DNA of 64,000 nucleotides, taken from positions 1 through 64,000 of the forward strand of contig NZ_JAGLCD010000016.1 of assembly GCF_023146395.1 (NCBI RefSeq). The letters are read 5' to 3'. Below are positions 1 to 64,000 of the stretch, piece after piece; position 1 is the first letter of the stretch, and each line of letters starts with the position of its first letter. Below the pieces are notes generated by a model that was not told where the DNA came from, did no database searches, and worked only from the letters and a program-made list of their open reading frames with translations. The DNA comes from Aeromicrobium sp. (GTDB taxonomy: Bacteria > Actinomycetota > Actinomycetes > Propionibacteriales > Nocardioidaceae). The translations under genes and the position numbers were made by a program.

Positions 1-34
1 CAACGTCCCTGGGCATCACACCTAGGAGGCCCCC

Positions 35-742
35 GTGGACGTCGCCAAGACCCTCGCCGAGATGGCGATCGAGCTCGAGCAGGCGGGTGATCCCGACACC
101 GTCCTGGACCAGGTGAGCCACTACGCGCGCCTGGTGCTGGGCGCCGACGACGCCGGAGTCCTGCGCACCCACTCGCGGTCGAGCATCGAGACCCCGGCGG
201 CCACGTCCGACGTCGTCCACCGCGCCCACCGGCTGCAGGCCGAGCTCGACGAGGGGCCGTGCCTGGACGCGATCGAGGGCCGCGCCACCTACGTCGCCAA
301 CGACGTCCGGGCCGACCCGCGCTGGCCCCAGTGGGGTCCGGCCGCCGCCGACATCGGCGTGCTCAGTGCGGTCGGCGTGCGCCTGGCGACCCGCGACCGT
401 GGGTACGGATCGCTCAACATCTACGCCCGCCGGGTCGACGCGTTCACCGACCGCGACGCCGAGGTGGCCGAGATGCTGGCCGCTCACGCCACGGCCGCCT
501 TCGCGGCGGCCCACGAGGCCCAGGGACTGCGGACGGCGCTCGACTCGCGGTCGATCATCGGGCAGGCGCAGGGCATCCTGATGCAGAAGTTCGACATCGA
601 CTCCGGTGCGGCCTTCGAGTTCCTCAAGCGGGTCTCGCAGCACGAGAACCAGAAGCTCGTGAACCTGGCCGAGGCGATCGTCGTGCAGCGCGACGCGAAC
701 GCGCGTCCGGCGAAGCCCGGCGAGGCGAGTCAGACGACGTAG
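35..742 (+). CDS. GAF-ANTAR domain antitermination regulator
   Basis: The 235-residue protein has an N-terminal GAF sensor domain (about residues 15-150) and a C-terminal ANTAR domain (about 165-220, containing the stretch IIGQAQGILMQKF). ANTAR domains bind paired RNA hairpins and prevent transcription termination; GAF domains sense small ligands or redox state. No kinase or receiver domain is present, so it is a stand-alone sensor-effector as is common in actinobacteria. The GTG start is chosen because AGGAGG sits at 24-29, five bases upstream. Its 3' end overlaps the convergent SDR gene by 13 bp. The signal and target RNAs cannot be read from the sequence. Confidence 0.9.
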   Translation: MDVAKTLAEMAIELEQAGDPDTVLDQVSHYARLVLGADDAGVLRTHSRSSIETPAATSDVVHRAHRLQAELDEGPCLDAIEGRATYVANDVRADPRWPQWGPAAADIGVLSAVGVRLATRDRGYGSLNIYARRVDAFTDRDAEVAEMLAAHATAAFAAAHEAQGLRTALDSRSIIGQAQGILMQKFDIDSGAAFEFLKRVSQHENQKLVNLAEAIVVQRDANARPAKPGEASQTT

Positions 743-1545
743 CCCTCGCGGTAGGTCGGGAAGGTGGGGCGCCACCCGCTTGCGCGGAGCCGGGCGTTCG
801 ACAACCGCTTGCCGTGGCCCCGGTCCGGGTCGGCGGCCTCCGGGGGCGCCACGTCGAGCTGGGCCGCGACATGCGCCGCGACGTCGCCCAGCAGGGCCGG
901 CTCGTCGTCGGTGCCGACGTACAGCGGCTCCGGTGGTTCCTCGCGCGTCAGCAGGTGCACGACCGCGGCCGCGGCGTCGTCGCGGTGGATGCGGTTGGTC
1001 CATCGGTGCGGGTCGTCGACCCGGCCCTCGCGCACCTGCGTGACGATCCGGCCCGACTCGCCGCGGTAGAGGCCGGAGAGGCGCAGCACCGTGCCGCCGG
1101 GGACCCGTCCGGCGAACAGCTCCTCGGCCTCCAGGAGCATGCGGGCGGGGCCGTCGGCCGGTACCGCCGGCGAGGCCTCGTCGAGGACCGGATCGGGGTC
1201 GGGGTGTCCGTAGACGCCGGTCGAGGAGACCAGCACGGCCCGGCGGGGGGTCTGGCCGGCCGCAGCGAGGGAGTCGAGCGCCCGAGCCAGGCCGTCGACG
1301 TACGTCGCGCGGTACGCCTCCTCGGTGCGGGGGCGGGTCGTGAGGGCCACGACGAGCAGGTCGACGTCGACCCCGGTGAGGTCAGGGCCCTCGACCGTCA
1401 GGTCGGCACTGACGCCCCGCATCGGAGACGGCACGAGGTCGCCGCGGCGCCGCACCGCCGTGACGCCGTGGCCGAGTGCGGCGAGCCGGTGGCCGACGGC
1501 GGACCCGAGGTCACCGGCTCCGATCAGCAGCGCGTTCGAGCTCAT
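730..1545 (-). CDS. NAD(P)-binding SDR/epimerase-like protein (YeeZ-type)
   Basis: The 271-residue protein starts with a Rossmann fold: LLIGAGDLGSAVGHRL near residue 6 is the GxGxxG dinucleotide-binding motif. The rest fits the extended or atypical SDR family that includes E. coli YeeZ and NAD-dependent epimerases, including a conserved VLVSSTGVYG stretch (about residue 105). The classical YxxxK catalytic pair is not obvious, so this may be an atypical SDR. The substrate is unknown. It lies downstream of glgB in the same direction but is separated from it by a repeat-filled 228-bp gap, so co-transcription is doubtful. Its end overlaps the GAF-ANTAR gene. Confidence 0.8.
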   Translation of the reverse strand: MSSNALLIGAGDLGSAVGHRLAALGHGVTAVRRRGDLVPSPMRGVSADLTVEGPDLTGVDVDLLVVALTTRPRTEEAYRATYVDGLARALDSLAAAGQTPRRAVLVSSTGVYGHPDPDPVLDEASPAVPADGPARMLLEAEELFAGRVPGGTVLRLSGLYRGESGRIVTQVREGRVDDPHRWTNRIHRDDAAAAVVHLLTREEPPEPLYVGTDDEPALLGDVAAHVAAQLDVAPPEAADPDRGHGKRLSNARLRASGWRPTFPTYREGYVV

Positions 1546-1593
1546 GCTGCGAGGCTAGCCCGCCACTCCGCACCCCCAGGCGCCTCCGGCCCC

Positions 1594-1768
1594 GGCGGTG
1601 AGTGTTCCACCTCCAGAAGCCACCTGCCTGAGTGGGCGGTGAGTGTTCCACCGCACGAGCGCTCAGACGGTGGAAGACTCACCGCCCCGTCGGCGGCCGT
1701 CATCGCTGGGTGGAAGACTCACCGCCCCGTCGGCGGCCGTCATCACCGGGTGGAACACTCACCGCCCC
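1594..1768. repeat. Intergenic repeat block with GGCGGTGAGT core (family B)
   Basis: Two forward copies of GGCGGTGAGTGTTCCACC (1594-1611 and 1635-1652) face three inverted copies of GGTGGAAGACTCACCGCCCC-type sequence starting at 1669, 1709 and 1749. The inverted copies are spaced exactly 40 bp apart, so 1669-1768 is also a tandem repeat of about 2.5 units. Forward and inverted copies can pair into long hairpins. The block fills the glgB to SDR gap and shares its core with the block at 15365-15514. Confidence 0.8.
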
Positions 1769-1773
1769 GGCGG

Positions 1774-3702
1774 TCAGCTCGCGCGGCGCCGGCCGGTGGA
1801 GGGACCGACCTCGTCCGGCACGAGCCACAGCACCCCGGACGGCGGGAGCTGCACGAGCGCCGAGGCCGGCTGACCGTGCCACGGCGTGCCCTCGGCCTCC
1901 ACCGCCCCGAGGTTGCCCACGCCCGAGCCGCCGTAGAGGCCGGCGTCGGTGTTGAGCACCTCGCGCCACGCGCCGGCGAGGGGCAGGCCCACCCGGTAGT
2001 CGTGGTGCGGGCTGCCGGAGAAGTTGGCGAGACAGGCCAGGCGCGAGCCGTCGCGCCCGATGCGCAGGAAGCAGACGACGTTGCCCTGCGTGTCGGAGGC
2101 GTCGATCCACGCGAATCCCTCCGGCACGGTGTCGGCCGAGTAGAGCGCCGGTGCGTCGCGGTAGATCGCGTTGAGGTCCGACACGAGCGTCTGCACACCG
2201 CCGTGCAGGGGGTCGGCGACCTGGTCCCAGTCGAGCGAGCGCGACTCGGCCCACTCACCCTCCTGGGCGAACTCGCCACCCATGAAGAGCATCTTCTTGC
2301 CGGGGTGCGCCCACATGAACGCCAGCAGCGCGCGCACGCCGGCGGCCTTGTTCCAGTCGTCGCCGGGCATCCGGCCCCACAACGAGCCCTTGCCGTGCAC
2401 GACCTCGTCGTGCGAGAGCGGCAGCACGAAGTTCTCGGTGAACGCGTAGTCGATCGCGAACGTCATCTCGCCGTGGTGGTACGAGCGGTGCACGGGATCG
2501 TTGCCCAGATAGGACAGCGTGTCGTGCATCCAGCCCATGTTCCACTTGAACCCGAAGCCCAGCCCGCCGCTCTCGGTGGGTCGGCTGACGCCGGGCCACG
2601 CGGTCGACTCCTCGGCCACCATGACGACGCCGGGATGGCGCTTGTAGACCGTCGCGTTGAGCTCCTGCAGCAGCTGGACGGCCTCGAGGTTCTCGCGACC
2701 GCCGTGCCGGTTGGGCTCCCACTCCCCGTCGTTCCGGGAGTAGTCGAGGTAGAGCATCGAGGCGACCGCGTCGACGCGCAGCCCGTCGAGGTGGAACTCC
2801 TCGAGCCAGTACAGCGCGTTGGCCACGAGGAAGTTGCGCACCTGCGGGTGACCGAAGTCGAACACGTAGGTGCCCCAGTCGGGCTGCTCGCCGCGCCGGG
2901 GGTCGGGGTGCTCGTAGAGCGCGGAGCCGTCGAAACGGGCCAGGGCCCACTCGTCCTTCGGGAAGTGGGCCGGCACCCAGTCGACGATGACGCCGAACCC
3001 GCGCTGGTGGAGGTGGTCGACGAACCAGCGGAAGTCGTCGGGACTGCCGAACCGGGAGGTGGGGGCGTAGTACGACGTGACCTGGTAGCCCCAGGAGCCG
3101 CCGAACGGGTGCTCGGCCACCGGCATCAGCTCGACGTGGGTGAAGCCCGTGGCCTCGAGGTGGTCGGCCAGTGCCTCGGCCAGCTCGCGGTAGTCCAGGC
3201 CCTGGCGCCAGGACCCCAGGTGGACCTCGTAGATGCTCAGGGGGGCGTCGAGCCAGGTCGTGGCGTCGCGCTTCTCGACCCACGCGGCGTCCTCCCACGT
3301 GTGCGCCGGATCGACCACGACCGAGGCCGTCGCGGGCGGCAGCTCGGTGCCGAAGGCCATCGGGTCGGCCTTCTCGTGCCACGAGCCGTCGCTGCCCTGG
3401 ATCCGGAACTTGTAGCGCTCGCCGGCGCCGATGCCGGGCACGAACGTCGCCCACACGCCCGGGCCGCCGACCGGACGCAGCGCGTGGGCGCTGCCGTCCC
3501 AGCCGTTGAAGTCGCCCACGACCTGCACCGCCTGGGCGTGCGGCGCCCAGACGGCGAAGGACGTGCCGGTCTGCTCCCCGGTGCGGTGGACGTGGGCGCC
3601 GAGCGCCTCCCACAGCCGCTCGTGGCGGCCCTCGGCGAACAGGTGCAGGTCGAGCTCGCCGATCGTGGGCGCGCCCGGCGTTGCCGGATGGGTGTCGGCC
3701 AC
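1774..3702 (-). CDS. glgB: 1,4-alpha-glucan branching enzyme
   Basis: This GH13 branching enzyme cuts alpha-1,4 chains and re-attaches them through alpha-1,6 bonds. It has 642 residues, so it lacks the extra N-terminal module of about 100 residues found in longer GlgB proteins. It keeps the CBM48-like domain (about 25-110) and the catalytic barrel. Catalytic motifs are [10 protein letters not shown] (nucleophile Asp), MVAEEST (acid/base Glu) and [10 protein letters not shown] (third Asp). It is the last gene of the glgE-treS-maltokinase-glgB operon, and its GTG start lies 5 bp after the maltokinase stop. It branches the polymer made by GlgE. Confidence 0.96.
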
Positions 3703-3707
3703 GGTGA

Positions 3708-6972
<3,265 letters not shown>

Positions 6973-6976
<4 letters not shown>

Positions 6977-8973
6977 GCGAGCGGCTCCTCGAGGTCAGGG
7001 GCGGAACGTCGGCTCAGGGCCACGACGTGGGCGCAGGCCCGCGTCGGATCGAGCCGGACGTAGTTGTGGGGGCCCCAGGTGTAGGTCTCGCCGGTCACCT
7101 CGTCGTGCGCCGTGAGCTGCTCGTCGGGACCGAACCCGAGGGCGGCCAGGTCGAGCGTGAGCGTGCCCTCGCGGGTCTCGTGGGGGTCGAGCGACACCAC
7201 GACGACGACCGTGTCGTCCGTGGCGGGATCCTGCTTGGAGTAGGCGATCAGGGCGTCGTGGTCGACGTGGTGGAAGTGCAGCGTGCGCATCTGCTGCAGG
7301 GCCGGGTGCGCGCGGCGGATCTCGTTGAGCCGGGTCAGCCACGGCTCCAGGGAGCGCCCCTGTGCCAGCGCGGTCGCGAAGTCGCGCGGGCGCAGCTGGT
7401 ACTTCTCGGAGTCGAGGTACTCCTCGCTCCCGGGCCGCACCGCCTCGTGCTCGAAGAGCTCGTACCCGGCGTAGACGCCCCACGTGGGCGACAGCGTCGC
7501 GGCGAGCGCGGCCCGCAGGGCGAACATGCCCGGGCCGCCGACCTGCAGGTGCTCGGGGAGGATGTCCGGGGTGTTGACGAACAGGTTGCCACGGCCCTCG
7601 TCCCAGTGCTCGCGCAGGTCCTCGCCGAACTCGGTGAGCTCCTCCTTGGTCGTGCGCCAGGTGAAGTACGTGTAGCTCTGCGTGAAGCCGAGCCGCGCGA
7701 GCCCCCACAGCCGGGCCGGGCGGGTGAACGCCTCGGCGAGGAACAGGACGTCGGGGTGGTCGGCCTTGACGTCGGCGATCAGCCGGGCCCAGAAGCTCGG
7801 GGGCTTGGTGTGCGGGTTGTCGACGCGGAAGATGCGGATGCCGCGCTCGACCCAGTGCAGCGTGATGCGCAGCATCTCGGCCTGGGCCGATGCCGGGTCG
7901 TTGTCGAAGTTGATCGGGTAGATGTCCTGGTACTTCTTGGGCGGGTTCTCGGCGTACGCGATCGAGCCGTCGGGCAACGTCGTGAACAGCTCGGGGTGCT
8001 CGGTGACCCACGGGTGGTCGGGCGCCGCCTGCAGGGCCAGGTCGAGGGCGACCTCGAGCCCGAGCTCGTCGGCGTGCGCGACGAACGCGCGGAAGTCGGC
8101 GTCGGTGCCGAGGTCGGGGTGGATCGCGTCGTGACCGCCCGCGGCGGACCCGATGGCCCACGGGGAGCCGGGGTCGCCCGGTCCGGGGGTCAGGGTGTTG
8201 TTGGGGCCCTTGCGGTTGACCTCGCCGATGGGGTGGATCGGCGGCAGGTAGACGACGTCGAACTGCATCGCCGCGGCCCGCTCGAGCTCGGTGCGGGCGG
8301 TGGCGAACGTGCCGTGCACCGGCCGGCCCTGCGCGTCGACCCCGCCGGTGGAGCGGGGGAAGAACTCGTACCAGGAGCCGTAGGCGGCCCGCTGGCGGTC
8401 GACCCAGAGCTGCCGGGTCACGCCCTTCGTGACGAGCTCGCGGACGGGGTGATCGTGCATCACGGCGCGCACCTCGGCGCCGAGTGCCGGGCCCACCCGG
8501 GCGCCCAGGGGAAGGTCGGCGTCGCGCAGCGCGTCCGCGGCACCCTGGAGCGCGGGTCGCTCGGCGTGTCGGTCGCGCCGGGCCGCGACGCTCTCGAGGA
8601 GGCGGGCTGCGAGCTCCAGGTCGTTGGCGAGCTCGGCGGGCGCCTGACCGGCGGCGAGCTTGGCCTCGATCGCGTGGGTCGTGGTGGCCCACGGGTCGCT
8701 CCAGGCGTCGACGCGGAAGGTCCACAGCCCGGGCGCGTCGGGCACGATGGTCGCCCCGAACCGGTCCAGGCCGCTGCCGATCTCGCTCGTCCGGGTGGAC
8801 CGGTCGCGCGTCTCGCCCGGTCCGCGCCAGGCCACGGTGGCCGCGACCGCGTCGTGCCCCTCGCGCCAGACGGTGGCGACGACGGGCACGTGCTCCCCGA
8901 CGACCGCTTTGGCCGGGTAGGTGGCGTCGCCGGAGACCGGTCTGACGTCGTCGATGCCGATGCGTGCGGTCAT
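6973..8973 (-). CDS. glgE: Alpha-1,4-glucan:maltose-1-phosphate maltosyltransferase
   Basis: GlgE transfers maltosyl units from maltose 1-phosphate to a growing alpha-1,4-glucan. From the chosen ATG the protein has 666 residues, the usual length. It has an N-terminal beta domain, an inserted helical segment (about 105-190) and a GH13 barrel with [10 protein letters not shown] (D385, nucleophile) and LAEAFTRP (E414, acid/base). The ATG at 8973 is preceded by GGGGAGG seven bases upstream, whereas the in-frame extension to 9159 is low-complexity and lacks a ribosome site. It is the first gene of the four-gene operon. Confidence 0.96.
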
Positions 8974-9059
8974 GGTCGAGCCTCCCCGTTCGTCGATGTC
9001 GTCGTTCGGTGGTGTGCGTCGTGCCGTCCCTCGGTGTCGAACGTACCGAGAGACCGGGG

Positions 9060-9079
9060 GCGGCGCGATCCGGCGCCGC
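9060..9079 (-). terminator. Candidate hairpin terminator after the hydrolase gene
   Basis: GCGGCGC (9060-9066) and GCGCCGC (9073-9079) form a perfect 7-bp GC stem with a 6-base loop. It lies just past the stop of the minus-strand hydrolase and before the glgE operon. There is no T-tract, as is usual in high-GC actinobacteria, so the call is tentative. Confidence 0.4.
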
Positions 9080-9083
9080 TGTG

Positions 9084-9764
9084 TCAGAGCTGCAGCGGCG
9101 CGCGGGCGGCCAGGACCTGGCGGACCAGGTCGGACGGCTCGCGGTCGTCGAGCAGGCACGAGGCCGTGAACTCCGCGGCGAGCCGCTCGAACGTCCGGCC
9201 CCGGCGCAGCATCGCGTGCTTGCCGCCCGCGACGCGGACGTAGGACAGGTCGGCGGTCCGGGCGACGTTCTGGGCGGCGGCCTCGGACTTCGCAGGGATC
9301 GCGACGCGGTCGTCGGTGCCGTGCGCGATCAGCACGCGTCGCCCGGAGAGGTCGAGGTCGCCGTCGGTGGGGTAGACCCAGGGGTTGAGCGCCACGACGC
9401 TGCGCACGTCGGCGCGGTCACCGGCGAGCAGCGCGGCCCGGCCCCCGAGGGAGTGGCCCACGAGGCCGATCGGCAGACCGGCGGGCATGCGCTCCTGCAG
9501 CTGGGTGATCGCCCAGTCGACATCGTCGACCGGGGTGTGGCGCGTGTCCCAGCCGCGGGTGGAGTTGAGCAGCCGGTAGACGGCGAGTCGCCTCCGACCA
9601 CTGCGGCCGACGCGCTTCGCGATCGGCACCATGCGCAGCACCGAGAGCTGGGTCGGGCTCACCGCCGGGTCGTCCTCGCGACTGGCGCCGCCGTGCAGCA
9701 CGAGCACCGTGGCCTCCGGGTTCGCGGGCTCGGCGACGGGGATCAGGCGCGGGGAGTGGCTCAC
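9084..9764 (-). CDS. Alpha/beta hydrolase family protein
   Basis: This is a 226-residue alpha/beta-hydrolase fold protein. TVLVLHGG (about residue 18) is the oxyanion-hole strand, and [12 protein letters not shown] is the nucleophile elbow (GHSLG). A late [14 protein letters not shown] stretch supplies the acid Asp, and the GGKHAML stretch supplies the His. It is probably a dienelactone-hydrolase- or esterase-like enzyme of unknown substrate. The GTG at 9764 is preferred because upstream in-frame sequence runs through the palindromic element at 9830-9881. It sits between glgX and the glgE operon on the same strand. Confidence 0.8.
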
Positions 9765-9829
9765 ACCCCCAGTGTTGCCTGGCCTCCGCAACCCGGCCCT
9801 CCGCCGAAACCGTGACGCCTGCCCCAGCT

Positions 9830-9881
9830 TTGCGCCGAGATGTGCATTTCGCACGGCGGCCGGCTGCACATCTCGGCGCAA
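9830..9881. repeat. Perfect 17-bp inverted repeat (hairpin element)
   Basis: TTGCGCCGAGATGTGCA (9830-9846) is the exact reverse complement of 9865-9881, with an 18-base loop. A further partial copy of the GCGCCGAG core follows at 9887-9894. The same TTGCGCCGA core occurs in the repeat block at 15365-15514. It lies between glgX and the hydrolase and could act as a terminator or as a mobile palindromic unit. Confidence 0.75.
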
Positions 9882-9920
9882 ATCTGGCGCCGAGGCGGGA
9901 ACGGGCTCGCCGGCCCTCCG

Positions 9921-12047
9921 TCAGTCCTCGCGGGGGGCCTTGAGGAGCAGCAGCGACCGGGGGCCGAGGGTCAGGGCGCTGCCGGCGGGCAGGGGCGCCT
10001 CCCACGCGGGCTCCCCGTCGGGGGCGTTCGTGTCGAGCGTCGGCCGGAACGTGGCGCCGAACTCGGGGCCGGGCAGGGCGATCTCGACCGGTTCGGCGCC
10101 CGCGTGCAGCAGCAGCAGCCACGAGTGGTCGGCGACGAGCTCGCCCTCACGGGTGCGGGACTGGCTGTTGGAGCCGTCGATCCACATGCCGAGCGTCTGC
10201 CGGTGCTCGTCGAGCCAGTCGGGCTCGGTCATCTCCTGGCCGTCGGGCCGGAGCCAGATCAGGTCGGGGCGCCCCGTCGGCGTGGTGCGGCCGTCGAAGA
10301 ACTGCGCCTGGCGCAGGGCCGGGCTCTTGGCGCGCAGGTGGACCACGCGCCGCGCGAAGGCCAGCATCGCCTCCGCCTCGGCGGTGTCGCTCCAGTCGAC
10401 CCACGTCGTGGGGTCGTCGAGGCAGTAGGCGTTGTTGTTGCCACCCTGGGTGCGCCAGCGCTCGTCGCCCGCGACGAACATCGGCGTGCCGGTCGAGAGC
10501 AGCAGCGTCGCGAACAGGTTGCGGGCCTGGCGCGCCCGGAGCTCGCGGACCTCGGCGTCGTCGGTCTCGCCCTCGACGCCGTGGTTCCACGAGCGGTTGT
10601 CGTCGGTGCCGTCGCGGTTCTCCTCGCCGTTGGCCTCGTTGTGCTTGTGGTCGTAGGACACGAGGTCGCGCAGCGTGAAGCCGTCGTGCGCCGTGACGAA
10701 GTTGATCGACTGCCACGGCCGGCGCAGCGAGTGGTCGTAGAGGTCCGAGGAGCCCGACAGGCGGTACGCGAGGTCGTCGACGCCCCCGGAGTGCCCGCGC
10801 CAGAAGTCGCGCACGGTGTCGCGGTAGATGCCGTTCCACTCGGCCCACTGGGCGCCGAAGTCGCCGACCTTGTACCCCTCGCCGGTCGCGTCCCACGGCT
10901 CGGCGATGAGCTTGCAGCGCGCGAGCACGGGATCGGTCGCGATGGCCGTGAGCAGGGCGGCGTCACGGTCGAAGGTGCCGCCGCGCGGGCGTCCCATCGT
11001 GCTGGCCAGGTCGAAGCGGAACCCGTCGACGCCCAGCTCGGTGGCCCAGTAGCGAAGCGAGTCGGTCACGAGGCGGATCACGGTGGGCGAGGACGCCTCG
11101 AGGGTGTTGCCGCAGCCGGTGATGTCGGCCATGTGGCCGTCCTCGTCGTGCAGGTAGTAGGCGGGGGCCTCGTAACCGCGAAAGCTCAGGGTCGGGCCGT
11201 CCGGGCCGCCCTCGCACGTGTGGTTGTAGACGACGTCGACCAGCACCTCGATGCCCGCGGCGTGCAGCGCGGCGACCATCGTGCGGAACTCCTCGACCTC
11301 GCGACCCGGCTCGGTGGCGTAGCCCGCGTGCGGGGCGAAGTAGCCGAGCGGGGAGTAGCCCCAGTAGTTGTGGCGGCCGTCGCGGATCAGGGAGGGCTCG
11401 TCGCTGAAGGCGTGGACCGGGAGCAGCTCGACCGCCGTGACGCCGAGGCGCAGGAGGTGCTCGATGACGGCAGGGTGGGCCAGGCCCAGGTACGTGCCGC
11501 GCAGCTGCTCGGGCACGTCAGGGTGCTGGGCCGTGAGCCCCTTGACGTGCAGCTCGTAGACGACGGTCTCCTCGAACGGCACCTCCGGCTTCGTGCCGGT
11601 GTCCGGTCCGCCGGGGCTCGTGACGACGCTGAGCGGGACCGAGCCGAGCGAGTCGGCCGTGGACATCTCCACCCCCTCGGGTCCGTCGGCGTAGCCCAGC
11701 GCCGCGTCGAGATCGGTCAGCGAACCGCTGATGCGCCGGGCGTAGGGGTCGACCAGGATCTTGTGCGGATTGCAGCGCAGGCCGGTCTTGGGCTCGTACG
11801 GGCCGTGGACGCGGAAGCCGTACTTCTGGCCCGGCAGCACGCCCGGGACGAGGCCGTGCCACACCCCGAAGGTCCGCTCGGTCAGCTCGACGCGGCGCTC
11901 GGAGCCGTCGTCGTCGACCAGGCAGAGCTCGACCCGCTCGGCGACCGAGCTCGCCACGGCGAACCGGACGCCACCCGCCTCAGGATGGGCGCCGAGGGGG
12001 AACGGCCGCCCGGCGAGGACCTGGGTGTCGTGCGTGGGGGTGACCAT
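9921..12047 (-). CDS. glgX: Glycogen debranching enzyme (isoamylase type), copy 1
   Basis: GlgX hydrolyses alpha-1,6 branches in glycogen. This 708-residue protein has an N-terminal CBM48 domain (about 10-110) and a GH13 isoamylase barrel. Catalytic motifs are VDGFRFDLASTMGR (nucleophile Asp), LIAEPWDATGEGY (Glu) and VTAHDGFTLRDLVSYD (Asp). A second GlgX of the same length is encoded at 17828-19954. The gene follows treZ and a 46-residue acidic protein gene on the same strand, so branch removal and trehalose release are probably co-expressed. The ribosome site is weak (GGGG three bases before the ATG). Confidence 0.94.
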   Translation of the reverse strand: MVTPTHDTQVLAGRPFPLGAHPEAGGVRFAVASSVAERVELCLVDDDGSERRVELTERTFGVWHGLVPGVLPGQKYGFRVHGPYEPKTGLRCNPHKILVDPYARRISGSLTDLDAALGYADGPEGVEMSTADSLGSVPLSVVTSPGGPDTGTKPEVPFEETVVYELHVKGLTAQHPDVPEQLRGTYLGLAHPAVIEHLLRLGVTAVELLPVHAFSDEPSLIRDGRHNYWGYSPLGYFAPHAGYATEPGREVEEFRTMVAALHAAGIEVLVDVVYNHTCEGGPDGPTLSFRGYEAPAYYLHDEDGHMADITGCGNTLEASSPTVIRLVTDSLRYWATELGVDGFRFDLASTMGRPRGGTFDRDAALLTAIATDPVLARCKLIAEPWDATGEGYKVGDFGAQWAEWNGIYRDTVRDFWRGHSGGVDDLAYRLSGSSDLYDHSLRRPWQSINFVTAHDGFTLRDLVSYDHKHNEANGEENRDGTDDNRSWNHGVEGETDDAEVRELRARQARNLFATLLLSTGTPMFVAGDERWRTQGGNNNAYCLDDPTTWVDWSDTAEAEAMLAFARRVVHLRAKSPALRQAQFFDGRTTPTGRPDLIWLRPDGQEMTEPDWLDEHRQTLGMWIDGSNSQSRTREGELVADHSWLLLLHAGAEPVEIALPGPEFGATFRPTLDTNAPDGEPAWEAPLPAGSALTLGPRSLLLLKAPRED

Positions 12048-12096
12048 CGCCCCAGTCTGTCAGGCGAGGCGCCCCGGCCGCGGCGCTCAGGCGGCG

Positions 12097-12237
12097 TCAG
12101 GCGTAGGGGCCGGTGAACGGCGCGGGCGCGTCCGGGTCGTCGGGCTCGGACTCGGTGCCCGGGTCCGTGGTCTTGTGCTTGGGGTCGTCGTCGGGGTCCT
12201 CGGAGATCCGTGGGTCCTCCTGCGGGATGTCGGTCAT
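12097..12237 (-). CDS. Small acidic Pro/Asp-rich protein (46 aa)
   Basis: This short open frame starts with ATG five bases after the treZ stop. It encodes a 46-residue peptide rich in Asp, Pro and Glu (DPRISEDPDDDPKHKTTDPG) with no hydrophobic segment. It is probably intrinsically disordered. Its position between treZ and glgX in the same direction suggests translational coupling to treZ. I do not recognise a family. A similar acidic, proline-rich micro-protein is encoded at 60007-60120. Confidence 0.55.
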   Translation of the reverse strand: MTDIPQEDPRISEDPDDDPKHKTTDPGTESEPDDPDAPAPFTGPYA

Positions 12238-12242
12238 GCTCG

Positions 12243-13919
12243 TCAGTCTGTCCCGGGCGGCCAGGCCTCGCGCGCCGAGAACGACCAGACGGTCTCGGCG
12301 CCGCGGCGCACCTGGACCGACTCGGCGTCGCGGTCGACGTGGATCGCGAACGGGCCGCGGTGCAGCGTGAGGCGGGGGCCGTCGTGCTCGACACCGACGT
12401 CGGCCAGCGACGCGTCGCGCAGCTCGGCGTGCTGCCGGCGCAGGGCCACGAGCGCGCGATAGGCCTCCAGCACCTCGCGGTGGCCGGGTGCCTCCGTCTC
12501 GTCCCAGCGCAGCGTCGAGCGCTCGAGCGTCGCGCCGTCCATCGGATCGGGCACGTCGGACTCGCCCCACCCGTGCCGGCCGAACTCGCGCCGCCGGCCC
12601 GCGCGGACCGCGTCGGCGAGCTCGGGGTCGGGGAACGAGGCGAAGAACTGCCAGGGCGTGCTCGCGGCCCACTCCTCGCCCATGAACAGCATGGGTGTGA
12701 AGGGTCCGAGCAGCACCAGCGCCGCTCCACACACCTGACGTCCCGGGGAGGCCGCGGCGGAGAGCCGGTCGCCCGTGGCGCGGTTGCCGACCTGGTCGTG
12801 GTCCTGCACGTACGTCACGAACGCGGTGCCCGGGATCGAGGCGGTGTCGACGGGGCGTCCGTGACTCCGCTCGCGAAATGACGACCACGTGCCGTCGTGG
12901 AAGAACGCTCCGCGCAGGGTCTTCGCCACGGCGTCGGGCGCGGCGAAGTCGGCGTAGTAGCCGGAGGTCTCGCCGGTCAGCCACACGTGCAGCGCGTGGT
13001 GGACGTCGTCGGCCCACTGCGCGTCCATCCCGAGGCCGTGCTCGTCCCGGGGCGTGACGGTGCGGGGATCGTTGAGGTCGGACTCGGCCACGAGCGACAG
13101 CGGCCGGCCGAGGCGTTCGGCGAGCTCGGCGGTCTGCGCTGCGAGCGCCTCCAGCAGGGTCAGCGCCCGGGTGTCGCGCAGCGCGTGCACGGCGTCGAGG
13201 CGCAGGGCGTCGACGTGGAAGTGCTCGAACCAGTCGTGCGCGTTGTCGAGCACGTAGCGGCGCACCTCGTCCGACTGCGGGCCGTCGAGGTTCAGACCCG
13301 CACCCCAGTCGGTCGTGCCGGCGAAGTAGGGCCCGAACCGGTCAAGGTACGCCCCCGAGGGTCCGAGGTGGTTGTAGACGACGTCGAGCACGACGCCGAG
13401 CCCGCGGGCGTGGCACGCGTCGACGAACCGCTTGAACCCGTCGGGCCCGCCGTACGGTTCGTGGACCGCGCCCCAGAGGACGCCGTCGTAGCCCCACCCG
13501 TGTGATCCGTCGAAGGCGTTGACCGGGAGCACCTCGACGAGGTCGACGCCGAGGTCGACGAGATGGTCGAGCCGCTCGATCGCGCTGTCGAACGTGCGGC
13601 CCGGCGTGAAGGTGCCGAGGTGCAGCTCGTAGACCAGCGACCCCCGCAGCGGCCTGCCCGCCCAGGTGGCGTCGGTCCAGGCGAAGCGGTCGTGGTCGAC
13701 GGCGCGGGAGGCCGCGTGCACGCCGTGCGGCTGCCACCGAGAGCGGGGGTCCGGCAGGGGCGTCTCGTCGTCGTCCAGCAGGAACGCGTAGTCGGTGCCG
13801 TGGTCGACGTGCAGGTCCGCCGCCCACCATCCGCCGGCGTCGCGGGTGAGCTCGTGTTCGTCGTCGGCGACCCGCGCCCGGACACGATCCAGGTCAGGTC
13901 CCCACACGCGGATCTCCAT
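12243..13919 (-). CDS. treZ: Malto-oligosyltrehalose trehalohydrolase
   Basis: TreZ releases trehalose from the maltooligosyltrehalose made by TreY. The 558-residue protein begins with the short beta-sandwich MEIRVWGPDLDRVRARV that is typical of TreZ, then a GH13 barrel with DALRLDAVHAL (nucleophile Asp), LVAESDLNDPRTV (Glu) and VQDHDQVGNRATGDRL (Asp). The AESDLNDP sequence distinguishes TreZ from branching enzyme. It is first in a minus-strand run with the small acidic gene and glgX. Its partner treY lies about 1.6 kb further upstream, separated by the aldo/keto reductase and a plus-strand small gene. Confidence 0.94.
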   Translation of the reverse strand: MEIRVWGPDLDRVRARVADDEHELTRDAGGWWAADLHVDHGTDYAFLLDDDETPLPDPRSRWQPHGVHAASRAVDHDRFAWTDATWAGRPLRGSLVYELHLGTFTPGRTFDSAIERLDHLVDLGVDLVEVLPVNAFDGSHGWGYDGVLWGAVHEPYGGPDGFKRFVDACHARGLGVVLDVVYNHLGPSGAYLDRFGPYFAGTTDWGAGLNLDGPQSDEVRRYVLDNAHDWFEHFHVDALRLDAVHALRDTRALTLLEALAAQTAELAERLGRPLSLVAESDLNDPRTVTPRDEHGLGMDAQWADDVHHALHVWLTGETSGYYADFAAPDAVAKTLRGAFFHDGTWSSFRERSHGRPVDTASIPGTAFVTYVQDHDQVGNRATGDRLSAAASPGRQVCGAALVLLGPFTPMLFMGEEWAASTPWQFFASFPDPELADAVRAGRRREFGRHGWGESDVPDPMDGATLERSTLRWDETEAPGHREVLEAYRALVALRRQHAELRDASLADVGVEHDGPRLTLHRGPFAIHVDRDAESVQVRRGAETVWSFSAREAWPPGTD

Positions 13920-13973
13920 GCCTCGAGGCTAGGTCTCGGCGGGTTTCGCCGCGCTCCGAGCGGGTACCGCTGG

Positions 13974-13991
13974 ACGTGACAGAGGTCACGT
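13974..13991. promoter_or_regulatory. Palindrome in the treZ / small membrane gene divergent gap
   Basis: ACGTGAC (13974-13980) and GTCACGT (13985-13991) form a perfect 7-bp inverted repeat with a 4-base centre. It lies about 55 bp upstream of treZ and 85 bp upstream of the divergent small membrane protein. The symmetry and position suit an operator, but no cognate regulator is adjacent. Confidence 0.35.
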
Positions 13992-14076
13992 GAGGTCGAT
14001 GGTGCGATTCGGGTCTCGCCAGGGGATCCTGACGCTGTCGGTGGTCGGTGACCGCGGATCTCGGGACGGGGGAACG

Positions 14077-14319
14077 ATGCAGGAGACGAAGAGGATCGGT
14101 CTGGAGCTGTGGGTCGGTCTGTGGGCCATCGCCGGTCTGACGGCCCTGTGCCTGGCCGTGGTGGGTGCCGGGTGGCACCACCTGCTGATCAGCCTGGTGG
14201 CCTTCGCGCTGGCCTACGCGCCGCTGCGGATCGGTGAGGAGATCCGCCGGCGACGCGCCGCCGGCGACGAGGACGGCCCGGCGACGTCATCGAGTCGCGA
14301 CGTCGACCAGGTCGCCTGA
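14077..14319 (+). CDS. Small membrane protein (80 aa), unknown function
   Basis: From the ATG at 14077, preceded by GGGGGAA, the protein has 80 residues with two predicted membrane helices (about 11-31 and 34-52). A basic stretch IRRRRAAG and a polar tail follow. The pattern resembles many short actinobacterial membrane proteins, but I do not recognise a family. It is the only plus-strand gene inside the glucan cluster and is convergent with the downstream aldo/keto reductase. Confidence 0.6.
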   Translation: MQETKRIGLELWVGLWAIAGLTALCLAVVGAGWHHLLISLVAFALAYAPLRIGEEIRRRRAAGDEDGPATSSSRDVDQVA

Positions 14320-14322
14320 GCC

Positions 14323-15327
14323 TCAAACCACGCGCGCCTCGGGCGACCGCGTCTTGCCCGGGTCGGTCTCGGGAATGTCGCCGAGGGCCTCGTCGACCGC
14401 CCGCAGCACGTCCGCCTCGAGCCTGAGGCCGGCAGCCTCGGCATTGGACTCGACCTGCTCGGGCCGCGAGGCGCCCACGATCGCGCCCGCGACGTTGTCG
14501 TTGGCCAGGACCCACGCGACGGCCAGCTGGGCCTGCGTGACCCCGAGGTCGTCGGCGATCGGCTTCAGGCGCTGCACCGCGGTCAGCGTCTCGTCGGTCA
14601 GGAAGCGCTTGATCATGTCGGCGCCGCCCTTCTCGTCGGTCGCGCGGCTGCCGGCCGGGGGCTCGGCGCCGGGCTGGTACTTGCCCGAGAGCACGCCCTG
14701 CGCGATCGGCGACCACACGATCTGCGAGATCCCCAGCTCGCGCGACGTCGGCACGACCTCGTCCTCGATGACCCGCCACAGCATCGAGTACTGCGGCTGG
14801 CTCGAGATCAGCTGGATCCCGAGGTCCTGCGCCAGCGCGTGACCCGCGCGGATCTGGGCGGCGGTCCACTCGCTGACGCCGATGTAGAGCGCCTTGCCCT
14901 GGCGGACGACGTCGGCGAAGGCCTGCATCGTCTCCTCCAACGGCGTCTCCACGTCGTAGCGGTGGGCCTGGTAGAGGTCGACGTAGTCGGTACCCAGGCG
15001 GCGCAGCGATCCGTCGATCGACTCCAGGATGTGCTTGCGGGACAGGCCGGTGTCGTTGGGCCCGCCGGGTCCGGTCGGCCAGTAGACCTTGGTGAAGATC
15101 TCGAGGGAGGCGCGACGCTCCCCCTGCAGGGCCTGGCCCAGCACCGACTCCGCCTTGCCGTTCGCGTACACGTCGGCCGTGTCGAACGTCGTGATCCCGG
15201 CGTCGAGCGCCGCGCGCACGCAGGCGAGGGCCGCGTCGTTCTCGACCTGGGACCCGTGGGTCAGCCAGTTGCCGTAGATGATCTCGCTGACCTTGAGGCC
15301 GCTGTTGCCGAGGTACCTGAACTCCAT
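14323..15327 (-). CDS. Aldo/keto reductase (YghZ / Kv-beta-like)
   Basis: This 334-residue NADPH-dependent aldo/keto reductase begins MEFRYLGNSGLKVSEI, typical of the potassium-channel-beta-like AKR group. The catalytic tetrad is visible: Asp and Tyr in FDTADVYANG (about residues 50-57), Lys in IFTKVYWP and His in LYQAHRYD. The C-terminal GASRPEQVESN is the NADPH-binding loop. It probably reduces aldehydes or ketones. It lies between treY and treZ on the same strand; a repeat block separates it from treY, so it may have its own promoter. Confidence 0.88.
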   Translation of the reverse strand: MEFRYLGNSGLKVSEIIYGNWLTHGSQVENDAALACVRAALDAGITTFDTADVYANGKAESVLGQALQGERRASLEIFTKVYWPTGPGGPNDTGLSRKHILESIDGSLRRLGTDYVDLYQAHRYDVETPLEETMQAFADVVRQGKALYIGVSEWTAAQIRAGHALAQDLGIQLISSQPQYSMLWRVIEDEVVPTSRELGISQIVWSPIAQGVLSGKYQPGAEPPAGSRATDEKGGADMIKRFLTDETLTAVQRLKPIADDLGVTQAQLAVAWVLANDNVAGAIVGASRPEQVESNAEAAGLRLEADVLRAVDEALGDIPETDPGKTRSPEARVV

Positions 15328-15364
15328 GGCTCGAGCCTAGGTCCGCAGACCGAACCCGCACGGT

Positions 15365-15514
15365 GGGCGGTGAGTCTTGCGCCGAATTCGCGCGGTGGGC
15401 GGTGAGTCTTGCGCCGAACCCGGGGGCGGGCGGTGAGTCTTGCGCCGAGTTCGGCTCGGATTTGGCGCCTAGCTCACCGCCCGCTCGTGGTTCGGCGCGT
15501 AGCTCACCGCCCGG
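15365..15514. repeat. Intergenic repeat block, GGGCGGTGAGTCTTGCGCC units (family B)
   Basis: Three forward copies of GGGCGGTGAGTCTTGCGCC begin near 15365, 15398 and 15429. Two inverted copies ending in AGCTCACCGCCCG lie near 15463-15483 and 15493-15513. The core GGCGGTGAGT is shared with 1594-1768 and TTGCGCCGA is shared with 9830-9881. The block lies between treY and the aldo/keto reductase and can form several alternative hairpins. Confidence 0.75.
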
Positions 15515-15521
15515 GGGCGGG

Positions 15522-17831
15522 TCAGGTGCGGAGGAGGAGGGCGACGGGGTAGGTCGCGAGGAGGTCGGCGACGAGCTGGGGGCCGCCGGCGTGCTGGGCG
15601 CCGGTCAGGAGGTCCGTCCACGCGCCCGGGTCCAGGCTCAACCCCGCGTCGTCACCGAGGTCGAGCACCGTGCCGTCCCACCCGGCCGGTCGGCGCTCGA
15701 GCCCGACCGGCAGCCGGGTCGCGACCACCACGAGGTCGCGGTGGCGGGTGAACGCCACGACGTGGTCGGCGGCCGACCCGTCGGCGAGGAGCGGCCGGTA
15801 GCCCTCGAACAGCTCGGGTCGCTCGCGGCGCAGGCCGAGCACGCGATGGGTGAGGAGCAGCTTGGCCGCCCCCGACGCATCCACCGGCGGGACCCAGCCT
15901 CCGGCCACGCGCGACAGCAGGTCGTGGCGAGCCGCGAAGTCGACCTCGCGCCGGTTGTCGGGGTCGACGAGCGAGAGGTCCCACAGCTCGGTGCCCTGGT
16001 AGACGTCGGGCACGCCCGGGCCCGCGAGCTGCAGCAGCTTCTGCGACAGCGCCGTGACCCAGCCAGCGGCCTCGAGGCGAGCGACGAAGGACTCGACCTC
16101 GTCGCCCACCGTGGCCCGCACCTGCGCCGGCCACGCGCGCACGGCGTCCTCGAACGCGTCGTCGGTCTCGGTCCAGGTCGTGCGCAGCTTCGACTCGCGC
16201 GCGGCCTTGAGCAGGTAGTCGATCAGGCGCTCGTCGGAGATGGGCCAGGCGGCGACCAGCGTCTGCCAGGCCAGGAGGTCGAGCGAGGGTTCGTCGATCC
16301 CGGCCTGCGCCGACCACCGCTCGACGGCCTCGGCGAGCTCGTCGGCCACCTCGGCGAGCGCGAGCGTGCGGGCGCGGGTGTCCTCGGAGCGCTTGGTGTC
16401 GTGGGTCGTGAGCGTCGTCATCGTGGCCGGGCGGTCACGGTCGCGGGCGGCAGCGAGCTCGTGGAACCGGTCGGGGTCGACGCCCCACACGTCGGGCGAG
16501 CCACCGACCTCGGTCAGGGCTGCGAAGCGGGTGTACCGGTAGAACGTCGTGTCCTCGGTGCCCTTGGCCACGACCATCCCGGACGTCTGCTGGATCCGGG
16601 TCGCGAGCTCGCCGTGCGGGTCGGCCCTGACCTGGTCGTCCAGGGCGCGCAGGGCCGGGGCCAGGTCGGGGCGGCGGGTCAGCGCGCGATCGATCGCCTG
16701 GGCCCAGTCGCCCTCGCCCTGGGGCAGGTAGGAGCGGTAGACGCCGAACGCGATCATCGTCTCGGCCACCGCCGTGCGGGCCGGCTCGGGGGCGACCTCG
16801 TCGAGCAGCGCCGCGATGCGGTGCACCTCGGCGACGAGGATGCGATCGGTGACCATGCGTCGTGCCTGCTCCTCGACCGCTGCGTAGTCGGTGGGCACGC
16901 CCCGACGCTCGGCGAGCGCGGTGATCGGCGCCTCGCCGGCCGGGTCGAGCAGCACGCCAGCCACCTCGCGCAGCGCGTCGTAGCCGGTCGTGCCCTCGAC
17001 GGGCCAGCTCGGCGGCAGTGCCTCGCCGGGGTGCAGGATCTTCTCGACCACGATCCAGGCCTCGGGAGCCGCCTCGCGCAGGCGCTGCGCGTAGCCGCCG
17101 GGATCGGCCAGGCCGTCGGGATGGTCGACGCGCAGACCGGTGACCTCGCCGGCCTCGACCCAGCGCAGCACCTCGCGGTGCGCGTCGTCGAACACCGCCG
17201 GGTCCTCGACGCGGATCGCGGCGAGCGAGGTGATGTCGAAGAAGCGGCGGTAGCCGAGCTCGGCATTGCCCCGCCGCCAGCCCACGAGCTCGTAGTGCTG
17301 CCGGTCGTGCACCTCCTGGGCGGTGCCCCCACCGGTACCGGGGGCGATCGGGAAGCGGTGGTCGTAGAAGGCCAGCGTGTCGCCGTCGACCCGCAGCTCC
17401 GCCACGTCGGCGTCGTCGCCGAGCACCGGCAGCAGCAGGCGGCCGCGCGACCAGTCGATGTCGAAGTGGCGCGCGTACGGCGACGTCTGCCCGTCGCGCA
17501 GCACCGACCACCACCACGGGTTGGCGCCCGGCACCTCGACCGACATGTGGTTGGGCACGATGTCGACCACGACGCCCAGCCCGAGCTCGCGCGCCTCGCG
17601 CATCAGCGCGGCGCGCTCCGGCTCACCGCCCAGCTCGGGCCGCGCGAGGGACGGATCGGTCACGTCGTAGCCGTGGGTCGAGCCGGGTGTGGCGTCGAGC
17701 ACGGGCGACAGGTAGACCGCCCCGACGCCGAGGTCGCGCAGGTACGGCAGCAGCGCTCGCGCCTCGGCGAAGCCGAACCCCGGCCGCAGCTGCAGCCGGT
17801 AGGTCGAGGACGGAACCCCGGGTGCGGTCAC
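15522..17831 (-). CDS. treY: Malto-oligosyltrehalose synthase
   Basis: TreY rearranges the reducing end of an alpha-1,4-glucan to an alpha,alpha-1,1 linkage. From the GTG at 17831 the protein has 769 residues and begins in the family manner with STYRLQLRPGFGF. GH13 motifs are GLRVDHPDGLADP (nucleophile Asp), IVVEKILHPGEALP (Glu) and TTHDTKRSEDTRAR (Asp). The GTG overlaps the stop of the upstream glgX copy by 4 bp (GTGA), which supports this start over a low-complexity extension. It is last in the malQ-glgX-treY operon. Confidence 0.95.
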   Translation of the reverse strand: MTAPGVPSSTYRLQLRPGFGFAEARALLPYLRDLGVGAVYLSPVLDATPGSTHGYDVTDPSLARPELGGEPERAALMREARELGLGVVVDIVPNHMSVEVPGANPWWWSVLRDGQTSPYARHFDIDWSRGRLLLPVLGDDADVAELRVDGDTLAFYDHRFPIAPGTGGGTAQEVHDRQHYELVGWRRGNAELGYRRFFDITSLAAIRVEDPAVFDDAHREVLRWVEAGEVTGLRVDHPDGLADPGGYAQRLREAAPEAWIVVEKILHPGEALPPSWPVEGTTGYDALREVAGVLLDPAGEAPITALAERRGVPTDYAAVEEQARRMVTDRILVAEVHRIAALLDEVAPEPARTAVAETMIAFGVYRSYLPQGEGDWAQAIDRALTRRPDLAPALRALDDQVRADPHGELATRIQQTSGMVVAKGTEDTTFYRYTRFAALTEVGGSPDVWGVDPDRFHELAAARDRDRPATMTTLTTHDTKRSEDTRARTLALAEVADELAEAVERWSAQAGIDEPSLDLLAWQTLVAAWPISDERLIDYLLKAARESKLRTTWTETDDAFEDAVRAWPAQVRATVGDEVESFVARLEAAGWVTALSQKLLQLAGPGVPDVYQGTELWDLSLVDPDNRREVDFAARHDLLSRVAGGWVPPVDASGAAKLLLTHRVLGLRRERPELFEGYRPLLADGSAADHVVAFTRHRDLVVVATRLPVGLERRPAGWDGTVLDLGDDAGLSLDPGAWTDLLTGAQHAGGPQLVADLLATYPVALLLRT

Positions 17832-19954
17832 GAGTCCACCCGCTGCAGCACCACGAGGGATCGACCCACGACGTCGAGCGTCTGTCCCGCCAGCAGGGCC
17901 TCGGCGCCCGCCGGCTCGACGACCCCCTCGGCCGTGTCGACCACGACCCGCCACCGATCGCCGTACTCGCCGTCGGGCAGCGTGAACGTGATCGGTTCGT
18001 GGTAGGCGTTGAACGCCAGCAGGAACGAGTCGTCGGTGATCCGCTCGCCCCGCTCGTCACGCTCGGCGATCGCGTCGCCGTTGAGGAACACCGTGACCGA
18101 GCGACCGAAGTCGTCGCCCCAGCTCTGCTCGGTCATCTCTTCCGCTGTCGGCGTGAACCAGGCGATGTCGGGCCTGCCGCCGTCGCGCCGCACAGGCCGC
18201 CCGGAGAAGAACCGGCGCCGGCGGAACACCGCGTGCCGGCGACGCAGGCGAGTCAGGGCCGCCGTGAACCGCAGCAGATCGGCCTCGTCGTCGGCCAGGC
18301 TCCAGTCGACCCACGCGACCTCGTTGTCCTGGCAGTACACGTTGTTGTTGCCGCCCTGGGTGCGTCCCAGCTCGTCGCCGTGCAGCAGCATCGGCACCCC
18401 CTGCGACAGCAGCATGGTCGCCAGGAAGTTGCGACGCTGCCGCTCGCGCAGGGCACGGATCTCGGCGTCGTCGGTCTCGCCCTCCGTGCCGTGGTTCCAC
18501 GAACGGTTGTCGTCGGCACCGTCGCGGCCGTCCTCGCCGTTGGCCTCGTTGTGCTTCTCGTCGTACGACACCAGGTCGTTCAGCGTGAAGCCGTCGTGGG
18601 CGGTGACGAAGTTGATCGAGGCGTAGGGGCGGCGGCCGTCGTCCTGGTAGAGGTCGGACGACCCGGTGATGCGCGAGGCGAACTCCCCGAGCGTCGCGGG
18701 CTCCCCGCGCCAGAAGTCGCGCACGGTGTCGCGGTACAGCCCGTTCCACTCGGTCCACAGCGGCGGGAAGTTGCCGACCTGGTAGCCGCCGGGGCCGACG
18801 TCCCACGGCTCGGCGATGAGCTTGACCTGGCTGACCACCGGGTCCTGCTGCACGAGCTCGAAGAACGTCGCGAGCTTGTCGACGTCGTAGAACTCGCGCG
18901 CGAGCGTGGCGGCGAGGTCGAAGCGGAAGCCGTCGACGTGCATCTCGGTGACCCAGTACCGCAGCGAGTCCATGATGAGCTGCAGCGTGTGCGGGTGGCG
19001 CACGTTGAGCGAGTTCCCGGTGCCGGTGTAGTCCATGTAGTACTGCGGGTCGTCCTCGACCATGCGGTAGTAGGCACAGTTGTCGATGCCGCGCATCGAG
19101 AGCGTCGGCCCGAGGTGGTTGCCCTCCGCGGTGTGGTTGTAGACGACGTCGAGGATGACCTCGATGCCCGCGGTGTGCAGGGCCCGCACCATGCCCTTGA
19201 ACTCCTGCACCTGGCGCCCCGGACGCGAGGCGTACGCGTCGTGCGGCGCGAAGAAGCCGATCGTGTTGTAGCCCCAGTAGTTCGTGAGGTCCTTCTCCAC
19301 GAGGTAGTGGTCGGTCAAGAACTGGTGCACCGGCAGCAGCTCGATCGCCGTGACGCCGAGCTCGCGCAGGTGCTCGACGATCGCCGGGTGGGCGATCCCG
19401 GCGTAGGTGCCGCGCAGCTGCTCCGGGACGTCGGGGTGGGTCATCGTGAGGCCCTTGACGTGGGCCTCGTAGATCACGGTCTCGTGGTACGGCCTGCGCG
19501 GCAGACGGTCGTTGCCCCAGTCGAAGTACGGGTTAGTGACGAGCGAGAACGGCACGTGCCCGGCCGAGTCGTCGTCGTTGCGCGCCTCGGACTCGTCCAT
19601 GTCGTAGGCGAACAGGGAGGGGTCCCAGTCGACCTGGCCGCTGAAGGCCTTCGCGTAGGGGTCGATCAGGAGCTTGGCCGGATTGCAGCGCAGGCCCTGC
19701 TCCGGGTCCCACGGCCCGTGCACGCGGTAGCCGTAGCGCTGGCCCGGGGCGATGCCGTCCAGGAAGCCGTGGTGGACGAATCCGTCGACCTCCTCCAGGC
19801 GCACGCGCGTCTCGGTGCCGTGATCGTCGAACAGGCACAGCTCGACCTTCTCGGCGATCTCCGAGAACAGGGCGAAGTTGGTGCCCGTGCCGTCGTACGT
19901 GGCGCCGAGCGGGTAGGGCGTTCCGGGCCACGCGTGAAGGCGGGGTGGGTGCAC
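17828..19954 (-). CDS. glgX: Glycogen debranching enzyme (isoamylase type), copy 2
   Basis: This second GlgX has 708 residues and the same layout as the copy at 9921-12047: CBM48, then a GH13 barrel with VDGFRFDLAATLAR, LIAEPWDVGPGGY and VTAHDGFTLNDLVSYDEKHN. The GTG start at 19954 follows GAGGAG with 9-10 bases spacing; the open frame upstream antisenses malQ and is not coding. It is the middle gene of malQ-glgX-treY, where debranching would supply linear chains to TreY. Two full-length GlgX proteins in one cluster suggest different chain-length preferences or timing. Confidence 0.94.
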   Translation of the reverse strand: MHPPRLHAWPGTPYPLGATYDGTGTNFALFSEIAEKVELCLFDDHGTETRVRLEEVDGFVHHGFLDGIAPGQRYGYRVHGPWDPEQGLRCNPAKLLIDPYAKAFSGQVDWDPSLFAYDMDESEARNDDDSAGHVPFSLVTNPYFDWGNDRLPRRPYHETVIYEAHVKGLTMTHPDVPEQLRGTYAGIAHPAIVEHLRELGVTAIELLPVHQFLTDHYLVEKDLTNYWGYNTIGFFAPHDAYASRPGRQVQEFKGMVRALHTAGIEVILDVVYNHTAEGNHLGPTLSMRGIDNCAYYRMVEDDPQYYMDYTGTGNSLNVRHPHTLQLIMDSLRYWVTEMHVDGFRFDLAATLAREFYDVDKLATFFELVQQDPVVSQVKLIAEPWDVGPGGYQVGNFPPLWTEWNGLYRDTVRDFWRGEPATLGEFASRITGSSDLYQDDGRRPYASINFVTAHDGFTLNDLVSYDEKHNEANGEDGRDGADDNRSWNHGTEGETDDAEIRALRERQRRNFLATMLLSQGVPMLLHGDELGRTQGGNNNVYCQDNEVAWVDWSLADDEADLLRFTAALTRLRRRHAVFRRRRFFSGRPVRRDGGRPDIAWFTPTAEEMTEQSWGDDFGRSVTVFLNGDAIAERDERGERITDDSFLLAFNAYHEPITFTLPDGEYGDRWRVVVDTAEGVVEPAGAEALLAGQTLDVVGRSLVVLQRVDS

Positions 19955-19980
19955 GGTGGGGGTCTCCTCAGGGAGGCGGG

Positions 19981-22002
19981 TCACGTGGATGGGTCGGTGG
20001 GGGACGTACCCCGATGGGGAGGTCGCGCTTCGCGCTGTGTCGTCGCGGGTCGCGCTTCGCGCAGGGGGGCGATCGCGGCCGCGACCCGGGGATCGGTGAA
20101 GAAGTCCTCGAGCCGCACCGGCAGGGGGATCCGCCAGTTCGGGTACTCGTCGACCGTGCCGGGCAGGTTGGGCTGGTCGAGCTGGCCGACGGCGTCGGCG
20201 GGGGAGCTCAGCACCAGGCGGGAGGCGGCCGGGGCGATCACGGCGTGCAGGGCCACGACGAGGTCGTCGCCGGCGATCCCCTCGTCGCGCAGCAGGTCCA
20301 GGAGCGCGGCCCGGTCGGCGGCCGCCGTGGCGAGCGCGTCCGACAAGGACTCCTCGAGCAGGCCGAGCCGGTGCTGCACCCGGACCCGCTCGTCGGCGAT
20401 CCAGCCGGCCACCGTGGGCAGGTCGTGCGTGCTGATGCTCGCCATCGTCTCGGGCTCCCACCGCTGCGGCGGGACGTGCGGCTGACCGGGCGCCTCCCAG
20501 TCGCGCTCGAACCAGAGCACGGCCGAGCTGAGGATGCCGCGCCGGTGCATCGTCTCGGTCACGACCTCCTCGACCGTGCCGAGGTCCTCGCCCACGACGA
20601 TCGCGTCCTCGCGCGTGGCCTCGAGCAGGAGCGCGGCGAGCATGACGTCGGCGTCGTAGTGCACGTAGGTGCCGCGGTGAGCGGGCTCGCCCGGCGGGAT
20701 CCACCACAGGCGCCACAGCCCCGCGACGTGGTCGACCCGGATGCCGTCGCCGTGGCGCAGCACGCTGCGGACGACGTCGCGAAAGGCCGCGTAGCCGGTC
20801 TCGGCGAGGCGGTCCGGGCGCCAGGGCGGCAGGCCCCAGTCCTGGCCGAGCGGGTTGAACGCGTCGGCGGGGCAGCCGACCCGGACGTCGGAGGCGAACA
20901 CGTCCTGCTGGGCCCACGCGTCGGCCCCGCCCGGGTCGACCCCGACCGGCAGGTCGTGCACGAGGCCGACGGCCATGCCGGCGTCGTGGGCTGCGGCACG
21001 GGCGCCGTCGAGCTGCTCGCGGCAGAGCGCCTGCAGCCACAGGTGGAACGCGACGCGGTCGTCGAGCTCGTCGCCGGCGGCTGCGACGGCGGGCGAGGCG
21101 GGGTCGCGCAGCGGCTCGGGCCAGCGGCGCCAGTCGGACCCGTGCACCTCGGCGAGGGCCGACCAGATGGCGAAGGCGCGCAGGTCGTCGTCGGCCTCGG
21201 CCGGCACAGGACGTTCGGTCGTGTGCTCCCACAGCAGCTCGAGCGCGGTGCGCTTGGCGCGCCAGACGTCGTCGTGCTCGATCAGGGCGGTGGCGTTCGG
21301 CGGTGCGAGCCGCTCCACGGCGGCCCGGACCTCGCTCGATGCGTCACGGAACGCCGCGGTGTCCGCGACCCGGAGGTAGAGCGGACTCGCGAACCGGCGG
21401 CTGGCGGGGGAGTAGGGCGAGCGCTGCAGCGGGGTCGACGGCACGAACGCCTGCACGGGATTGACCAGCAGCACGCCGGCGCCCTGCTCGGTGCCCGCGC
21501 GGCGCGCGATCTGCGCGAGGTCGCCGTAGTCGCCCATGCCCCACGAGGCGTCCGACCGCAGGGAGTAGAGCTGCAGCATCCAGCCCCACGTGCGCGGCAC
21601 GTCCGGCAGGCGCGCGGGGCCCACGACGACCGTGACGTCCCTGTCGTCGGTCGAGAGCCGGTGCCAGCCGAGCGGAAGGTCGGCCGGGAGCGCTCCGTCG
21701 ACCTCGACGCCGCCGCCGTCCTCGAGGTGGAGCGTGCCCGCGATGCCCTCGCCCAGCTCGCGCCCGAGCCCTTGCGTCGCGGCGATCGTGCCGGGAAGTC
21801 GGCCGCTCGTGCGCTCGGCGGCCTCGATCGCGCGGGTGACCGCGGCGTCGCTCGTGGCGTCGACGCCGAGCTGGCCCAGCACCGCCACGACGATCTCGTC
21901 GTCGACCGTCACCGGCGTGCGGTCGGAGCCCTCGTAGCTCGTGGCCACCCCGTGGGCCGCCGCGAGGCGCGCGAGCGCGTCACGGTCCGGGGCGGGGGGC
22001 AT
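19981..22002 (-). CDS. malQ: 4-alpha-glucanotransferase (amylomaltase)
   Basis: MalQ (GH77) disproportionates maltooligosaccharides. The 673-residue protein has an N-terminal region of about 140 residues that is common in actinobacterial MalQ, then the GH77 barrel with DGIRVDHVAGLWRLWW (nucleophile Asp), VVGEDLGTVEEVV (Glu) and ISTHDLPTVAGW (Asp). It is first in the malQ-glgX-treY operon, 26 bp before glgX. It probably recycles short chains left by debranching. Confidence 0.95.
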   Translation of the reverse strand: MPPAPDRDALARLAAAHGVATSYEGSDRTPVTVDDEIVVAVLGQLGVDATSDAAVTRAIEAAERTSGRLPGTIAATQGLGRELGEGIAGTLHLEDGGGVEVDGALPADLPLGWHRLSTDDRDVTVVVGPARLPDVPRTWGWMLQLYSLRSDASWGMGDYGDLAQIARRAGTEQGAGVLLVNPVQAFVPSTPLQRSPYSPASRRFASPLYLRVADTAAFRDASSEVRAAVERLAPPNATALIEHDDVWRAKRTALELLWEHTTERPVPAEADDDLRAFAIWSALAEVHGSDWRRWPEPLRDPASPAVAAAGDELDDRVAFHLWLQALCREQLDGARAAAHDAGMAVGLVHDLPVGVDPGGADAWAQQDVFASDVRVGCPADAFNPLGQDWGLPPWRPDRLAETGYAAFRDVVRSVLRHGDGIRVDHVAGLWRLWWIPPGEPAHRGTYVHYDADVMLAALLLEATREDAIVVGEDLGTVEEVVTETMHRRGILSSAVLWFERDWEAPGQPHVPPQRWEPETMASISTHDLPTVAGWIADERVRVQHRLGLLEESLSDALATAAADRAALLDLLRDEGIAGDDLVVALHAVIAPAASRLVLSSPADAVGQLDQPNLPGTVDEYPNWRIPLPVRLEDFFTDPRVAAAIAPLREARPATTQREARPPHRGTSPTDPST

Positions 22003-22070
22003 GTCTCAAGCATCGGGGCCGGGCCAACCCGGCGCACCCCCGCACGCCGTGACGCGCGTCGCCCCACCGG

Positions 22071-22130
22071 CACGTGTTACGGAGTTCACTCCGTCACACG
22101 TGACTTCGCACGGGACATGTGCCGTGGGAA
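22071..22130. repeat. Two adjacent imperfect hairpins upstream of the aldo/keto reductase
   Basis: CACGTGTTACGGAG (22071-22084) pairs with 22089-22102 across a TTCA loop with one mismatch. It is followed directly by CGTGACTTCGCACGG pairing with CCGTGGGAAGTCACG, also with one mismatch, around GACATGT. The two share the CACGTG/CGTGAC corner. They sit in the 243-bp gap between divergent malQ and the aldo/keto reductase gene and may be regulatory or part of the dispersed hairpin repeats of this genome. Confidence 0.5.
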
Positions 22131-22245
22131 GTCACGAGCTCCCGTGCCCAGTGCCGACGGTTCCGGCCGGTGGCGCGTTCTTCGCGCAGCGCTAGCGTCG
22201 AGGGAGTTCTCCTGTTGGCTCCACGTCTCACGGAAGTCGGTATTC

Positions 22246-23130
22246 ATGTCCCTGCCCCAACGCTCCCTCGGTGACGTCCAGGTCTCGGCGATCGGGCTGG
22301 GGGGCATGCCCATGTCGGTCGACGGACGGCCCGACGAGGACCGGTCGATCCGCACGATCCACGCCGCGCTCGACGCCGGGCTGACCCTGATCGACACCGC
22401 CGACGCCTACCACCGCGCGACGGCCGACGTGGGGCACGACGAGTCGGGTCACAACGAGCTCCTGATCGCGAAGGCGCTGCGGGCCTGGGGCGGCGACGCG
22501 AGCTCGGTCCTGGTCGCGACCAAGGGCGGACACACGCGCACCGCGTCCGGCGACTGGCCGCTCGACGGCAGTCCGGAGCACCTCCAGTGCGCCGCCAAGG
22601 CCTCGGCCCAACGGCTCGGCGTGGAGGCGATCGGGCTCTACCAGCACCACCGGCCCGACCCGGCCGTGCCGTACGAGGAGACGATCGGCGCCCTGCGAGA
22701 CCTCCTCGACGAGGGCGTCATCCGCCAGGCGGGCATCTCCAATGCCGATCTCGACCAGATCCGGCTCGCGCACACCCTGCTCGACGGTCGACTCGCGTCG
22801 GTGCAGAACCAGTTCTCGCCCGCCTTCCGGTCCAGCCGCGCCGAGCTCGAGCTGTGCGCCGATCTGGGCGTCGCCTTCCTGCCGTGGAGCCCGCTCGGTG
22901 GCATCGGCAGCGCGGCCGAGCTGGGCGACCACTACGCCGAGAACGCCGCGATCGCCCACGAGCGCGGGGTCAGCCCCCAGCAGGTGGCGCTGGCCTGGGA
23001 GCTCGCACTGTCGCCCACCGTCATCCCGATCCCGGGGTCGTCGCGCCCCGAGAGCATCCTCGACTCGATCGCCGCCGCGCACCTCACGCTCACGCCCGAC
23101 GAGATCGCGCGCCTCGACGCCGTGGCCTGA
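22246..23130 (+). CDS. Aldo/keto reductase
   Basis: This 294-residue aldo/keto reductase begins MSLPQRSLGDVQVSAIGLGGM. The tetrad is LIDTADAYHR (Asp, Tyr), VATKGGH (Lys) and IGLYQHHRPD (His). The C-terminal VIPIPGSSRPESILDS binds NADP. It resembles pyridoxal- or general-stress-type aldo/keto reductases more than the Kv-beta-like enzyme at 14323-15327, so the two are not recent duplicates. The ATG follows GGAAGTCGG. It transcribes divergently from malQ and is followed about 100 bp later by the quinone reductase. Confidence 0.88.
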   Translation: MSLPQRSLGDVQVSAIGLGGMPMSVDGRPDEDRSIRTIHAALDAGLTLIDTADAYHRATADVGHDESGHNELLIAKALRAWGGDASSVLVATKGGHTRTASGDWPLDGSPEHLQCAAKASAQRLGVEAIGLYQHHRPDPAVPYEETIGALRDLLDEGVIRQAGISNADLDQIRLAHTLLDGRLASVQNQFSPAFRSSRAELELCADLGVAFLPWSPLGGIGSAAELGDHYAENAAIAHERGVSPQQVALAWELALSPTVIPIPGSSRPESILDSIAAAHLTLTPDEIARLDAVA

Positions 23131-23232
23131 AGCCGGACTGCGCCGCCACCACTCCCGTGCGACGGTGGAGGGATCGTCCCGGACCCGTGAGCCGGGACGT
23201 TCCTGACCACCACACCGAACAGGGGAACCGGC

Positions 23233-23829
23233 ATGGCCGTCAAGGTCGCGATCATCTACTACTCCTCCTACGGCGCCACGCACGCGATGGCCGAGCGCCT
23301 GGCCGAGACCGCCGAGAAGCAGGGCGCCGAGGTCCGCCTCCGCCACGTCCGCGAGACCGCGCCGGCGGAGGCCTACGAGTCGCAGGATGCCTGGAAGGCC
23401 CACCTCGACGAGATCGCCGACCGTGCAGTCGCCGAGCCTGAGGACATCGAGTGGGCCGACGTCGTGGTCATGGGGTCGCCCACACGGTACGGACACGTGA
23501 CGAGCCAGCTGCAGGGCTACCTCGACACGCTCGGCCCGCTGTGGTCGGAGGGCAAGCTCGCCGACAAGGTCTACACGGCCTTCACCTCGACGCAGACCAA
23601 GCGTGGAGGGCAGGAGACGACGCTCCTCGCGCTCCACACAACCTTCATGCACCTCGGCGGCATCATCGTCGCGCCGGGCTACACCGACCCGTCGAAGTTC
23701 GTCGACGGCAACCCCTACGGCGCGAGCAAGGTCACGGGCGAGTCCTCCGAGCTGGACGGCACCGACACCGACGCCCTCGACCACCTCGTGACCCGGGCGA
23801 TCGGCGTCGCGCAGAAGCTGACCGCCTGA
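23233..23829 (+). CDS. wrbA: NAD(P)H:quinone oxidoreductase, WrbA family
   Basis: The 198-residue flavodoxin-fold protein contains VAIIYYSSYGATHAMA (FMN phosphate loop, about 4-19), VVMGSPTRYGHVTSQLQGYLD (flavin ring site) and FTSTQTKRGGQETTLL, all WrbA signatures. It performs two-electron reduction of quinones and protects against redox stress. The ATG follows AGGGGAA. It is convergent with the SMR transporter pair and probably monocistronic. Confidence 0.93.
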   Translation: MAVKVAIIYYSSYGATHAMAERLAETAEKQGAEVRLRHVRETAPAEAYESQDAWKAHLDEIADRAVAEPEDIEWADVVVMGSPTRYGHVTSQLQGYLDTLGPLWSEGKLADKVYTAFTSTQTKRGGQETTLLALHTTFMHLGGIIVAPGYTDPSKFVDGNPYGASKVTGESSELDGTDTDALDHLVTRAIGVAQKLTA

Positions 23830-23865
23830 CGGCGTGATGGCGTGACTGCGTGATCGGGCTCGGGG

Positions 23866-24186
23866 CTAGTGCGACGACCCGAGCTCGATCAGCAGGACGC
23901 CGCCGATGATCAGGGCGATCCCGGCTCCCATGAGCCGCGTGAGCGGGTCGCGGAAGATCAGCCGCGACAGGATCGCCGTGGCGGCGACACCGGCGGCCGC
24001 CCAGATGCCGTACGCGACGTTGAGCGCCAGGCCCTCGCGCAGGCCGAGCGAGAGCATCGCGAACGCCGTGACGTAGCCGATCAGCACTCCGGCGGCCCAG
24101 CGACGGCGACCCTCGGCCACGACCTTGAGCGACATCGTGGCCGTGACCTCGGCGGTGATCGCGAGCGCGAGGTAGACCCACGCCAT
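23866..24186 (-). CDS. SMR-family multidrug efflux subunit (second of pair)
   Basis: This 106-residue protein has four membrane helices and the SMR signature: Glu13 in helix 1 (ALAITAEVTATMSLK), which carries protons and drug. The helix 2-3 region contains LNVAYGIWAAAG, and the fourth helix is GIALIIGGVLLIELG. Its ATG shares one base with the stop of the upstream SMR gene (TGATG), so the two are co-translated and probably form a heterodimeric pump like EbrAB or MdtIJ. Confidence 0.9.
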   Translation of the reverse strand: MAWVYLALAITAEVTATMSLKVVAEGRRRWAAGVLIGYVTAFAMLSLGLREGLALNVAYGIWAAAGVAATAILSRLIFRDPLTRLMGAGIALIIGGVLLIELGSSH

Positions 24187-24530
24187 CAGCCCGCCCCCGT
24201 CGGTCGGGAGGCGCGTTGCGAGCCGATCTCGACCAGCAGCACGCCCGCCATGACGAGCACCATCCCCGCGATCATGAGCCGGGTCAGCGGTTCGTCGAAC
24301 AACGCCGACGACAGCACCGCCGTGCCGGCGACGCCGAGTGCGCCCCAGATGCCGTAGGCCACGCCGAGGGGCATGCCGGCCCGCAGCACGAGGGCGAGCA
24401 GGAGGAACGAGGCGAGGTACCCCGCGACGACGACGGTGTAGAGCCACGGTCGCTCCAGGGCGCCCTTGAGCGAGAGCGAGGCCGTGACCTCGACGCTGAT
24501 CGCCCCGAGCAGCAGGGCCCACGTCCTCAC
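24186..24530 (-). CDS. SMR-family multidrug efflux subunit (first of pair)
   Basis: This 114-residue, four-helix SMR protein has the essential Glu at position 14 (LLLGAISVEVTASLSLKGAL) and GVAYGIWGALG in helix 3. A short polar tail follows helix 4. It is the upstream partner of the SMR gene at 23866-24186. Adjacent SMR genes usually make an antiparallel heterodimer exporting cationic compounds or guanidinium. No guanidine riboswitch was recognised in the 105-bp gap upstream, which it shares with a divergent hydrolase. Confidence 0.9.
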   Translation of the reverse strand: MRTWALLLGAISVEVTASLSLKGALERPWLYTVVVAGYLASFLLLALVLRAGMPLGVAYGIWGALGVAGTAVLSSALFDEPLTRLMIAGMVLVMAGVLLVEIGSQRASRPTGAG

Positions 24531-24635
24531 GGGACGACTGTGCCACGGCCCCGGCGGACCGGTGCTGCCGGGACGCCGGCCGCGGCGTGCGCGAGACTGG
24601 GCCGCGTCGCGTCAGTCGAGAGCCCGGGAGGCGCC

Positions 24636-25436
24636 ATGCAGGAGATCGTCGAGATCGGGACGGGCACGAGCCTGGCCGTGGAGACCGCCGGCGCGGGCGA
24701 GACCCTGCTGCTGATCCAGGGCATGTCGGGGCACGGCGGCATGTGGGGCCCGGCCCTGGTCGACGAGCTGGCTCGGGACTTCGAGGTCGTGACGTACGAC
24801 CACCGCGGCATCGGAGAGAGCGCCCGAGCCGACGACCCGTTCTCGATCGCCGGCCTCGCGGCCGACGCCGACGGTCTGCTGGCCGCGCTCGGGCGGGAGA
24901 CGGCCCACGTCATGGGCATCTCGATGGGCGGCATGGTCGCGCAGGAGCTGGTCCTGCGCTGTCCTGAGCGCATCCGCACCGTGACCTTCGGCTGCACGAG
25001 CCCGGGCGGCCCCGGGGCGTTCGACGCTCCCGGGCCCGGCCGCGTGGTCGAGGCGATCAGCACCCGCGACCCCGAGCTCGCGACGCGGGTCGGGTTCGAG
25101 GTCAACGTGTCGGCCGAGTTCGCCGCCCGCCCGGGCGAGCTCGATCGGTTCCGCGCGACCTCGCTCGCGCGGCGCGTGCCGTTCCCCGTCGTGCGGCAGC
25201 AGTCGATCGCGTGCCTCGAGCACGACGCGACGGACCGGCTGGGCGACCTGCGCGTGCCGGTCGCCGTCGTGCACGGCGAGGAGGACCAGATGATCCTGGC
25301 CACCGAGGGCGAGCGGCTCGCCGCGCTGGTGCCGGGCGCCGAGCTGCACCTCTGGCCCGGCGTCGGCCACCTGTTCTGGTGGGAGCGTCCGACCGAGACG
25401 GCTGCGGTCGTCCGCGAGCTGGCCGCCCGGGCCTGA
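24636..25436 (+). CDS. Alpha/beta hydrolase
   Basis: This is a 266-residue hydrolase. LLLIQGMSGHGGMW (about residues 24-37) is the oxyanion region, MGISMGGMVAQEL is the nucleophile elbow with Ser, VAVVHGEEDQMI supplies the acid and WPGVGHLFWWERP the His. It resembles 3-oxoadipate enol-lactonase and haloperoxidase-like hydrolases that often carry GxSMGG. The substrate is unknown. The ATG follows GGGAGGCGCC. It is divergent from the SMR pair and convergent with tetR. Confidence 0.85.
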   Translation: MQEIVEIGTGTSLAVETAGAGETLLLIQGMSGHGGMWGPALVDELARDFEVVTYDHRGIGESARADDPFSIAGLAADADGLLAALGRETAHVMGISMGGMVAQELVLRCPERIRTVTFGCTSPGGPGAFDAPGPGRVVEAISTRDPELATRVGFEVNVSAEFAARPGELDRFRATSLARRVPFPVVRQQSIACLEHDATDRLGDLRVPVAVVHGEEDQMILATEGERLAALVPGAELHLWPGVGHLFWWERPTETAAVVRELAARA

Positions 25437-25480
25437 GCCGGGCCGGCCGCCGGCTCTCGCGAGTCGAGTGCCCGGCGGGC

Positions 25481-25524
25481 GGTCGAGTGCTCGGCGAGCC
25501 CTGGCGAGCCGGCGTATCGAGACC
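25481..25524. repeat. Degenerate palindromic element (GGTCGAGTGC...TATCGAGACC)
   Basis: The 44-bp segment starts GGTCGAGTGCTCGGCGAGCC and ends GTATCGAGACC, with an internal GGCGAGCC repeat. A half-copy (GTCGAGTGCCCGGCGGGCG) precedes it. I recall similar TATCGAGACC-ended elements scattered between genes in Nocardioidaceae and related actinobacteria, but this was not checked. It lies between the convergent hydrolase and tetR genes. Confidence 0.5.
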
Positions 25525-25586
25525 CCGCGGGTCGACCCGGGCCTCGGCCGCGGGCTGGTCCCACGCCGTGCCGTCACCGGGCCCGG

Positions 25587-26153
25587 TCAGCTCCGCGCGA
25601 CCGAGGCGTCGATCAGGTCGGCGAGCAGACGGTACGCCGTGGCGTCGTTCAGGGAGGTCGAGGCCTCCATCTCGCCGGCCTGGATGCTGGCCATCACGGC
25701 GGCCGCGACGGCCCCGACGAAGGTGGCGTCGACGGCGCGATCAGGTCCCGTCGCCTGCGACACGAGCTCCTGCACCCGCCGCGCGGCGATCGCGGTGTTG
25801 CGACGGTAGACCTCCCGTGCCGGGGCGAAGTCGTTGACGTCGGCGTAGAAGGTCGCCGAGGCCGGGGCGAGCGCCTCGGCGATCGCGTCGAGGTACGTGC
25901 GGATCCGCCGGCGCGGGTCCGGCTCGGCGGCGAGGCGCTGCTCGACCTGCTCGGTCGAGCGCCGGAAGAACTCCCGCGTCACGGTCGTGATGAGCTGCTC
26001 CTTGCTCGGTGCCACGACGTAGAGCGTCGACTTCGAGCACCGCAGGCGCGCCGCGATCTCGTCCAGGCCCAGGTCCAGGAAGCCGTCGGCGAGGAACATC
26101 GCCACGAGACCGTCGAGCACCTCGGCACGGCGGGTGCGGGCAGGAGTCACCAT
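25587..26153 (-). CDS. TetR-family transcriptional regulator
   Basis: The 188-residue protein has an N-terminal TetR helix-turn-helix (about 6-50: LDEIAARLRCSKSTLYVVAPSKEQL). Its helical C-terminal half resembles TetR_C domains of acyl-CoA-responsive regulators. The ATG at 26153 follows a weak site; an in-frame extension upstream would run through the operator. It faces an acyl-CoA dehydrogenase across a 76-bp gap that contains a perfect 10-bp inverted repeat starting 5 bp from its own ATG. This implies autorepression and control of the dehydrogenase. Confidence 0.92.
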   Translation of the reverse strand: MVTPARTRRAEVLDGLVAMFLADGFLDLGLDEIAARLRCSKSTLYVVAPSKEQLITTVTREFFRRSTEQVEQRLAAEPDPRRRIRTYLDAIAEALAPASATFYADVNDFAPAREVYRRNTAIAARRVQELVSQATGPDRAVDATFVGAVAAAVMASIQAGEMEASTSLNDATAYRLLADLIDASVARS

Positions 26154-26157
26154 GAGG

Positions 26158-26191
26158 CAACTGTACTCAGTGGTGGCCTGCAGTACAGTTG
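26158..26191. promoter_or_regulatory. Perfect inverted-repeat operator between tetR and acyl-CoA dehydrogenase
   Basis: CAACTGTACT (26158-26167) and AGTACAGTTG (26182-26191) are exact reverse complements with a 14-bp spacer. The span of 34 bp fits one or two TetR dimers. It starts four bases from the tetR ATG and lies 38 bp before the dehydrogenase ATG, so a bound regulator would block both directions. Confidence 0.8.
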
Positions 26192-26229
26192 TTGGTACAC
26201 GACCGCCGTGCCGGAGAGGAACGTCCGCG

Positions 26230-27372
26230 ATGCCCGCTGAGCGCCTGATGCCCACCGAGGAGTCCACCGAGCTGATCGACCTGACCCGGTCGATCGTCGA
26301 CAAGGAGCTGCGGCCGATCGTCGACGAGCACGACCGCGAGGCGCGGTTTCCTCGCGAGGTGTTCCGCACGCTCGGGCGCGCGGGTCTGCTGGGCCTGCCG
26401 TACCCCGAGGAGGTCGGCGGTGGCGGCCAACCGTACGAGGTCTACCTGCAGGTCGTCGAGGAGATCGCCTCGGCCTGGGCGGCCGTGGGGGTCGGGGTGA
26501 GCGTGCACGCGCTGAGCTGCTTCGGCCTGTTCGAGCAGGGCACGACCGAGCAGCAGCAGGCGTGGCTGCCGGAGATGCTCGCCGGTGACCAGCTCGGCGC
26601 GTACTGCCTGTCGGAGGCGCACGCGGGATCCGATCCCGCGGCGATGCGCACCAGGGCGGTGCGCGACGGCGACGACTACGTCCTCACCGGCGCCAAGGCC
26701 TGGACGACCCACGGCGGACAGGCCGACTTCTACAAGGTCATGGCCCGCACGTCCGACGACGGTGGGAAGGGCATCAGCTGCTTCCTCGTGCCGGCGGACT
26801 CCGCGGGGCTCACGGCCGACGTGCCCGAGCAGAAGATGGGGCTGATGAGCTCCACGACCGCGACGATGCTGTTCGACGGCGTGCGCGTCCCCGCCGAGCG
26901 TCGCCTCGGGCAGGAGGGGCAGGGCCTGCCGATCGCCCTGGCGGGGCTCGACGCCGGCCGGCTCGGCATCGCCGCCGTCGCCACGGGGGTCGCGCAGGGC
27001 GCGCTCGACGCCGCGATCGCCTACGCCCAGGAGCGCGAGGCGTTCGGCAAGGCGATCATCGACCACCAGGGCCTGGGGTTCCTGCTCGCCGACATGGCCG
27101 CTGCGGTCGAGTCGGCCCGCGCCACCTACCTGCACGCCGCGCGGCTGAAGGACGCCGGGCGCCCCTACGGGCGCCAGGCGTCGGTGGCCAAGCTCGTCGC
27201 GACCGACAACGCCATGAAGGTCACGACCGACGCGGTCCAGGTGCTCGGCGGCGCGGGCTACACCAAGGACTTCCCCGTGGAGCGGTACATGCGCGAGACC
27301 AAGGTCATGCAGATCTTCGAGGGCACCAACCAGATCCAGCGCATGGTCATCGCCCGCCACCTGGCTCGCTGA
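26230..27372 (+). CDS. Acyl-CoA dehydrogenase
   Basis: This 380-residue FAD enzyme makes the first alpha,beta-oxidation of an acyl-CoA. Visible signatures are YCLSEAHAGSDPAAM (FAD/substrate loop), KAWTTHGGQAD and the C-terminal MQIFEGTNQIQR with the catalytic Glu at about 364, as in short- and medium-chain enzymes. The ATG follows GAGAGGA. The TetR gene lies divergently and an operator lies between. The exact chain length or branching preference cannot be read from sequence alone. It is outside the motif-defined regulon that starts at 28.6 kb but may feed the same beta-oxidation flow. Confidence 0.93.
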   Translation: MPAERLMPTEESTELIDLTRSIVDKELRPIVDEHDREARFPREVFRTLGRAGLLGLPYPEEVGGGGQPYEVYLQVVEEIASAWAAVGVGVSVHALSCFGLFEQGTTEQQQAWLPEMLAGDQLGAYCLSEAHAGSDPAAMRTRAVRDGDDYVLTGAKAWTTHGGQADFYKVMARTSDDGGKGISCFLVPADSAGLTADVPEQKMGLMSSTTATMLFDGVRVPAERRLGQEGQGLPIALAGLDAGRLGIAAVATGVAQGALDAAIAYAQEREAFGKAIIDHQGLGFLLADMAAAVESARATYLHAARLKDAGRPYGRQASVAKLVATDNAMKVTTDAVQVLGGAGYTKDFPVERYMRETKVMQIFEGTNQIQRMVIARHLAR

Positions 27373-27399
27373 TCGGGGCCCGTTGACCTGGCCCGCGGG

Positions 27400-28515
27400 T
27401 CAGGCGGGCTCGAGGCCGACGCGCAGGATCCGGTCGTCGCCACCGGCCGGGTCCCCGCGTCCGTCGGTGTTGTTGGTGAGGAACCACAGATCGCCGTCGG
27501 GTGCCACCACGACGTCACGCAGCCGGCCGTACTGGTCGGCGAAGTGCTCGATCGAGGTAGTGGGGTCGGCCACGGGCACCGAGCGCAGCACGGCTCCCCG
27601 GAGGTTGGCGATGAATACGGTGCCGTCGGCCACCGCGATCCCGCTGGGGCTCGCGGTGCTGGGCTCCCACTGCTGCACCGGGTCGACGAAACGGTCGTCG
27701 CCGCCGATGCCCTCGACCTCGGGCCAGCCGTAGTTGGCGCCCGGGGTGATGATGTTGAGCTCGTCCCACGTGTCCTGGCCGAACTCCGCGGCGAACATCG
27801 TGCCGTCGTCGGCCCAGGCGATCCCCTGGGGATTGCGGTGGCCCAGGGTGTAGACGATCGATCCGGCGACGGGGTTGTCGTCCGGGGCGGCGCCGTCGGG
27901 CGTCAGGCGCAGGATCTTGCCCGCGAGGCTGTCGGGGTCCTGGGCGGCGGGGCGGTCGTTGGCGTCGCCGGTCGCGACGTAGAGCATCTGGTCAGGACCG
28001 AAGGCGATGCGTCCGCCGTCGTGGTTGCGGGCCGCGGGGATGCCGTCGAGGATCGTCTCGACCGCGCCCAGCTCGTACGACCCGGGTGCGCCGTCCAGCG
28101 CGAAGCGCTGCACCCGGTTGCCGCCGGCGGCCGTCGAGTACGCGTAGAGCCGGTCCTGCTCGTCGACCGCGAGGCCCAGGAGCCCGGACTCGCCCTCGTG
28201 CACGACCCCGTCGACCGTGCCGACGAGGCGGGTCGAGCCGTCGGCGGTCAGCTCCCAGATGTCGCCGTCGTCGCGCGAGCTGATCAGGGCGGTGTCACCG
28301 ACGAAGGCGATCGACCACGGCGCGGTCAGGTCGGTGGTGACGTCCTGCGGCGAGCCGGCCGGCAGGACGGCTGTGCCGCCGTCGGCCGGTTCTGCCGGAG
28401 CGCTCGAGGTGGGCCCGGGGTCGCCGTCACCGCCGCCGCAACCGGCGACCACGAGCGCGAGCGCGGGCAGCAGCGTGAGGATCCGGGACCGGCGGGCGAG
28501 CAACCTGGGGGTCAT
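27400..28515 (-). CDS. PQQ-type sugar dehydrogenase lipoprotein (GSDH family)
   Basis: The 371-residue protein begins with a lipoprotein signal peptide ending LALVVAGC (lipobox Cys about residue 26), then a Gly/Pro/Ser-rich linker. The rest is a six-bladed beta-propeller of the soluble glucose/sorbosone dehydrogenase family: GLLGLAVDEQ, the NHDGGRIAFGPD stretch with the base, LYVATGDANDRPAAQDPDS, LGHRNPQGIAWADDG and NYGWPEVEG. It would oxidise a sugar or polyol outside the membrane using PQQ, if PQQ is available; some actinobacterial relatives have no known substrate. Confidence 0.88.
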   Translation of the reverse strand: MTPRLLARRSRILTLLPALALVVAGCGGGDGDPGPTSSAPAEPADGGTAVLPAGSPQDVTTDLTAPWSIAFVGDTALISSRDDGDIWELTADGSTRLVGTVDGVVHEGESGLLGLAVDEQDRLYAYSTAAGGNRVQRFALDGAPGSYELGAVETILDGIPAARNHDGGRIAFGPDQMLYVATGDANDRPAAQDPDSLAGKILRLTPDGAAPDDNPVAGSIVYTLGHRNPQGIAWADDGTMFAAEFGQDTWDELNIITPGANYGWPEVEGIGGDDRFVDPVQQWEPSTASPSGIAVADGTVFIANLRGAVLRSVPVADPTTSIEHFADQYGRLRDVVVAPDGDLWFLTNNTDGRGDPAGGDDRILRVGLEPA

Positions 28516-28565
28516 GCCCTGACGCTACGTGCCCCACGGTCGTCCCGCTGGCCAGCTGCCGCGTG

Positions 28566-28653
28566 CCGCTCGCGAGAGAGTTTGTGTGTGCACAGGAGAG
28601 ACTTCGTGCGCACGAACTCTCTCGTGACCACCAACAAACTCTCTCGCGAGCGG
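28566..28653. repeat. Hairpin repeat element A, copy 1 (AGAGAGTTTGT)
   Basis: Arms of 20 bp, CCGCTCGCGAGAGAGTTTGT (28566-28585) and its perfect reverse complement (28634-28653), flank an inner stem-loop centred on the 14-bp palindrome TTCGTGCGCACGAA, itself bordered by GAGAGA and TCTCTC. A second copy in opposite orientation lies at 55938-56041. It sits between two minus-strand genes, upstream of the acyl-CoA ligase stop. Confidence 0.9.
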
Positions 28654-28657
28654 AACT

Positions 28658-30280
28658 TCAGGAGGTGGCGCGGTCGTGGCCCTCCCAGTGGGGGCGACGC
28701 AGCTCGCGCTTGAGGATCTTGCCGGAGGGGTTGCGCGGCAGGATCTCGACGACCTCGACCGACGTCGGGCACTTGTAGCGGGCGATGCGCTCGCGCGTGT
28801 GCTCGATGATCTCGGCCTCCGTCACGGTGTGGCCGGGGCGCGGCACCACGACCGCGTGCGGCGTCTCGCCCCACTTCGGCGACGGGATGCCGATGACCGC
28901 GACCTCCAGGACGCCGGGGTGCGACATGATCGCGTTCTCGACCTCGGCCGGGTAGACGTTCTCACCGCCCGACGTCAGCAGGTCCTTGATCCGGTCACGC
29001 AGGTAGACGAAGCCCTCGGCATCGACGTACGCCGCGTCGCCGGTGCGGAACCAGCCGTCGGCGTCGAGCGACTCGGCGGTGGCCTCCTCGTTGCGCCAGT
29101 AGCCCGGCGTGACGCACCCGGCGCGGACGACGACCTCGCCGGTCTCTCCCGGCGCGCACCGGGCGCCGGTCTCGGTGTCGCGGATCTCGAGCTCGACGCC
29201 GTCGACCGGCCGGCCGGCCGACCGCAGGAGCCCGCTCGTGGCCGAGGTGTGGCACTCGGGCCCGAGGATCGTGGCCACCCCGATCGTCTCGGTCAGGCCG
29301 TAGGTCTGGGCGAGCCTGGCCCCGAAGACCTCCTGGGCGCGGACCATGACCGACTCCGAGATGGGGGAGCCGCCGTACACGAGCCACTCGACGCAGGAGA
29401 AGTCGACGGCGGAGACCTCGGGGCTCGAGACGAACGCCTGGATCACGGTCGGGACCATGACGACGTGGGTCGTCTGGTGCTCGACCATGTGGGAGACCAT
29501 CTTCTGCGGCGCGACCTCCGTGAACTGCACGATCCGGCCTCCGGCGGCGATCGCGATGAGCGACCACCCTCCGGCGGCGATGTGGTAGTACGGCGTCGGC
29601 ACGAGGCTGACGGAGGCGGGCGACACGTCGAAGTTGGCGCCGAAGCGCTCGACGGCCCAGAGGAATCCGGCCACGGTCGTCATGACGCCCTTGGGCCGTC
29701 CGGTCGTGCCCGAGGAGTACATGATGAACGCGAGGTCGTCGCCCGTCGCGTCGCGGCGGGGGTCCTCCTCCGCCGCGGCGCCGGCGACGAAGTCCTCGAA
29801 CGCGGCCCACGCGGCCGGGACCTCGAGCGGCTCGGAGCCCTGGGTGAAGGCCAGCAGCGGTCCGTCGACCACGGCCGTGGCCGCCTCCGTGACGTTCTCG
29901 AGCAGCACGTCCTCGACCAGGAGCGCGCGCGGGGCGACGTCGGAGACGATGAACTCGACCTCGGCCGGCGCGAGCCGGAAGTTGATCGGCACGATCACGA
30001 GCCCGGCGCGCGAGGCCGCGAAGAACAGCTCCCAGTACTCCGAGGCGTTGCGGGCCAGCATCGCGACGCGGTCGCCCGGCTCGAGCCCGGCCGCCACGAG
30101 CCCTGCGGCGATCCGGCTCGACCGCGCGTCGAGCTCGCCGTGGGTCAGGCTGCGGCCGTCGCCGACCACCACGGGGGCGTCAGGACGGTGCGCCGCCGTC
30201 GTGCGCAGCAGGTCGGCCACGCTCGCGGCGCCGCGGACGGTGGCGAGGAAGTCCAGGTCGAGGCCCTCGGTGGTGCCCAT
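28658..30280 (-). CDS. Acyl-CoA synthetase (class I adenylate-forming), ligase 1
   Basis: The 540-residue enzyme activates a carboxylic acid through an acyl-AMP. It carries the P-loop-like FIMYSSGTTGRPKGVMTT (A3), QTYGLTETIG (A5), YLRDRIKDLLTSGGENVYPAEVE (hinge and A8, cited in parts) and LPRNPSGKILKREL (A10 Lys). The C-terminal tail RPHWEGHDRATS closely matches the tail of the HxlR fusion protein at 41455-42747. It is last in a minus-strand operon after an SDR and another ligase, downstream of the motif pair at 32754-32804. The acid substrate is unknown. Confidence 0.92.
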   Translation of the reverse strand: MGTTEGLDLDFLATVRGAASVADLLRTTAAHRPDAPVVVGDGRSLTHGELDARSSRIAAGLVAAGLEPGDRVAMLARNASEYWELFFAASRAGLVIVPINFRLAPAEVEFIVSDVAPRALLVEDVLLENVTEAATAVVDGPLLAFTQGSEPLEVPAAWAAFEDFVAGAAAEEDPRRDATGDDLAFIMYSSGTTGRPKGVMTTVAGFLWAVERFGANFDVSPASVSLVPTPYYHIAAGGWSLIAIAAGGRIVQFTEVAPQKMVSHMVEHQTTHVVMVPTVIQAFVSSPEVSAVDFSCVEWLVYGGSPISESVMVRAQEVFGARLAQTYGLTETIGVATILGPECHTSATSGLLRSAGRPVDGVELEIRDTETGARCAPGETGEVVVRAGCVTPGYWRNEEATAESLDADGWFRTGDAAYVDAEGFVYLRDRIKDLLTSGGENVYPAEVENAIMSHPGVLEVAVIGIPSPKWGETPHAVVVPRPGHTVTEAEIIEHTRERIARYKCPTSVEVVEILPRNPSGKILKRELRRPHWEGHDRATS

Positions 30281-30311
30281 GGTCGTGTCCGTTCGATCGG
30301 GAGCAGTCGGC

Positions 30312-31945
<1,634 letters not shown>

Positions 31946-31949
<4 letters not shown>

Positions 31950-32692
31950 GCCTTCGTGCTCAGGGCGTCGGCGAACAGGAGCTTGCCGAGGCCTCGCTCG
32001 TAGCGGACCGGGTCGAGGGCCATCCGTGCCCGCGACTGGAAGGCCATCGTGTCGGTGTCGGCGGTCCAGTCGCCGCGCTGCATCGCCTTGAGGCCGGCGA
32101 CCGCGATGTCGCGCGGGTCCTCCTTGTGGCCGTCGACGTGCGCCGCCATCTGGGTGTCGACCGAGCCGACGATGAGCGAGGTCACGGTGATGCCGTCGGG
32201 CTCGAGCTCGGCGCGGGCGATGCCGCCGAGGTAGAGCGCCGCCGCCTTGGCCGGGGAGTACCCGCCCATGAAGGCGGTCGGGGCGATCGCCGCCACGGAG
32301 AGCACGTTGACGATCGAGCCACCGCCGTTGGCGGCGATGACCGGCGCGAAGGCGCGCGTCGTGGCGAGCGGGGCGAAGTAGTTGACCTCCATCTCGCGCC
32401 GGGCGGCCTCGTCGTCGCTGCACTTCACGAGCCGGTCCTGGGCGTGCAGGCCGGCGTTGTTGATCAGCACGGTGGCGTCGGAGCAGGTGTGGGCCGCCGC
32501 GGCGACGTCGGCGGCGTCGGTGACCTCGAGCTGCACGATCTCGGCGCCGGTGGCCCGGAGCTCGTCCGTCACGGTCGTGGTGTCGCGGACGCCGGCGTAG
32601 ACCTTCGCGGCCCCGCGGGCCAACGCCTCGGTGACGAAGGCCAGTCCGATGCCGCGGTTCGCCCCGGTCACGACGATGGTGGCTCCCGCCAC
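31946..32692 (-). CDS. Short-chain dehydrogenase/reductase
   Basis: From the GTG at 32692 the SDR has 248 residues and begins AGATIVVTGANRGIGLAFV, with TGxxxGIG at about residues 9-15. NNAG is present (VLINNAGLHA), and the catalytic Tyr and Lys lie in the MGGYSPAKAAAL stretch (YSPAK). The start is preferred because AGGAG lies five bases upstream; the open frame could extend another 31 codons into the motif-bearing promoter region. It is the first gene of a minus-strand operon with two acyl-CoA ligases and would oxidise an alcohol or reduce a ketone. Confidence 0.85.
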
Positions 32693-32753
32693 GCTCGCTC
32701 CTCGCACGCTGATCACCGGCACCTTTCGCTCGACGGCGCAGAGTGCTTGGCTT

Positions 32754-32804
32754 ATCACTCTGCTTGATGTAGTAATCTCTATCACACTGCTTGCTGAAGT
32801 GTCA
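32754..32804. promoter_or_regulatory. Two tandem regulon motifs in the divergent SDR/ligase promoter
   Basis: ATCACTCTGCTTGATGTAGT starts at 32754 and ATCACACTGCTTGCTGAAGT at 32781, 27 bp apart. Both match a motif found upstream of four other transcription units in this region (39838, 46631, 52545, 54357, 54433). A possible plus-strand promoter TTGGCT-N17-TAGTAA overlaps the first copy. The gap separates the minus-strand SDR operon from the plus-strand ligase operon, so one regulator could control both. Confidence 0.65.
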
Positions 32805-32836
32805 CGAGCTGATCACGACGGAAGGACGAGCGAACG

Positions 32837-34552
32837 ATGGCGATCTCCCGAGGACTGCACGCGCCCGACAAGGTGGCGGACTACCAGGCGCGGGGCTGGT
32901 GGTCCGACGAGACCGTCGACCAGCTCCTCGACCGTCAGGTCGCCGACCGACCCGACGAGCTCGCGGTCGTCGATCCGGCCAACCGGGCCGACCTGATGGG
33001 ATCGGCGCCGCGCCGCCTCACCTGGCGAGAGCTCGACGCCGAGGTCGTGGCGCTGGCCGCCCGCCTCGACGACCTCGGCCTGCAGCGCGGTCACGTGCTC
33101 GGGGTCCAGCTCCCCAACGCGATCGAGCTCGTCGAGGTGTACCTCGCGGCCTGGTCGCTCGGCATCGTCGTCTCGCCGCTGCCGATGCAGTACCGCCAGC
33201 GCGAGATCCTCGGCATGGCGAACCAGGCCGAGTTCGCCGCCTTCGTCACGAGCGCGACGTTCGGCGGGCGCAGCCCCGTGCTGGACGTGCTCGACGTCCG
33301 CGAGCAGATCCCGAGCCTGCGCACCGTCGCGGTGTTCGGCGACCCGGCCGAGCTCGAGGACGTCCCGGGCACCGTCGTGGCCTGGGCCCCGGCGGTGGCC
33401 ACGGACGCCGAGCGCGCGCAGGTGGCGAGCCGTCGCGCAGACGACCCCAACGACGCCAACGACTGCCTGACGATCTGCTGGACCTCGGGCACCGAGAGCG
33501 AGCCGAAGGGCGTGCCGCGCGCCCACCTGGAGTGGCTCGCGATCTGCCGCGCCACGGTCGAGGCTCCGCGGGTCGTGGCCGAGGACGTGCTGCTCAACCC
33601 CTTCCCGATGGTCAACATGGCCGGCATCAACGGCATGTTCCTGCCGTGGCTGCGGACCGGCTGCGTGCTCGTGCAGCACCACCCGTTCGACCTGCCGACG
33701 TTCCTGCAGCAGATCGCGGTCGAGCGCGTGACCTACACCGTCGCCCCGCCGGCGCTGCTGTGGATGCTGCTGCACAACGAGGAATTGCTGGCTCGAGCCG
33801 ACCTCTCGAGCCTGACGCGGCTCGGGTCCGGCTCGGTGCCGCTCCAGCCGGCGATGGTCCGGGGCTGGCAGGAGAAGTTCGGGATCGGCGTCATCAACTT
33901 CTTCGGGTCCAACGAGGGCATCGGCCTGCTGTCGAGCGTGGAGGACTTCCCCGACCCGGACGACCGCGCCCAGTACTTCCCCCGGTACGGGGCCCCCGGC
34001 ATCACGTGGTCGTCGAGCCTGTCCGATCAGGTCGGGGTGACTCTGGTCGACCCGGCCACCGACGAGGAGATCACCGAACCCGGCGTGCCGGGCGAGCTGC
34101 GCCTGAGCGGTCCGACGGTGTTCGCGGGATACCTCAACCCCGAGGGTCGGGCGAATCCGTTCGACGAGCAGGGTCGGCTGCGCACGGGCGACATCTTCGA
34201 GATCGCGGGTGACCGGGACCAGTTCCTGCACTACCTCGACCGGGCCAAGGACCTCGTGATCCGGGGCGGTATGAACATCGCGCCCGCCGAGCTCGAGGGC
34301 CTGATCGGCGACCACCCGGACGTCGTCGACGTCGCCGTGATCGGCGATCCGGACGACGTGCTCGGCGAGCGCGTCGCCGCGGTCGTGACCTTGCGCCCCG
34401 GCGCCACGATGACCCTGGAGGAGCTCGTCGCCTTCCTGCGCGGGAAGCAGATCGCCTCCTACAAGCTGCCCGAGCGGCTCGCGGTGATGGGCGAGCTGCC
34501 GCGCAACCCGGTGGGCAAGATCCTCAAGCGCGAGCTGCGGCAGGGAGCGTGA
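32837..34552 (+). CDS. Acyl-CoA synthetase, ligase 3 (cyclohexanecarboxylate-CoA ligase-like)
   Basis: This 571-residue class I adenylating enzyme has ICWTSGTESEPKGVPRAH (A3, with TSGTES instead of SGTTG), INFFGSNEGIG (A5), YLDRAKDLVIRGGMNIAP (hinge) and LPRNPVGKILKREL (A10 Lys). TSGTE-type A3 sequences are seen in cyclohexanecarboxylate- and related alicyclic acid-CoA ligases. The ATG follows GGAAGGACGAGCG. It is first in a plus-strand operon with another ligase and an NMO-like protein. Confidence 0.9.
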   Translation: MAISRGLHAPDKVADYQARGWWSDETVDQLLDRQVADRPDELAVVDPANRADLMGSAPRRLTWRELDAEVVALAARLDDLGLQRGHVLGVQLPNAIELVEVYLAAWSLGIVVSPLPMQYRQREILGMANQAEFAAFVTSATFGGRSPVLDVLDVREQIPSLRTVAVFGDPAELEDVPGTVVAWAPAVATDAERAQVASRRADDPNDANDCLTICWTSGTESEPKGVPRAHLEWLAICRATVEAPRVVAEDVLLNPFPMVNMAGINGMFLPWLRTGCVLVQHHPFDLPTFLQQIAVERVTYTVAPPALLWMLLHNEELLARADLSSLTRLGSGSVPLQPAMVRGWQEKFGIGVINFFGSNEGIGLLSSVEDFPDPDDRAQYFPRYGAPGITWSSSLSDQVGVTLVDPATDEEITEPGVPGELRLSGPTVFAGYLNPEGRANPFDEQGRLRTGDIFEIAGDRDQFLHYLDRAKDLVIRGGMNIAPAELEGLIGDHPDVVDVAVIGDPDDVLGERVAAVVTLRPGATMTLEELVAFLRGKQIASYKLPERLAVMGELPRNPVGKILKRELRQGA

Positions 34553-36117
34553 CCGTGACGGCCGAGCCGACCTGGGCCACCCCGGTCGCGGACGCGATGG
34601 CCCGAGCGGGGCATCGCGTGGCCTTCCGGACGCCGGACGCCACCCGGACGCACGCCGAGTCGCTCGCCCGGGCCTCCCGACTCGCGCACGCGCTCGCTGG
34701 CCAGGGCATCGGTCCGGGCGACCGGGTCGCCCTCGTGGTCGACGCGGAGGCCGACGCCGTCGAGTCCTATCTCGCGGTCGGCCTGACGGGGGCCACCGCG
34801 GTGCAGGTCAACGACCGGCTGCAGGGCCCGGAGATCGCCGAGGTGCTCGACCTTGCTGCGCCACGCGCCGTGATCCACACCGCCGCGCACGCCGAGCGCC
34901 TCGCGCCGCTGCTGGCCGGCAGTGGCGTGCTCGTCGTGGGGCACGGCGCCGCGGGCCGGCTCGACCTCGACGCCTCCGCCGCGATGGCCTCCTCCGGCAC
35001 CGCCAGGCCTCCGCGGGTCCTCGTGCCGGCGGGCACTCCGGGGATCGTGGGCTTCACGAGCGGCACGACCGGACGTCCGAAGGGGGTCGTGCACACCCAC
35101 GCGAACCTGGCCCGGATCGTGCGGCACATGCCGGCCCACGACGGCCTGCGCTGGGGCAGTCGCTGCGGCTTCACCGGCACCCTGGCGTTCGCGGCCGGCA
35201 TCTGGGGCGTCGTGCTGCCGCACCTCTACGTGGGCGGCGAGATCTCCTGGATGGCCGGGCTCGCGCCCGATGCCTGGGTCGACCGCATGATCGCCGAGCG
35301 CACGACCTTCACCTATGCGCCGACCCCGCTGATGGGCGCGTTCGCCGATGCCGTGCGGCGTCGACCCGAGGTGCTCGACCACCTCGACGGGGTGCTGCAC
35401 TCCGGCTCGCTCGCGCCGCGGGAGGCCACGGTCGACCTCGTCGACGCGATCGGCCACCGCTACGTCGAGACGTACGGCATGACCGAGACGGGAGCGCCGG
35501 TCACGGCCACCGTGCCGGCCGACTGGCGACCGGGCGCCGAGGCCGACGATCCGTTCTCCTCCGCGGGACGGGCCACCTCGATCGCGCGGGTGCTGGTGCT
35601 GGACGAGCACGGGGCCGAGCTCCCCGCCGGTGAGGTCGGTGAGGTGGTCGTGGAGAGCGAGACGCTGTTCGCCGGCTACCTCGACGACCCGGTCCAGACG
35701 GCCGAGGCGCTGCGCGACGCGGGCTCGGGCAGGCCGCGTCTGCACACCGGCGACCTCGGGAGCCTCGACGCGGCCGGTCACCTGTACGTCAGGGGGCGGG
35801 CCAAGGACATGATCGTGACGGGTGGCATGAACGTGTACCCCGCGGAGGTCGAGCGGGTCATCGCCCGGGCCGAGGGCGTCGCCGACGTCGCGGTGCTGGG
35901 CGTGCCCGACGAGCGCTGGGGCGAGACCGTCGTGGCGGCCGTGGTGCCGACCCCGGGCGCGTCGCTCGACCTGACCGCGCTCGAGGCCTTCGTGCGTGGG
36001 CAGCTCGCCGGCTACAAGAAGCCCACGCGCGTGCGGGTCGTCGACGAGCTGCCCCGCAACGCGAGCCTGAAGGTGCGCAAGGACGTCCTGCGCCGAGAGT
36101 TCGAGGAGACCCCGTGA
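34549..36117 (+). CDS. Acyl-CoA synthetase, ligase 4
   Basis: The 522-residue enzyme has GIVGFTSGTTGRPKGVVHTH (A3), ETYGMTETGAP (A5), YVRGRAKDMIVTGGMNVYP (hinge) and LPRNASLKVRKDVLRREF. The A10 region reads ASLKVRK where most ligases have PxGKxxK, so the catalytic Lys is probably still present in the form SLK. The GTG start overlaps the previous stop (GTGA). This is the most compact of the four ligases in the island. Confidence 0.9.
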   Translation: MTVTAEPTWATPVADAMARAGHRVAFRTPDATRTHAESLARASRLAHALAGQGIGPGDRVALVVDAEADAVESYLAVGLTGATAVQVNDRLQGPEIAEVLDLAAPRAVIHTAAHAERLAPLLAGSGVLVVGHGAAGRLDLDASAAMASSGTARPPRVLVPAGTPGIVGFTSGTTGRPKGVVHTHANLARIVRHMPAHDGLRWGSRCGFTGTLAFAAGIWGVVLPHLYVGGEISWMAGLAPDAWVDRMIAERTTFTYAPTPLMGAFADAVRRRPEVLDHLDGVLHSGSLAPREATVDLVDAIGHRYVETYGMTETGAPVTATVPADWRPGAEADDPFSSAGRATSIARVLVLDEHGAELPAGEVGEVVVESETLFAGYLDDPVQTAEALRDAGSGRPRLHTGDLGSLDAAGHLYVRGRAKDMIVTGGMNVYPAEVERVIARAEGVADVAVLGVPDERWGETVVAAVVPTPGASLDLTALEAFVRGQLAGYKKPTRVRVVDELPRNASLKVRKDVLRREFEETP

Positions 36118-37052
36118 CCCAGACCCTGACGAACCGGCCGGCCTGGATCGACACCCTCACGGTGCCCGTCGTCGCCGCACCCATGTTCCTGGTGTCCGGG
36201 CCCGATCTCGTGATCGCCACGAGTCGGGCGGGGGCGGTGGGCACCTTCCCGGCGCCGAACTGCCGCACGCCCGAGGAGCTGGACGCGTGGATGGGCACGA
36301 TCGGCGACGCACTGGTCGACGAGCCCTGGGCCCTGAATCTCGTGACGCACCGCACCAACGCGCGCCTGGAGGACGACCTGCGCCTCGTGGCCGAGCACCG
36401 ACCGCCGGTCGTCATCACGGCGCTCGGCTCGCCCCGACCCGTGATCGAGACGGTGCACGCCTATGGCGGCCTGGTGATCGCCGACGTCGTGACGCTGGGG
36501 CTGGCGCGCAAGGCCATCGCGGCCGGCGTCGACGGTCTCGCGTGCGTCTCGGCGGGGGCCGGCGGGCACACGGGCTTCCTCTCGCCCTTCGCGTTCGTGT
36601 CGGCCGTGCGTCGCGAGTTCGACGGACTCGTGACGATCGGCGGCGGCATCAGCGACGGGTTCGGGGTGGCCGGCGCGATCGCCGCGGGTGCCGACCTGGT
36701 GTACATGGGCACGAGCTTCCTCGCGACCCGCGAGAGCATGGCCGTGCCGGAGTACAAGCAGATGGTCGTCGACCACGAGGTCGACGACCTCGTGGTGAGC
36801 GACGGCATCACCGGCACCGCGGCGTCGTGGCTGCGTCCGAGCCTGGTGGCGAACGGGCTCGACCCCGACGCGCTGGTCGGGCCGGCCGAGCGCGTCTACG
36901 ACGCGACGCAGTCGCCCGCGAAGCGGTGGAAGGACGTGTGGGCCGCGGGTCAGGGGATCGGCGCGGTCACGGCGGTCGAGCCCGCTGCGGACGTCGTGGC
37001 CCGGCTCGCCGAGGAGTACCGCCAGGCGCTGGAGCGGATGCGCACCCGCTGA
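36114..37052 (+). CDS. Nitronate monooxygenase / 2-nitropropane dioxygenase-like flavoprotein
   Basis: The 312-residue TIM-barrel FMN protein contains VPVVAAPMFLVSGPDLV at the N terminus, CVSAGAGGHTGF (the AGGHxG site with the family His) and GADLVYMGTSFLAT (phosphate loop). The family includes nitronate monooxygenases and enoyl reductases. Its place at the end of an acyl-CoA ligase operon (GTGA overlap with the ligase) makes an enoyl-CoA or enone reductase role as likely as nitronate oxidation (inference). Confidence 0.85.
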   Translation: MTQTLTNRPAWIDTLTVPVVAAPMFLVSGPDLVIATSRAGAVGTFPAPNCRTPEELDAWMGTIGDALVDEPWALNLVTHRTNARLEDDLRLVAEHRPPVVITALGSPRPVIETVHAYGGLVIADVVTLGLARKAIAAGVDGLACVSAGAGGHTGFLSPFAFVSAVRREFDGLVTIGGGISDGFGVAGAIAAGADLVYMGTSFLATRESMAVPEYKQMVVDHEVDDLVVSDGITGTAASWLRPSLVANGLDPDALVGPAERVYDATQSPAKRWKDVWAAGQGIGAVTAVEPAADVVARLAEEYRQALERMRTR

Positions 37053-37057
37053 CCCCG

Positions 37058-37082
37058 CCGCCCCGCCCACCCGGCGGGGCGG
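37058..37082. terminator. Bidirectional hairpin terminator
   Basis: CCGCCCCGCC (37058-37067) and GGCGGGGCGG (37073-37082) form a perfect 10-bp stem with a 5-base loop. It lies between the convergent NMO-like and tesB genes. Confidence 0.75.
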
Positions 37083-37094
37083 GCGCGCGGTGAG

Positions 37095-37979
37095 TCAGGT
37101 CAAGGGGCGGATGAGGGCCTCCTGGGTGATGCGGCACGCCTGGGCGCCGTCCGCGCCGAACACCGCGGCGTCGATCAGCGCGCGCGAGTCGTGCGCCGCC
37201 GACGTGGCGTGCTCGAAGAGCAGCCACTCATCGGCGCGGACGTCACGGTGGAACCACATGGTGTGGTCGAGCGAGACGGCCCACCAGGTGCGCCCGAGCG
37301 TCGTCTCCGCGCCGGTCGTGTGACCGTGCGGGGTCACGGCGGTCGACATCAGCATGAGGTCGCTCGCGTAGGCCACCGCCGCGCGGTGCAGGAGCGGGTC
37401 GTCGCCGAGCGGATCGACGGCCCGCATCCAGATGTTCTGCGGTGGCGCCGCGCCTGGCGCGACGGCGTCACGGTCTGCGCCGGGCGCCGGCTCGGGCTCG
37501 ACCCGGATCTCGATCGCGCGGAAGTCGTCCCAGAACCGGCCCAGGCCGCCGTCGGGCTCGGCCAGGACCCGCAGGTCGACCGCGGCCTCGGGACCGAGGG
37601 CGCGCGGCGTCGGGCGGGAGTGGCTCAGCCCGGAGTCGATCCTGGTGCAGGAGACGACCGTGCGGCACAGCAGCCGGTCGTCCTGCCACGCGCTGACCTC
37701 GCGGGTCGAGACGCTGCGGCCGTCGCGCAGACGTTCCACGCGGAACGACACCGGCTCCCCCGAGCGCCCGCCCCGCAGGAAGGTCGTGTGCAGCGAGTGC
37801 GGCAGGCATCCCTCCGGCACGGACCGACCGGCCGCCATGAGCGACTGGCCCACGAGCTGGCCCCCGAACAGCTGGGGGAGCGCCAGCACGTCGACCGCAC
37901 CGACCCAGAGGTCGTCGTCTCGCTGCTCGACGTGGAGGACCTGCGACAGGTCGGCCTGCGCCGGGCCTGCGGTCGTCAC
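37095..37979 (-). CDS. tesB: Acyl-CoA thioesterase II
   Basis: The 294-residue double-hotdog protein matches TesB: VLALPQLFGGQLVGQSLMAA near the N terminus, LHTTFLRGG in the first hotdog, and DHTMWFHRD plus DEWLLFEHATSAAHDSRAL in the second, with the catalytic Asp in LDHTMWF and the Ser/Gln region in the C-terminal motif. It hydrolyses acyl-CoA to free acid and CoA. The GTG at 37979 overlaps the DUF1295 stop by 4 bp. It may release CoA when pathway intermediates accumulate. Confidence 0.93.
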   Translation of the reverse strand: MTTAGPAQADLSQVLHVEQRDDDLWVGAVDVLALPQLFGGQLVGQSLMAAGRSVPEGCLPHSLHTTFLRGGRSGEPVSFRVERLRDGRSVSTREVSAWQDDRLLCRTVVSCTRIDSGLSHSRPTPRALGPEAAVDLRVLAEPDGGLGRFWDDFRAIEIRVEPEPAPGADRDAVAPGAAPPQNIWMRAVDPLGDDPLLHRAAVAYASDLMLMSTAVTPHGHTTGAETTLGRTWWAVSLDHTMWFHRDVRADEWLLFEHATSAAHDSRALIDAAVFGADGAQACRITQEALIRPLT

Positions 37980-38812
37980 CGGTCCGAGGTCGCGCGAGGC
38001 GTGCGGCGCGGCGGCATCGGGAAGAAGCCGCTCGTCGTGGCGATGTAGTGCTCGTACGCCTCGCCGCGCTTGCGCCGCATGCCCTTCTCGAGCAGCTTCT
38101 TGCCGCTGTACGAGACCAGGAGCTTGGTCATGACGATGGGCGCGATGATCGTGACGAGACCACCCCAGTGGCCCAGGGCCAGCAGGAACAGCCCGACCCA
38201 CACGCACGAGTCGCCGAAGTAGTTGGGGTGACGGGTCCAGGCCCACAGGCCCCGGTCCATGATGCGCCCCTCGTTGGCCGGGTCGGCCTTGAACCGGGCC
38301 AGCTGCCAGTCACCGACGGCCTCGAACGTGAAGCCGATGGCCCACACCGCGATGCCGAGCCAGCCCAGCACGCCCAGCGGCGCGTCCTGGTACATCGCGA
38401 ACTGCACGGGCAGTGAGACGACGACGATCAGGAGTCCCTGCAGGCCGTAGATCTGCTTGACGAGGAACACCACGAGGCTGCCGCCCTGGCGCGACGCGAG
38501 CAGGCGGGTGTAGCGCGGGTCCTGGCCGTGGCCGAGATTGCGCCGACCGATGTAGAGCCCGAGGCGCAGGCCCCAGACCGCGGTGAGGGCGAGCACGACG
38601 AGACGCCGGGCGTCGTCGCCGTCGGCGCCCATCGACGCGAGGTACGAGACCACGGCGACGACGACGAAGCCCGGTCCCCAGCAGATGTCGATGATGGAGT
38701 GGTTCGAGATGGCGGAGGCGATCGCCATGACGACGCCGATGAAGACGACGACGGCGGCGATGCTGATCACCAGGTTGAGGGCGAGGTCGCCCCAGGGGAA
38801 CGCGGAGTTCAT
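37976..38812 (-). CDS. DUF1295 membrane protein (steroid 5-alpha-reductase superfamily)
   Basis: The 278-residue protein has about six or seven membrane helices and the C-terminal family signature GLWAWTRHPNYFGDSCVWVG followed by GKKLLEKGMRRKRGEAYEHY. DUF1295 proteins belong to the steroid 5-alpha-reductase/isoprenylcysteine methyltransferase fold, and the RHPNYFG site binds the NADPH or cosubstrate. In this operon (SDR-DUF1295-TesB) a double-bond reductase role on a lipid or terpenoid is an inference. Confidence 0.88.
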   Translation of the reverse strand: MNSAFPWGDLALNLVISIAAVVVFIGVVMAIASAISNHSIIDICWGPGFVVVAVVSYLASMGADGDDARRLVVLALTAVWGLRLGLYIGRRNLGHGQDPRYTRLLASRQGGSLVVFLVKQIYGLQGLLIVVVSLPVQFAMYQDAPLGVLGWLGIAVWAIGFTFEAVGDWQLARFKADPANEGRIMDRGLWAWTRHPNYFGDSCVWVGLFLLALGHWGGLVTIIAPIVMTKLLVSYSGKKLLEKGMRRKRGEAYEHYIATTSGFFPMPPRRTPRATSDR

Positions 38813-38864
38813 GGATCGGTCCTTCGGGATCGGTCGAGATGGTGCAGGGTCGAGGTGAGGGGCG

Positions 38865-39770
38865 TCAGGCGAGGTCGGCGAGAAGGCTCTGGAAGGCCTC
38901 CTGGGCGCTGCTGTAGGTGTGCGGCTCTCCCTCGCGGCTCCGGTCGAGCAGGTCCTCGAGGTCGCGCGGGTCCAGGCGCCCCGGGGGGTGTGCGACCGTG
39001 GCGTGCTCGACGACGTCAACGGCTCGGACGGCGGACCCTGCGGCCACGACGACCTGGCCGTTCAGGACGCAGGCCGGATCGGCCAGAGCGCCGATGACGG
39101 GCGCGACCAGCTCGGGGCGCAGGTGCTCGGCCTGCTCCGGCGCGATGCCGTCGGTGGTCATCTGGGTCAGGGCGTAGGGGAGCAGCACGTTCGTCAGCAC
39201 GCCCTTGGGTGCCCCTTCGAAGGCGGCGGTGCGCGCGAGCGCGATGACCGCACCCTTGCTCGCCGCGTACGCCGCGGCCGCGAGCTCGCCGTGCAGGCCT
39301 GCGCCAGAGGCGACGACGATGATGCGGCCGTGCCCGGCCGGACGCATGGCGGCTGACGCGGCAGCCACGACCAGCGCGGTGCCGGTGACGTTGACGTCCA
39401 TGACGTGGCGGAACGTCTCCGGGGAGGACTTGTGCAGCATCTCCAACGGGTTGATCGCCGCGCTCGTGACGCAGATGTCGAGCCGCCCGAAGTGGCGCGT
39501 CGCGTCCTCGACGAGGCTCGCGGCGGTCGCGGGGTCGGCGACGTCGCCGTGATGGGCGACGGCGCGGCCTCCGGCGGCCTGGATCTCGGCCACGACGTGA
39601 TCGGCCGGACCGAGGCCGTTCTCGTCGACCTGCCGGTTGCGGTTGTTGACGACGACCGCCGCGCCGAGCTCGGCGAGATGGAGCGAGAAGGCGCGGCCGA
39701 GGCCCTTGCCACCTCCGGTGACGATCGCGACCTGCCCGGCGAGGGGCTGGTCGGGCTGGGCTTCGGACAT
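38865..39770 (-). CDS. SDR, (3R)-hydroxyacyl-CoA dehydrogenase-like (MFE-2 N-domain type)
   Basis: This 301-residue SDR has AIVTGGGKGLGRAFSLHLAE (TGxxxGxG), then VVNNRNRQVDENGLGPADHV with the inserted loop typical of the (3R)-hydroxyacyl-CoA dehydrogenase part of multifunctional enzyme 2. Catalytic residues are in IIVVASGAGLHG (Ser) and AYAASKGAV (Tyr, Lys). A C-terminal extension of about 60 residues lacks a hydratase or SCP2 domain. The ATG at 39770 follows AGAGGTG. It is first in a minus-strand operon diverging from the carotenoid-oxygenase operon. Confidence 0.87.
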   Translation of the reverse strand: MSEAQPDQPLAGQVAIVTGGGKGLGRAFSLHLAELGAAVVVNNRNRQVDENGLGPADHVVAEIQAAGGRAVAHHGDVADPATAASLVEDATRHFGRLDICVTSAAINPLEMLHKSSPETFRHVMDVNVTGTALVVAAASAAMRPAGHGRIIVVASGAGLHGELAAAAYAASKGAVIALARTAAFEGAPKGVLTNVLLPYALTQMTTDGIAPEQAEHLRPELVAPVIGALADPACVLNGQVVVAAGSAVRAVDVVEHATVAHPPGRLDPRDLEDLLDRSREGEPHTYSSAQEAFQSLLADLA

Positions 39771-39837
39771 GCGACACCTCTGGCGTTTCGGGGTCCGGGC
39801 GTTGCCTGGGGCAACTTTTCTGGCCTCGGACGGTGGA

Positions 39838-39861
39838 GTTACTCTGATAGTAGTAGTACGG
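39838..39861. promoter_or_regulatory. Regulon motif in the SDR / carotenoid oxygenase divergent gap
   Basis: GTTACTCTGATAGTAGTAGT starts at 39838. It matches the shared motif and contains TACT-N5-AGTA and TACT-N8-AGTA symmetries. It lies 68 bp before the minus-strand SDR ATG and about 60 bp before the oxygenase ATG, so it can serve both operons. Confidence 0.6.
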
Positions 39862-39921
39862 TGTGACGCAGATGACAAGGCCCCGGCGGAGATCGGTGGG
39901 GCGAGACGAAGGGGAACTTCC

Positions 39922-41439
39922 ATGGATGTCGAGCTCGTCGGACGCCTCCTGTCCACGCTGCCGGAGGACGACGACCACCCGTACCGCACGGGTCCGTGGC
40001 AGCCGCAGACGAACGAGTGGAAGGCCGACGGCCTCGAGGTCGTCGAGGGCGAGATCCCGACCGATCTGGACGGGGTCTACCTGCGCAACACCGAGAACCC
40101 GGTGCATCCGTCGCTGAAGAACTACCACCCCTTCGACGGCGACGGGATGATCCACGTCGTCGGCTTCCGCGATGGTGAGGCGTTCTACCGCAACCGCTTC
40201 ATCCGCACCGACGGGCTGCTGGCCGAGCAGGAGCACGGCGGGCCGCTGTGGGCCGGGCTGGCCGAGGCGCCGCAGTGGGCCCTGCGCGAGGACGGGTGGG
40301 GCTCGCGCACCCGGATGAAGGACGCCTCCAGCACCGATGTCGTCGTGCACCGCGGTGTCGCGCTCAGCAGCTTCTACCAGTGCGGTGACCTGTACCGGAT
40401 CGATCCGTTCACGGCCGAGACGATGGGCAAGGAGAGCTGGAACGGGCACTTCCCCTTCGACTGGGGCGTGTCGGCCCATCCGAAGGTCGACGGCCGCACC
40501 GGCGAGATGCTGTTCTTCAACTACAGCAAGGAGGCGCCGTACATGAAGTACGGCGTCGTCGACGAGAACAACGACCTCGCGCACTACATCGACGTCCCGC
40601 TCCCGGGTCCGCGTCTGCCGCACGACATGGCTTACACCGAGAACTACGCGATCCTCAACGACTGTCCGCTGTTCTGGGACGAGGAGCTGCTCAAGCGCGA
40701 CGCTCACGTGGCACGGTTCCGTCCCGACCTCCCGACCCGTTTCGCGGTCATCCCGCGTCGCGGCCAGACCTCCGACATCCGCTGGTTCGAGGCCGAGTCG
40801 ACCTACGTGCTGCACTTCGTCAACGCCTACGAGGACGGGGACGAGATCGTCCTGGACGGCTTCTTCCAGGGCGACCCGGAGCCGGCCGACAACGGCATGG
40901 GCGACAAGTGGCAGCGCGCGTTCCGCTTCCTCGCACTGGATCGCATGCAGTCACGCCTGCACCGCTGGCGCCTCAACCTCGTGACCGGTCAGGTCAAGGA
41001 GGAGCAGCTCAGCGAGTCGATCACCGAGTTCGGGATGATGAACGGCGACTACACCGGCGAGAAGTACCGCTACGCCTACGCCGCGACGGGCAAGCCCGCC
41101 TGGTTCCTGTTCGACGGTCTGACCAAGCACGACCTGCACACCGGCACCGAGGAGCACTACAGCTTCGGCGACAACGTCTACGGCAGCGAGACCGCGATGG
41201 CACCGCGCGTCGGATCGACCGCGGAGGACGACGGATACCTCGTGACCTTGACGACCGACATGAACCAGGACGCCTCCTTCGCCGTGGTGTTCGACGCGGC
41301 GCGCGTCAGTGACGGGCCGGTCTGCAAGCTCAAGCTCCCCGAGCGGATCTCCTCCGGCACGCACTCGACGTGGGCGCCAGGGGCCGAGCTGCGTCGCTGG
41401 CAGACCGCCGACTCCGCGGCGTCTGCCGTCGGGCTCTAG
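39922..41439 (+). CDS. Carotenoid oxygenase family (four-His Fe(II) alkene-cleaving dioxygenase)
   Basis: This is a 505-residue seven-bladed propeller enzyme of the family that includes apocarotenoid, lignostilbene and resveratrol cleavage dioxygenases. It begins with the family stretch IPTDLDGVYLRNTENPV and HPFDGDGMIHVV. All four iron-binding His residues are identifiable: H186 (SAHPKVD), H234 (LPHDMAYTE), H298 (VLHFVNAYED) and H481 (GTHSTWAPG). It cleaves a C=C bond with O2 to give carbonyl products. No signal peptide is seen. The ATG follows AAGGGGAA. It leads an operon with the HxlR fusion regulator, VOC and epoxide-hydrolase-like genes. Confidence 0.95.
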   Translation: MDVELVGRLLSTLPEDDDHPYRTGPWQPQTNEWKADGLEVVEGEIPTDLDGVYLRNTENPVHPSLKNYHPFDGDGMIHVVGFRDGEAFYRNRFIRTDGLLAEQEHGGPLWAGLAEAPQWALREDGWGSRTRMKDASSTDVVVHRGVALSSFYQCGDLYRIDPFTAETMGKESWNGHFPFDWGVSAHPKVDGRTGEMLFFNYSKEAPYMKYGVVDENNDLAHYIDVPLPGPRLPHDMAYTENYAILNDCPLFWDEELLKRDAHVARFRPDLPTRFAVIPRRGQTSDIRWFEAESTYVLHFVNAYEDGDEIVLDGFFQGDPEPADNGMGDKWQRAFRFLALDRMQSRLHRWRLNLVTGQVKEEQLSESITEFGMMNGDYTGEKYRYAYAATGKPAWFLFDGLTKHDLHTGTEEHYSFGDNVYGSETAMAPRVGSTAEDDGYLVTLTTDMNQDASFAVVFDAARVSDGPVCKLKLPERISSGTHSTWAPGAELRRWQTADSAASAVGL

Positions 41440-41454
41440 CCCGGCGGATCGGGG

Positions 41455-42747
41455 ATGGGCGACGACGTGGTGGCGCAGGGGGTTGATCCGGCTCGTGCGA
41501 CCCTGCTGGAGGCCGGCGGCACCAACGCGGTGGGCCGGATGCTGGGCCTGCTCGGTGACGAGTGGACCCTGCTGATCCTGCAGCACTCGATGTGGGGCCT
41601 GCGACGGTACGGGCAGTTCATGGCGGCGATCCCGATCTCGAACGCGGTGCTCACCTCCCGTCTGGCGCTGCTGACGCGTGAGGGGCTGTTCGACCGTCAG
41701 GTCTACCAGCACAACCCGCCGCGGGCGGAGTACCGCCCCACCGCACGGTCACGATCGCTGTGGACCGTGCTGCTCGCGATCTGGGACTGGGAACGCCAGT
41801 GGGTGCCCGAGCACGCGCAGCGGCTGCCCGTCATGCGGCACGCCGCGTGCGGTGCCGACTTCGCCCCGGTCGTCGGGTGCGCCGCGTGCGGCGAGGCCGT
41901 CGCGCTCCGCGACGTCGGGGCCGAGTGGGGCCCCAGTGGCAGCTGGGAGCGGTCGGTCCCGGCCGCGGCGACCCGCCGTCGGTCCGAGGTCGAGGGGGGC
42001 GGCGTCCAGTCGGGGATGTTCCCCGACACGATGGCGATCTTCGGCAACCGGTGGTCGTCGGCCCTGATCGGCGCCGCCTTCCGTGGGGTGAGCCGCTTCT
42101 CGGAGTTCGAGGCGAGCCTGGGCGCGCCACCGACCCTGATCGCCGACCGGCTGCGGGTCTTCCAGGCCATCGGCGTGCTGCAGCCGGTCGACAACCTCGG
42201 GCGCTCGGACTGGATGCAGTACCGGTTGACCGCCAAGGGGCGGGCGTTCTTCCCCGTCGTCCTGCTGACGCTGCAGTGGGCCGACCGCTGGTACCACGCT
42301 CCGGAGGGCCCGGCGCTCGCGATGACGCACCGGGCCTGCGGTGCCGCGCTCACGGCGGTCCTGCAGTGCGACCAGTGCGAGCGGCAGCTCGCGGGCGCCG
42401 ACGTCGTCGTGGCCGACGACCACCCCGATCCGCTCATGGCGGGCAGCGAGCACATCGACGCCGCGGCGATCGAGGACGTGCTGATGGAGCACCCCGACGT
42501 CCGCGAGGTCGCCGTGATCGGCGCGCCCGCGGATCCGGCGGGGGAGACGCCCGTCGCGTTCGTCGTCGGGGCGGACGGCCTCACGGTCGAGGCGCTGATG
42601 GAGTTCGTCGCCACACGCCTCCCACCCGCTCGGCGACCCACCGTCGTCGAGCTCATCGACTCCCTTCCCCGCACGTCCGTGGGGAAGGTCTTGAAGCGGG
42701 ACCTCCGCGCGCCCTACTGGGCCGGACACGACAGGAGCACGACATGA
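41455..42747 (+). CDS. Tandem HxlR regulator fused to an acyl-CoA synthetase C-terminal domain
   Basis: The 430-residue protein has five parts. HxlR winged helix 1 spans about residues 20-118. A zinc-ribbon-like H129/C132-X9-C142-X2-C145 follows. HxlR winged helix 2 spans about 188-285, with a second H292/C295-X9-C305-X2-C308. Last is an AMP-binding-enzyme C-terminal domain (about 329-425). That domain starts at the A8 loop (GSEHIDAAAIEDVLMEHPDV) and keeps the A10 site SVGKVLKRDL with K411. Its tail APYWAGHDRSTT resembles ligase 1 (RPHWEGHDRATS). The paralog at 43886-44830 ends before this domain. It starts 15 bp after the oxygenase and overlaps the VOC start by 4 bp. Confidence 0.9.
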   Translation: MGDDVVAQGVDPARATLLEAGGTNAVGRMLGLLGDEWTLLILQHSMWGLRRYGQFMAAIPISNAVLTSRLALLTREGLFDRQVYQHNPPRAEYRPTARSRSLWTVLLAIWDWERQWVPEHAQRLPVMRHAACGADFAPVVGCAACGEAVALRDVGAEWGPSGSWERSVPAAATRRRSEVEGGGVQSGMFPDTMAIFGNRWSSALIGAAFRGVSRFSEFEASLGAPPTLIADRLRVFQAIGVLQPVDNLGRSDWMQYRLTAKGRAFFPVVLLTLQWADRWYHAPEGPALAMTHRACGAALTAVLQCDQCERQLAGADVVVADDHPDPLMAGSEHIDAAAIEDVLMEHPDVREVAVIGAPADPAGETPVAFVVGADGLTVEALMEFVATRLPPARRPTVVELIDSLPRTSVGKVLKRDLRAPYWAGHDRSTT

Positions 42748-43445
42748 CCTGGGCCACGATTCGTCAGGTGGTGATCGGGGCCGAGGACCTCGACGCCACG
42801 AGCAAGGAGATCCGCGAGGGGCTCGGTCTGTCCAGCGGCTTCGCCGATCCGTTGCTGGAGGACATCGGCCTGGCCGACGAGACGATCCGCGTGGGTGGTG
42901 AGGCGCACCTCGAGGTCGTCGCCCCGCTGAACACGACGGCGTCGATCAACGGCTGGCTCGCGAAGGTGGGCGGCGGGGGCGGGTACGCGCTGTCGATCCA
43001 GGTGCCGGACGCCGCGACGTTGGTGGCCAACGCCGAGTCCGCCGGCGTCCGTGTCGTGGCCGATCTCGAGGCGTACGGCCGCCGGATCGTGCAGCTGCAC
43101 CCCGGCGACATGGGCCTGCTGGTCGAGCTCGACGAGATCCCCGAGCCGGACCAGTGGTTCTGGGACGACATCGCCACCGAGACCCCGGAGAACCCCCTGG
43201 TCGACGACGTCCTCGCGGTCGACGTCGAGTCGCCGGACCCGCAGGCGCAGGCCGCGCGGTGGGCCGCGGTCATGGGCGTCGAGGTCGAGCCCGGCGAGGT
43301 GCCCTCGATCCGGGTCGGATCACGCACCGTGCACTTCGTGCGCGGCGCGCGTCGCATGCTGAGCGCGGTCGACCTGCGCACGGTCGCCGGCGCCGATGCC
43401 CCCGCCACCCTGTCGGTCAGCGGCGTCCTGCTGCGACTGCGATGA
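42744..43445 (+). CDS. VOC (glyoxalase-like) superfamily protein
   Basis: The 233-residue protein has two VOC modules. The first begins MTWATIRQVVIGAEDLDATSKEI and includes VGGEAHLEVVAP and RIVQLHPGDMGLLVELDEI. The second, weaker one begins DDVLAVDVESPDPQAQAARWA and ends at VHFVRGARRML. Such proteins can be metal-dependent dioxygenases, isomerases or ligand-binding proteins; the metal-binding positions cannot be assigned with confidence. The ATGA overlap with the upstream regulator gene indicates translational coupling. Confidence 0.8.
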   Translation: MTWATIRQVVIGAEDLDATSKEIREGLGLSSGFADPLLEDIGLADETIRVGGEAHLEVVAPLNTTASINGWLAKVGGGGGYALSIQVPDAATLVANAESAGVRVVADLEAYGRRIVQLHPGDMGLLVELDEIPEPDQWFWDDIATETPENPLVDDVLAVDVESPDPQAQAARWAAVMGVEVEPGEVPSIRVGSRTVHFVRGARRMLSAVDLRTVAGADAPATLSVSGVLLRLR

Positions 43446-43474
43446 CCCGGACCACCCGATCGAAGGAGAACGAG

Positions 43475-43855
43475 ATGACCGATGACGAGAAGATCGCCCT
43501 GACCCGCCAGATGCTCACGGCGTGGGACGAGCTGCGGTGGGACGACGTGGCGGCGATGTTCGCCGAGGACGGCGTGCTGCACAGCGTTATGAAGGACCCG
43601 GTGGTCGGGCGCGCGACGATCGACGAGCACCTGCGGCCCTTCCGGGAGAACGCCGCCAACGTCGACCTCCAGGTCAAGTCGATCGGCGTCATCGGCGGGC
43701 GGGTGTTCGTCGAGCGGGTCGACGTCTTCGACTACGCCGAGCACCACGGTGAGGTCCCGGTCGTCGGGATCTTGTCGTTCGAGGACGGCCTCGTGACCGA
43801 GTGGCTCGAGTACTACGACCGGGCCACGCTGCTCGCGGGCATGGGTGCGAGCTAG
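43475..43855 (+). CDS. Limonene-epoxide-hydrolase-like / SnoaL-fold protein
   Basis: The 126-residue cystatin-like alpha+beta barrel has the Arg-Asp...Asp pattern of limonene-1,2-epoxide hydrolase: R81 and D83 in FVERVDVFDYA, and D115 in EWLEYYDRA. The spacing is close to the R99/D101/D132 triad of the known enzyme. The Tyr and Asn that help hold water in that enzyme do not appear conserved (LHSVM segment). Epoxide hydrolysis is therefore possible but not certain. The ATG follows GAAGGAGA. It is last in the oxygenase operon. Confidence 0.78.
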   Translation: MTDDEKIALTRQMLTAWDELRWDDVAAMFAEDGVLHSVMKDPVVGRATIDEHLRPFRENAANVDLQVKSIGVIGGRVFVERVDVFDYAEHHGEVPVVGILSFEDGLVTEWLEYYDRATLLAGMGAS

Positions 43856-43885
43856 CGGTACCCGGCTGGCGGGGGCTGCGGTGCC

Positions 43886-44830
43886 TCAGCCGAGGTGCTG
43901 GAGCAGGTCGCTGCCGCGCAGGACCTGGTGGCACTGGTCGCAGCGGAAGACGCCGGTGAACGCCGCGCCGCACGAGCGGTGCGTCCAGTCGAGCACGTCC
44001 CCCGCCGGCTCGTGGTACCAGTGCTCGGCCCAGCTCGCCGTGGCGCCGATGACGGGGAAGAAGTCCAGCCCCTTGGCCGTCAGCCGGTACTCCGACCAGT
44101 CGGGTCGGTCCGGCAGCACGACCTGGTGCAGGATCTCGTGCTCGCACAACGACGTGAGGCGCGCGGCGAGCAGGGTCGGGGGGACCTTGAGCTTGTCGTG
44201 GAAGTCGTTGAACCGGGTCAGGCCCATGAAGGCCGCCCCGACGATCGCCGACGACCAGCGATTGCCGAAGACCGCCATCGTGGCGGGGTAGAAGTACTCC
44301 TGCTGCCGCCGGCTGCCTGACCGGCGGCGGGTGTGGACCGCGGGCACAGAGCGTCGCCAGCCGCCCGCGGGTCCCCACGAGCTCGCGATGTCCTGGGCCG
44401 TCACGGGCTCGGCGCAGGCGCTGCAGCAGAAGTCGGGCGTGAACTCGCGACCGCACGCCGCGTGCAGCATCGACGGGGTCGTCGTGGTCGGCTCGGGGGT
44501 CCAGCGCCGTTCCCAGCGCCACAGCGCGGTCAGCACCGGCCAGAGTCCGCGGCCCTTGGCGGTCAGCAGATACTCCGATCGCACGGGGTTGCGCTGGTAG
44601 ACCTCGCGGCGCAGCACGTCCTCGGCGACGAGGGCGTCGAGCCGCGTCGTGAGGACGGCGTGCGAGATCGGCATGGCTGCGCCGAACTCGGCGTACCGGC
44701 GCGCTCCGTTGAGGGCCGCGCGCAGGATCAGCAGCGTCCACTCGTCGCCGATGATCCCGAACGCGAGACCCAGGGCGTTGGGTCCTGGGGCCTCCGGCGT
44801 CTGGTCGCTGCCGGTCCGCTCATCGGTCAC
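43886..44830 (-). CDS. Tandem HxlR-type transcriptional regulator with two zinc-ribbon-like motifs
   Basis: The 314-residue protein is a paralog of the fusion regulator at 41455-42747 without the synthetase domain. HxlR helix-turn-helix 1 (about 18-112) is followed by H123/C126-X9-C136-X2-C139, and HxlR 2 (about 178-275) by H284/C287-X9-C297-X2-C300. It then ends after GSDLLQHLG. HxlR proteins normally dimerise; a tandem chain can bind one palindrome as a monomer. The GTG at 44830 begins VTDERTGSDQ. It is convergent with the oxygenase operon and is a candidate regulator of the motif set. Confidence 0.88.
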   Translation of the reverse strand: MTDERTGSDQTPEAPGPNALGLAFGIIGDEWTLLILRAALNGARRYAEFGAAMPISHAVLTTRLDALVAEDVLRREVYQRNPVRSEYLLTAKGRGLWPVLTALWRWERRWTPEPTTTTPSMLHAACGREFTPDFCCSACAEPVTAQDIASSWGPAGGWRRSVPAVHTRRRSGSRRQQEYFYPATMAVFGNRWSSAIVGAAFMGLTRFNDFHDKLKVPPTLLAARLTSLCEHEILHQVVLPDRPDWSEYRLTAKGLDFFPVIGATASWAEHWYHEPAGDVLDWTHRSCGAAFTGVFRCDQCHQVLRGSDLLQHLG

Positions 44831-44897
44831 CCGGGCAGGATAGTCCGCCCGCGGGCGGAGGGCGGTCCGGCTGAGAGAGTCGCCGGGCGTGGTGGGG

Positions 44898-46457
44898 CTA
44901 CGACCAGACCCGCACGTAATCGATCTCCATCGTGGCGGGGAAGGCTGTCGCGCTCGACGGGAGGTTCCCCACCGTGCCGACACCCTGGGTCAGGGTCAGG
45001 GTGAACGGCTGATCGAAGGGGGCGCCGAGCGGCGTTCCTGCGACCTCCTCCCAGGTGTGTGTGAGGCACACCTGACCGTCGTACAGGATGGTGATGCCCG
45101 TCCTGGACCACTCGGCGGTGTACGCGTGGAACTGCGTCGGGTCGGCGATCATGCAGTGATGGTTGGTGCGGGCCGCGCCGTTCTCGGAGGGGCCGTAGTG
45201 CAGCATCGGGATGCCTCGATCAGGCCAGGACGAGAAGTACTCGACGATGTCGATCTCCCCCGAGTACGGGAAGGCGCCGTACGTCCCAGGATGCTGGGGA
45301 TAGAGCCAGAACGCGGAGTGGGTCCCGGGCGCCGTGACCGACGGCATCTTGGCCCGCATCTCGAAGCGCCCGTAGGTCTGACTGAACAGCGCCCAGGTCG
45401 AGACCGACCCCGCCGTGTGCTCGGACGGGTAGTCCCCGATCGGGCTCTGGCACGTCATGGGATCGACGGTGCGCGCGGTGAGCTTGAGCGTCCCCGAGCC
45501 GACCGCGATGTTCTCGGGGGAGTCGAGGTAGCAGTCGTTGCCGATGGAGTACCCGGACTGCGCCGTCTCCAGGGGCAGCCACTTCGACCGGTCCAGCGTC
45601 GTTCCGGTGAAGTCGTCGGCGAACGTGCAGGTCCACGGCGTGCCGTCCGGCTTGACGATCCTGACGCCGCACGGCCCTTCCGGGATCGGAGGCGGGGTCT
45701 CGGGCCGGGTGGTCTCAGGCTGGCTGGCTCGGCGGTAGAGGAAGGCGGCGATCTGCTCGCGCTGGGCGATGCCGGTGGGGCGGAAGGTGCCGTCGTCGTA
45801 GCCGGTGGTGATGCCGGTCGAGGCGAGCCAGACGATCTCGCGGTAGAAGTGCGCGGTGGTGGGGACGTCGGTGAAGGGTGAGGTCGAGGGCAGGGTGACC
45901 TCGGGTCGCCCGGCGAGGCGGTAGAAGAAGGCGGCGATCTGCTCGCGCCGTGCCAGGCCGGTGGGGCGGAAGGTGCCGTCGTCGTAGCCGGTGGTGATGC
46001 CGGTCGAGGCCAGCCACGCGATCTCCCAGGCGAACGGGTGCAGGAGGGGGGTGTCCTGGAAGGTGTACTGCGAGCCGGAGCCCAGCGTCGTCGCGCGGAC
46101 GGGGAGCGAGGCCCCTGACCATCCGGCGTCGTTCCAGGCCTGCACCGTGACGCCGTAGGTCACGTTGTCCGCCAGGCCCCTGAGGGTGGTCGACGTCAAG
46201 GTCGACCAGGCCGTGACGGGATCGCCCCCGGCGACGGGTGTCGCGGTCGTCCGGTAGGTCCGCGCGCCGTCGACGCCGGACCACGTGATCGTGAGTGTTC
46301 CCGGCGCCGGACCTGCCGTCCGGTCCAGACGCACCTCGTGCGGGACCGTCGCTGTCGTCGCCGCGCTCGGGCCCGTTGCCACGACGTCGACCACGAGCAG
46401 GCCCGCGGCCAGGCTCAGGGCCACGGCGTGGCCCACCATCTCCGTCAGCATGCGCAT
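44898..46457 (-). CDS. Secreted GH16 beta-glucanase with FN3 and two SLH repeats
   Basis: The 519-residue protein has an N-terminal signal segment (about 1-33), a fibronectin type III-like domain (about 40-125), two S-layer-homology repeats (about 130-185 and 193-245, each with GITTGYDDGTFRPTG), a Pro-rich linker and a GH16 catalytic domain (about 270-519). The catalytic motif GEIDIVEYFSS contains E401, D403 and E406. GH16 with this motif usually cuts beta-1,3- or mixed-linkage glucans such as laminarin. SLH repeats bind cell-wall polymers in other bacteria; two instead of three copies may give weak or dimer-dependent anchoring. Confidence 0.9.
   Translation of the reverse strand: MRMLTEMVGHAVALSLAAGLLVVDVVATGPSAATTATVPHEVRLDRTAGPAPGTLTITWSGVDGARTYRTTATPVAGGDPVTAWSTLTSTTLRGLADNVTYGVTVQAWNDAGWSGASLPVRATTLGSGSQYTFQDTPLLHPFAWEIAWLASTGITTGYDDGTFRPTGLARREQIAAFFYRLAGRPEVTLPSTSPFTDVPTTAHFYREIVWLASTGITTGYDDGTFRPTGIAQREQIAAFLYRRASQPETTRPETPPPIPEGPCGVRIVKPDGTPWTCTFADDFTGTTLDRSKWLPLETAQSGYSIGNDCYLDSPENIAVGSGTLKLTARTVDPMTCQSPIGDYPSEHTAGSVSTWALFSQTYGRFEMRAKMPSVTAPGTHSAFWLYPQHPGTYGAFPYSGEIDIVEYFSSWPDRGIPMLHYGPSENGAARTNHHCMIADPTQFHAYTAEWSRTGITILYDGQVCLTHTWEEVAGTPLGAPFDQPFTLTLTQGVGTVGNLPSSATAFPATMEIDYVRVWS
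45772..46010. repeat. 53-bp identical repeats inside the SLH coding region
   Basis: 45772-45824 and 45958-46010 are identical over 53 bases, encoding the TGYDDGTFRP core of the two SLH repeats. Identity at third codon positions as well indicates a recent internal duplication or gene conversion. Confidence 0.85.
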
Positions 46458-46630
46458 GACGTCTCCCTCCCTGGGGGAGGGTCCGCGGCCGAGCCCGTGC
46501 CGTCAGCACGGGTCAAGGGCGTCTCCGAATCTCCCAATTCGGCGGCGCCACGTGATCTCCCTCGGGCGAACGGTAACCCGCGCGGGCGCCGACGCGCACC
46601 TTGTCACGGCAGGACGGACCGATGAACGTT

Positions 46631-46692
46631 CTCACTCTGCTTGACGTAGCGATGCGATCCTCCCTAGAGTCACACTATTAGTTGTAGTGACC
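46631..46692 (+). promoter_or_regulatory. Promoter and operator region of the ABC transporter operon
   Basis: A sigma-70-like promoter TTGACG (46641-46646), 18-bp spacer, TAGAGT (46665-46670) is visible. The regulon motif CTCACTCTGCTTGACGTAG starts at 46631 and overlaps the -35 box. Downstream is TTAGTTGTAGTGAC (46678-46691). The same promoter boxes, 18-bp spacing and downstream element occur before the binding-protein gene (54423-54472), indicating joint control. Confidence 0.7.
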
Positions 46693-46722
46693 CACCTCAC
46701 GCGACCAGGAACGGACATCGCC

Positions 46723-47481
46723 ATGCTCAACGTCTCGGACGTGGCCCTGACATTCGGGGGCATCCGCGCCCTCGACGCGGTCGGCTTCACGGTCGGCCCT
46801 GACGAGATCTGCGGTCTGATCGGGCCCAACGGTGCCGGCAAGACGTCGATCTTCAACTGCATCACCCGCATCTACCAGCCGGACTCGGGCACGATCACGT
46901 ATGGCGACACCGATCTGCTGACGGTCCCGCGCCACCGCGTCGTCGGCCACGGCATCGCGCGCACGTTCCAGAACCTCGCCCTCTGGCCCCAGCAGACCGT
47001 GCTGGAGAACACCATCGTGGGCGCGCACAGCACGGCGACCCCCGGTCTGCTCGCCTCGGCGATCGGCTGGCCCGCGACGCGCAAGGCGGCCAAGCAGGTC
47101 GAGCGCGACGCGTGGGACCTGCTCGACCACCTCGGCATCGCCGACCTCGCCTCGCACCAGGCCGCCGGCCTGCCCTTCGGCACGCTGAAGCGGGTCGAGC
47201 TGGCCCGGGCCCTCATCAGCCGTCCGTCCCTGCTGCTGCTCGACGAACCGGCCGGCGGCCTCACGCACTCCGAGGTCGACGAGCTCGGCGACCTGATCCT
47301 GGGCCTGCGCCGCGAGCTCGGCTTCAGCGCCCTGCTGGTCGAGCACCACATGGGCATGGTCATGCGCATCTGCGACCACGTCGTCGCGATGGAGTTCGGC
47401 CGCACGATCGCCGACGGCACCCCCGACGAGGTCAAGCGCGACCCAGCCGTGGTCGCGGCCTACCTCGGGACCGCGGCATGA
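46723..47481 (+). CDS. ABC transporter ATP-binding protein (LivG type)
   Basis: The 252-residue ATPase has Walker A GPNGAGKTSIF, Walker B LLLLDEPAGGL and the H-loop VEHHM. The signature helix reads LPFGTLKRVELARAL, the usual LivG variation on LSGGQ. It belongs to the hydrophobic amino-acid (HAAT) transporter class. The ATG at 46723 is preferred because the alternative GTG at 46687 lies inside the TTAGTTGTAGTGAC operator-like element. It is first in a run of ATPase-ATPase-permease-permease-thiolase-DapB-like genes. Confidence 0.92.
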   Translation: MLNVSDVALTFGGIRALDAVGFTVGPDEICGLIGPNGAGKTSIFNCITRIYQPDSGTITYGDTDLLTVPRHRVVGHGIARTFQNLALWPQQTVLENTIVGAHSTATPGLLASAIGWPATRKAAKQVERDAWDLLDHLGIADLASHQAAGLPFGTLKRVELARALISRPSLLLLDEPAGGLTHSEVDELGDLILGLRRELGFSALLVEHHMGMVMRICDHVVAMEFGRTIADGTPDEVKRDPAVVAAYLGTAA

Positions 47482-48194
47482 GCGCCCCGCTGCTGCAGGC
47501 GAAGGGACTCTCGGCCGGCTACGGCCAGGCGATGGTGCTGCGCGACGTCGACGTCGAGGTCGCCCCCGGCCAGGTCGCGGTCGTGCTGGGCGCCAACGGC
47601 GCCGGCAAGACGACCCTGATGCGCGCGCTCGCCGGGCTGCTGCCCTTCTCGGGCGAGCTGCTGATCGACGGTCAGGCCGTCCGCAACTCGCGGCCCGACA
47701 AGATGGTCGGGCACGGCGTCAGCCTCGTCCCGCAGGGCCGCGGCACGATGTCGGCCCTCTCGGTCGTCGACAACCTGCGGGCCGGGGCCGTGAGCCGCCG
47801 CGACCGGGCGGGCGTCGAGGAGGACATCGAGCGCTGGTTCACGACGTTCCCCCGCCTGGCCGAGCGGCACGAGCAGCCGGCCGGCACCCTGTCGGGCGGT
47901 GAACAGCAGATGCTCGCGATCGCCCGGGCCCTGATGAGCCGGCCCCGTCTGCTGCTGTGCGACGAGATCAGCCTCGGACTCGCCCCGCGCATCGTGCAGG
48001 AGCTGTTCGAGACCATCGCGCAGATCAACGCCGAGATGGGCACGGCGCTGCTCCTGGTCGAGCAGAACGCCGCCCTCGCGATGAAGATCGCGTCCTCCGT
48101 CTACCTGCTCGAGGTCGGTGAGGTCGTCGAGTCCGGCGACGCTCGCGACTTCGAGCAGAGCGAATCCATCCGCCGCGTCTACCTCGGCTACTGA
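47478..48194 (+). CDS. ABC transporter ATP-binding protein (LivF type)
   Basis: The 238-residue ATPase has Walker A GANGAGKTTLM, signature LSGGEQQMLAIARAL, Walker B LLLCDEISLGLAP and H-loop VEQNA. It pairs with the LivG-type subunit to power the transporter. The ATG overlaps the upstream stop by four bases. Substrates of this transporter class include branched-chain amino acids but also many organic acids. The surrounding CoA ligases suggest a carboxylate here (inference). Confidence 0.93.
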   Translation: MSAPLLQAKGLSAGYGQAMVLRDVDVEVAPGQVAVVLGANGAGKTTLMRALAGLLPFSGELLIDGQAVRNSRPDKMVGHGVSLVPQGRGTMSALSVVDNLRAGAVSRRDRAGVEEDIERWFTTFPRLAERHEQPAGTLSGGEQQMLAIARALMSRPRLLLCDEISLGLAPRIVQELFETIAQINAEMGTALLLVEQNAALAMKIASSVYLLEVGEVVESGDARDFEQSESIRRVYLGY

Positions 48195-48218
48195 GAACAC
48201 GAAGGGAACGACGACACG

Positions 48219-49118
48219 ATGGACATCTTCCTGACCCGTCTGTTCGCCGGCATGACCGCCGGATCGATCTACGCGATGATCGCGCTGACGTTGGTGATCG
48301 TGTTCCGCAGCTCGGCCACGATCAACTTCGCGCAGGGCGAGTTCGCCCTGTTCACGACCTATGTCTCCTGGTGGCTCACCGAACGCGGCTGGAACATCTG
48401 GGTGACCCTGATCCCCGCGGTCGTGATCGGCTTCGTGCTGTGCGCGGCGGCCGAGCGCTTCCTCGTGCGCCCGGTGCGGCGCCGCGACGAGGCAGCAGTC
48501 CTGATCGTGGGGTTGGCCCTCTTCACCGGACTCAACGGGCTCTCCGGCACGATCTGGGGCTCCGCCGACAAGGTCTACCCCCGCCTGGTGCCGGTGTCGG
48601 TCGACTCCTTCCTGGAGATCGCCGGGGCGCGGCTGTTCTACGACTCCCTGTTCGTCATGGGCGCGCTGGTCGCCATCGTGGGCGGCATCACGTTGCTCAT
48701 GAGCCGCACCAACCTCGGGCTGCAGATGCGGGCCGTCGCGACCAACCAGGAGTCGGCGGGACTCTGCGGCATCAAGGTCGGACGCGTCTTCATGATCAGC
48801 TGGGGCCTGGCCGGCGCGATCGGTGCGGTCGCCGCGGCGATCCTCGTGCCGATCCTGCCGCCGGGCCAGCTCGGCCTCCCGGGCATGTTCCACATGCTGA
48901 TCTTCGGCACGGTCGCCGCGATCCTCGGCGGGCTCGACAGCATCAAGGGCGCGGTCGTGGGTGGCCTGTCGCTCGGCGTCGGCCTGGCCATGATCAACGG
49001 CTACGGATCGGCCCTCGGCGGATCGATCTCCCTGACGGTCGCGCTCGTCGTGGTCGTCGCCGTCCTGGGGCTGCGCCCCAGCGGACTGTTCGGCAGCAAG
49101 CGTCTGGAGCGTGTGTGA
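48219..49118 (+). CDS. ABC transporter permease (LivH type)
   Basis: The 299-residue integral membrane protein has about eight helices and the LivH hallmarks: ATINFAQGEFALF near residue 34, GLQMRAVATNQESAGLCGI in the cytoplasmic coupling loop and GGLDSIKGAVVGGLSLG near the C terminus. It starts 24 bp after the LivF-type gene with GAAGGGAACG upstream. It forms half of the transmembrane pore. Confidence 0.93.
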   Translation: MDIFLTRLFAGMTAGSIYAMIALTLVIVFRSSATINFAQGEFALFTTYVSWWLTERGWNIWVTLIPAVVIGFVLCAAAERFLVRPVRRRDEAAVLIVGLALFTGLNGLSGTIWGSADKVYPRLVPVSVDSFLEIAGARLFYDSLFVMGALVAIVGGITLLMSRTNLGLQMRAVATNQESAGLCGIKVGRVFMISWGLAGAIGAVAAAILVPILPPGQLGLPGMFHMLIFGTVAAILGGLDSIKGAVVGGLSLGVGLAMINGYGSALGGSISLTVALVVVVAVLGLRPSGLFGSKRLERV

Positions 49119-50272
49119 TGAGCACCCTGATCGACAAGACCTCCGCAGCGCGCCCGTCCGGCGAGGCGCCTGAGGGCTCGGGCCGGCGCGGACCCCTCGT
49201 GATCTTGCGGGGCACGGGTCGCTACCGCGGCATCGTGGCGGTGTGCCTCGTGCTCGCCGCCGGCTTCGTCGCCTGGGGCGGCACGCTCCAGCCGTTCGAG
49301 CAGGGTCAGCTGACCCGTGCCGCGATCTTCGCGATCGCGATCCTCGGCCTCAACTTCACCACCGGGTACGTCGGGCTGCTGTCCGTGGGGCACTCGGCCT
49401 TCCTCGGCCTGGGCGCGTACACGACCGGCGTGCTCGTCGTGAGCTACAACCAGACCGCCCTCTCGACGATCCCGGTCGCGATGGCCATCTGCTTCGTGCT
49501 GGGTCTGCTCGTGGGCATTCCGGCCCTGCGCATCCGCGGTCTCTACCTGGCGATCGTGACGCTGGCGCTCGGCGTGGCCTTCCCCGAGATCGTGGCGCGC
49601 CTGGGCGACCTGACCGGCGGTGCCGAAGGACTCACGATCCGCCGCACGCTGCTGCGGCCGCCGGAGTGGTCGGGCTTCACCCTCGGTGAGAAGGACCAGT
49701 GGCTCTACTGGCTCACGATCGTCTGCCTGGTGCTGGCGTTCGTGGTGCTGCGCAACGTCATCACGGGTCGTTACGGCATGGCGATGAACGCGGTGCGCCA
49801 GAACGAGATCGCCGCGGCGGCCTCGGGGGTCAACATCGCGACCGTCAAGATCTTCAGCTTCGCGGTCTCGGGCGCCATCACGGGCCTGGCCGGCAGCCTC
49901 TTCGCGATGTACATCGGCAGCCTCTTCGCGGAGGGCTCGTTCACGGTCCTGGCTGGCATCACGCTGCTGATCGGCCTGGTCGTGGGCGGCGAGCGCACGA
50001 TGCTCGGCCCGATCCTCGGTGGCCTGATCGTGGTGTTCCTGCCGTACTACACCTCCGACCTCGGCGGCGGTCAGTTCTCGGCGGTCCTGTTCGCGATCGT
50101 GCTCATCGCGGTCGTCTTCGTGGCGCCCGACGGCATCGCGGGCGGGCTGGGCCGGGTCATCGCCAAGTTCGTCCGGATCGAGGCACGCCGGCCGGAAGGC
50201 CGTGACGGCGGGTTGCTCGGGACCCGCGCGTCCGATCCCGAGCCCGCCGCCGACCCGGGGGCCGGCCGATGA
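49118..50272 (+). CDS. ABC transporter permease (LivM type)
   Basis: The 384-residue protein has a polar N-terminal extension of about 40 residues, then roughly ten helices. LivM signatures include LNFTTGYVGLLSVGHSAF, GLYLAIVTLALGVAF, MAMNAVRQNEIAAAASGVNI (coupling loop) and GGERTMLGPILGGLIVVFLP. The ATG shares a base with the LivH-type stop (TGATG) and the end overlaps the thiolase start by 4 bp. It is unusual that the permease is translationally coupled to a thiolase. Confidence 0.93.
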   Translation: MSTLIDKTSAARPSGEAPEGSGRRGPLVILRGTGRYRGIVAVCLVLAAGFVAWGGTLQPFEQGQLTRAAIFAIAILGLNFTTGYVGLLSVGHSAFLGLGAYTTGVLVVSYNQTALSTIPVAMAICFVLGLLVGIPALRIRGLYLAIVTLALGVAFPEIVARLGDLTGGAEGLTIRRTLLRPPEWSGFTLGEKDQWLYWLTIVCLVLAFVVLRNVITGRYGMAMNAVRQNEIAAAASGVNIATVKIFSFAVSGAITGLAGSLFAMYIGSLFAEGSFTVLAGITLLIGLVVGGERTMLGPILGGLIVVFLPYYTSDLGGGQFSAVLFAIVLIAVVFVAPDGIAGGLGRVIAKFVRIEARRPEGRDGGLLGTRASDPEPAADPGAGR

Positions 50273-51480
50273 CGGCCGAGGCGTTCGTCTACGACGCCAT
50301 CCGCACCCCGCGGGCTCGCGTGCGGCGCGACGGCGGCACGCTCGCCGGCGTCCCGCCCTACGACCTGCTGGCCCAGCTCCTGGTCGAGCTGACGCGGCGC
50401 GGACTTCCGGCGAAGGTCGTCGACGACGTCGTGATGGGCGTCAGCACGACGGTCGGTGAGCAGGCGGGCGACCTCGCCCGCGTCGCGGTCATGCGAGCGG
50501 GCTGGCCCGACGAGACGCCGGCCGGCGTCGTGTCGCGCCTGTGCTGCTCGGGTCTGGACGCGATCGCGAGCGGGGCCGCTCAGGTGCGCACCGGCATGGC
50601 CGGGGCGGTCGTGGTCGGCGGCGCCGAGTCGATGTCCCGCACGCCGATGATGGCCGACCGCCCCGCCTTCGCGCTCGAGGACGACCTCGGCAGCGCGACC
50701 GGCTTCGTGACGATCGGCGTCTCGGCGGACGCGACCGCCGCGAAGCACGGCTTCACCCGCGCCGAGCTGGACGCGTGGGCCGTGCGCTCGCACGCGCGCG
50801 CCGCTGCGGCCGACTGGCGCTGCGTCGTCCCCGTGACCTCCGGGGGCGAGACGCTCCTCGAGCGCGACGAGGGCGCCCGGGACGGTGTCACGGCCGAGAG
50901 CCTCGCCGCCCTGCCGGCCCTCTTCGCCGACGACCCCTTGTGGTCGCGCGTCGAGGAACGCTTCGCCGGATTCGTCCGCCCGGCCGGCGGTCTGCACACC
51001 GTGGCGACGGCACCGCAGATGTGCGACGGGGCCAGCGCCGCGCTGCTCGGCTCGGCCGACCTGGAGCAGACACTCGGTCGCGCCCCGATCGGGCGGATCG
51101 TGGCGTGGGCCCACGCGGCCGTCCGGTCGCCGGGGCTGGACGGCACGATCACGGCCGCACGCACGGCGTTGTCCCGGGCCGGCATCGAGGCCGACGATCT
51201 CGTCGTGGCCGAGGTCAACGAGTCGTTCTCGGTCACGCCGTTGCTGGTGGCCCGTGAGCTCGGGCTCGGCGACGACGTCATCAACGTCCAGGGCGGTGCG
51301 GTCGCGGTCGGTCACCCGCTCGGCGCCAGCGGCGGCATGCTCCTGGCGCACGCGATGGAGCTGCTCGGTCGTCGCGGCGGCCACGGCCTGCTCGTGATCC
51401 CGGGGGCGCTCGGCGTCGCGACGGCGGTCGTGGTGGAGGGCTTCGCCCAGGAGGACGCTCTACCCGGAGGTGGCGCATGA
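50269..51480 (+). CDS. Thiolase-family protein lacking the second catalytic Cys
   Basis: The 403-residue thiolase has the nucleophile region SRLCCSGLDAIASGAAQ (C92), NESFSVTPLL in place of NEAF, and GGAVAVGHPLGASGGM with the catalytic His. The C-terminal site that normally reads CxGGGxG is GLLVIPGALGVATAVV, so the second active-site Cys is absent (Pro at that position). It may be a degenerate thiolase, a thioester-condensing enzyme or one using another base. It is coupled to the transporter upstream and to the DapB-like gene downstream by 4-bp overlaps. Confidence 0.87.
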   Translation: MTAEAFVYDAIRTPRARVRRDGGTLAGVPPYDLLAQLLVELTRRGLPAKVVDDVVMGVSTTVGEQAGDLARVAVMRAGWPDETPAGVVSRLCCSGLDAIASGAAQVRTGMAGAVVVGGAESMSRTPMMADRPAFALEDDLGSATGFVTIGVSADATAAKHGFTRAELDAWAVRSHARAAAADWRCVVPVTSGGETLLERDEGARDGVTAESLAALPALFADDPLWSRVEERFAGFVRPAGGLHTVATAPQMCDGASAALLGSADLEQTLGRAPIGRIVAWAHAAVRSPGLDGTITAARTALSRAGIEADDLVVAEVNESFSVTPLLVARELGLGDDVINVQGGAVAVGHPLGASGGMLLAHAMELLGRRGGHGLLVIPGALGVATAVVVEGFAQEDALPGGGA

Positions 51481-52514
51481 CGTACCGCGTGGTGCAGTGG
51501 GCGACGGGCGCGATGGGCACGGCGTGCCTGCGCATGATGCTCGACCACCCGGGCGTCGACGTCGTGGGCGTCCACGTCTACAGCGAGTCGAAGGCCGGGC
51601 TGGACGTCGGCGAGATGGCGGGCCGACCCGCCACCGGCGTGCGCTCGACCCGCGACCCGCAGGCGATCCTCGACCTGCGGCCCGACGTCGTCGTGCACGC
51701 CGGCCGCATCGGCACGTACGGCAGCCACGACGCTGAGATCATCGCGCTGCTCGAGGCGGGCATCAACGTCGTCTCGATCAACGGGTACAGCCATCCCGAG
51801 CACCTCGAGGGTCCGCGTGCGGCCGCTCTGCGCGAGGCGTGCTCGCGAGGCTCCTCCTCGCTCGTGGCGGCGGGTCTCAACCCGGGCTTTGCCGCCGAGC
51901 AGCTTGCCGTCGTGGCTAGCGGGCTCGTCGGCCGGCTCGACCACGTCGAGATCGTCGAGCACGCCGACAGCCGGGCCGTGCGCGACCCGGAGTACCTCTT
52001 CGGCGTCCTGGGCTTCGGGCAGACCCCTGCGCAGCTCGAGGGTCGAACGGACGGACCGGACGTCGCGCTCCACGGGATGTTCGCCGAGGTCGTGGCGGCG
52101 ACGGCCCAGCACCTGGGCCTGGCGCTCGACACGATCGAGCCCGATCACGTGCTCCACCTGGCCGAGCGCGACCTCGAGGTCAAGGCGGGCACGGTCGCCG
52201 CCGGCACGGTCAGTCACTTCAACTGGCGGTGGCACGGGGTCAGCGACGGCGCCCGGCGCATCACCCTCTCGATCCACTGGTACCTCGAGACGACCCACCT
52301 CGACACCGACGAGCCGCCGCTGTGGCAGCTGCACCTGACGGGACACCCCGGCGTCCGGGTCGACGTGGAGCTGGAGAAGCATCCGGACGACACGAGCCGC
52401 ATGCCGGCCGAGCCGTACGCGGTGGGCGCATCAGTCGTGAACGCGGTCCCGTGGGTCGTGGCGGTGGCGCCCGGCCTCCACGTGCGTCCGGTCGTCACGC
52501 CGAGCTGGACCTGA
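51477..52514 (+). CDS. DapB-like NAD(P)-dependent dehydrogenase
   Basis: The 345-residue protein starts with the Rossmann motif VVQWATGAMGTACLRMM (GxxGxxG-type). Its overall pattern fits the dihydrodipicolinate-reductase-like family that includes 2,4-diaminopentanoate dehydrogenase and other amine dehydrogenases. AGLNPGFAAEQLAV and the ISINGYSHPEHL region match this group. It is not a lysine-pathway DapB. The substrate is unknown; co-translation with the thiolase suggests a role in the same pathway. Confidence 0.8.
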   Translation: MTYRVVQWATGAMGTACLRMMLDHPGVDVVGVHVYSESKAGLDVGEMAGRPATGVRSTRDPQAILDLRPDVVVHAGRIGTYGSHDAEIIALLEAGINVVSINGYSHPEHLEGPRAAALREACSRGSSSLVAAGLNPGFAAEQLAVVASGLVGRLDHVEIVEHADSRAVRDPEYLFGVLGFGQTPAQLEGRTDGPDVALHGMFAEVVAATAQHLGLALDTIEPDHVLHLAERDLEVKAGTVAAGTVSHFNWRWHGVSDGARRITLSIHWYLETTHLDTDEPPLWQLHLTGHPGVRVDVELEKHPDDTSRMPAEPYAVGASVVNAVPWVVAVAPGLHVRPVVTPSWT

Positions 52515-52523
52515 CGCGACCCG

Positions 52524-52568
52524 TTGTCATCGGGGCGCCACGGAGTTACTCTGTTACATGTAGCACAC
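52524..52568 (+). promoter_or_regulatory. Promoter and regulon motif upstream of the SCP2-type thiolase
   Basis: TTGTCA (52524-52529), a 17-bp spacer and TACTCT (52547-52552) form a candidate promoter. The regulon motif GTTACTCTGTTACATGTAGC starts at 52545 and covers the -10 box. It separates this thiolase from the preceding operon. Confidence 0.55.
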
Positions 52569-52614
52569 ATTGGACGGGTCTCCCGGAGCCGTCCCCGGCG
52601 TGAGTGAGGTTCGT

Positions 52615-53835
52615 ATGTCCGCTTCCAACGTGTGGATCCTGGGGGGTCACCAGACGGACTTCGCGCGCAACTGGGTGCGCGAGGGCAAGGACTTCGCCGA
52701 TCTCACCTCCGAGGTCGTCGACGCCACGCTCGCGAGCTCGGGCGTGGACCCGACCACGATCGGTGTCGTGCACGTGGGCAACGCCTTCGGCCAGCTCTTC
52801 ACGGGCCAGGGCCACCTCGGCACGATGCCGGCCACGGTCCGGGAGGAGCTGTGGGGCCTGCCGTCGTCGCGGCACGAGGCCGCGTGCGCCTCCGGCAGCA
52901 TCGCGCTCCTGAGCGCGATGTCCGACCTGCAGGCCGGGCACTACGACGCCGCGCTCGTCGTCGGCGTCGAGCTGCAGAAGTCGGTCCCCGGCGACAAGGC
53001 CGCGGAGTACCTCGGCGCCGCCGCCTGGATCGGCCACGAGGGCCAGGACGCCACGTTCATGTGGCCCTACATGTTCTCCAAGATCGCCGAGGAGTACGAC
53101 CGCCGCTACGGCCTCGACCTGAGGCACCTGCACGCGATCTCGGCGAAGAACTTCGCCAACGCCAAGGTCAACCCCAACGCCCAGACGCGGGGCTGGGACA
53201 TCCCGGACCTGCTGGCCGCCGGCGGCGACGACACCGTCAACCCGCCGGTCGAGGGTGTCCTGCGACGCTTCGACTGCAGCCAGATCACCGACGGCGGTGC
53301 GGGACTCGTGCTGGTGACCGACGCGTACCTGGCGGCCCACCCGCACGTGAAGCCCCTCGGGCGGCTCGCGGGCTGGGGTCACCGCGCCGTCGGCACGGGC
53401 CTGGCCCAGAAGCTGGAGCGCAGCGCCGACGACGACTACGTCATGCCGCACCTGCGCCAGACGGTGCTGGACGCCTTCGGCCGCGCCGGCATCGACCTGG
53501 ACTCCCTCGACGGGCTCGAGACGCACGACTGCTTCTCGGCCAGCGAGTACCTGGCGATCGACCACCTCGGCCTGACCGAGCCCGGGGCGTCCTGGAAGGC
53601 GATCGAGAACGGTGAGACCCAGATCGGGGGGACGTTGCCGATCAATCCCAGCGGTGGGCTGATCGGCGGCGGCCACCCGGTCGGAGCCAGTGGCGTCCGC
53701 ATGCTGCTCGACGCGACCAAGCAGGTCAGTGGAACCGCCGGGGCCTACCAGGTCGAGGGGGCCGAGCACTTCGCCACGCTCAACTTCGGCGGCAGCACCG
53801 CCACGACCGTGAGCTTCGTGGTCGCCCGCGACTGA
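52615..53835 (+). CDS. SCP2-type thiolase (lipid-transfer/acetyl-CoA acetyltransferase)
   Basis: The 406-residue thiolase has EAACASGSIALLSAMSDL (nucleophile Cys), the SCP2-thiolase signature THDCFSASEYLAIDHLG (HDCF) and GLIGGGHPVGASGVRM. HDCF in place of NEAF is typical of thiolases acting on branched or sterol-type side chains. It has no C-terminal SCP2 domain. The ATG at 52615 follows GTGAGGT. The promoter region carries a regulon motif, and a strong hairpin terminator follows. Confidence 0.93.
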   Translation: MSASNVWILGGHQTDFARNWVREGKDFADLTSEVVDATLASSGVDPTTIGVVHVGNAFGQLFTGQGHLGTMPATVREELWGLPSSRHEAACASGSIALLSAMSDLQAGHYDAALVVGVELQKSVPGDKAAEYLGAAAWIGHEGQDATFMWPYMFSKIAEEYDRRYGLDLRHLHAISAKNFANAKVNPNAQTRGWDIPDLLAAGGDDTVNPPVEGVLRRFDCSQITDGGAGLVLVTDAYLAAHPHVKPLGRLAGWGHRAVGTGLAQKLERSADDDYVMPHLRQTVLDAFGRAGIDLDSLDGLETHDCFSASEYLAIDHLGLTEPGASWKAIENGETQIGGTLPINPSGGLIGGGHPVGASGVRMLLDATKQVSGTAGAYQVEGAEHFATLNFGGSTATTVSFVVARD

Positions 53836-53850
53836 CCCGCCGTGCGGCGC

Positions 53851-53895
53851 ACGACGACGCCCACCGAGCCTTCGGGGCTCGGTGGGCGTCGTCGT
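53851..53895. terminator. Strong bidirectional hairpin terminator (20-bp stem)
   Basis: ACGACGACGCCCACCGAGCC (53851-53870) pairs perfectly with 53876-53895 around a TTCGG loop. It lies between the convergent SCP2-type thiolase and SnoaL-like genes and can stop transcription from both sides. Confidence 0.92.
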
Positions 53896-53945
53896 GGTGC
53901 CGGGGCGAGGGCGGCCCCGCCCCGGCGGTCTGAGGGGCTGCGGTC

Positions 53946-54338
53946 TCAGGGACGCATCGCCGCGGCCTGGCGGGAGTCCAGGTACTCGTCGAGGCGCGAG
54001 ATGCGGCCCTCGTCGTTGACCTGCACCACGACGCACGCGTGCAGCTCGACGGGCTCGCCGGAACGGATGTGCACGCCGCGCAGGACGTGCTGCTGCACGA
54101 CGCCGCCGTCGAACAGCTGGATGCGGCGATCGTCGTAGGAGCGGTCGCGTACCCAGGTGTGCATCTTCTCGAGCACCACGGCGTTCTCGGCCACGGTCTG
54201 CACGCGGTTGTCGTGGTTGTGCCAGATCACCGCGTCGTCGGCGTAGATCGAGAACAGGTCGGTGGCGTCGCCGGCCTCGGCCGCCGCGATGATGCGGTCG
54301 AGGAGCTGGACGTGGGGGTGGCGGCCGGTGTCAGTCAT
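53946..54338 (-). CDS. SnoaL-like / NTF2-fold protein
   Basis: The 130-residue protein has the NTF2-like layout: an N-terminal helical part (LLDRIIAAAEAGDATDLFSIY), DDAVIWHNHDNR, and C-terminal beta strands ending ISRLDEYLDSRQ. Members include polyketide cyclases, steroid isomerases and epoxide hydrolases. The LEH-type Arg-x-Asp pair is not evident here, so it is a different group from the protein at 43475-43855. It diverges from the binding-protein gene and has a regulon motif just upstream. Confidence 0.8.
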   Translation of the reverse strand: MTDTGRHPHVQLLDRIIAAAEAGDATDLFSIYADDAVIWHNHDNRVQTVAENAVVLEKMHTWVRDRSYDDRRIQLFDGGVVQQHVLRGVHIRSGEPVELHACVVVQVNDEGRISRLDEYLDSRQAAAMRP

Positions 54339-54356
54339 GCCGGGGACTGTAGCCGA

Positions 54357-54380
54357 GTCACTTTGATAAGTGAAGTAATC
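54357..54380 (-). promoter_or_regulatory. Regulon motif upstream of the SnoaL-like gene
   Basis: GTCACTTTGATAAGTGAAGT starts at 54357, 19 bp from the SnoaL-like ATG. It contains CACTT-N4-AAGTG, a perfect inverted repeat. It is one of seven related sites in this region. Confidence 0.6.
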
Positions 54381-54422
54381 GGCCGTTCGTCCTTGTTTTC
54401 CAGGAATAGTTCGGACGAGGGC

Positions 54423-54472
54423 TTGACGGCGAGTCACTCTGCTTCGTAGAGTCCCACCGTTAGTTGTAGTGA
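54423..54472 (+). promoter_or_regulatory. Promoter and operator of the substrate-binding protein gene
   Basis: TTGACG (54423-54428), an 18-bp spacer and TAGAGT (54447-54452) match the transporter-operon promoter at 46641-46670 exactly in both boxes and in spacing. The regulon motif GTCACTCTGCTTCGTAGAGT starts at 54433, in the spacer and -10 box. TTAGTTGTAGTGAC follows at 54459-54472, again as in the transporter operon. Confidence 0.72.
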
Positions 54473-54543
54473 CGCGTGTCACTCAGTCCGCGATCTCGGC
54501 GCCCCGCGCTGCGACGCGGCTTCCCACCACCGAGAGGTCAATC

Positions 54544-55818
54544 ATGAGCAGCTACCGTCGTCTGGGTCGGGTGATCCCAGCAGGTGCCGTCGCCGCAGTC
54601 CTGGTGCTGAGCGGGTGTTCGCAGGGGTCGAGTGACGACTCGGCGGGATCGGATTCGGACGGCTTCTACAGCGTCGACGACTGCACCGATCCGGCGGCCG
54701 CCACCGCGGAGATCACCGGTGACATCAAGGTCGGGTACAGCCTGCCGCTCTCCGGTCCCGTCGCCGGCCCCGCCGCGATCAGCACGGCCGGCTACGACGC
54801 CCGCATCAAGGCGTACAACGACGCCGGCGGGCTCGACGGCCAGAAGATCGAGGTCGTCTACAAGGACGACGCGTTCGCGCCCGACAAGGCCAAGTCCAAC
54901 GCGGTCGACCTGATCCAGAACGACGAGGTCGACGTCGTCACGACCTTCGGTGGCGGGCAGGTCGCGGCCATGGCCGACGAGCAGAACGCCGCCTGCGTCC
55001 CGATGCTCTACCCCAGCGCCTCCAACCCGCTGACGTACAACATCGACGACTACCCCTGGACCGTGCAGTTCCTGCCGGAGTCCAGCCGCGAGGCCGACTT
55101 CGTCCTGCAGGCGATCCAGAAGAAGATGGGCGACGAGGACTACACCCTCGGCCTGGCCGTCAACCAGACCGCGAGCGGTGAGATCAACGCCGAGAGCTTC
55201 AACGAGGTGGCCGAGGAGGCCGGTGTCGAGATCGCGGCCGAGGTCCCGGCCACGGATCCGACGGCGGCGGCCACGCAGCTCAAGGAGGCCGGAGTCGACG
55301 TGGTCTACCACGTGGGCCTCACGGGCACGTGCGCACCGCTCAACGGCGCCATGGCTCGCCTCGGCTACGAGCCGAAGTACGTGATCCTGCCCGCCAACTG
55401 CGCCAACAAGGCGGAGTGGTCGGCGGTCGGCGAGGCCGGCGCGGGTGCGGTCGTCCCGCTCTTCCTGAAGAACGCGAACGATCCGGGTGCCGCGGACGAC
55501 GAGGGCCTGCAGGAGTACGCCGAGCAGACCAAGGACGTCGCGTCGTCGACCGACGCCGTCACCGCCGCCGGCTGGGCCATGGCCGACATGCTCATCGCGA
55601 CGATCGAGCAGGCCGCGGAGTCCGAGGACGGCCTGACGCGGGCCAGCCTGATCGAGGCCGCGCGCAACCTCGACTACACCTCGCCGATGTTCCTCGAGGG
55701 CATCTCGTGGGTCAGCACGCCCGACAAGCTCACGGGCCTGAGCGGGTTCGAGACCGGCGTGTGGTCGGTCGAGGCCGGGGCGTTCGTCCCCGAGGGCGGC
55801 GTCATCCAGGTCGACTGA
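54544..55818 (+). CDS. ABC transporter substrate-binding lipoprotein (LivK-like, Peripla_BP_6)
   Basis: The 424-residue protein has a lipoprotein signal peptide ending VAAVLVLSGC (Cys about residue 25). After a Ser/Asp-rich linker comes a type I periplasmic-binding fold: IKVGYSLPLSGPVAGPA, YNDAGGLDGQKIEVVYKDDAF and GLAVNQTASGEINAESFNE. It would bind the transported compound outside the cell for the LivGFHM-type genes at 46723-50272, 4.3 kb away. The twin promoters support this pairing. A strong hairpin follows the gene. Confidence 0.93.
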   Translation: MSSYRRLGRVIPAGAVAAVLVLSGCSQGSSDDSAGSDSDGFYSVDDCTDPAAATAEITGDIKVGYSLPLSGPVAGPAAISTAGYDARIKAYNDAGGLDGQKIEVVYKDDAFAPDKAKSNAVDLIQNDEVDVVTTFGGGQVAAMADEQNAACVPMLYPSASNPLTYNIDDYPWTVQFLPESSREADFVLQAIQKKMGDEDYTLGLAVNQTASGEINAESFNEVAEEAGVEIAAEVPATDPTAAATQLKEAGVDVVYHVGLTGTCAPLNGAMARLGYEPKYVILPANCANKAEWSAVGEAGAGAVVPLFLKNANDPGAADDEGLQEYAEQTKDVASSTDAVTAAGWAMADMLIATIEQAAESEDGLTRASLIEAARNLDYTSPMFLEGISWVSTPDKLTGLSGFETGVWSVEAGAFVPEGGVIQVD

Positions 55819-55854
55819 CGCAGGGATCACGCACCTCCTGGCGGAGTGTGTGAG

Positions 55855-55903
55855 GGCCCCCGGCCCGGAGAGCGGCACCGCCGCTAACTCCGGACCGGGG
55901 GCC
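55855..55903 (+). terminator. Long hairpin terminator after the binding-protein gene
   Basis: GGCCCCCGGCCCGGAG (55855-55870) pairs with 55888-55903 with one mismatch. An inner AGCGG/CCGCT stem (55871-55875 with 55881-55885) extends it. The trailing sequence has two Ts only. Confidence 0.85.
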
Positions 55904-55937
55904 TTCCCCATCTCCGCCTCCCCCACTCCCCGTGCCG

Positions 55938-56041
55938 CTCGCGAGAGAGTTTGTTGGTGGTCAGGAGAGAGTTTGTTGGTGGTCAAGAGAGACCGTGCGC
56001 CAACAAAGTCTCTCCTGTGTACACACAAACTCTCTCGCGAG
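55938..56041. repeat. Hairpin repeat element A, copy 2 (inverted orientation)
   Basis: The 17-bp arm CTCGCGAGAGAGTTTGT (55938-55954) is repeated inverted at 56025-56041. On the left side a 22-bp unit beginning GAGAGAGTTTGTTGGTGG is tandemly duplicated. Compared with 28566-28653, the left half here matches the right half of copy 1 and vice versa, so the element lies in opposite orientation. It separates convergent genes (binding protein and thioesterase). Confidence 0.9.
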
Positions 56042-56051
56042 AGCAACCCGG

Positions 56052-56897
56052 TCAGGAGGGGGTGGGTCGGCGCTCGACCAGGAGGTTCTGGGTCACGCGG
56101 CCGATCGGCCCGTCCGCGCCGTGGAGCACGGCGTCGGCCATGCCCACTCCGTCGGCCCCCACGGAGGTCTCCGCGGCCATGCCGAACCAGGGGCCGACCG
56201 GCTCGCCGTGCACCTGCAGGGTCAGGTCGGTGTTGAGGTAGGAGAACCGGGTTGTGTCGAGCCGCGCGCCGAGGCCGTTGGCGGCGTCGGCGATCGCGAT
56301 GAGCTGCGCCAGGCCCGACGTGGTCTCGTCCTGGACGAGATCCACGTCGAGGCGGACCCAGGCCGTCGTGGGCTCGCCGGGAGCCGTGCCGAGATGGACG
56401 GCCTCCCACGTGGCCGCGGCCACGAAGCCGCCGGGGTGCCAGGACTCCGGGACCGGGAAACCGGCCAGCCCGTCGACATCGCTCTCGCGCGGTCCGAGCG
56501 GGGTGTCGGCGCACCGGGCGACGTCGCCGGTCGGCTGGGTCGCGAGCCGCCAGGCCGTGGCCCGGGCCGCGGTGCGCCAGGTGCCGTCCGGGAGCCGTGC
56601 CTCCAGGGTCGCGGCCAGCTGTTCGACGCGGCGCCCTGGCCGGAGGGTGTGGGCGCTGACTCGCACGTCGGAGACCGGGACGGCGCCGAGGATGTCGACG
56701 CAGACGCGCGTGATGCGGGTTCGCTCGCGGGGGTCGAGCCGCTCCATGGCCCTGACCAGGAGGGCGGCCACCGGGCCACCGTGCTGGATCTCGGCGCCCC
56801 ACGGGCTGGCGGTGTGATGGCTCGACGCGAAGGTCTCGAGCGTCCGGCCATCGGCCGTGGTGGTCTGGTCGGTCTGCCGGTAGAACGCCTCCGTCAT
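56052..56897 (-). CDS. Thioesterase family protein (acyl-CoA thioesterase-like, double hotdog)
   Basis: The 281-residue protein has SPWGAEIQHGGPVAALLVRAME near residue 31, characteristic of the thioesterase-like (4HBT_3/TesB-related) family, and a second half with VRLDVDLVQDETTSGLAQLIAIADAANGLGA (cited in part). It may hydrolyse acyl-CoA or act as a non-catalytic binder. The ATG lies 58 bp from the divergent hydrolase gene. No regulon motif was found upstream. Confidence 0.83.
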   Translation of the reverse strand: MTEAFYRQTDQTTTADGRTLETFASSHHTASPWGAEIQHGGPVAALLVRAMERLDPRERTRITRVCVDILGAVPVSDVRVSAHTLRPGRRVEQLAATLEARLPDGTWRTAARATAWRLATQPTGDVARCADTPLGPRESDVDGLAGFPVPESWHPGGFVAAATWEAVHLGTAPGEPTTAWVRLDVDLVQDETTSGLAQLIAIADAANGLGARLDTTRFSYLNTDLTLQVHGEPVGPWFGMAAETSVGADGVGMADAVLHGADGPIGRVTQNLLVERRPTPS

Positions 56898-56955
56898 GAG
56901 GAGATCCTCCCAGCGGGCCGAGGGCTGCCCGAGGGGGGCCTGTCAGGATGACGGG

Positions 56956-58014
56956 ATGAGCCACGCCGACGGAACCGCCGCCAGCACGACCGTGACGACC
57001 GGGGTCGAGGCGAGCCTCGACGGATCGGTGGGGCGGATCGTCCTGGACCGCCCGCGATCCCTCAACGCGCTGACCCTGCCGATGGTCCAGGAGCTGGAGC
57101 GCGTGCTCCTGGCCTGGGTCGACGAGCCGCTGCGCGCCATCACGATCTCGAGCACGAGCGAGCGCGCCTTCTGCGCCGGAGGCGACATCCGGCAGGTGCG
57201 GCAGAACACGCTCGACGGCGCGGAGTCGGCGAGTCTGGAGTTCTTCGCGACGGAGTACCGCGTCAACCACCTGCTGGCCGCATCGCGGGCCCCGGTCGTG
57301 GCGCTCGTGGACGGCATCTGCATGGGCGGAGGGCTGGGCCTCTCGGTGCACGGCGCCTTCCGCGTGGTGGGTGACGCGGCGGTCCTGGCGATGCCCGAGA
57401 CGTCGATCGGCTTCTTCCCCGACGTCGGCGCGACGCACTTCCTGCCGCGCCTGCCCGGGGAGATCGGGACCTATCTCGGGCTCACCGGGGCCCGGGTCTC
57501 GGCGGCCGACGCCGTGGGGATCGGCCTGGCCACGCACCACGTGCCGTCGGCCGGCCTCGGGGCGGTCGCGGACCGACTGGCCGCCGACGATCGCCCCGTC
57601 GAGCTCGTGCTGGCCGAGCTGACCACCGCGGCGGGCGAGTCGGAGCTCGTGGCCCGGCGCGCGCAGATCGACCGGACCTTCGACGCCGACTCGGTCGACG
57701 CGATCCTCGACGCGCTGCGCGGCGAGGGCACCGCCTGGGCCGACGCGACGATCGAGGTGCTGGAGTCGGCGTCCCGTCAGAGCCTCGACCTCACGCTCGA
57801 CCTGCTCCGCCGCGGCGCCGACCTGTCGTTGCGGGAGTGCCTCGACCTGGAGCTGCGGGCCGCGGAGGGCGCGATGCGGACCCCGGACTTCGTCGAGGGG
57901 GTGCGGGCCGTGCTGGTCGACAAGGATCGTGCCCCGCAGTGGGGACAGTCCCGGTACCAGGGGATGACGGCCGAGGGCCACGCCGTGTGGTCGGGGGCCC
58001 CGGCCGTCCCGTGA
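56956..58014 (+). CDS. 3-hydroxyisobutyryl-CoA hydrolase / enoyl-CoA hydratase family
   Basis: The 352-residue crotonase-fold protein matches 3-hydroxyisobutyryl-CoA hydrolase: AFCAGGDIRQVRQ (oxyanion), VDGICMGGGLGLSVHG, MPETSIGFFPDVGATHFL with the catalytic Glu and Asp, and the C-terminal VRAVLVDKDRAPQW. This enzyme acts in valine breakdown. The ATG at 56956 follows AGGATGACGGG. It transcribes divergently from the thioesterase gene and is convergent with arfB. Confidence 0.92.
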   Translation: MSHADGTAASTTVTTGVEASLDGSVGRIVLDRPRSLNALTLPMVQELERVLLAWVDEPLRAITISSTSERAFCAGGDIRQVRQNTLDGAESASLEFFATEYRVNHLLAASRAPVVALVDGICMGGGLGLSVHGAFRVVGDAAVLAMPETSIGFFPDVGATHFLPRLPGEIGTYLGLTGARVSAADAVGIGLATHHVPSAGLGAVADRLAADDRPVELVLAELTTAAGESELVARRAQIDRTFDADSVDAILDALRGEGTAWADATIEVLESASRQSLDLTLDLLRRGADLSLRECLDLELRAAEGAMRTPDFVEGVRAVLVDKDRAPQWGQSRYQGMTAEGHAVWSGAPAVP

Positions 58015-58041
58015 CGTGCGGCGCCAGCCGCGCGGCGGGAC

Positions 58042-58461
58042 TCAGTCCCAGCCGCCGCCACGTCCGCGCTTGAGGTCGCCGCGCCGCTTCTTGGCGTCGA
58101 GCCGCCGCACCTGCGAGCCGCGGGAGGGCTTCGTGGCGCGCCGCGGTCGCGGCGGCACGATCGCGCGGGCCACGAGCTGCTCCAGCCGCACCCGTGCCGC
58201 GTCACGGTTGCGCAGCTGCGAGCGGTACTGCGACGAGACCACGGTGATGCGTCCGTCGACGAGGCGGCTGCGCAGCGCCGTCAGCGCGCGCTCACGCTGC
58301 TCCCGCGTCAGGGCCTGGGTCGACTCCAGCGACCAGATGAGCTCGACGCGGGTGTCGCTCGTGTTGACGTGCTGGCCGCCCGGACCGCCCGACCGGCTGA
58401 AGCGCCACGAGATCTCCGACTCCGGGATCGTGACCCGAGGCTCACGGGGTGCGTGACTCAC
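58042..58461 (-). CDS. arfB: Alternative ribosome-rescue factor / peptidyl-tRNA hydrolase ArfB (YaeJ)
   Basis: From the GTG at 58461 the protein has 139 residues, matching the ArfB family. It carries the catalytic GGQ (residues 28-30) in SRSGGPGGQHVNTSDTRVEL and a basic C-terminal tail (RATKPSRGSQVRRLDAKKRR) that enters the mRNA channel of a stalled ribosome. It lacks the codon-recognition domains of RF1/RF2. An AAGGT site precedes the GTG. It rescues ribosomes on mRNAs without a stop codon. Confidence 0.93.
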   Translation of the reverse strand: MSHAPREPRVTIPESEISWRFSRSGGPGGQHVNTSDTRVELIWSLESTQALTREQRERALTALRSRLVDGRITVVSSQYRSQLRNRDAARVRLEQLVARAIVPPRPRRATKPSRGSQVRRLDAKKRRGDLKRGRGGGWD

Positions 58462-58521
58462 GGGGCGACCTTCCGAGCGGAACCTGCAGGGCACCGCGAC
58501 AGGACACGTCGCGGTCGGGGA

Positions 58522-58950
58522 TCAGCCTTGCACGTAGGAGCTCAGCTGGTCACGCTCGAACTCGAGGGCGTCCATGCGCTGCTTGACGGCGTCGCCGACG
58601 CTGAGCAGCCCGACGAGCTCGCCGCCCGCCACCACCGGGACGTGGCGCACGCGGCGGCGCGTCATAAGTGCCATCAGGTCGTCGGCCGAGTCGTCCAGGC
58701 CGCACGTGACGACCTCGGCGACCATGATCGCGTCGACGGTCGCGCTCCCGGGGTCGTCGACGCCCCGCAGCTTGCGCACGACGTCGCGCTCCGAGACGAT
58801 GCCGGCGACGTGGGTGCCGTCATGGCTGACGACGAGTGCACCCACGTCGTGCTCGGCGAGCCGGTCCAGGAGCTCGGCGACGGTGGCGCCGGGCTCGATC
58901 GTGTGGACCGTCGCGGATCCCTTGCTGGTCAGGACGTCCTTGACGCGCAT
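58522..58950 (-). CDS. CBS-domain protein
   Basis: The 142-residue protein consists of two CBS motifs: residues about 1-60 (DVLTSKGSATVHTIEPGATV... GIVSERDVVRKL) and about 70-130 (MVAEVVTCGLDDSADDLMALM... LLSVGDAVKQR), followed by a short helical tail. CBS pairs bind adenosyl nucleotides and often sense energy charge. The partner is unknown. It is divergent from the MarR gene, with a palindrome between them. Confidence 0.92.
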   Translation of the reverse strand: MRVKDVLTSKGSATVHTIEPGATVAELLDRLAEHDVGALVVSHDGTHVAGIVSERDVVRKLRGVDDPGSATVDAIMVAEVVTCGLDDSADDLMALMTRRRVRHVPVVAGGELVGLLSVGDAVKQRMDALEFERDQLSSYVQG

Positions 58951-58983
58951 CAGACATCGGCCTCCCGGGTCGTGTCCTTTGAG

Positions 58984-58994
58984 TGTGAGTCACA
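58984..58994. promoter_or_regulatory. TGTGAGTCACA palindrome between CBS and MarR genes
   Basis: The 11-bp sequence is a perfect palindrome with a one-base centre, 18 bp before the MarR start and 34 bp from the CBS start. MarR regulators often bind such short sites and regulate their own promoter. Confidence 0.45.
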
Positions 58995-59012
58995 TCACAT
59001 CAGGAGGCAAGG

Positions 59013-59522
59013 GTGAGACGGCTCCGCCTGGCCGCGACGGGGCGGGCCGCCGTGGCTACGATCGGGCGCGTGGAGGACGACCGGCCAGACCCCCTCGCGC
59101 TCGAGGAGCAGATCTGCTTCGGCCTCGCGGTCGCCGCGCGCAGCGTCGTCGCCGCCTACGGGGCGGTGCTCCAGCCCCTCGGGCTGACGCATCCGCAGTA
59201 CCTGGTCATGCTGGCGCTGTGGCAGCACGACCGGGCCAGCATCACCGACCTCGCGCGCCTGCTGCACCTCGAGCCCGGCACGGTGTCACCCCTCGTGCGC
59301 CGGCTCGAGCACGCGGGCCTCGTCGAGCGCACTCGGTCGACGCGCGACCAGCGTGCGCTTGAGGTCTCGCTGACCCCGCGGGGCGTCGGGCTGCGCCGCG
59401 AGGCGCTCGCCGTGCCGGAGCAGATGCTGGCGCGACTGGGGATGTCGGTCGAGGACCTGACTCGGGCGAACGCGCTGCTGCGCGCCATCATCGGCGCAGC
59501 CGAGGCGTCGCCCGACGGCTGA
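59013..59522 (+). CDS. MarR-family regulator, OhrR-like
   Basis: The 169-residue protein has a MarR winged helix: GLTHPQYLVMLALW, ITDLARLLHLEPGTVSPLVRRLEHAGLVER. The N-terminal EEQICFGLAVAAR carries a Cys where the 1-Cys OhrR peroxide sensor has its reactive residue. The chosen GTG has an excellent AGGAGG five bases upstream (59002-59007). This gives a 19-residue basic extension; an alternative GTG at 59070 would put the Cys at residue 16, as in OhrR, but has a poor ribosome site. No ohr gene was seen in the window. Confidence 0.82.
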   Translation: MRRLRLAATGRAAVATIGRVEDDRPDPLALEEQICFGLAVAARSVVAAYGAVLQPLGLTHPQYLVMLALWQHDRASITDLARLLHLEPGTVSPLVRRLEHAGLVERTRSTRDQRALEVSLTPRGVGLRREALAVPEQMLARLGMSVEDLTRANALLRAIIGAAEASPDG

Positions 59523-59548
59523 GCGCCGCCGTCGCGGAGTGTCCGGGG

Positions 59549-59866
59549 TCAGCCCCAGATCCACCAGGCGGCGACCAGCGGCACCGCCACCGGGGCCAGC
59601 GCCCAGAGCGGGGTCATGGGCCGGTGGCCCAGGATGAGTCGCGTCACGGCGATGGCCACGGTCGTGACGAAGGCCGTCACGACGAGCAGGATGACGGCGT
59701 CGCTGGTGCGGCCCTGCGCCTCGACGTGGTGGGCCACGACCGGCAGGGCGATGACGCCGTGTCCGATGACCGTGAGGAAGCCGAGCGCGGCGACCCGTCG
59801 GCGGACCCGGTTGAGGGCGGCGAGCTCGCGCCGGTACTCCTCGGCGGACAGAGAGTCGGTGGACAC
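59549..59866 (-). CDS. Small multi-helix membrane protein, unknown function
   Basis: The 105-residue protein has a charged N-terminal segment (SLSAEEYRRELAALNRVRRR) and three membrane helices (about 27-46, 56-78, 84-104). I do not recognise a family. It is convergent with the MarR gene. Confidence 0.65.
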   Translation of the reverse strand: MSTDSLSAEEYRRELAALNRVRRRVAALGFLTVIGHGVIALPVVAHHVEAQGRTSDAVILLVVTAFVTTVAIAVTRLILGHRPMTPLWALAPVAVPLVAAWWIWG

Positions 59867-59870
59867 ATGC

Positions 59871-59882
59871 TGAGTGTACTCA
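59871..59882. promoter_or_regulatory. TGAGTGTACTCA palindrome
   Basis: A 12-bp sequence with perfect TGAGT/ACTCA arms lies four bases before the ATG of the small membrane protein at 59549-59866. It may be an operator; no regulator is assigned. Confidence 0.25.
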
Positions 59883-60006
59883 GGATGTGAGGGACCGAGG
59901 CGCCGACGTCAGCCGCCAGGCGGGCCGGTGCCGCGCGGCATGCATGGCCTCGGGTCCCGGGGGTACGAACCGGGGAGACGATCTTGCCCGTCCCCGAGGA
60001 GCCCTC

Positions 60007-60120
60007 ATGACGCTGACGCCCGAGCCCGCCCCCGTCGATCCCGACGACGTCCCCCAGGAGCCGCTGCCCGGTGTCCCGGCCGGCCCCCAGACCACCGACC
60101 CGGAGGCCCCCCATGAGTGA
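60007..60120 (+). CDS. Micro-protein (37 aa), acidic Pro-rich, overlapping the SDR start
   Basis: An ATG preceded by GAGGAG with proper spacing opens a 37-codon frame (MTLTPEPAPVDPDDVPQEPL...). Its stop overlaps the next gene's ATG by 8 bp. The peptide is rich in Pro, Glu and Asp. It may be a real disordered peptide or act as a translational-coupling leader for the SDR. It recalls the 46-residue peptide at 12097-12237. Confidence 0.5.
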   Translation: MTLTPEPAPVDPDDVPQEPLPGVPAGPQTTDPEAPHE

Positions 60121-60970
60121 CGGATTCCCCGCCCAGCAGCAGGACCCGCCCGGCCTCACCGGGCCGATGCGGCCGCAGCCCGATCACGGCGAGAGCTCCT
60201 ACGTCGGAGCGGGCCGCCTGGAGGGACGCAGGGCCCTCGTCACCGGTGGCGACTCGGGGATTGGTCGCGCCGTCGTGCTCGCTTTCGCCCGGGAGGGCGC
60301 CGATGTCGCCTTCACGTACCAGGACGGTGAGCGGGCCGACGCCGACGCCACGGTCGCCGCGACGGCCGACACCGGCCGGACGATCGTGCCGATCGAGACC
60401 GACCTGCGTGAGCGCGAGCAGTGCGACGCGGTCGTGCGCCGCACGGTGGAGGAGCTCGGCGGGCTCGACGTGCTCGTCAACAATGCCGGCTTCCAGATGG
60501 CCCGGGAGAGCGGCATCGAGGAGATCACCGACGAGTCGCTCGACTCGACGTTCAAGACCAACCTCTACGCGCTGGTCTGGTTGACCCGGGCCGCGGCGCC
60601 GGCCCTGCGTGAGCGTCGCGGGACGATCGTCAACAACACCTCGATCCAGGCGTACGAGCCGTCGACCTCGCTGATCGACTACGCGGCCACCAAGGCGGCG
60701 ATCAACAACATGACGGTGAACCTCGCGGCCCAGCTCGGACCGCAGGGGATCCGGGTGAACGCCGTCGCGCCGGGGCCGATCTGGACCCCCCTCCAACCCG
60801 CCACGCAGCCGCCGGAGAAGCTCGAGCAGTTCGGTTCCGACACCCCGCTCGGGCGCGCCGGTCAGCCGGCCGAGGTGGCGCCCGCGTTCGTGTTCCTGGC
60901 CTCGGAGCAGACCGCGAGCTACGTCTCCGGCACGGTGCTCGGCGTCACGGGCGGCAAGCCCGTCTTCTGA
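60113..60970 (+). CDS. SDR family oxidoreductase (general-stress YdaD/YghA type)
   Basis: The 285-residue SDR has a leader of about 40 residues (FPAQQQDPPGLTGPMRPQPDHGE) as in YghA/YdaD-like stress SDRs. The core has ALVTGGDSGIGRAV, LVNNAGFQM, IVNNTSIQAYEPSTSLIDYAATKAAI (Ser, Tyr, Lys) and GPIWTPLQPATQPPEKLEQFG (cited in part). These proteins often accompany osmotic or general stress genes. The start overlaps the micro-protein stop. Confidence 0.9.
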   Translation: MSDGFPAQQQDPPGLTGPMRPQPDHGESSYVGAGRLEGRRALVTGGDSGIGRAVVLAFAREGADVAFTYQDGERADADATVAATADTGRTIVPIETDLREREQCDAVVRRTVEELGGLDVLVNNAGFQMARESGIEEITDESLDSTFKTNLYALVWLTRAAAPALRERRGTIVNNTSIQAYEPSTSLIDYAATKAAINNMTVNLAAQLGPQGIRVNAVAPGPIWTPLQPATQPPEKLEQFGSDTPLGRAGQPAEVAPAFVFLASEQTASYVSGTVLGVTGGKPVF

Positions 60971-60995
60971 CCGGCCCGATCTCGCAGGAGCAGAC

Positions 60996-61586
60996 ATGAA
61001 GGCAGTTCTGGTCAACGCGACCCTCAAGGCCTCGCCGGACCCCTCGAACACCGGTGACCTCGCAGAGGTGGTGCTCGAGGAGCTGCGCCACCGTGGTGTC
61101 TCGGTCCAGCAGTTCCGTCTCGCCGACCTCGCGATCGACCACGGGGTGGTCACGCAGGGCGGCGACGGCGACGAGTGGCCCCGCGTCCACGACGCGATCG
61201 TCGACGCCGAGATCCTCGTGGTCGCCACCCCCACGTGGGTCGGCCGGCCGTCGTCCTACGCCCAGCAGATGCTCGAACGCCTCGACGCCATGATCTCCGA
61301 GACCCGCAGCGACGGGCGGCCCCTCGCGTACGGCAAGGTCGCCGGCGTCGTCGTGACGGGCAACGAGGACGGGGCGCACCACGTGATCAGCGAGATCAGT
61401 GGGGGCTTGGTCGACATCGGCTTCACGATCCCCGGTCAGGCCTGGACGTACTGGAACCGCGGGCCCGGCCCCGGGCCGGAGTACGCCGAGACGGCCGAGG
61501 GACACGAGTGGTCCGAGGACACGGGGCGCACGATGGCTCGGCACCTGCACGAGGTCGCCGACGCGCTCGGCGTCCTGCGCGAGTGA
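60996..61586 (+). CDS. Flavodoxin-like / NADPH-dependent FMN reductase family protein
   Basis: The 196-residue protein has MKAVLVNATLKASPDPSNTG (phosphate-loop region), LVVATPTWVGRPSSYAQQML (flavin site) and GVVVTGNEDGAHHV. This fits the NADPH-dependent FMN reductase or flavodoxin-fold oxidoreductases. The ATG follows CAGGAGCAGAC, 25 bp after the SDR, so the two are likely co-transcribed. Confidence 0.87.
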   Translation: MKAVLVNATLKASPDPSNTGDLAEVVLEELRHRGVSVQQFRLADLAIDHGVVTQGGDGDEWPRVHDAIVDAEILVVATPTWVGRPSSYAQQMLERLDAMISETRSDGRPLAYGKVAGVVVTGNEDGAHHVISEISGGLVDIGFTIPGQAWTYWNRGPGPGPEYAETAEGHEWSEDTGRTMARHLHEVADALGVLRE

Positions 61587-61615
61587 TCTGCAGAAATCGA
61601 CGAAGGAGGACGATC

Positions 61616-61963
61616 GTGCCGAGCACGAATCCCGGTGCCCACGACCCGAGCGACGTGGAGGCCGTCAAGCGCCACCCGCCGTCCGGGATACGTCCCGACG
61701 GCACTCCTAAGGACCCGCCGCCGGTGCCGCAGACGCGTCGCAGGTCGCTGGTGCGCCGCACCACGCGCCGCTACCTGGTCCTGCTCGGTGTCGCCGCCGT
61801 GATGGTCGCCGTCGCGGTGATCGGCCTCGCCATCGGGGGCGACGAGGAGACCGGGCGCACCGTGATCTTCACCGGTGTTGGGCTCATCGGCGCTCTCCTC
61901 GCCCTCGCCGCGACGATCTGGCGGGGCAAGGTGGGCGACGACCTCGACGAGGCGAAGCTCTGA
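61616..61963 (+). CDS. Small membrane protein (115 aa), unknown function
   Basis: GTG at 61616 preceded by AAGGAGG gives a 115-residue protein: a polar, Pro-rich N-terminal half (HPPSGIRPDGTPKDPPPVPQ), a basic stretch (RRRSLVRRTTRRY) and two membrane helices (about 53-74 and 82-101). The end is charged. I do not recognise a family. It follows the flavodoxin-like gene by 29 bp. Confidence 0.68.
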   Translation: MPSTNPGAHDPSDVEAVKRHPPSGIRPDGTPKDPPPVPQTRRRSLVRRTTRRYLVLLGVAAVMVAVAVIGLAIGGDEETGRTVIFTGVGLIGALLALAATIWRGKVGDDLDEAKL

Positions 61964-62023
61964 TGGCACCGACCGGTTCGGGGGTGCGCCGGCGGGGTAC
62001 TCCCGCTCCATGCAGATCGTGAC

Positions 62024-62974
62024 GTGGGGTCCGGCGTGCTGACGCCGAAGGCCCGGGGGCCGCTGAGCGCGGCCGTGGTCGATGCGTTGCACGGCGCCGC
62101 GCGCCCACAGTGGGACGACGTCCCGCCCGCTGACGAGAACGACCTCCAGCTGAGTCTGTGGGTGCTCTACGAGTTGAGCTTCCGCGGCTTCGAGGACGTC
62201 GACGCCGCTCGGGAGTGGGATCCGCACCTGCTGGACCTCCGGGGCCGGCTGGAGGGCCCGCTCGAACAGCGGTGGCGGCAACGCGCGTCCGCCACCGAGG
62301 TCGGAGACCCGTTCCCCGACGAGCTGATGCGACTCATCGAGGATCACGGCGGCGCCTCGCTGGCGGGCTTCGTGCGACGTGAGGCGACGCGCGACCAGGT
62401 GCTCGAGCTGATGCGGTGGCGCAGCGTCTACCACCTGAAGGAGGCCGACCCGACCTCCTTCACCCTGCCGCGCCTGCCGGTGCGGGCGCAGGCAGCTCTC
62501 GCGGCGCTGCAGTACGACGAGTACGGCGGCGGGGACCCGGCCCGCCTGCACCGCCACCTGTTCGCCTGCGGCATGTCCGACGCCGGACTTCGCCCCGACG
62601 AGGGGGCCTACGTCGACGATGCGCCGGCCATCGTGCTCGAGCAGAACAATGCGCTGTCGATGTTCGGCCTGCACCGCCGTCTGCGGGGGGCCTCGTCGGG
62701 GCACCTCGCCGCGTTCGAAGCCACGAGCTCGCTGCCGTCGCGCAAGATGGCTGGCGGCATCCGGCGCGTGGGTCTGCCGGAGTCCCTGGCTGCGTACTAC
62801 GACGAGCACGTGGAGGCCGACGCGGTCCACGAGCAGCTCGCCGTGCGCCTGATCTGCGGGACCCTCGTCGAGGACGAGCCCGAGACGCGTGCCGACGTCG
62901 TGCTCGGAGCGTTCACGTGCCTCGACCTCGAGAACCGGTTCGCCACGTGGGCCCTGGACCGGTGGGCCGCATGA
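62024..62974 (+). CDS. Haem-oxygenase-fold, iron-containing redox enzyme family protein
   Basis: The 316-residue helical protein has LYELSFRGF (Glu), LQYDEYGGGDPARLHRHLF (DE and His) and YYDEHVEADAVHEQLAVRLI (His, Asp, His): the ligand pattern of haem-oxygenase-like diiron proteins (HDO/CADD group, Haem_oxygenas_2). Members include self-sacrificing or oxidative enzymes, but this subgroup is uncharacterised. The GTG at 62024 or 62036 could start it; neither has a strong ribosome site. Its stop overlaps the CDGSH gene. Confidence 0.82.
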   Translation: MGSGVLTPKARGPLSAAVVDALHGAARPQWDDVPPADENDLQLSLWVLYELSFRGFEDVDAAREWDPHLLDLRGRLEGPLEQRWRQRASATEVGDPFPDELMRLIEDHGGASLAGFVRREATRDQVLELMRWRSVYHLKEADPTSFTLPRLPVRAQAALAALQYDEYGGGDPARLHRHLFACGMSDAGLRPDEGAYVDDAPAIVLEQNNALSMFGLHRRLRGASSGHLAAFEATSSLPSRKMAGGIRRVGLPESLAAYYDEHVEADAVHEQLAVRLICGTLVEDEPETRADVVLGAFTCLDLENRFATWALDRWAA

Positions 62975-63198
62975 GCGGCGGCGCTGGGCGCGACGAGGGG
63001 CCCCGGGCCCGACCGGACATCGTGCTGTGTCCCGGGGGCCCGATGCTGGTGTTCGGCGACCTCGTGGTCGAGGACGACCAGGGCCAGCAGCACCACACCC
63101 ACCGCCCCGTCAGTGCCATCTGCCGGTGCGGGAAGTCGTCCTCGGCGCCGTGGTGCGACGGCACCCACAAGGCGCTGCCCGACCGGCAGCGCCCGTGA
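62971..63198 (+). CDS. CDGSH iron-sulfur domain protein
   Basis: The 75-residue protein carries the [2Fe-2S] CDGSH motif as CRCGKSSSAPWCDGTH: C51, C53, C62 and H66 are the cluster ligands, with Thr in place of the usual Ser. Cluster ligation by one His makes it redox- and pH-sensitive. The ATGA overlap with the haem-oxygenase-fold gene indicates translational coupling, so the pair may form an electron donor/oxidase unit (inference). Confidence 0.92.
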   Translation: MSGGAGRDEGPRARPDIVLCPGGPMLVFGDLVVEDDQGQQHHTHRPVSAICRCGKSSSAPWCDGTHKALPDRQRP

Positions 63199-63213
63199 GC
63201 GCCGCCCCGCCCG

Positions 63214-64000
63214 TCATGGCGTGAAGACGATCTTGATCGCGTCGTCCTCCTTGGCCTGGAACGTCGCATAGGCCTCGGGCGCCTCGGCGAGCGGAACGCG
63301 ATGGGTTGCGAACGTCTCCAGGCCCAGCGGGTCGCCGTCGGCGAGCGCGAGCGGCAGCGCATCGTCGAGCCAGCGCCGCACGTTGGCCTGCCCCGTGCGG
63401 ATCGTCAGCTGTTTGTCGAAGATGGTCTGCATCGGCAGGGTGTCCGCCGCCCCCGCGTACACGCCAGCCAGCGAGATCGTCGCCCCGCGTCGGGCGGCGT
63501 CGATGGCCAGGCGCAGGGCCGAGAGACGGTCGACGCTCGCGTTCTTCATGAGCGGCTGCGCCAAGGCGTCGGGAAGCAGGCCCGCGACACGCTGGGCCGC
63601 CTCGGCGAAGGGCGAGCCGTGCGCCTCCATCCCGACGGCGTCGATCACGGCATCGGCTCCGCGGCCGGCGGTGAGGTCGCGGACCTGGTCGGCGGAGTCG
63701 GGGCCCAGCTCGACCGTCTCGACTCCGAGCCGGGCCGAACGGCGCAGCCGCGCTCCGACCAGGTCGATCCCGAGCACGCGGACACCGCGGTGCAGGGCGA
63801 TGCGCGCGGCCATCTCGCCGATGGGTCCGAGGCCGACGACCAGCAGCGTCTCGCCGGGCTGCACGCCCGTGTACTCGACCGACTGCCACGCCGTCGGGAC
63901 GACGTCCGACAGGTAGACGAATCGTTCGTCGGGAAGATCCGACTCGATCTTGAGCGGACCGAAGTCGGCGTGCGGCACGCGCAGGAGCTCTGCCTGGCCA
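63214..64000 (-). CDS. Zinc-type alcohol dehydrogenase family protein (5' end beyond window)
   Basis: The minus-strand frame continues to the right edge; the visible part covers the C-terminal 262 or so residues. GQAELLRVPHADFGPLKI at the cut end is the usual sequence just before the cofactor domain, followed by SDVVPTAWQSVEYTGV and the nucleotide motif VVGLGPIGEMAARIA. It resembles glutathione-independent formaldehyde dehydrogenase or threonine-dehydrogenase-like members. The catalytic zinc ligands lie outside the window. Confidence 0.85.
   Translation of the reverse strand, partial: GQAELLRVPHADFGPLKIESDLPDERFVYLSDVVPTAWQSVEYTGVQPGETLLVVGLGPIGEMAARIALHRGVRVLGIDLVGARLRRSARLGVETVELGPDSADQVRDLTAGRGADAVIDAVGMEAHGSPFAEAAQRVAGLLPDALAQPLMKNASVDRLSALRLAIDAARRGATISLAGVYAGAADTLPMQTIFDKQLTIRTGQANVRRWLDDALPLALADGDPLGLETFATHRVPLAEAPEAYATFQAKEDDAIKIVFTP

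Follow-up and report, generated by a model that had tools for sequence, protein, structure and literature searches.

FadD1 and DsfR are described as acyl-CoA ligases that act as transcriptional regulators, and in FadD1 the AMP-binding domain with a leucine zipper binds DNA while the C-terminal domain alone does not (PMC12754631). What, then, is to be thought of a transcription regulator that carries just the C-terminal domain of such a ligase? A protein of this kind is encoded at 41455..42747 on the forward strand of the window, as the whole analysed stretch of 64,000 nucleotides of Aeromicrobium sp. DNA is called here. Judged by titles and abstract openings, no fusion of HxlR and AMP-binding_C (AMP_C) domains was found in the literature. 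The reading that we consider probable is that the fusion arose by a deletion in place, and that its regulator part is working while its AMP_C part is a passenger, most likely without a ligand role.

The earlier note had described one frame of 430 residues with two HxlR winged helices, two HxxC-X9-CxxC motifs and an AMP_C domain but no adenylation domain, and the ORF check, the Pfam search and the motif search agree with it in each of these points. The ORF is single and intact, and a frameshift joining two genes is ruled out, since the regulator and AMP_C are contiguous in one open frame. The gene begins 15 nt 3′ of an RPE65/carotenoid-cleavage dioxygenase family gene (39922..41439, forward strand; Pfam RPE65, E 3.3e-126; 85-88% identity in 11 relatives), and its stop overlaps by ATGA the start of a VOC/glyoxalase-fold gene (42744..43445, forward strand; Pfam Glyoxalase_4; 77% identity to the VOC behind lig1 in genome G479); these two serve as operon anchors. 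The VOC gene is followed at 43475-43855 by a SnoaL/limonene-epoxide-hydrolase-like gene of 126 aa. Pfam HxlR (PF01638) matches the fusion protein in two stretches (E 1.6e-30; 105.2 bits against a gathering score of 20.8). The first winged helix takes residues 32-119 (41548..41811) and the second, whose limits come from predicted secondary structure, about residues 190-279 (42022..42291). Each is followed by an HxxC-X9-CxxC motif, at residues 129-145 (41839..41889) and 292-308 (42328..42378); both motifs are present in 27 of the 28 regulators examined, counting the fusion and its paralog in the window. These motifs are likely to bind metal, the first being a probable metal ribbon. The regulator-derived part as a whole, about residues 1-322 (41455..42420), is 57-69% identical to stand-alone regulators of 11 relatives and is delimited by the aligned tails. 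That it binds operator DNA and regulates nearby genes is only suggested by its kept position behind RPE65. A paralogous double-HxlR regulator without AMP_C, already noticed before, lies at 43886..44983 on the reverse strand, as recognised by Pfam, motifs and similarity; it is 53% identical to the fusion over residues 19-318, and its start codon is uncertain. Regulators of this paralogous type are conserved in several relatives, sometimes beside a ligase-VOC pair (L097/L098).

The C-terminal part belongs to the ligases. Pfam AMP-binding_C (PF13193) gives a single match at residues 339-411 (E 1.2e-17), with 65.0 bits against 24.5, which covers model positions 2-76 of 76; the AMP_C homology that had been claimed is therefore present. 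Among the best 25 of 77 matched NCBIfam families, 24 are models of ligases or other adenylating enzymes lying within residues 314-428, and the remaining one is a regulator model at residues 27-115. PF00501, the AMP-binding N-terminal domain of ANL acyl-CoA ligases, has no match in the 430 residues. Thus the view that this is not an ordinary ligase holds, and the fusion cannot be a ligase at all, as AMP_C alone cannot make acyl-AMP or thioesters. Alignment also confirms that K411 (codon 42685..42687), the lysine of a 'GK' motif which we take to be the A10 lysine, is kept. The domain had been called complete from the A8 loop onwards. This is right in that the whole Pfam model is matched, but too generous at the beginning: the recognisable ligase piece starts at about residue 324, just past the hinge that we take to be A8, so that it has neither the Arg nor the Lys of A8, and the GG-loop region has replacements at G331, N333, Y335 and P336.

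Where did such a piece come from? The window genes were mapped onto 23 related loci, and in 14 of them (L045-L050, L091-L096, L069, L070) a regulator without AMP_C, a complete ligase and a VOC gene follow each other on one strand. RPE65, 85-88% identical, is directly upstream in ten of these, the others being L049, L050, L095 and L096. An ATGA shared by the end of the regulator gene and the beginning of the ligase gene is found in 12 of the 14. The order in the window is RPE65, regulator joined to AMP_C, and VOC, as if the ligase had shrunk to its C-terminal domain. Stand-alone regulators with a ligase behind them are 57-65% identical to the fusion, and that of G479, a genome of another family, about 68-69%. 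G479 itself has the order RPE65 - regulator - reductase-like gene - ligase - VOC (L110), found among seven further loci and making a 15th. The absence of the intact order from nine of the 23 loci and from six of the seven further ones counts against an origin in place. The nine include L072 and L073, where RPE65 and the regulator are followed by other genes, L071 with RPE65 and regulator only, L051 and L052 with a lone regulator of about 50% identity, and L097 and L098 with ligase and VOC beside the other, paralogous type of regulator; the last two, L099 and L100, are two contigs of the sister genome G030. Among the seven further loci, five have RPE65 and the regulator with no ligase in the part retrieved, and L113 has its regulator and RPE65 on opposite strands. 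On balance, comparison of gene order and sequence with the relatives shows the fusion to have originated in place.

The junction lies at about residues 318-326 (42406..42432), an approximate breakpoint taken from alignments and codons. Here the regulator is shortened by about its last ten residues, and of the ligase all that comes before the A8 hinge is gone; the missing DNA amounts to about 1.26 kb if the order of L069 is taken as ancestral, and to about 2.4 kb with that of G479. The remnant (residues 324-430; 42424..42744) would then be what is left of the ligase once behind the regulator, as Pfam, synteny, alignment, tree, similarity and the 3′ end suggest. The last of these deserves attention. 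Within the conserved 3′ end of the fusion (42715..42747), 25 nt at 42715-42739 are identical to the end of lig1 in G479, with AGGAG at 42733-42737 inside them, and are followed by five variable nt and then the ATGA overlap with VOC. This AGGAG is likely the ribosome-binding site of the VOC gene. The same overlap of ligase and VOC by ATGA is found in all 17 in-place or VOC-linked ligases examined. The longest identical run in the fused domain is 29 nt, which was equalled in 122 of 20000 codon shuffles.

That adjacent genes become fused through an in-frame deletion is nothing unusual. The ancestral operon would have consisted of the RPE65 dioxygenase, the double-HxlR regulator, the acyl-CoA ligase (lig1) and VOC, and one in-frame deletion probably ran from just before the regulator stop to about the A8 hinge of the ligase. 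It would have removed about 1.3 kb, or, with a reductase-like gene separating regulator and lig1 as in G479, about 2.4 kb. Since the frame was kept through the deletion, the regulator now ends in a ligase C-terminal domain that still overlaps VOC by ATGA. Loss of the ligase in place may have been tolerable because a complete lig1 is present elsewhere in the island.

The earlier note had looked to this complete copy, ligase 1 (28658..30280, reverse strand, with AMP-binding and AMP-binding_C), as the source, and proposed that the domain was recently captured from it. That the domain stems from a ligase of the pathway stands; recombination from ligase 1, a paralog or relocated copy, is hardly credible. 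It is true that, within its own genome, the AMP_C part matches ligase 1 best (48% over residues 317-429). In protein identity, however, the fused domain reaches 55% to the ligases of G479, of two Humibacillus and of G174, and 46% to ligase 1 and its G030 ortholog, so that ligase 1 ties for the lowest value among 19 lig1-type ligases. DNA identity ranks it last among the same 19 (0.608, against 0.627 for the G030 ortholog and a maximum of 0.696). The likeness of the tails, on which capture had partly been based, is real, with eight of the last 13 residues shared with ligase 1, but the two Humibacillus ligases share 11 of 13 and the same tail type occurs in other phyla; four in-place ligases (L049, L050, L095, L096) share six. 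The tail APYWAGHDR is common to ligases of Actinobacteria, Alphaproteobacteria and Acidovorax/Xenophilus (15 loci, L069 and L070 included; L074-L090), and as L074-L090 were fetched by a scan using the tail pattern itself, the 15 loci are not a measure of spread. What argues strongly against capture is that the end of ligase 1 has neither AGGAG nor ATGA, which are common to the fusion and the in-place ligases, and synteny accounts for the domain without any capture. Capture from ligase 1 was thus judged very unlikely on the gene order, on the ranking by similarity and on its lack of a ribosome-binding site for VOC, and these same three lines, with the shared 3′ end carrying that site, indicate that the domain is a leftover of a ligase standing in place behind the regulator.

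The tree that had been proposed for the C-terminal domain answers half of the question. A clade of 16 lig1 rows, ligase 1 included, takes in the fused domain with support of 99/100, but the great length of its branch, 3.91 where the median is 0.054, keeps it from being placed further inside the clade or relative to ligase 1. In AU tests, holding the fusion with ligase 1 and the G030 ortholog costs 2.0 log units (p 0.0525), so that capture is not firmly excluded by this test, and grouping it with the in-place ligases while ligase 1 stays outside costs 11.8 (p 0.064). Both results are borderline, and the tree alone does not decide the source.

The long branch reflects how much the domain has changed. 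Its identity to G479 is 55%, while the ligase domain of G479 itself averages 85% to ten other in-place ligases. The neighbours behave otherwise: when identity of the window to G479 is set against the mean of G479 to other relatives, the figures are 85% and 86% for RPE65, 69% and 66% for the regulator, and 77% and 59% for VOC. Among 74 sites that are invariant in 11 in-place ligases, 28 are altered in the fused domain, presumably including the hinge region and CoA/ATP contacts; the A8 Arg and Lys, G331S, N333H, Y335D, P336A, W362A and K393R are among the residues lost. K411 is one of the 46 kept.

Rates of change were compared in a branch model with one set of branch lengths for the whole operon and a scale for each gene, the window branch being set against the background. 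Omega was 0.285 against 0.050 for the AMP_C domain (p 5e-18), 0.047 against 0.035 for RPE65 (p 0.06) and 0.089 against 0.068 for the regulator (p 0.05), and lower than background for VOC (0.043 against 0.088, p 2e-4). When branch lengths are free for each gene, the domain gives 0.098 against 0.055, a difference that is not significant (p 0.3); saturation of synonymous changes is the cause, and the model stretches the branch to 7.7, where the other genes have 2.7-5.0. Although chosen after the free-branch result had been seen, the shared-branch fit is preferred, since genes of one operon should have the same branch times; in view of the free-branch result, the size of the omega effect is model-dependent. 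Omega = 1 was rejected for the whole window branch of the domain, a branch that includes the time before the deletion, and by our own arithmetic 0.285 is about the value expected if the last quarter of the branch were neutral after constrained evolution.

Is anything still kept in this domain? Six hundred neutral simulations matched for identity were used as controls. The fused domain has a profile score of 91.6 bits against 80.5 ± 7.9, which 38 of the 600 reach. It keeps 46 invariant sites against 47.9 ± 1.9 (534 of 600 reach this number), slightly fewer polar or Gly/Pro ones (27 against 30.4 ± 2.3), and 33 of 38 always-hydrophobic columns against 31.4 ± 2.2 (196 of 600). The visible indel relative to the ligases is in frame and the frame is open over 107 codons, but about 22% of the neutral simulations are free of stops, so that an open frame is no proof of selection. 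AlphaFold2 predicts residues 341-420 to be folded (block means of pLDDT 77-93) and residues 322-333 to be a low-confidence linker (pLDDT below 50). The best solved matches of Foldseek are acyl-CoA ligases, several of them over about 85-95 columns at 1.5-2.3 Å; the matched range is not given there, and it is the column count that equals the size of a C-terminal domain. The balance of this evidence from sequences and models points to strongly relaxed constraint on the AMP_C domain. It is not clearly decaying, given the open frame, the in-frame indel, the score above the neutral mean, the rejection of omega = 1 and the predicted fold.

Several readings divide this evidence among them. The remnant may have been co-opted, docking on the N-domain of an intact ligase or binding acyl-CoA or acyl-AMP and so coupling regulation to substrate activation. 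The breakpoints lie near domain borders, with nearly all of both the regulator and the C-terminal domain kept and a flexible linker between them; K411 and the open frame are kept, the profile score exceeds 562 of the 600 simulations and the fold is predicted with good confidence; four complete ligases are found in the same island; and regulators among ligases are known from FadD1 and DsfR (PMC12754631). Nevertheless we regard co-option as unlikely, though worth keeping in mind, with residues presumed to handle CoA/ATP and hinge motion among those lost, invariant sites kept no oftener than in neutral simulations and polar or Gly/Pro ones slightly less, and the fusion limited to one genome among those searched. 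Somewhat less probable still is a newborn sensor, that is, a domain freed from catalysis whose fast change with kept lysine and fold would be adaptation to dock ligases or bind acyl-CoA or acyl-AMP; the relaxed constraint argues against ligand sensing by the C-terminal domain. Sensing of acyl-AMP or acyl-CoA, docking and acylation of the lysine, which had been suggested earlier, find no positive support here, and the rate at which the domain has changed is far above that of the related ligases. It might instead be a structural tail without any ligand, kept folded for solubility, stability or oligomerisation of the regulator. To this we give about the same small weight as to co-option: a score above most neutral simulations, the predicted fold and an omega below 1 would suit it, but hydrophobic columns are kept no better than by neutral change, and the omega value is that of a neutral last quarter of the branch. 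We therefore return to the deletion in place with a passenger domain. The regulator part has kept its conserved domains and evolves at close to the usual rate; it is expected to bind DNA and, as the unfused regulators would, to control the dioxygenase operon. The AMP_C part would be a folded or partly folded passenger, catalytically dead and in early decay, whose frame and 3′ end perhaps persist because they carry the VOC ribosome-binding site and translational coupling.

Does the same fusion exist elsewhere, as might have been hoped? It was not found in the genomes and plasmids searched, other than the window genome G000. Overlapping draws of 58 relatives and of 294 family, 394 class, 391 order and 396 phylum genomes gave no second regulator/AMP_C fusion, at E ≤ 1e-60 for the last four and at E ≤ 0.001, among the matches listed, for the relatives; with these E-value limits a fusion on a distant HxlR protein would have gone unseen. 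No open-frame match reached the AMP_C part outside G000 in the family, class, order and phylum draws at E ≤ 1e-60. The matches that end past residue 334, in G122 (to 337) and G566 (to 359), both run across a TGA stop codon, and the same is true of the match in G479 among the seven further loci, which extends to residue 359. A contig search gave 22 loci, five with regulators and 17 with only the AMP_C part, none with both, and among 1166 matched plasmid records none covered 80% of the query.

The mapped genes of the sister genome G030 show 89-96% identity in protein, but its contig C37 (4482 bases) ends inside RPE65 and its contig C196 starts inside the paralogous regulator (L099, L100, L118); a search for VOC gave no close match there. 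With this assembly gap exactly at the fusion site, the sister genome offers no second copy. Could the fusion itself be an artefact, a draft that lost 1.3 kb or merged two strains? The source genome is a draft of 21 contigs, 83% complete and probably a metagenome bin, no second genome with the fusion was found, and the sister draft breaks at the same place. We hold this to be very improbable, for the domain is unlike each of the intact lig1-type ligases over its entire length (protein identity no higher than 55% in those compared), and its replaced catalytic residues and faster rate are not expected of a fresh assembly deletion in an intact gene; moreover the frame is kept, and direct repeats in 41200-43600 are short and imperfect. 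As for the island (28658-43855), it is rearranged relative to the relatives with the lig2, SDR and lig3 neighbourhood kept, and ligase 1 adjoins lig2 in opposite relative orientation, about 8 kb from the RPE65-fusion-VOC block. The nearest relative of the regulator (68%), VOC (77%), lig2 (82%) and SDR (82%) is found in G479, a genome of the same class but a different family, and this suggests that the island was transferred horizontally.

The AMP_C piece most likely is a relic rather than a new sensor. The value of the case is that the states before and after are both visible in relatives, giving a new domain architecture from one operon deletion, and a 'regulator with ligase domain' that comes out of a domain search can have arisen incidentally, through the loss of a gene, and need not be a sensor. 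If the domain were functional after all, a metabolic regulator could gain a substrate-linked input in a single step. Among known proteins, the stand-alone double-HxlR regulators of the same genus, of Humibacillus, Terrabacter and others have the same two HxxC-X9-CxxC motifs and many stand behind RPE65; unlike the fusion, they end at about residues 320-335 and none was seen with AMP_C. The lig1-type ligases, with AMP-binding and AMP-binding_C, are those of which the fused piece appears to be a relic, by its clade (99/100), shared 3′ end and VOC overlap, but the fusion has neither their adenylation domain nor their hinge, and it carries other residues at A8 and in parts of the surface that binds CoA. 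With FadD1 and DsfR the fusion shares the tie of ligase domains to transcription control (PMC12754631); DNA binding by the fusion would lie in its HxlR domains, and it has no AMP-binding domain in which a leucine zipper of the FadD1 kind could be sought.
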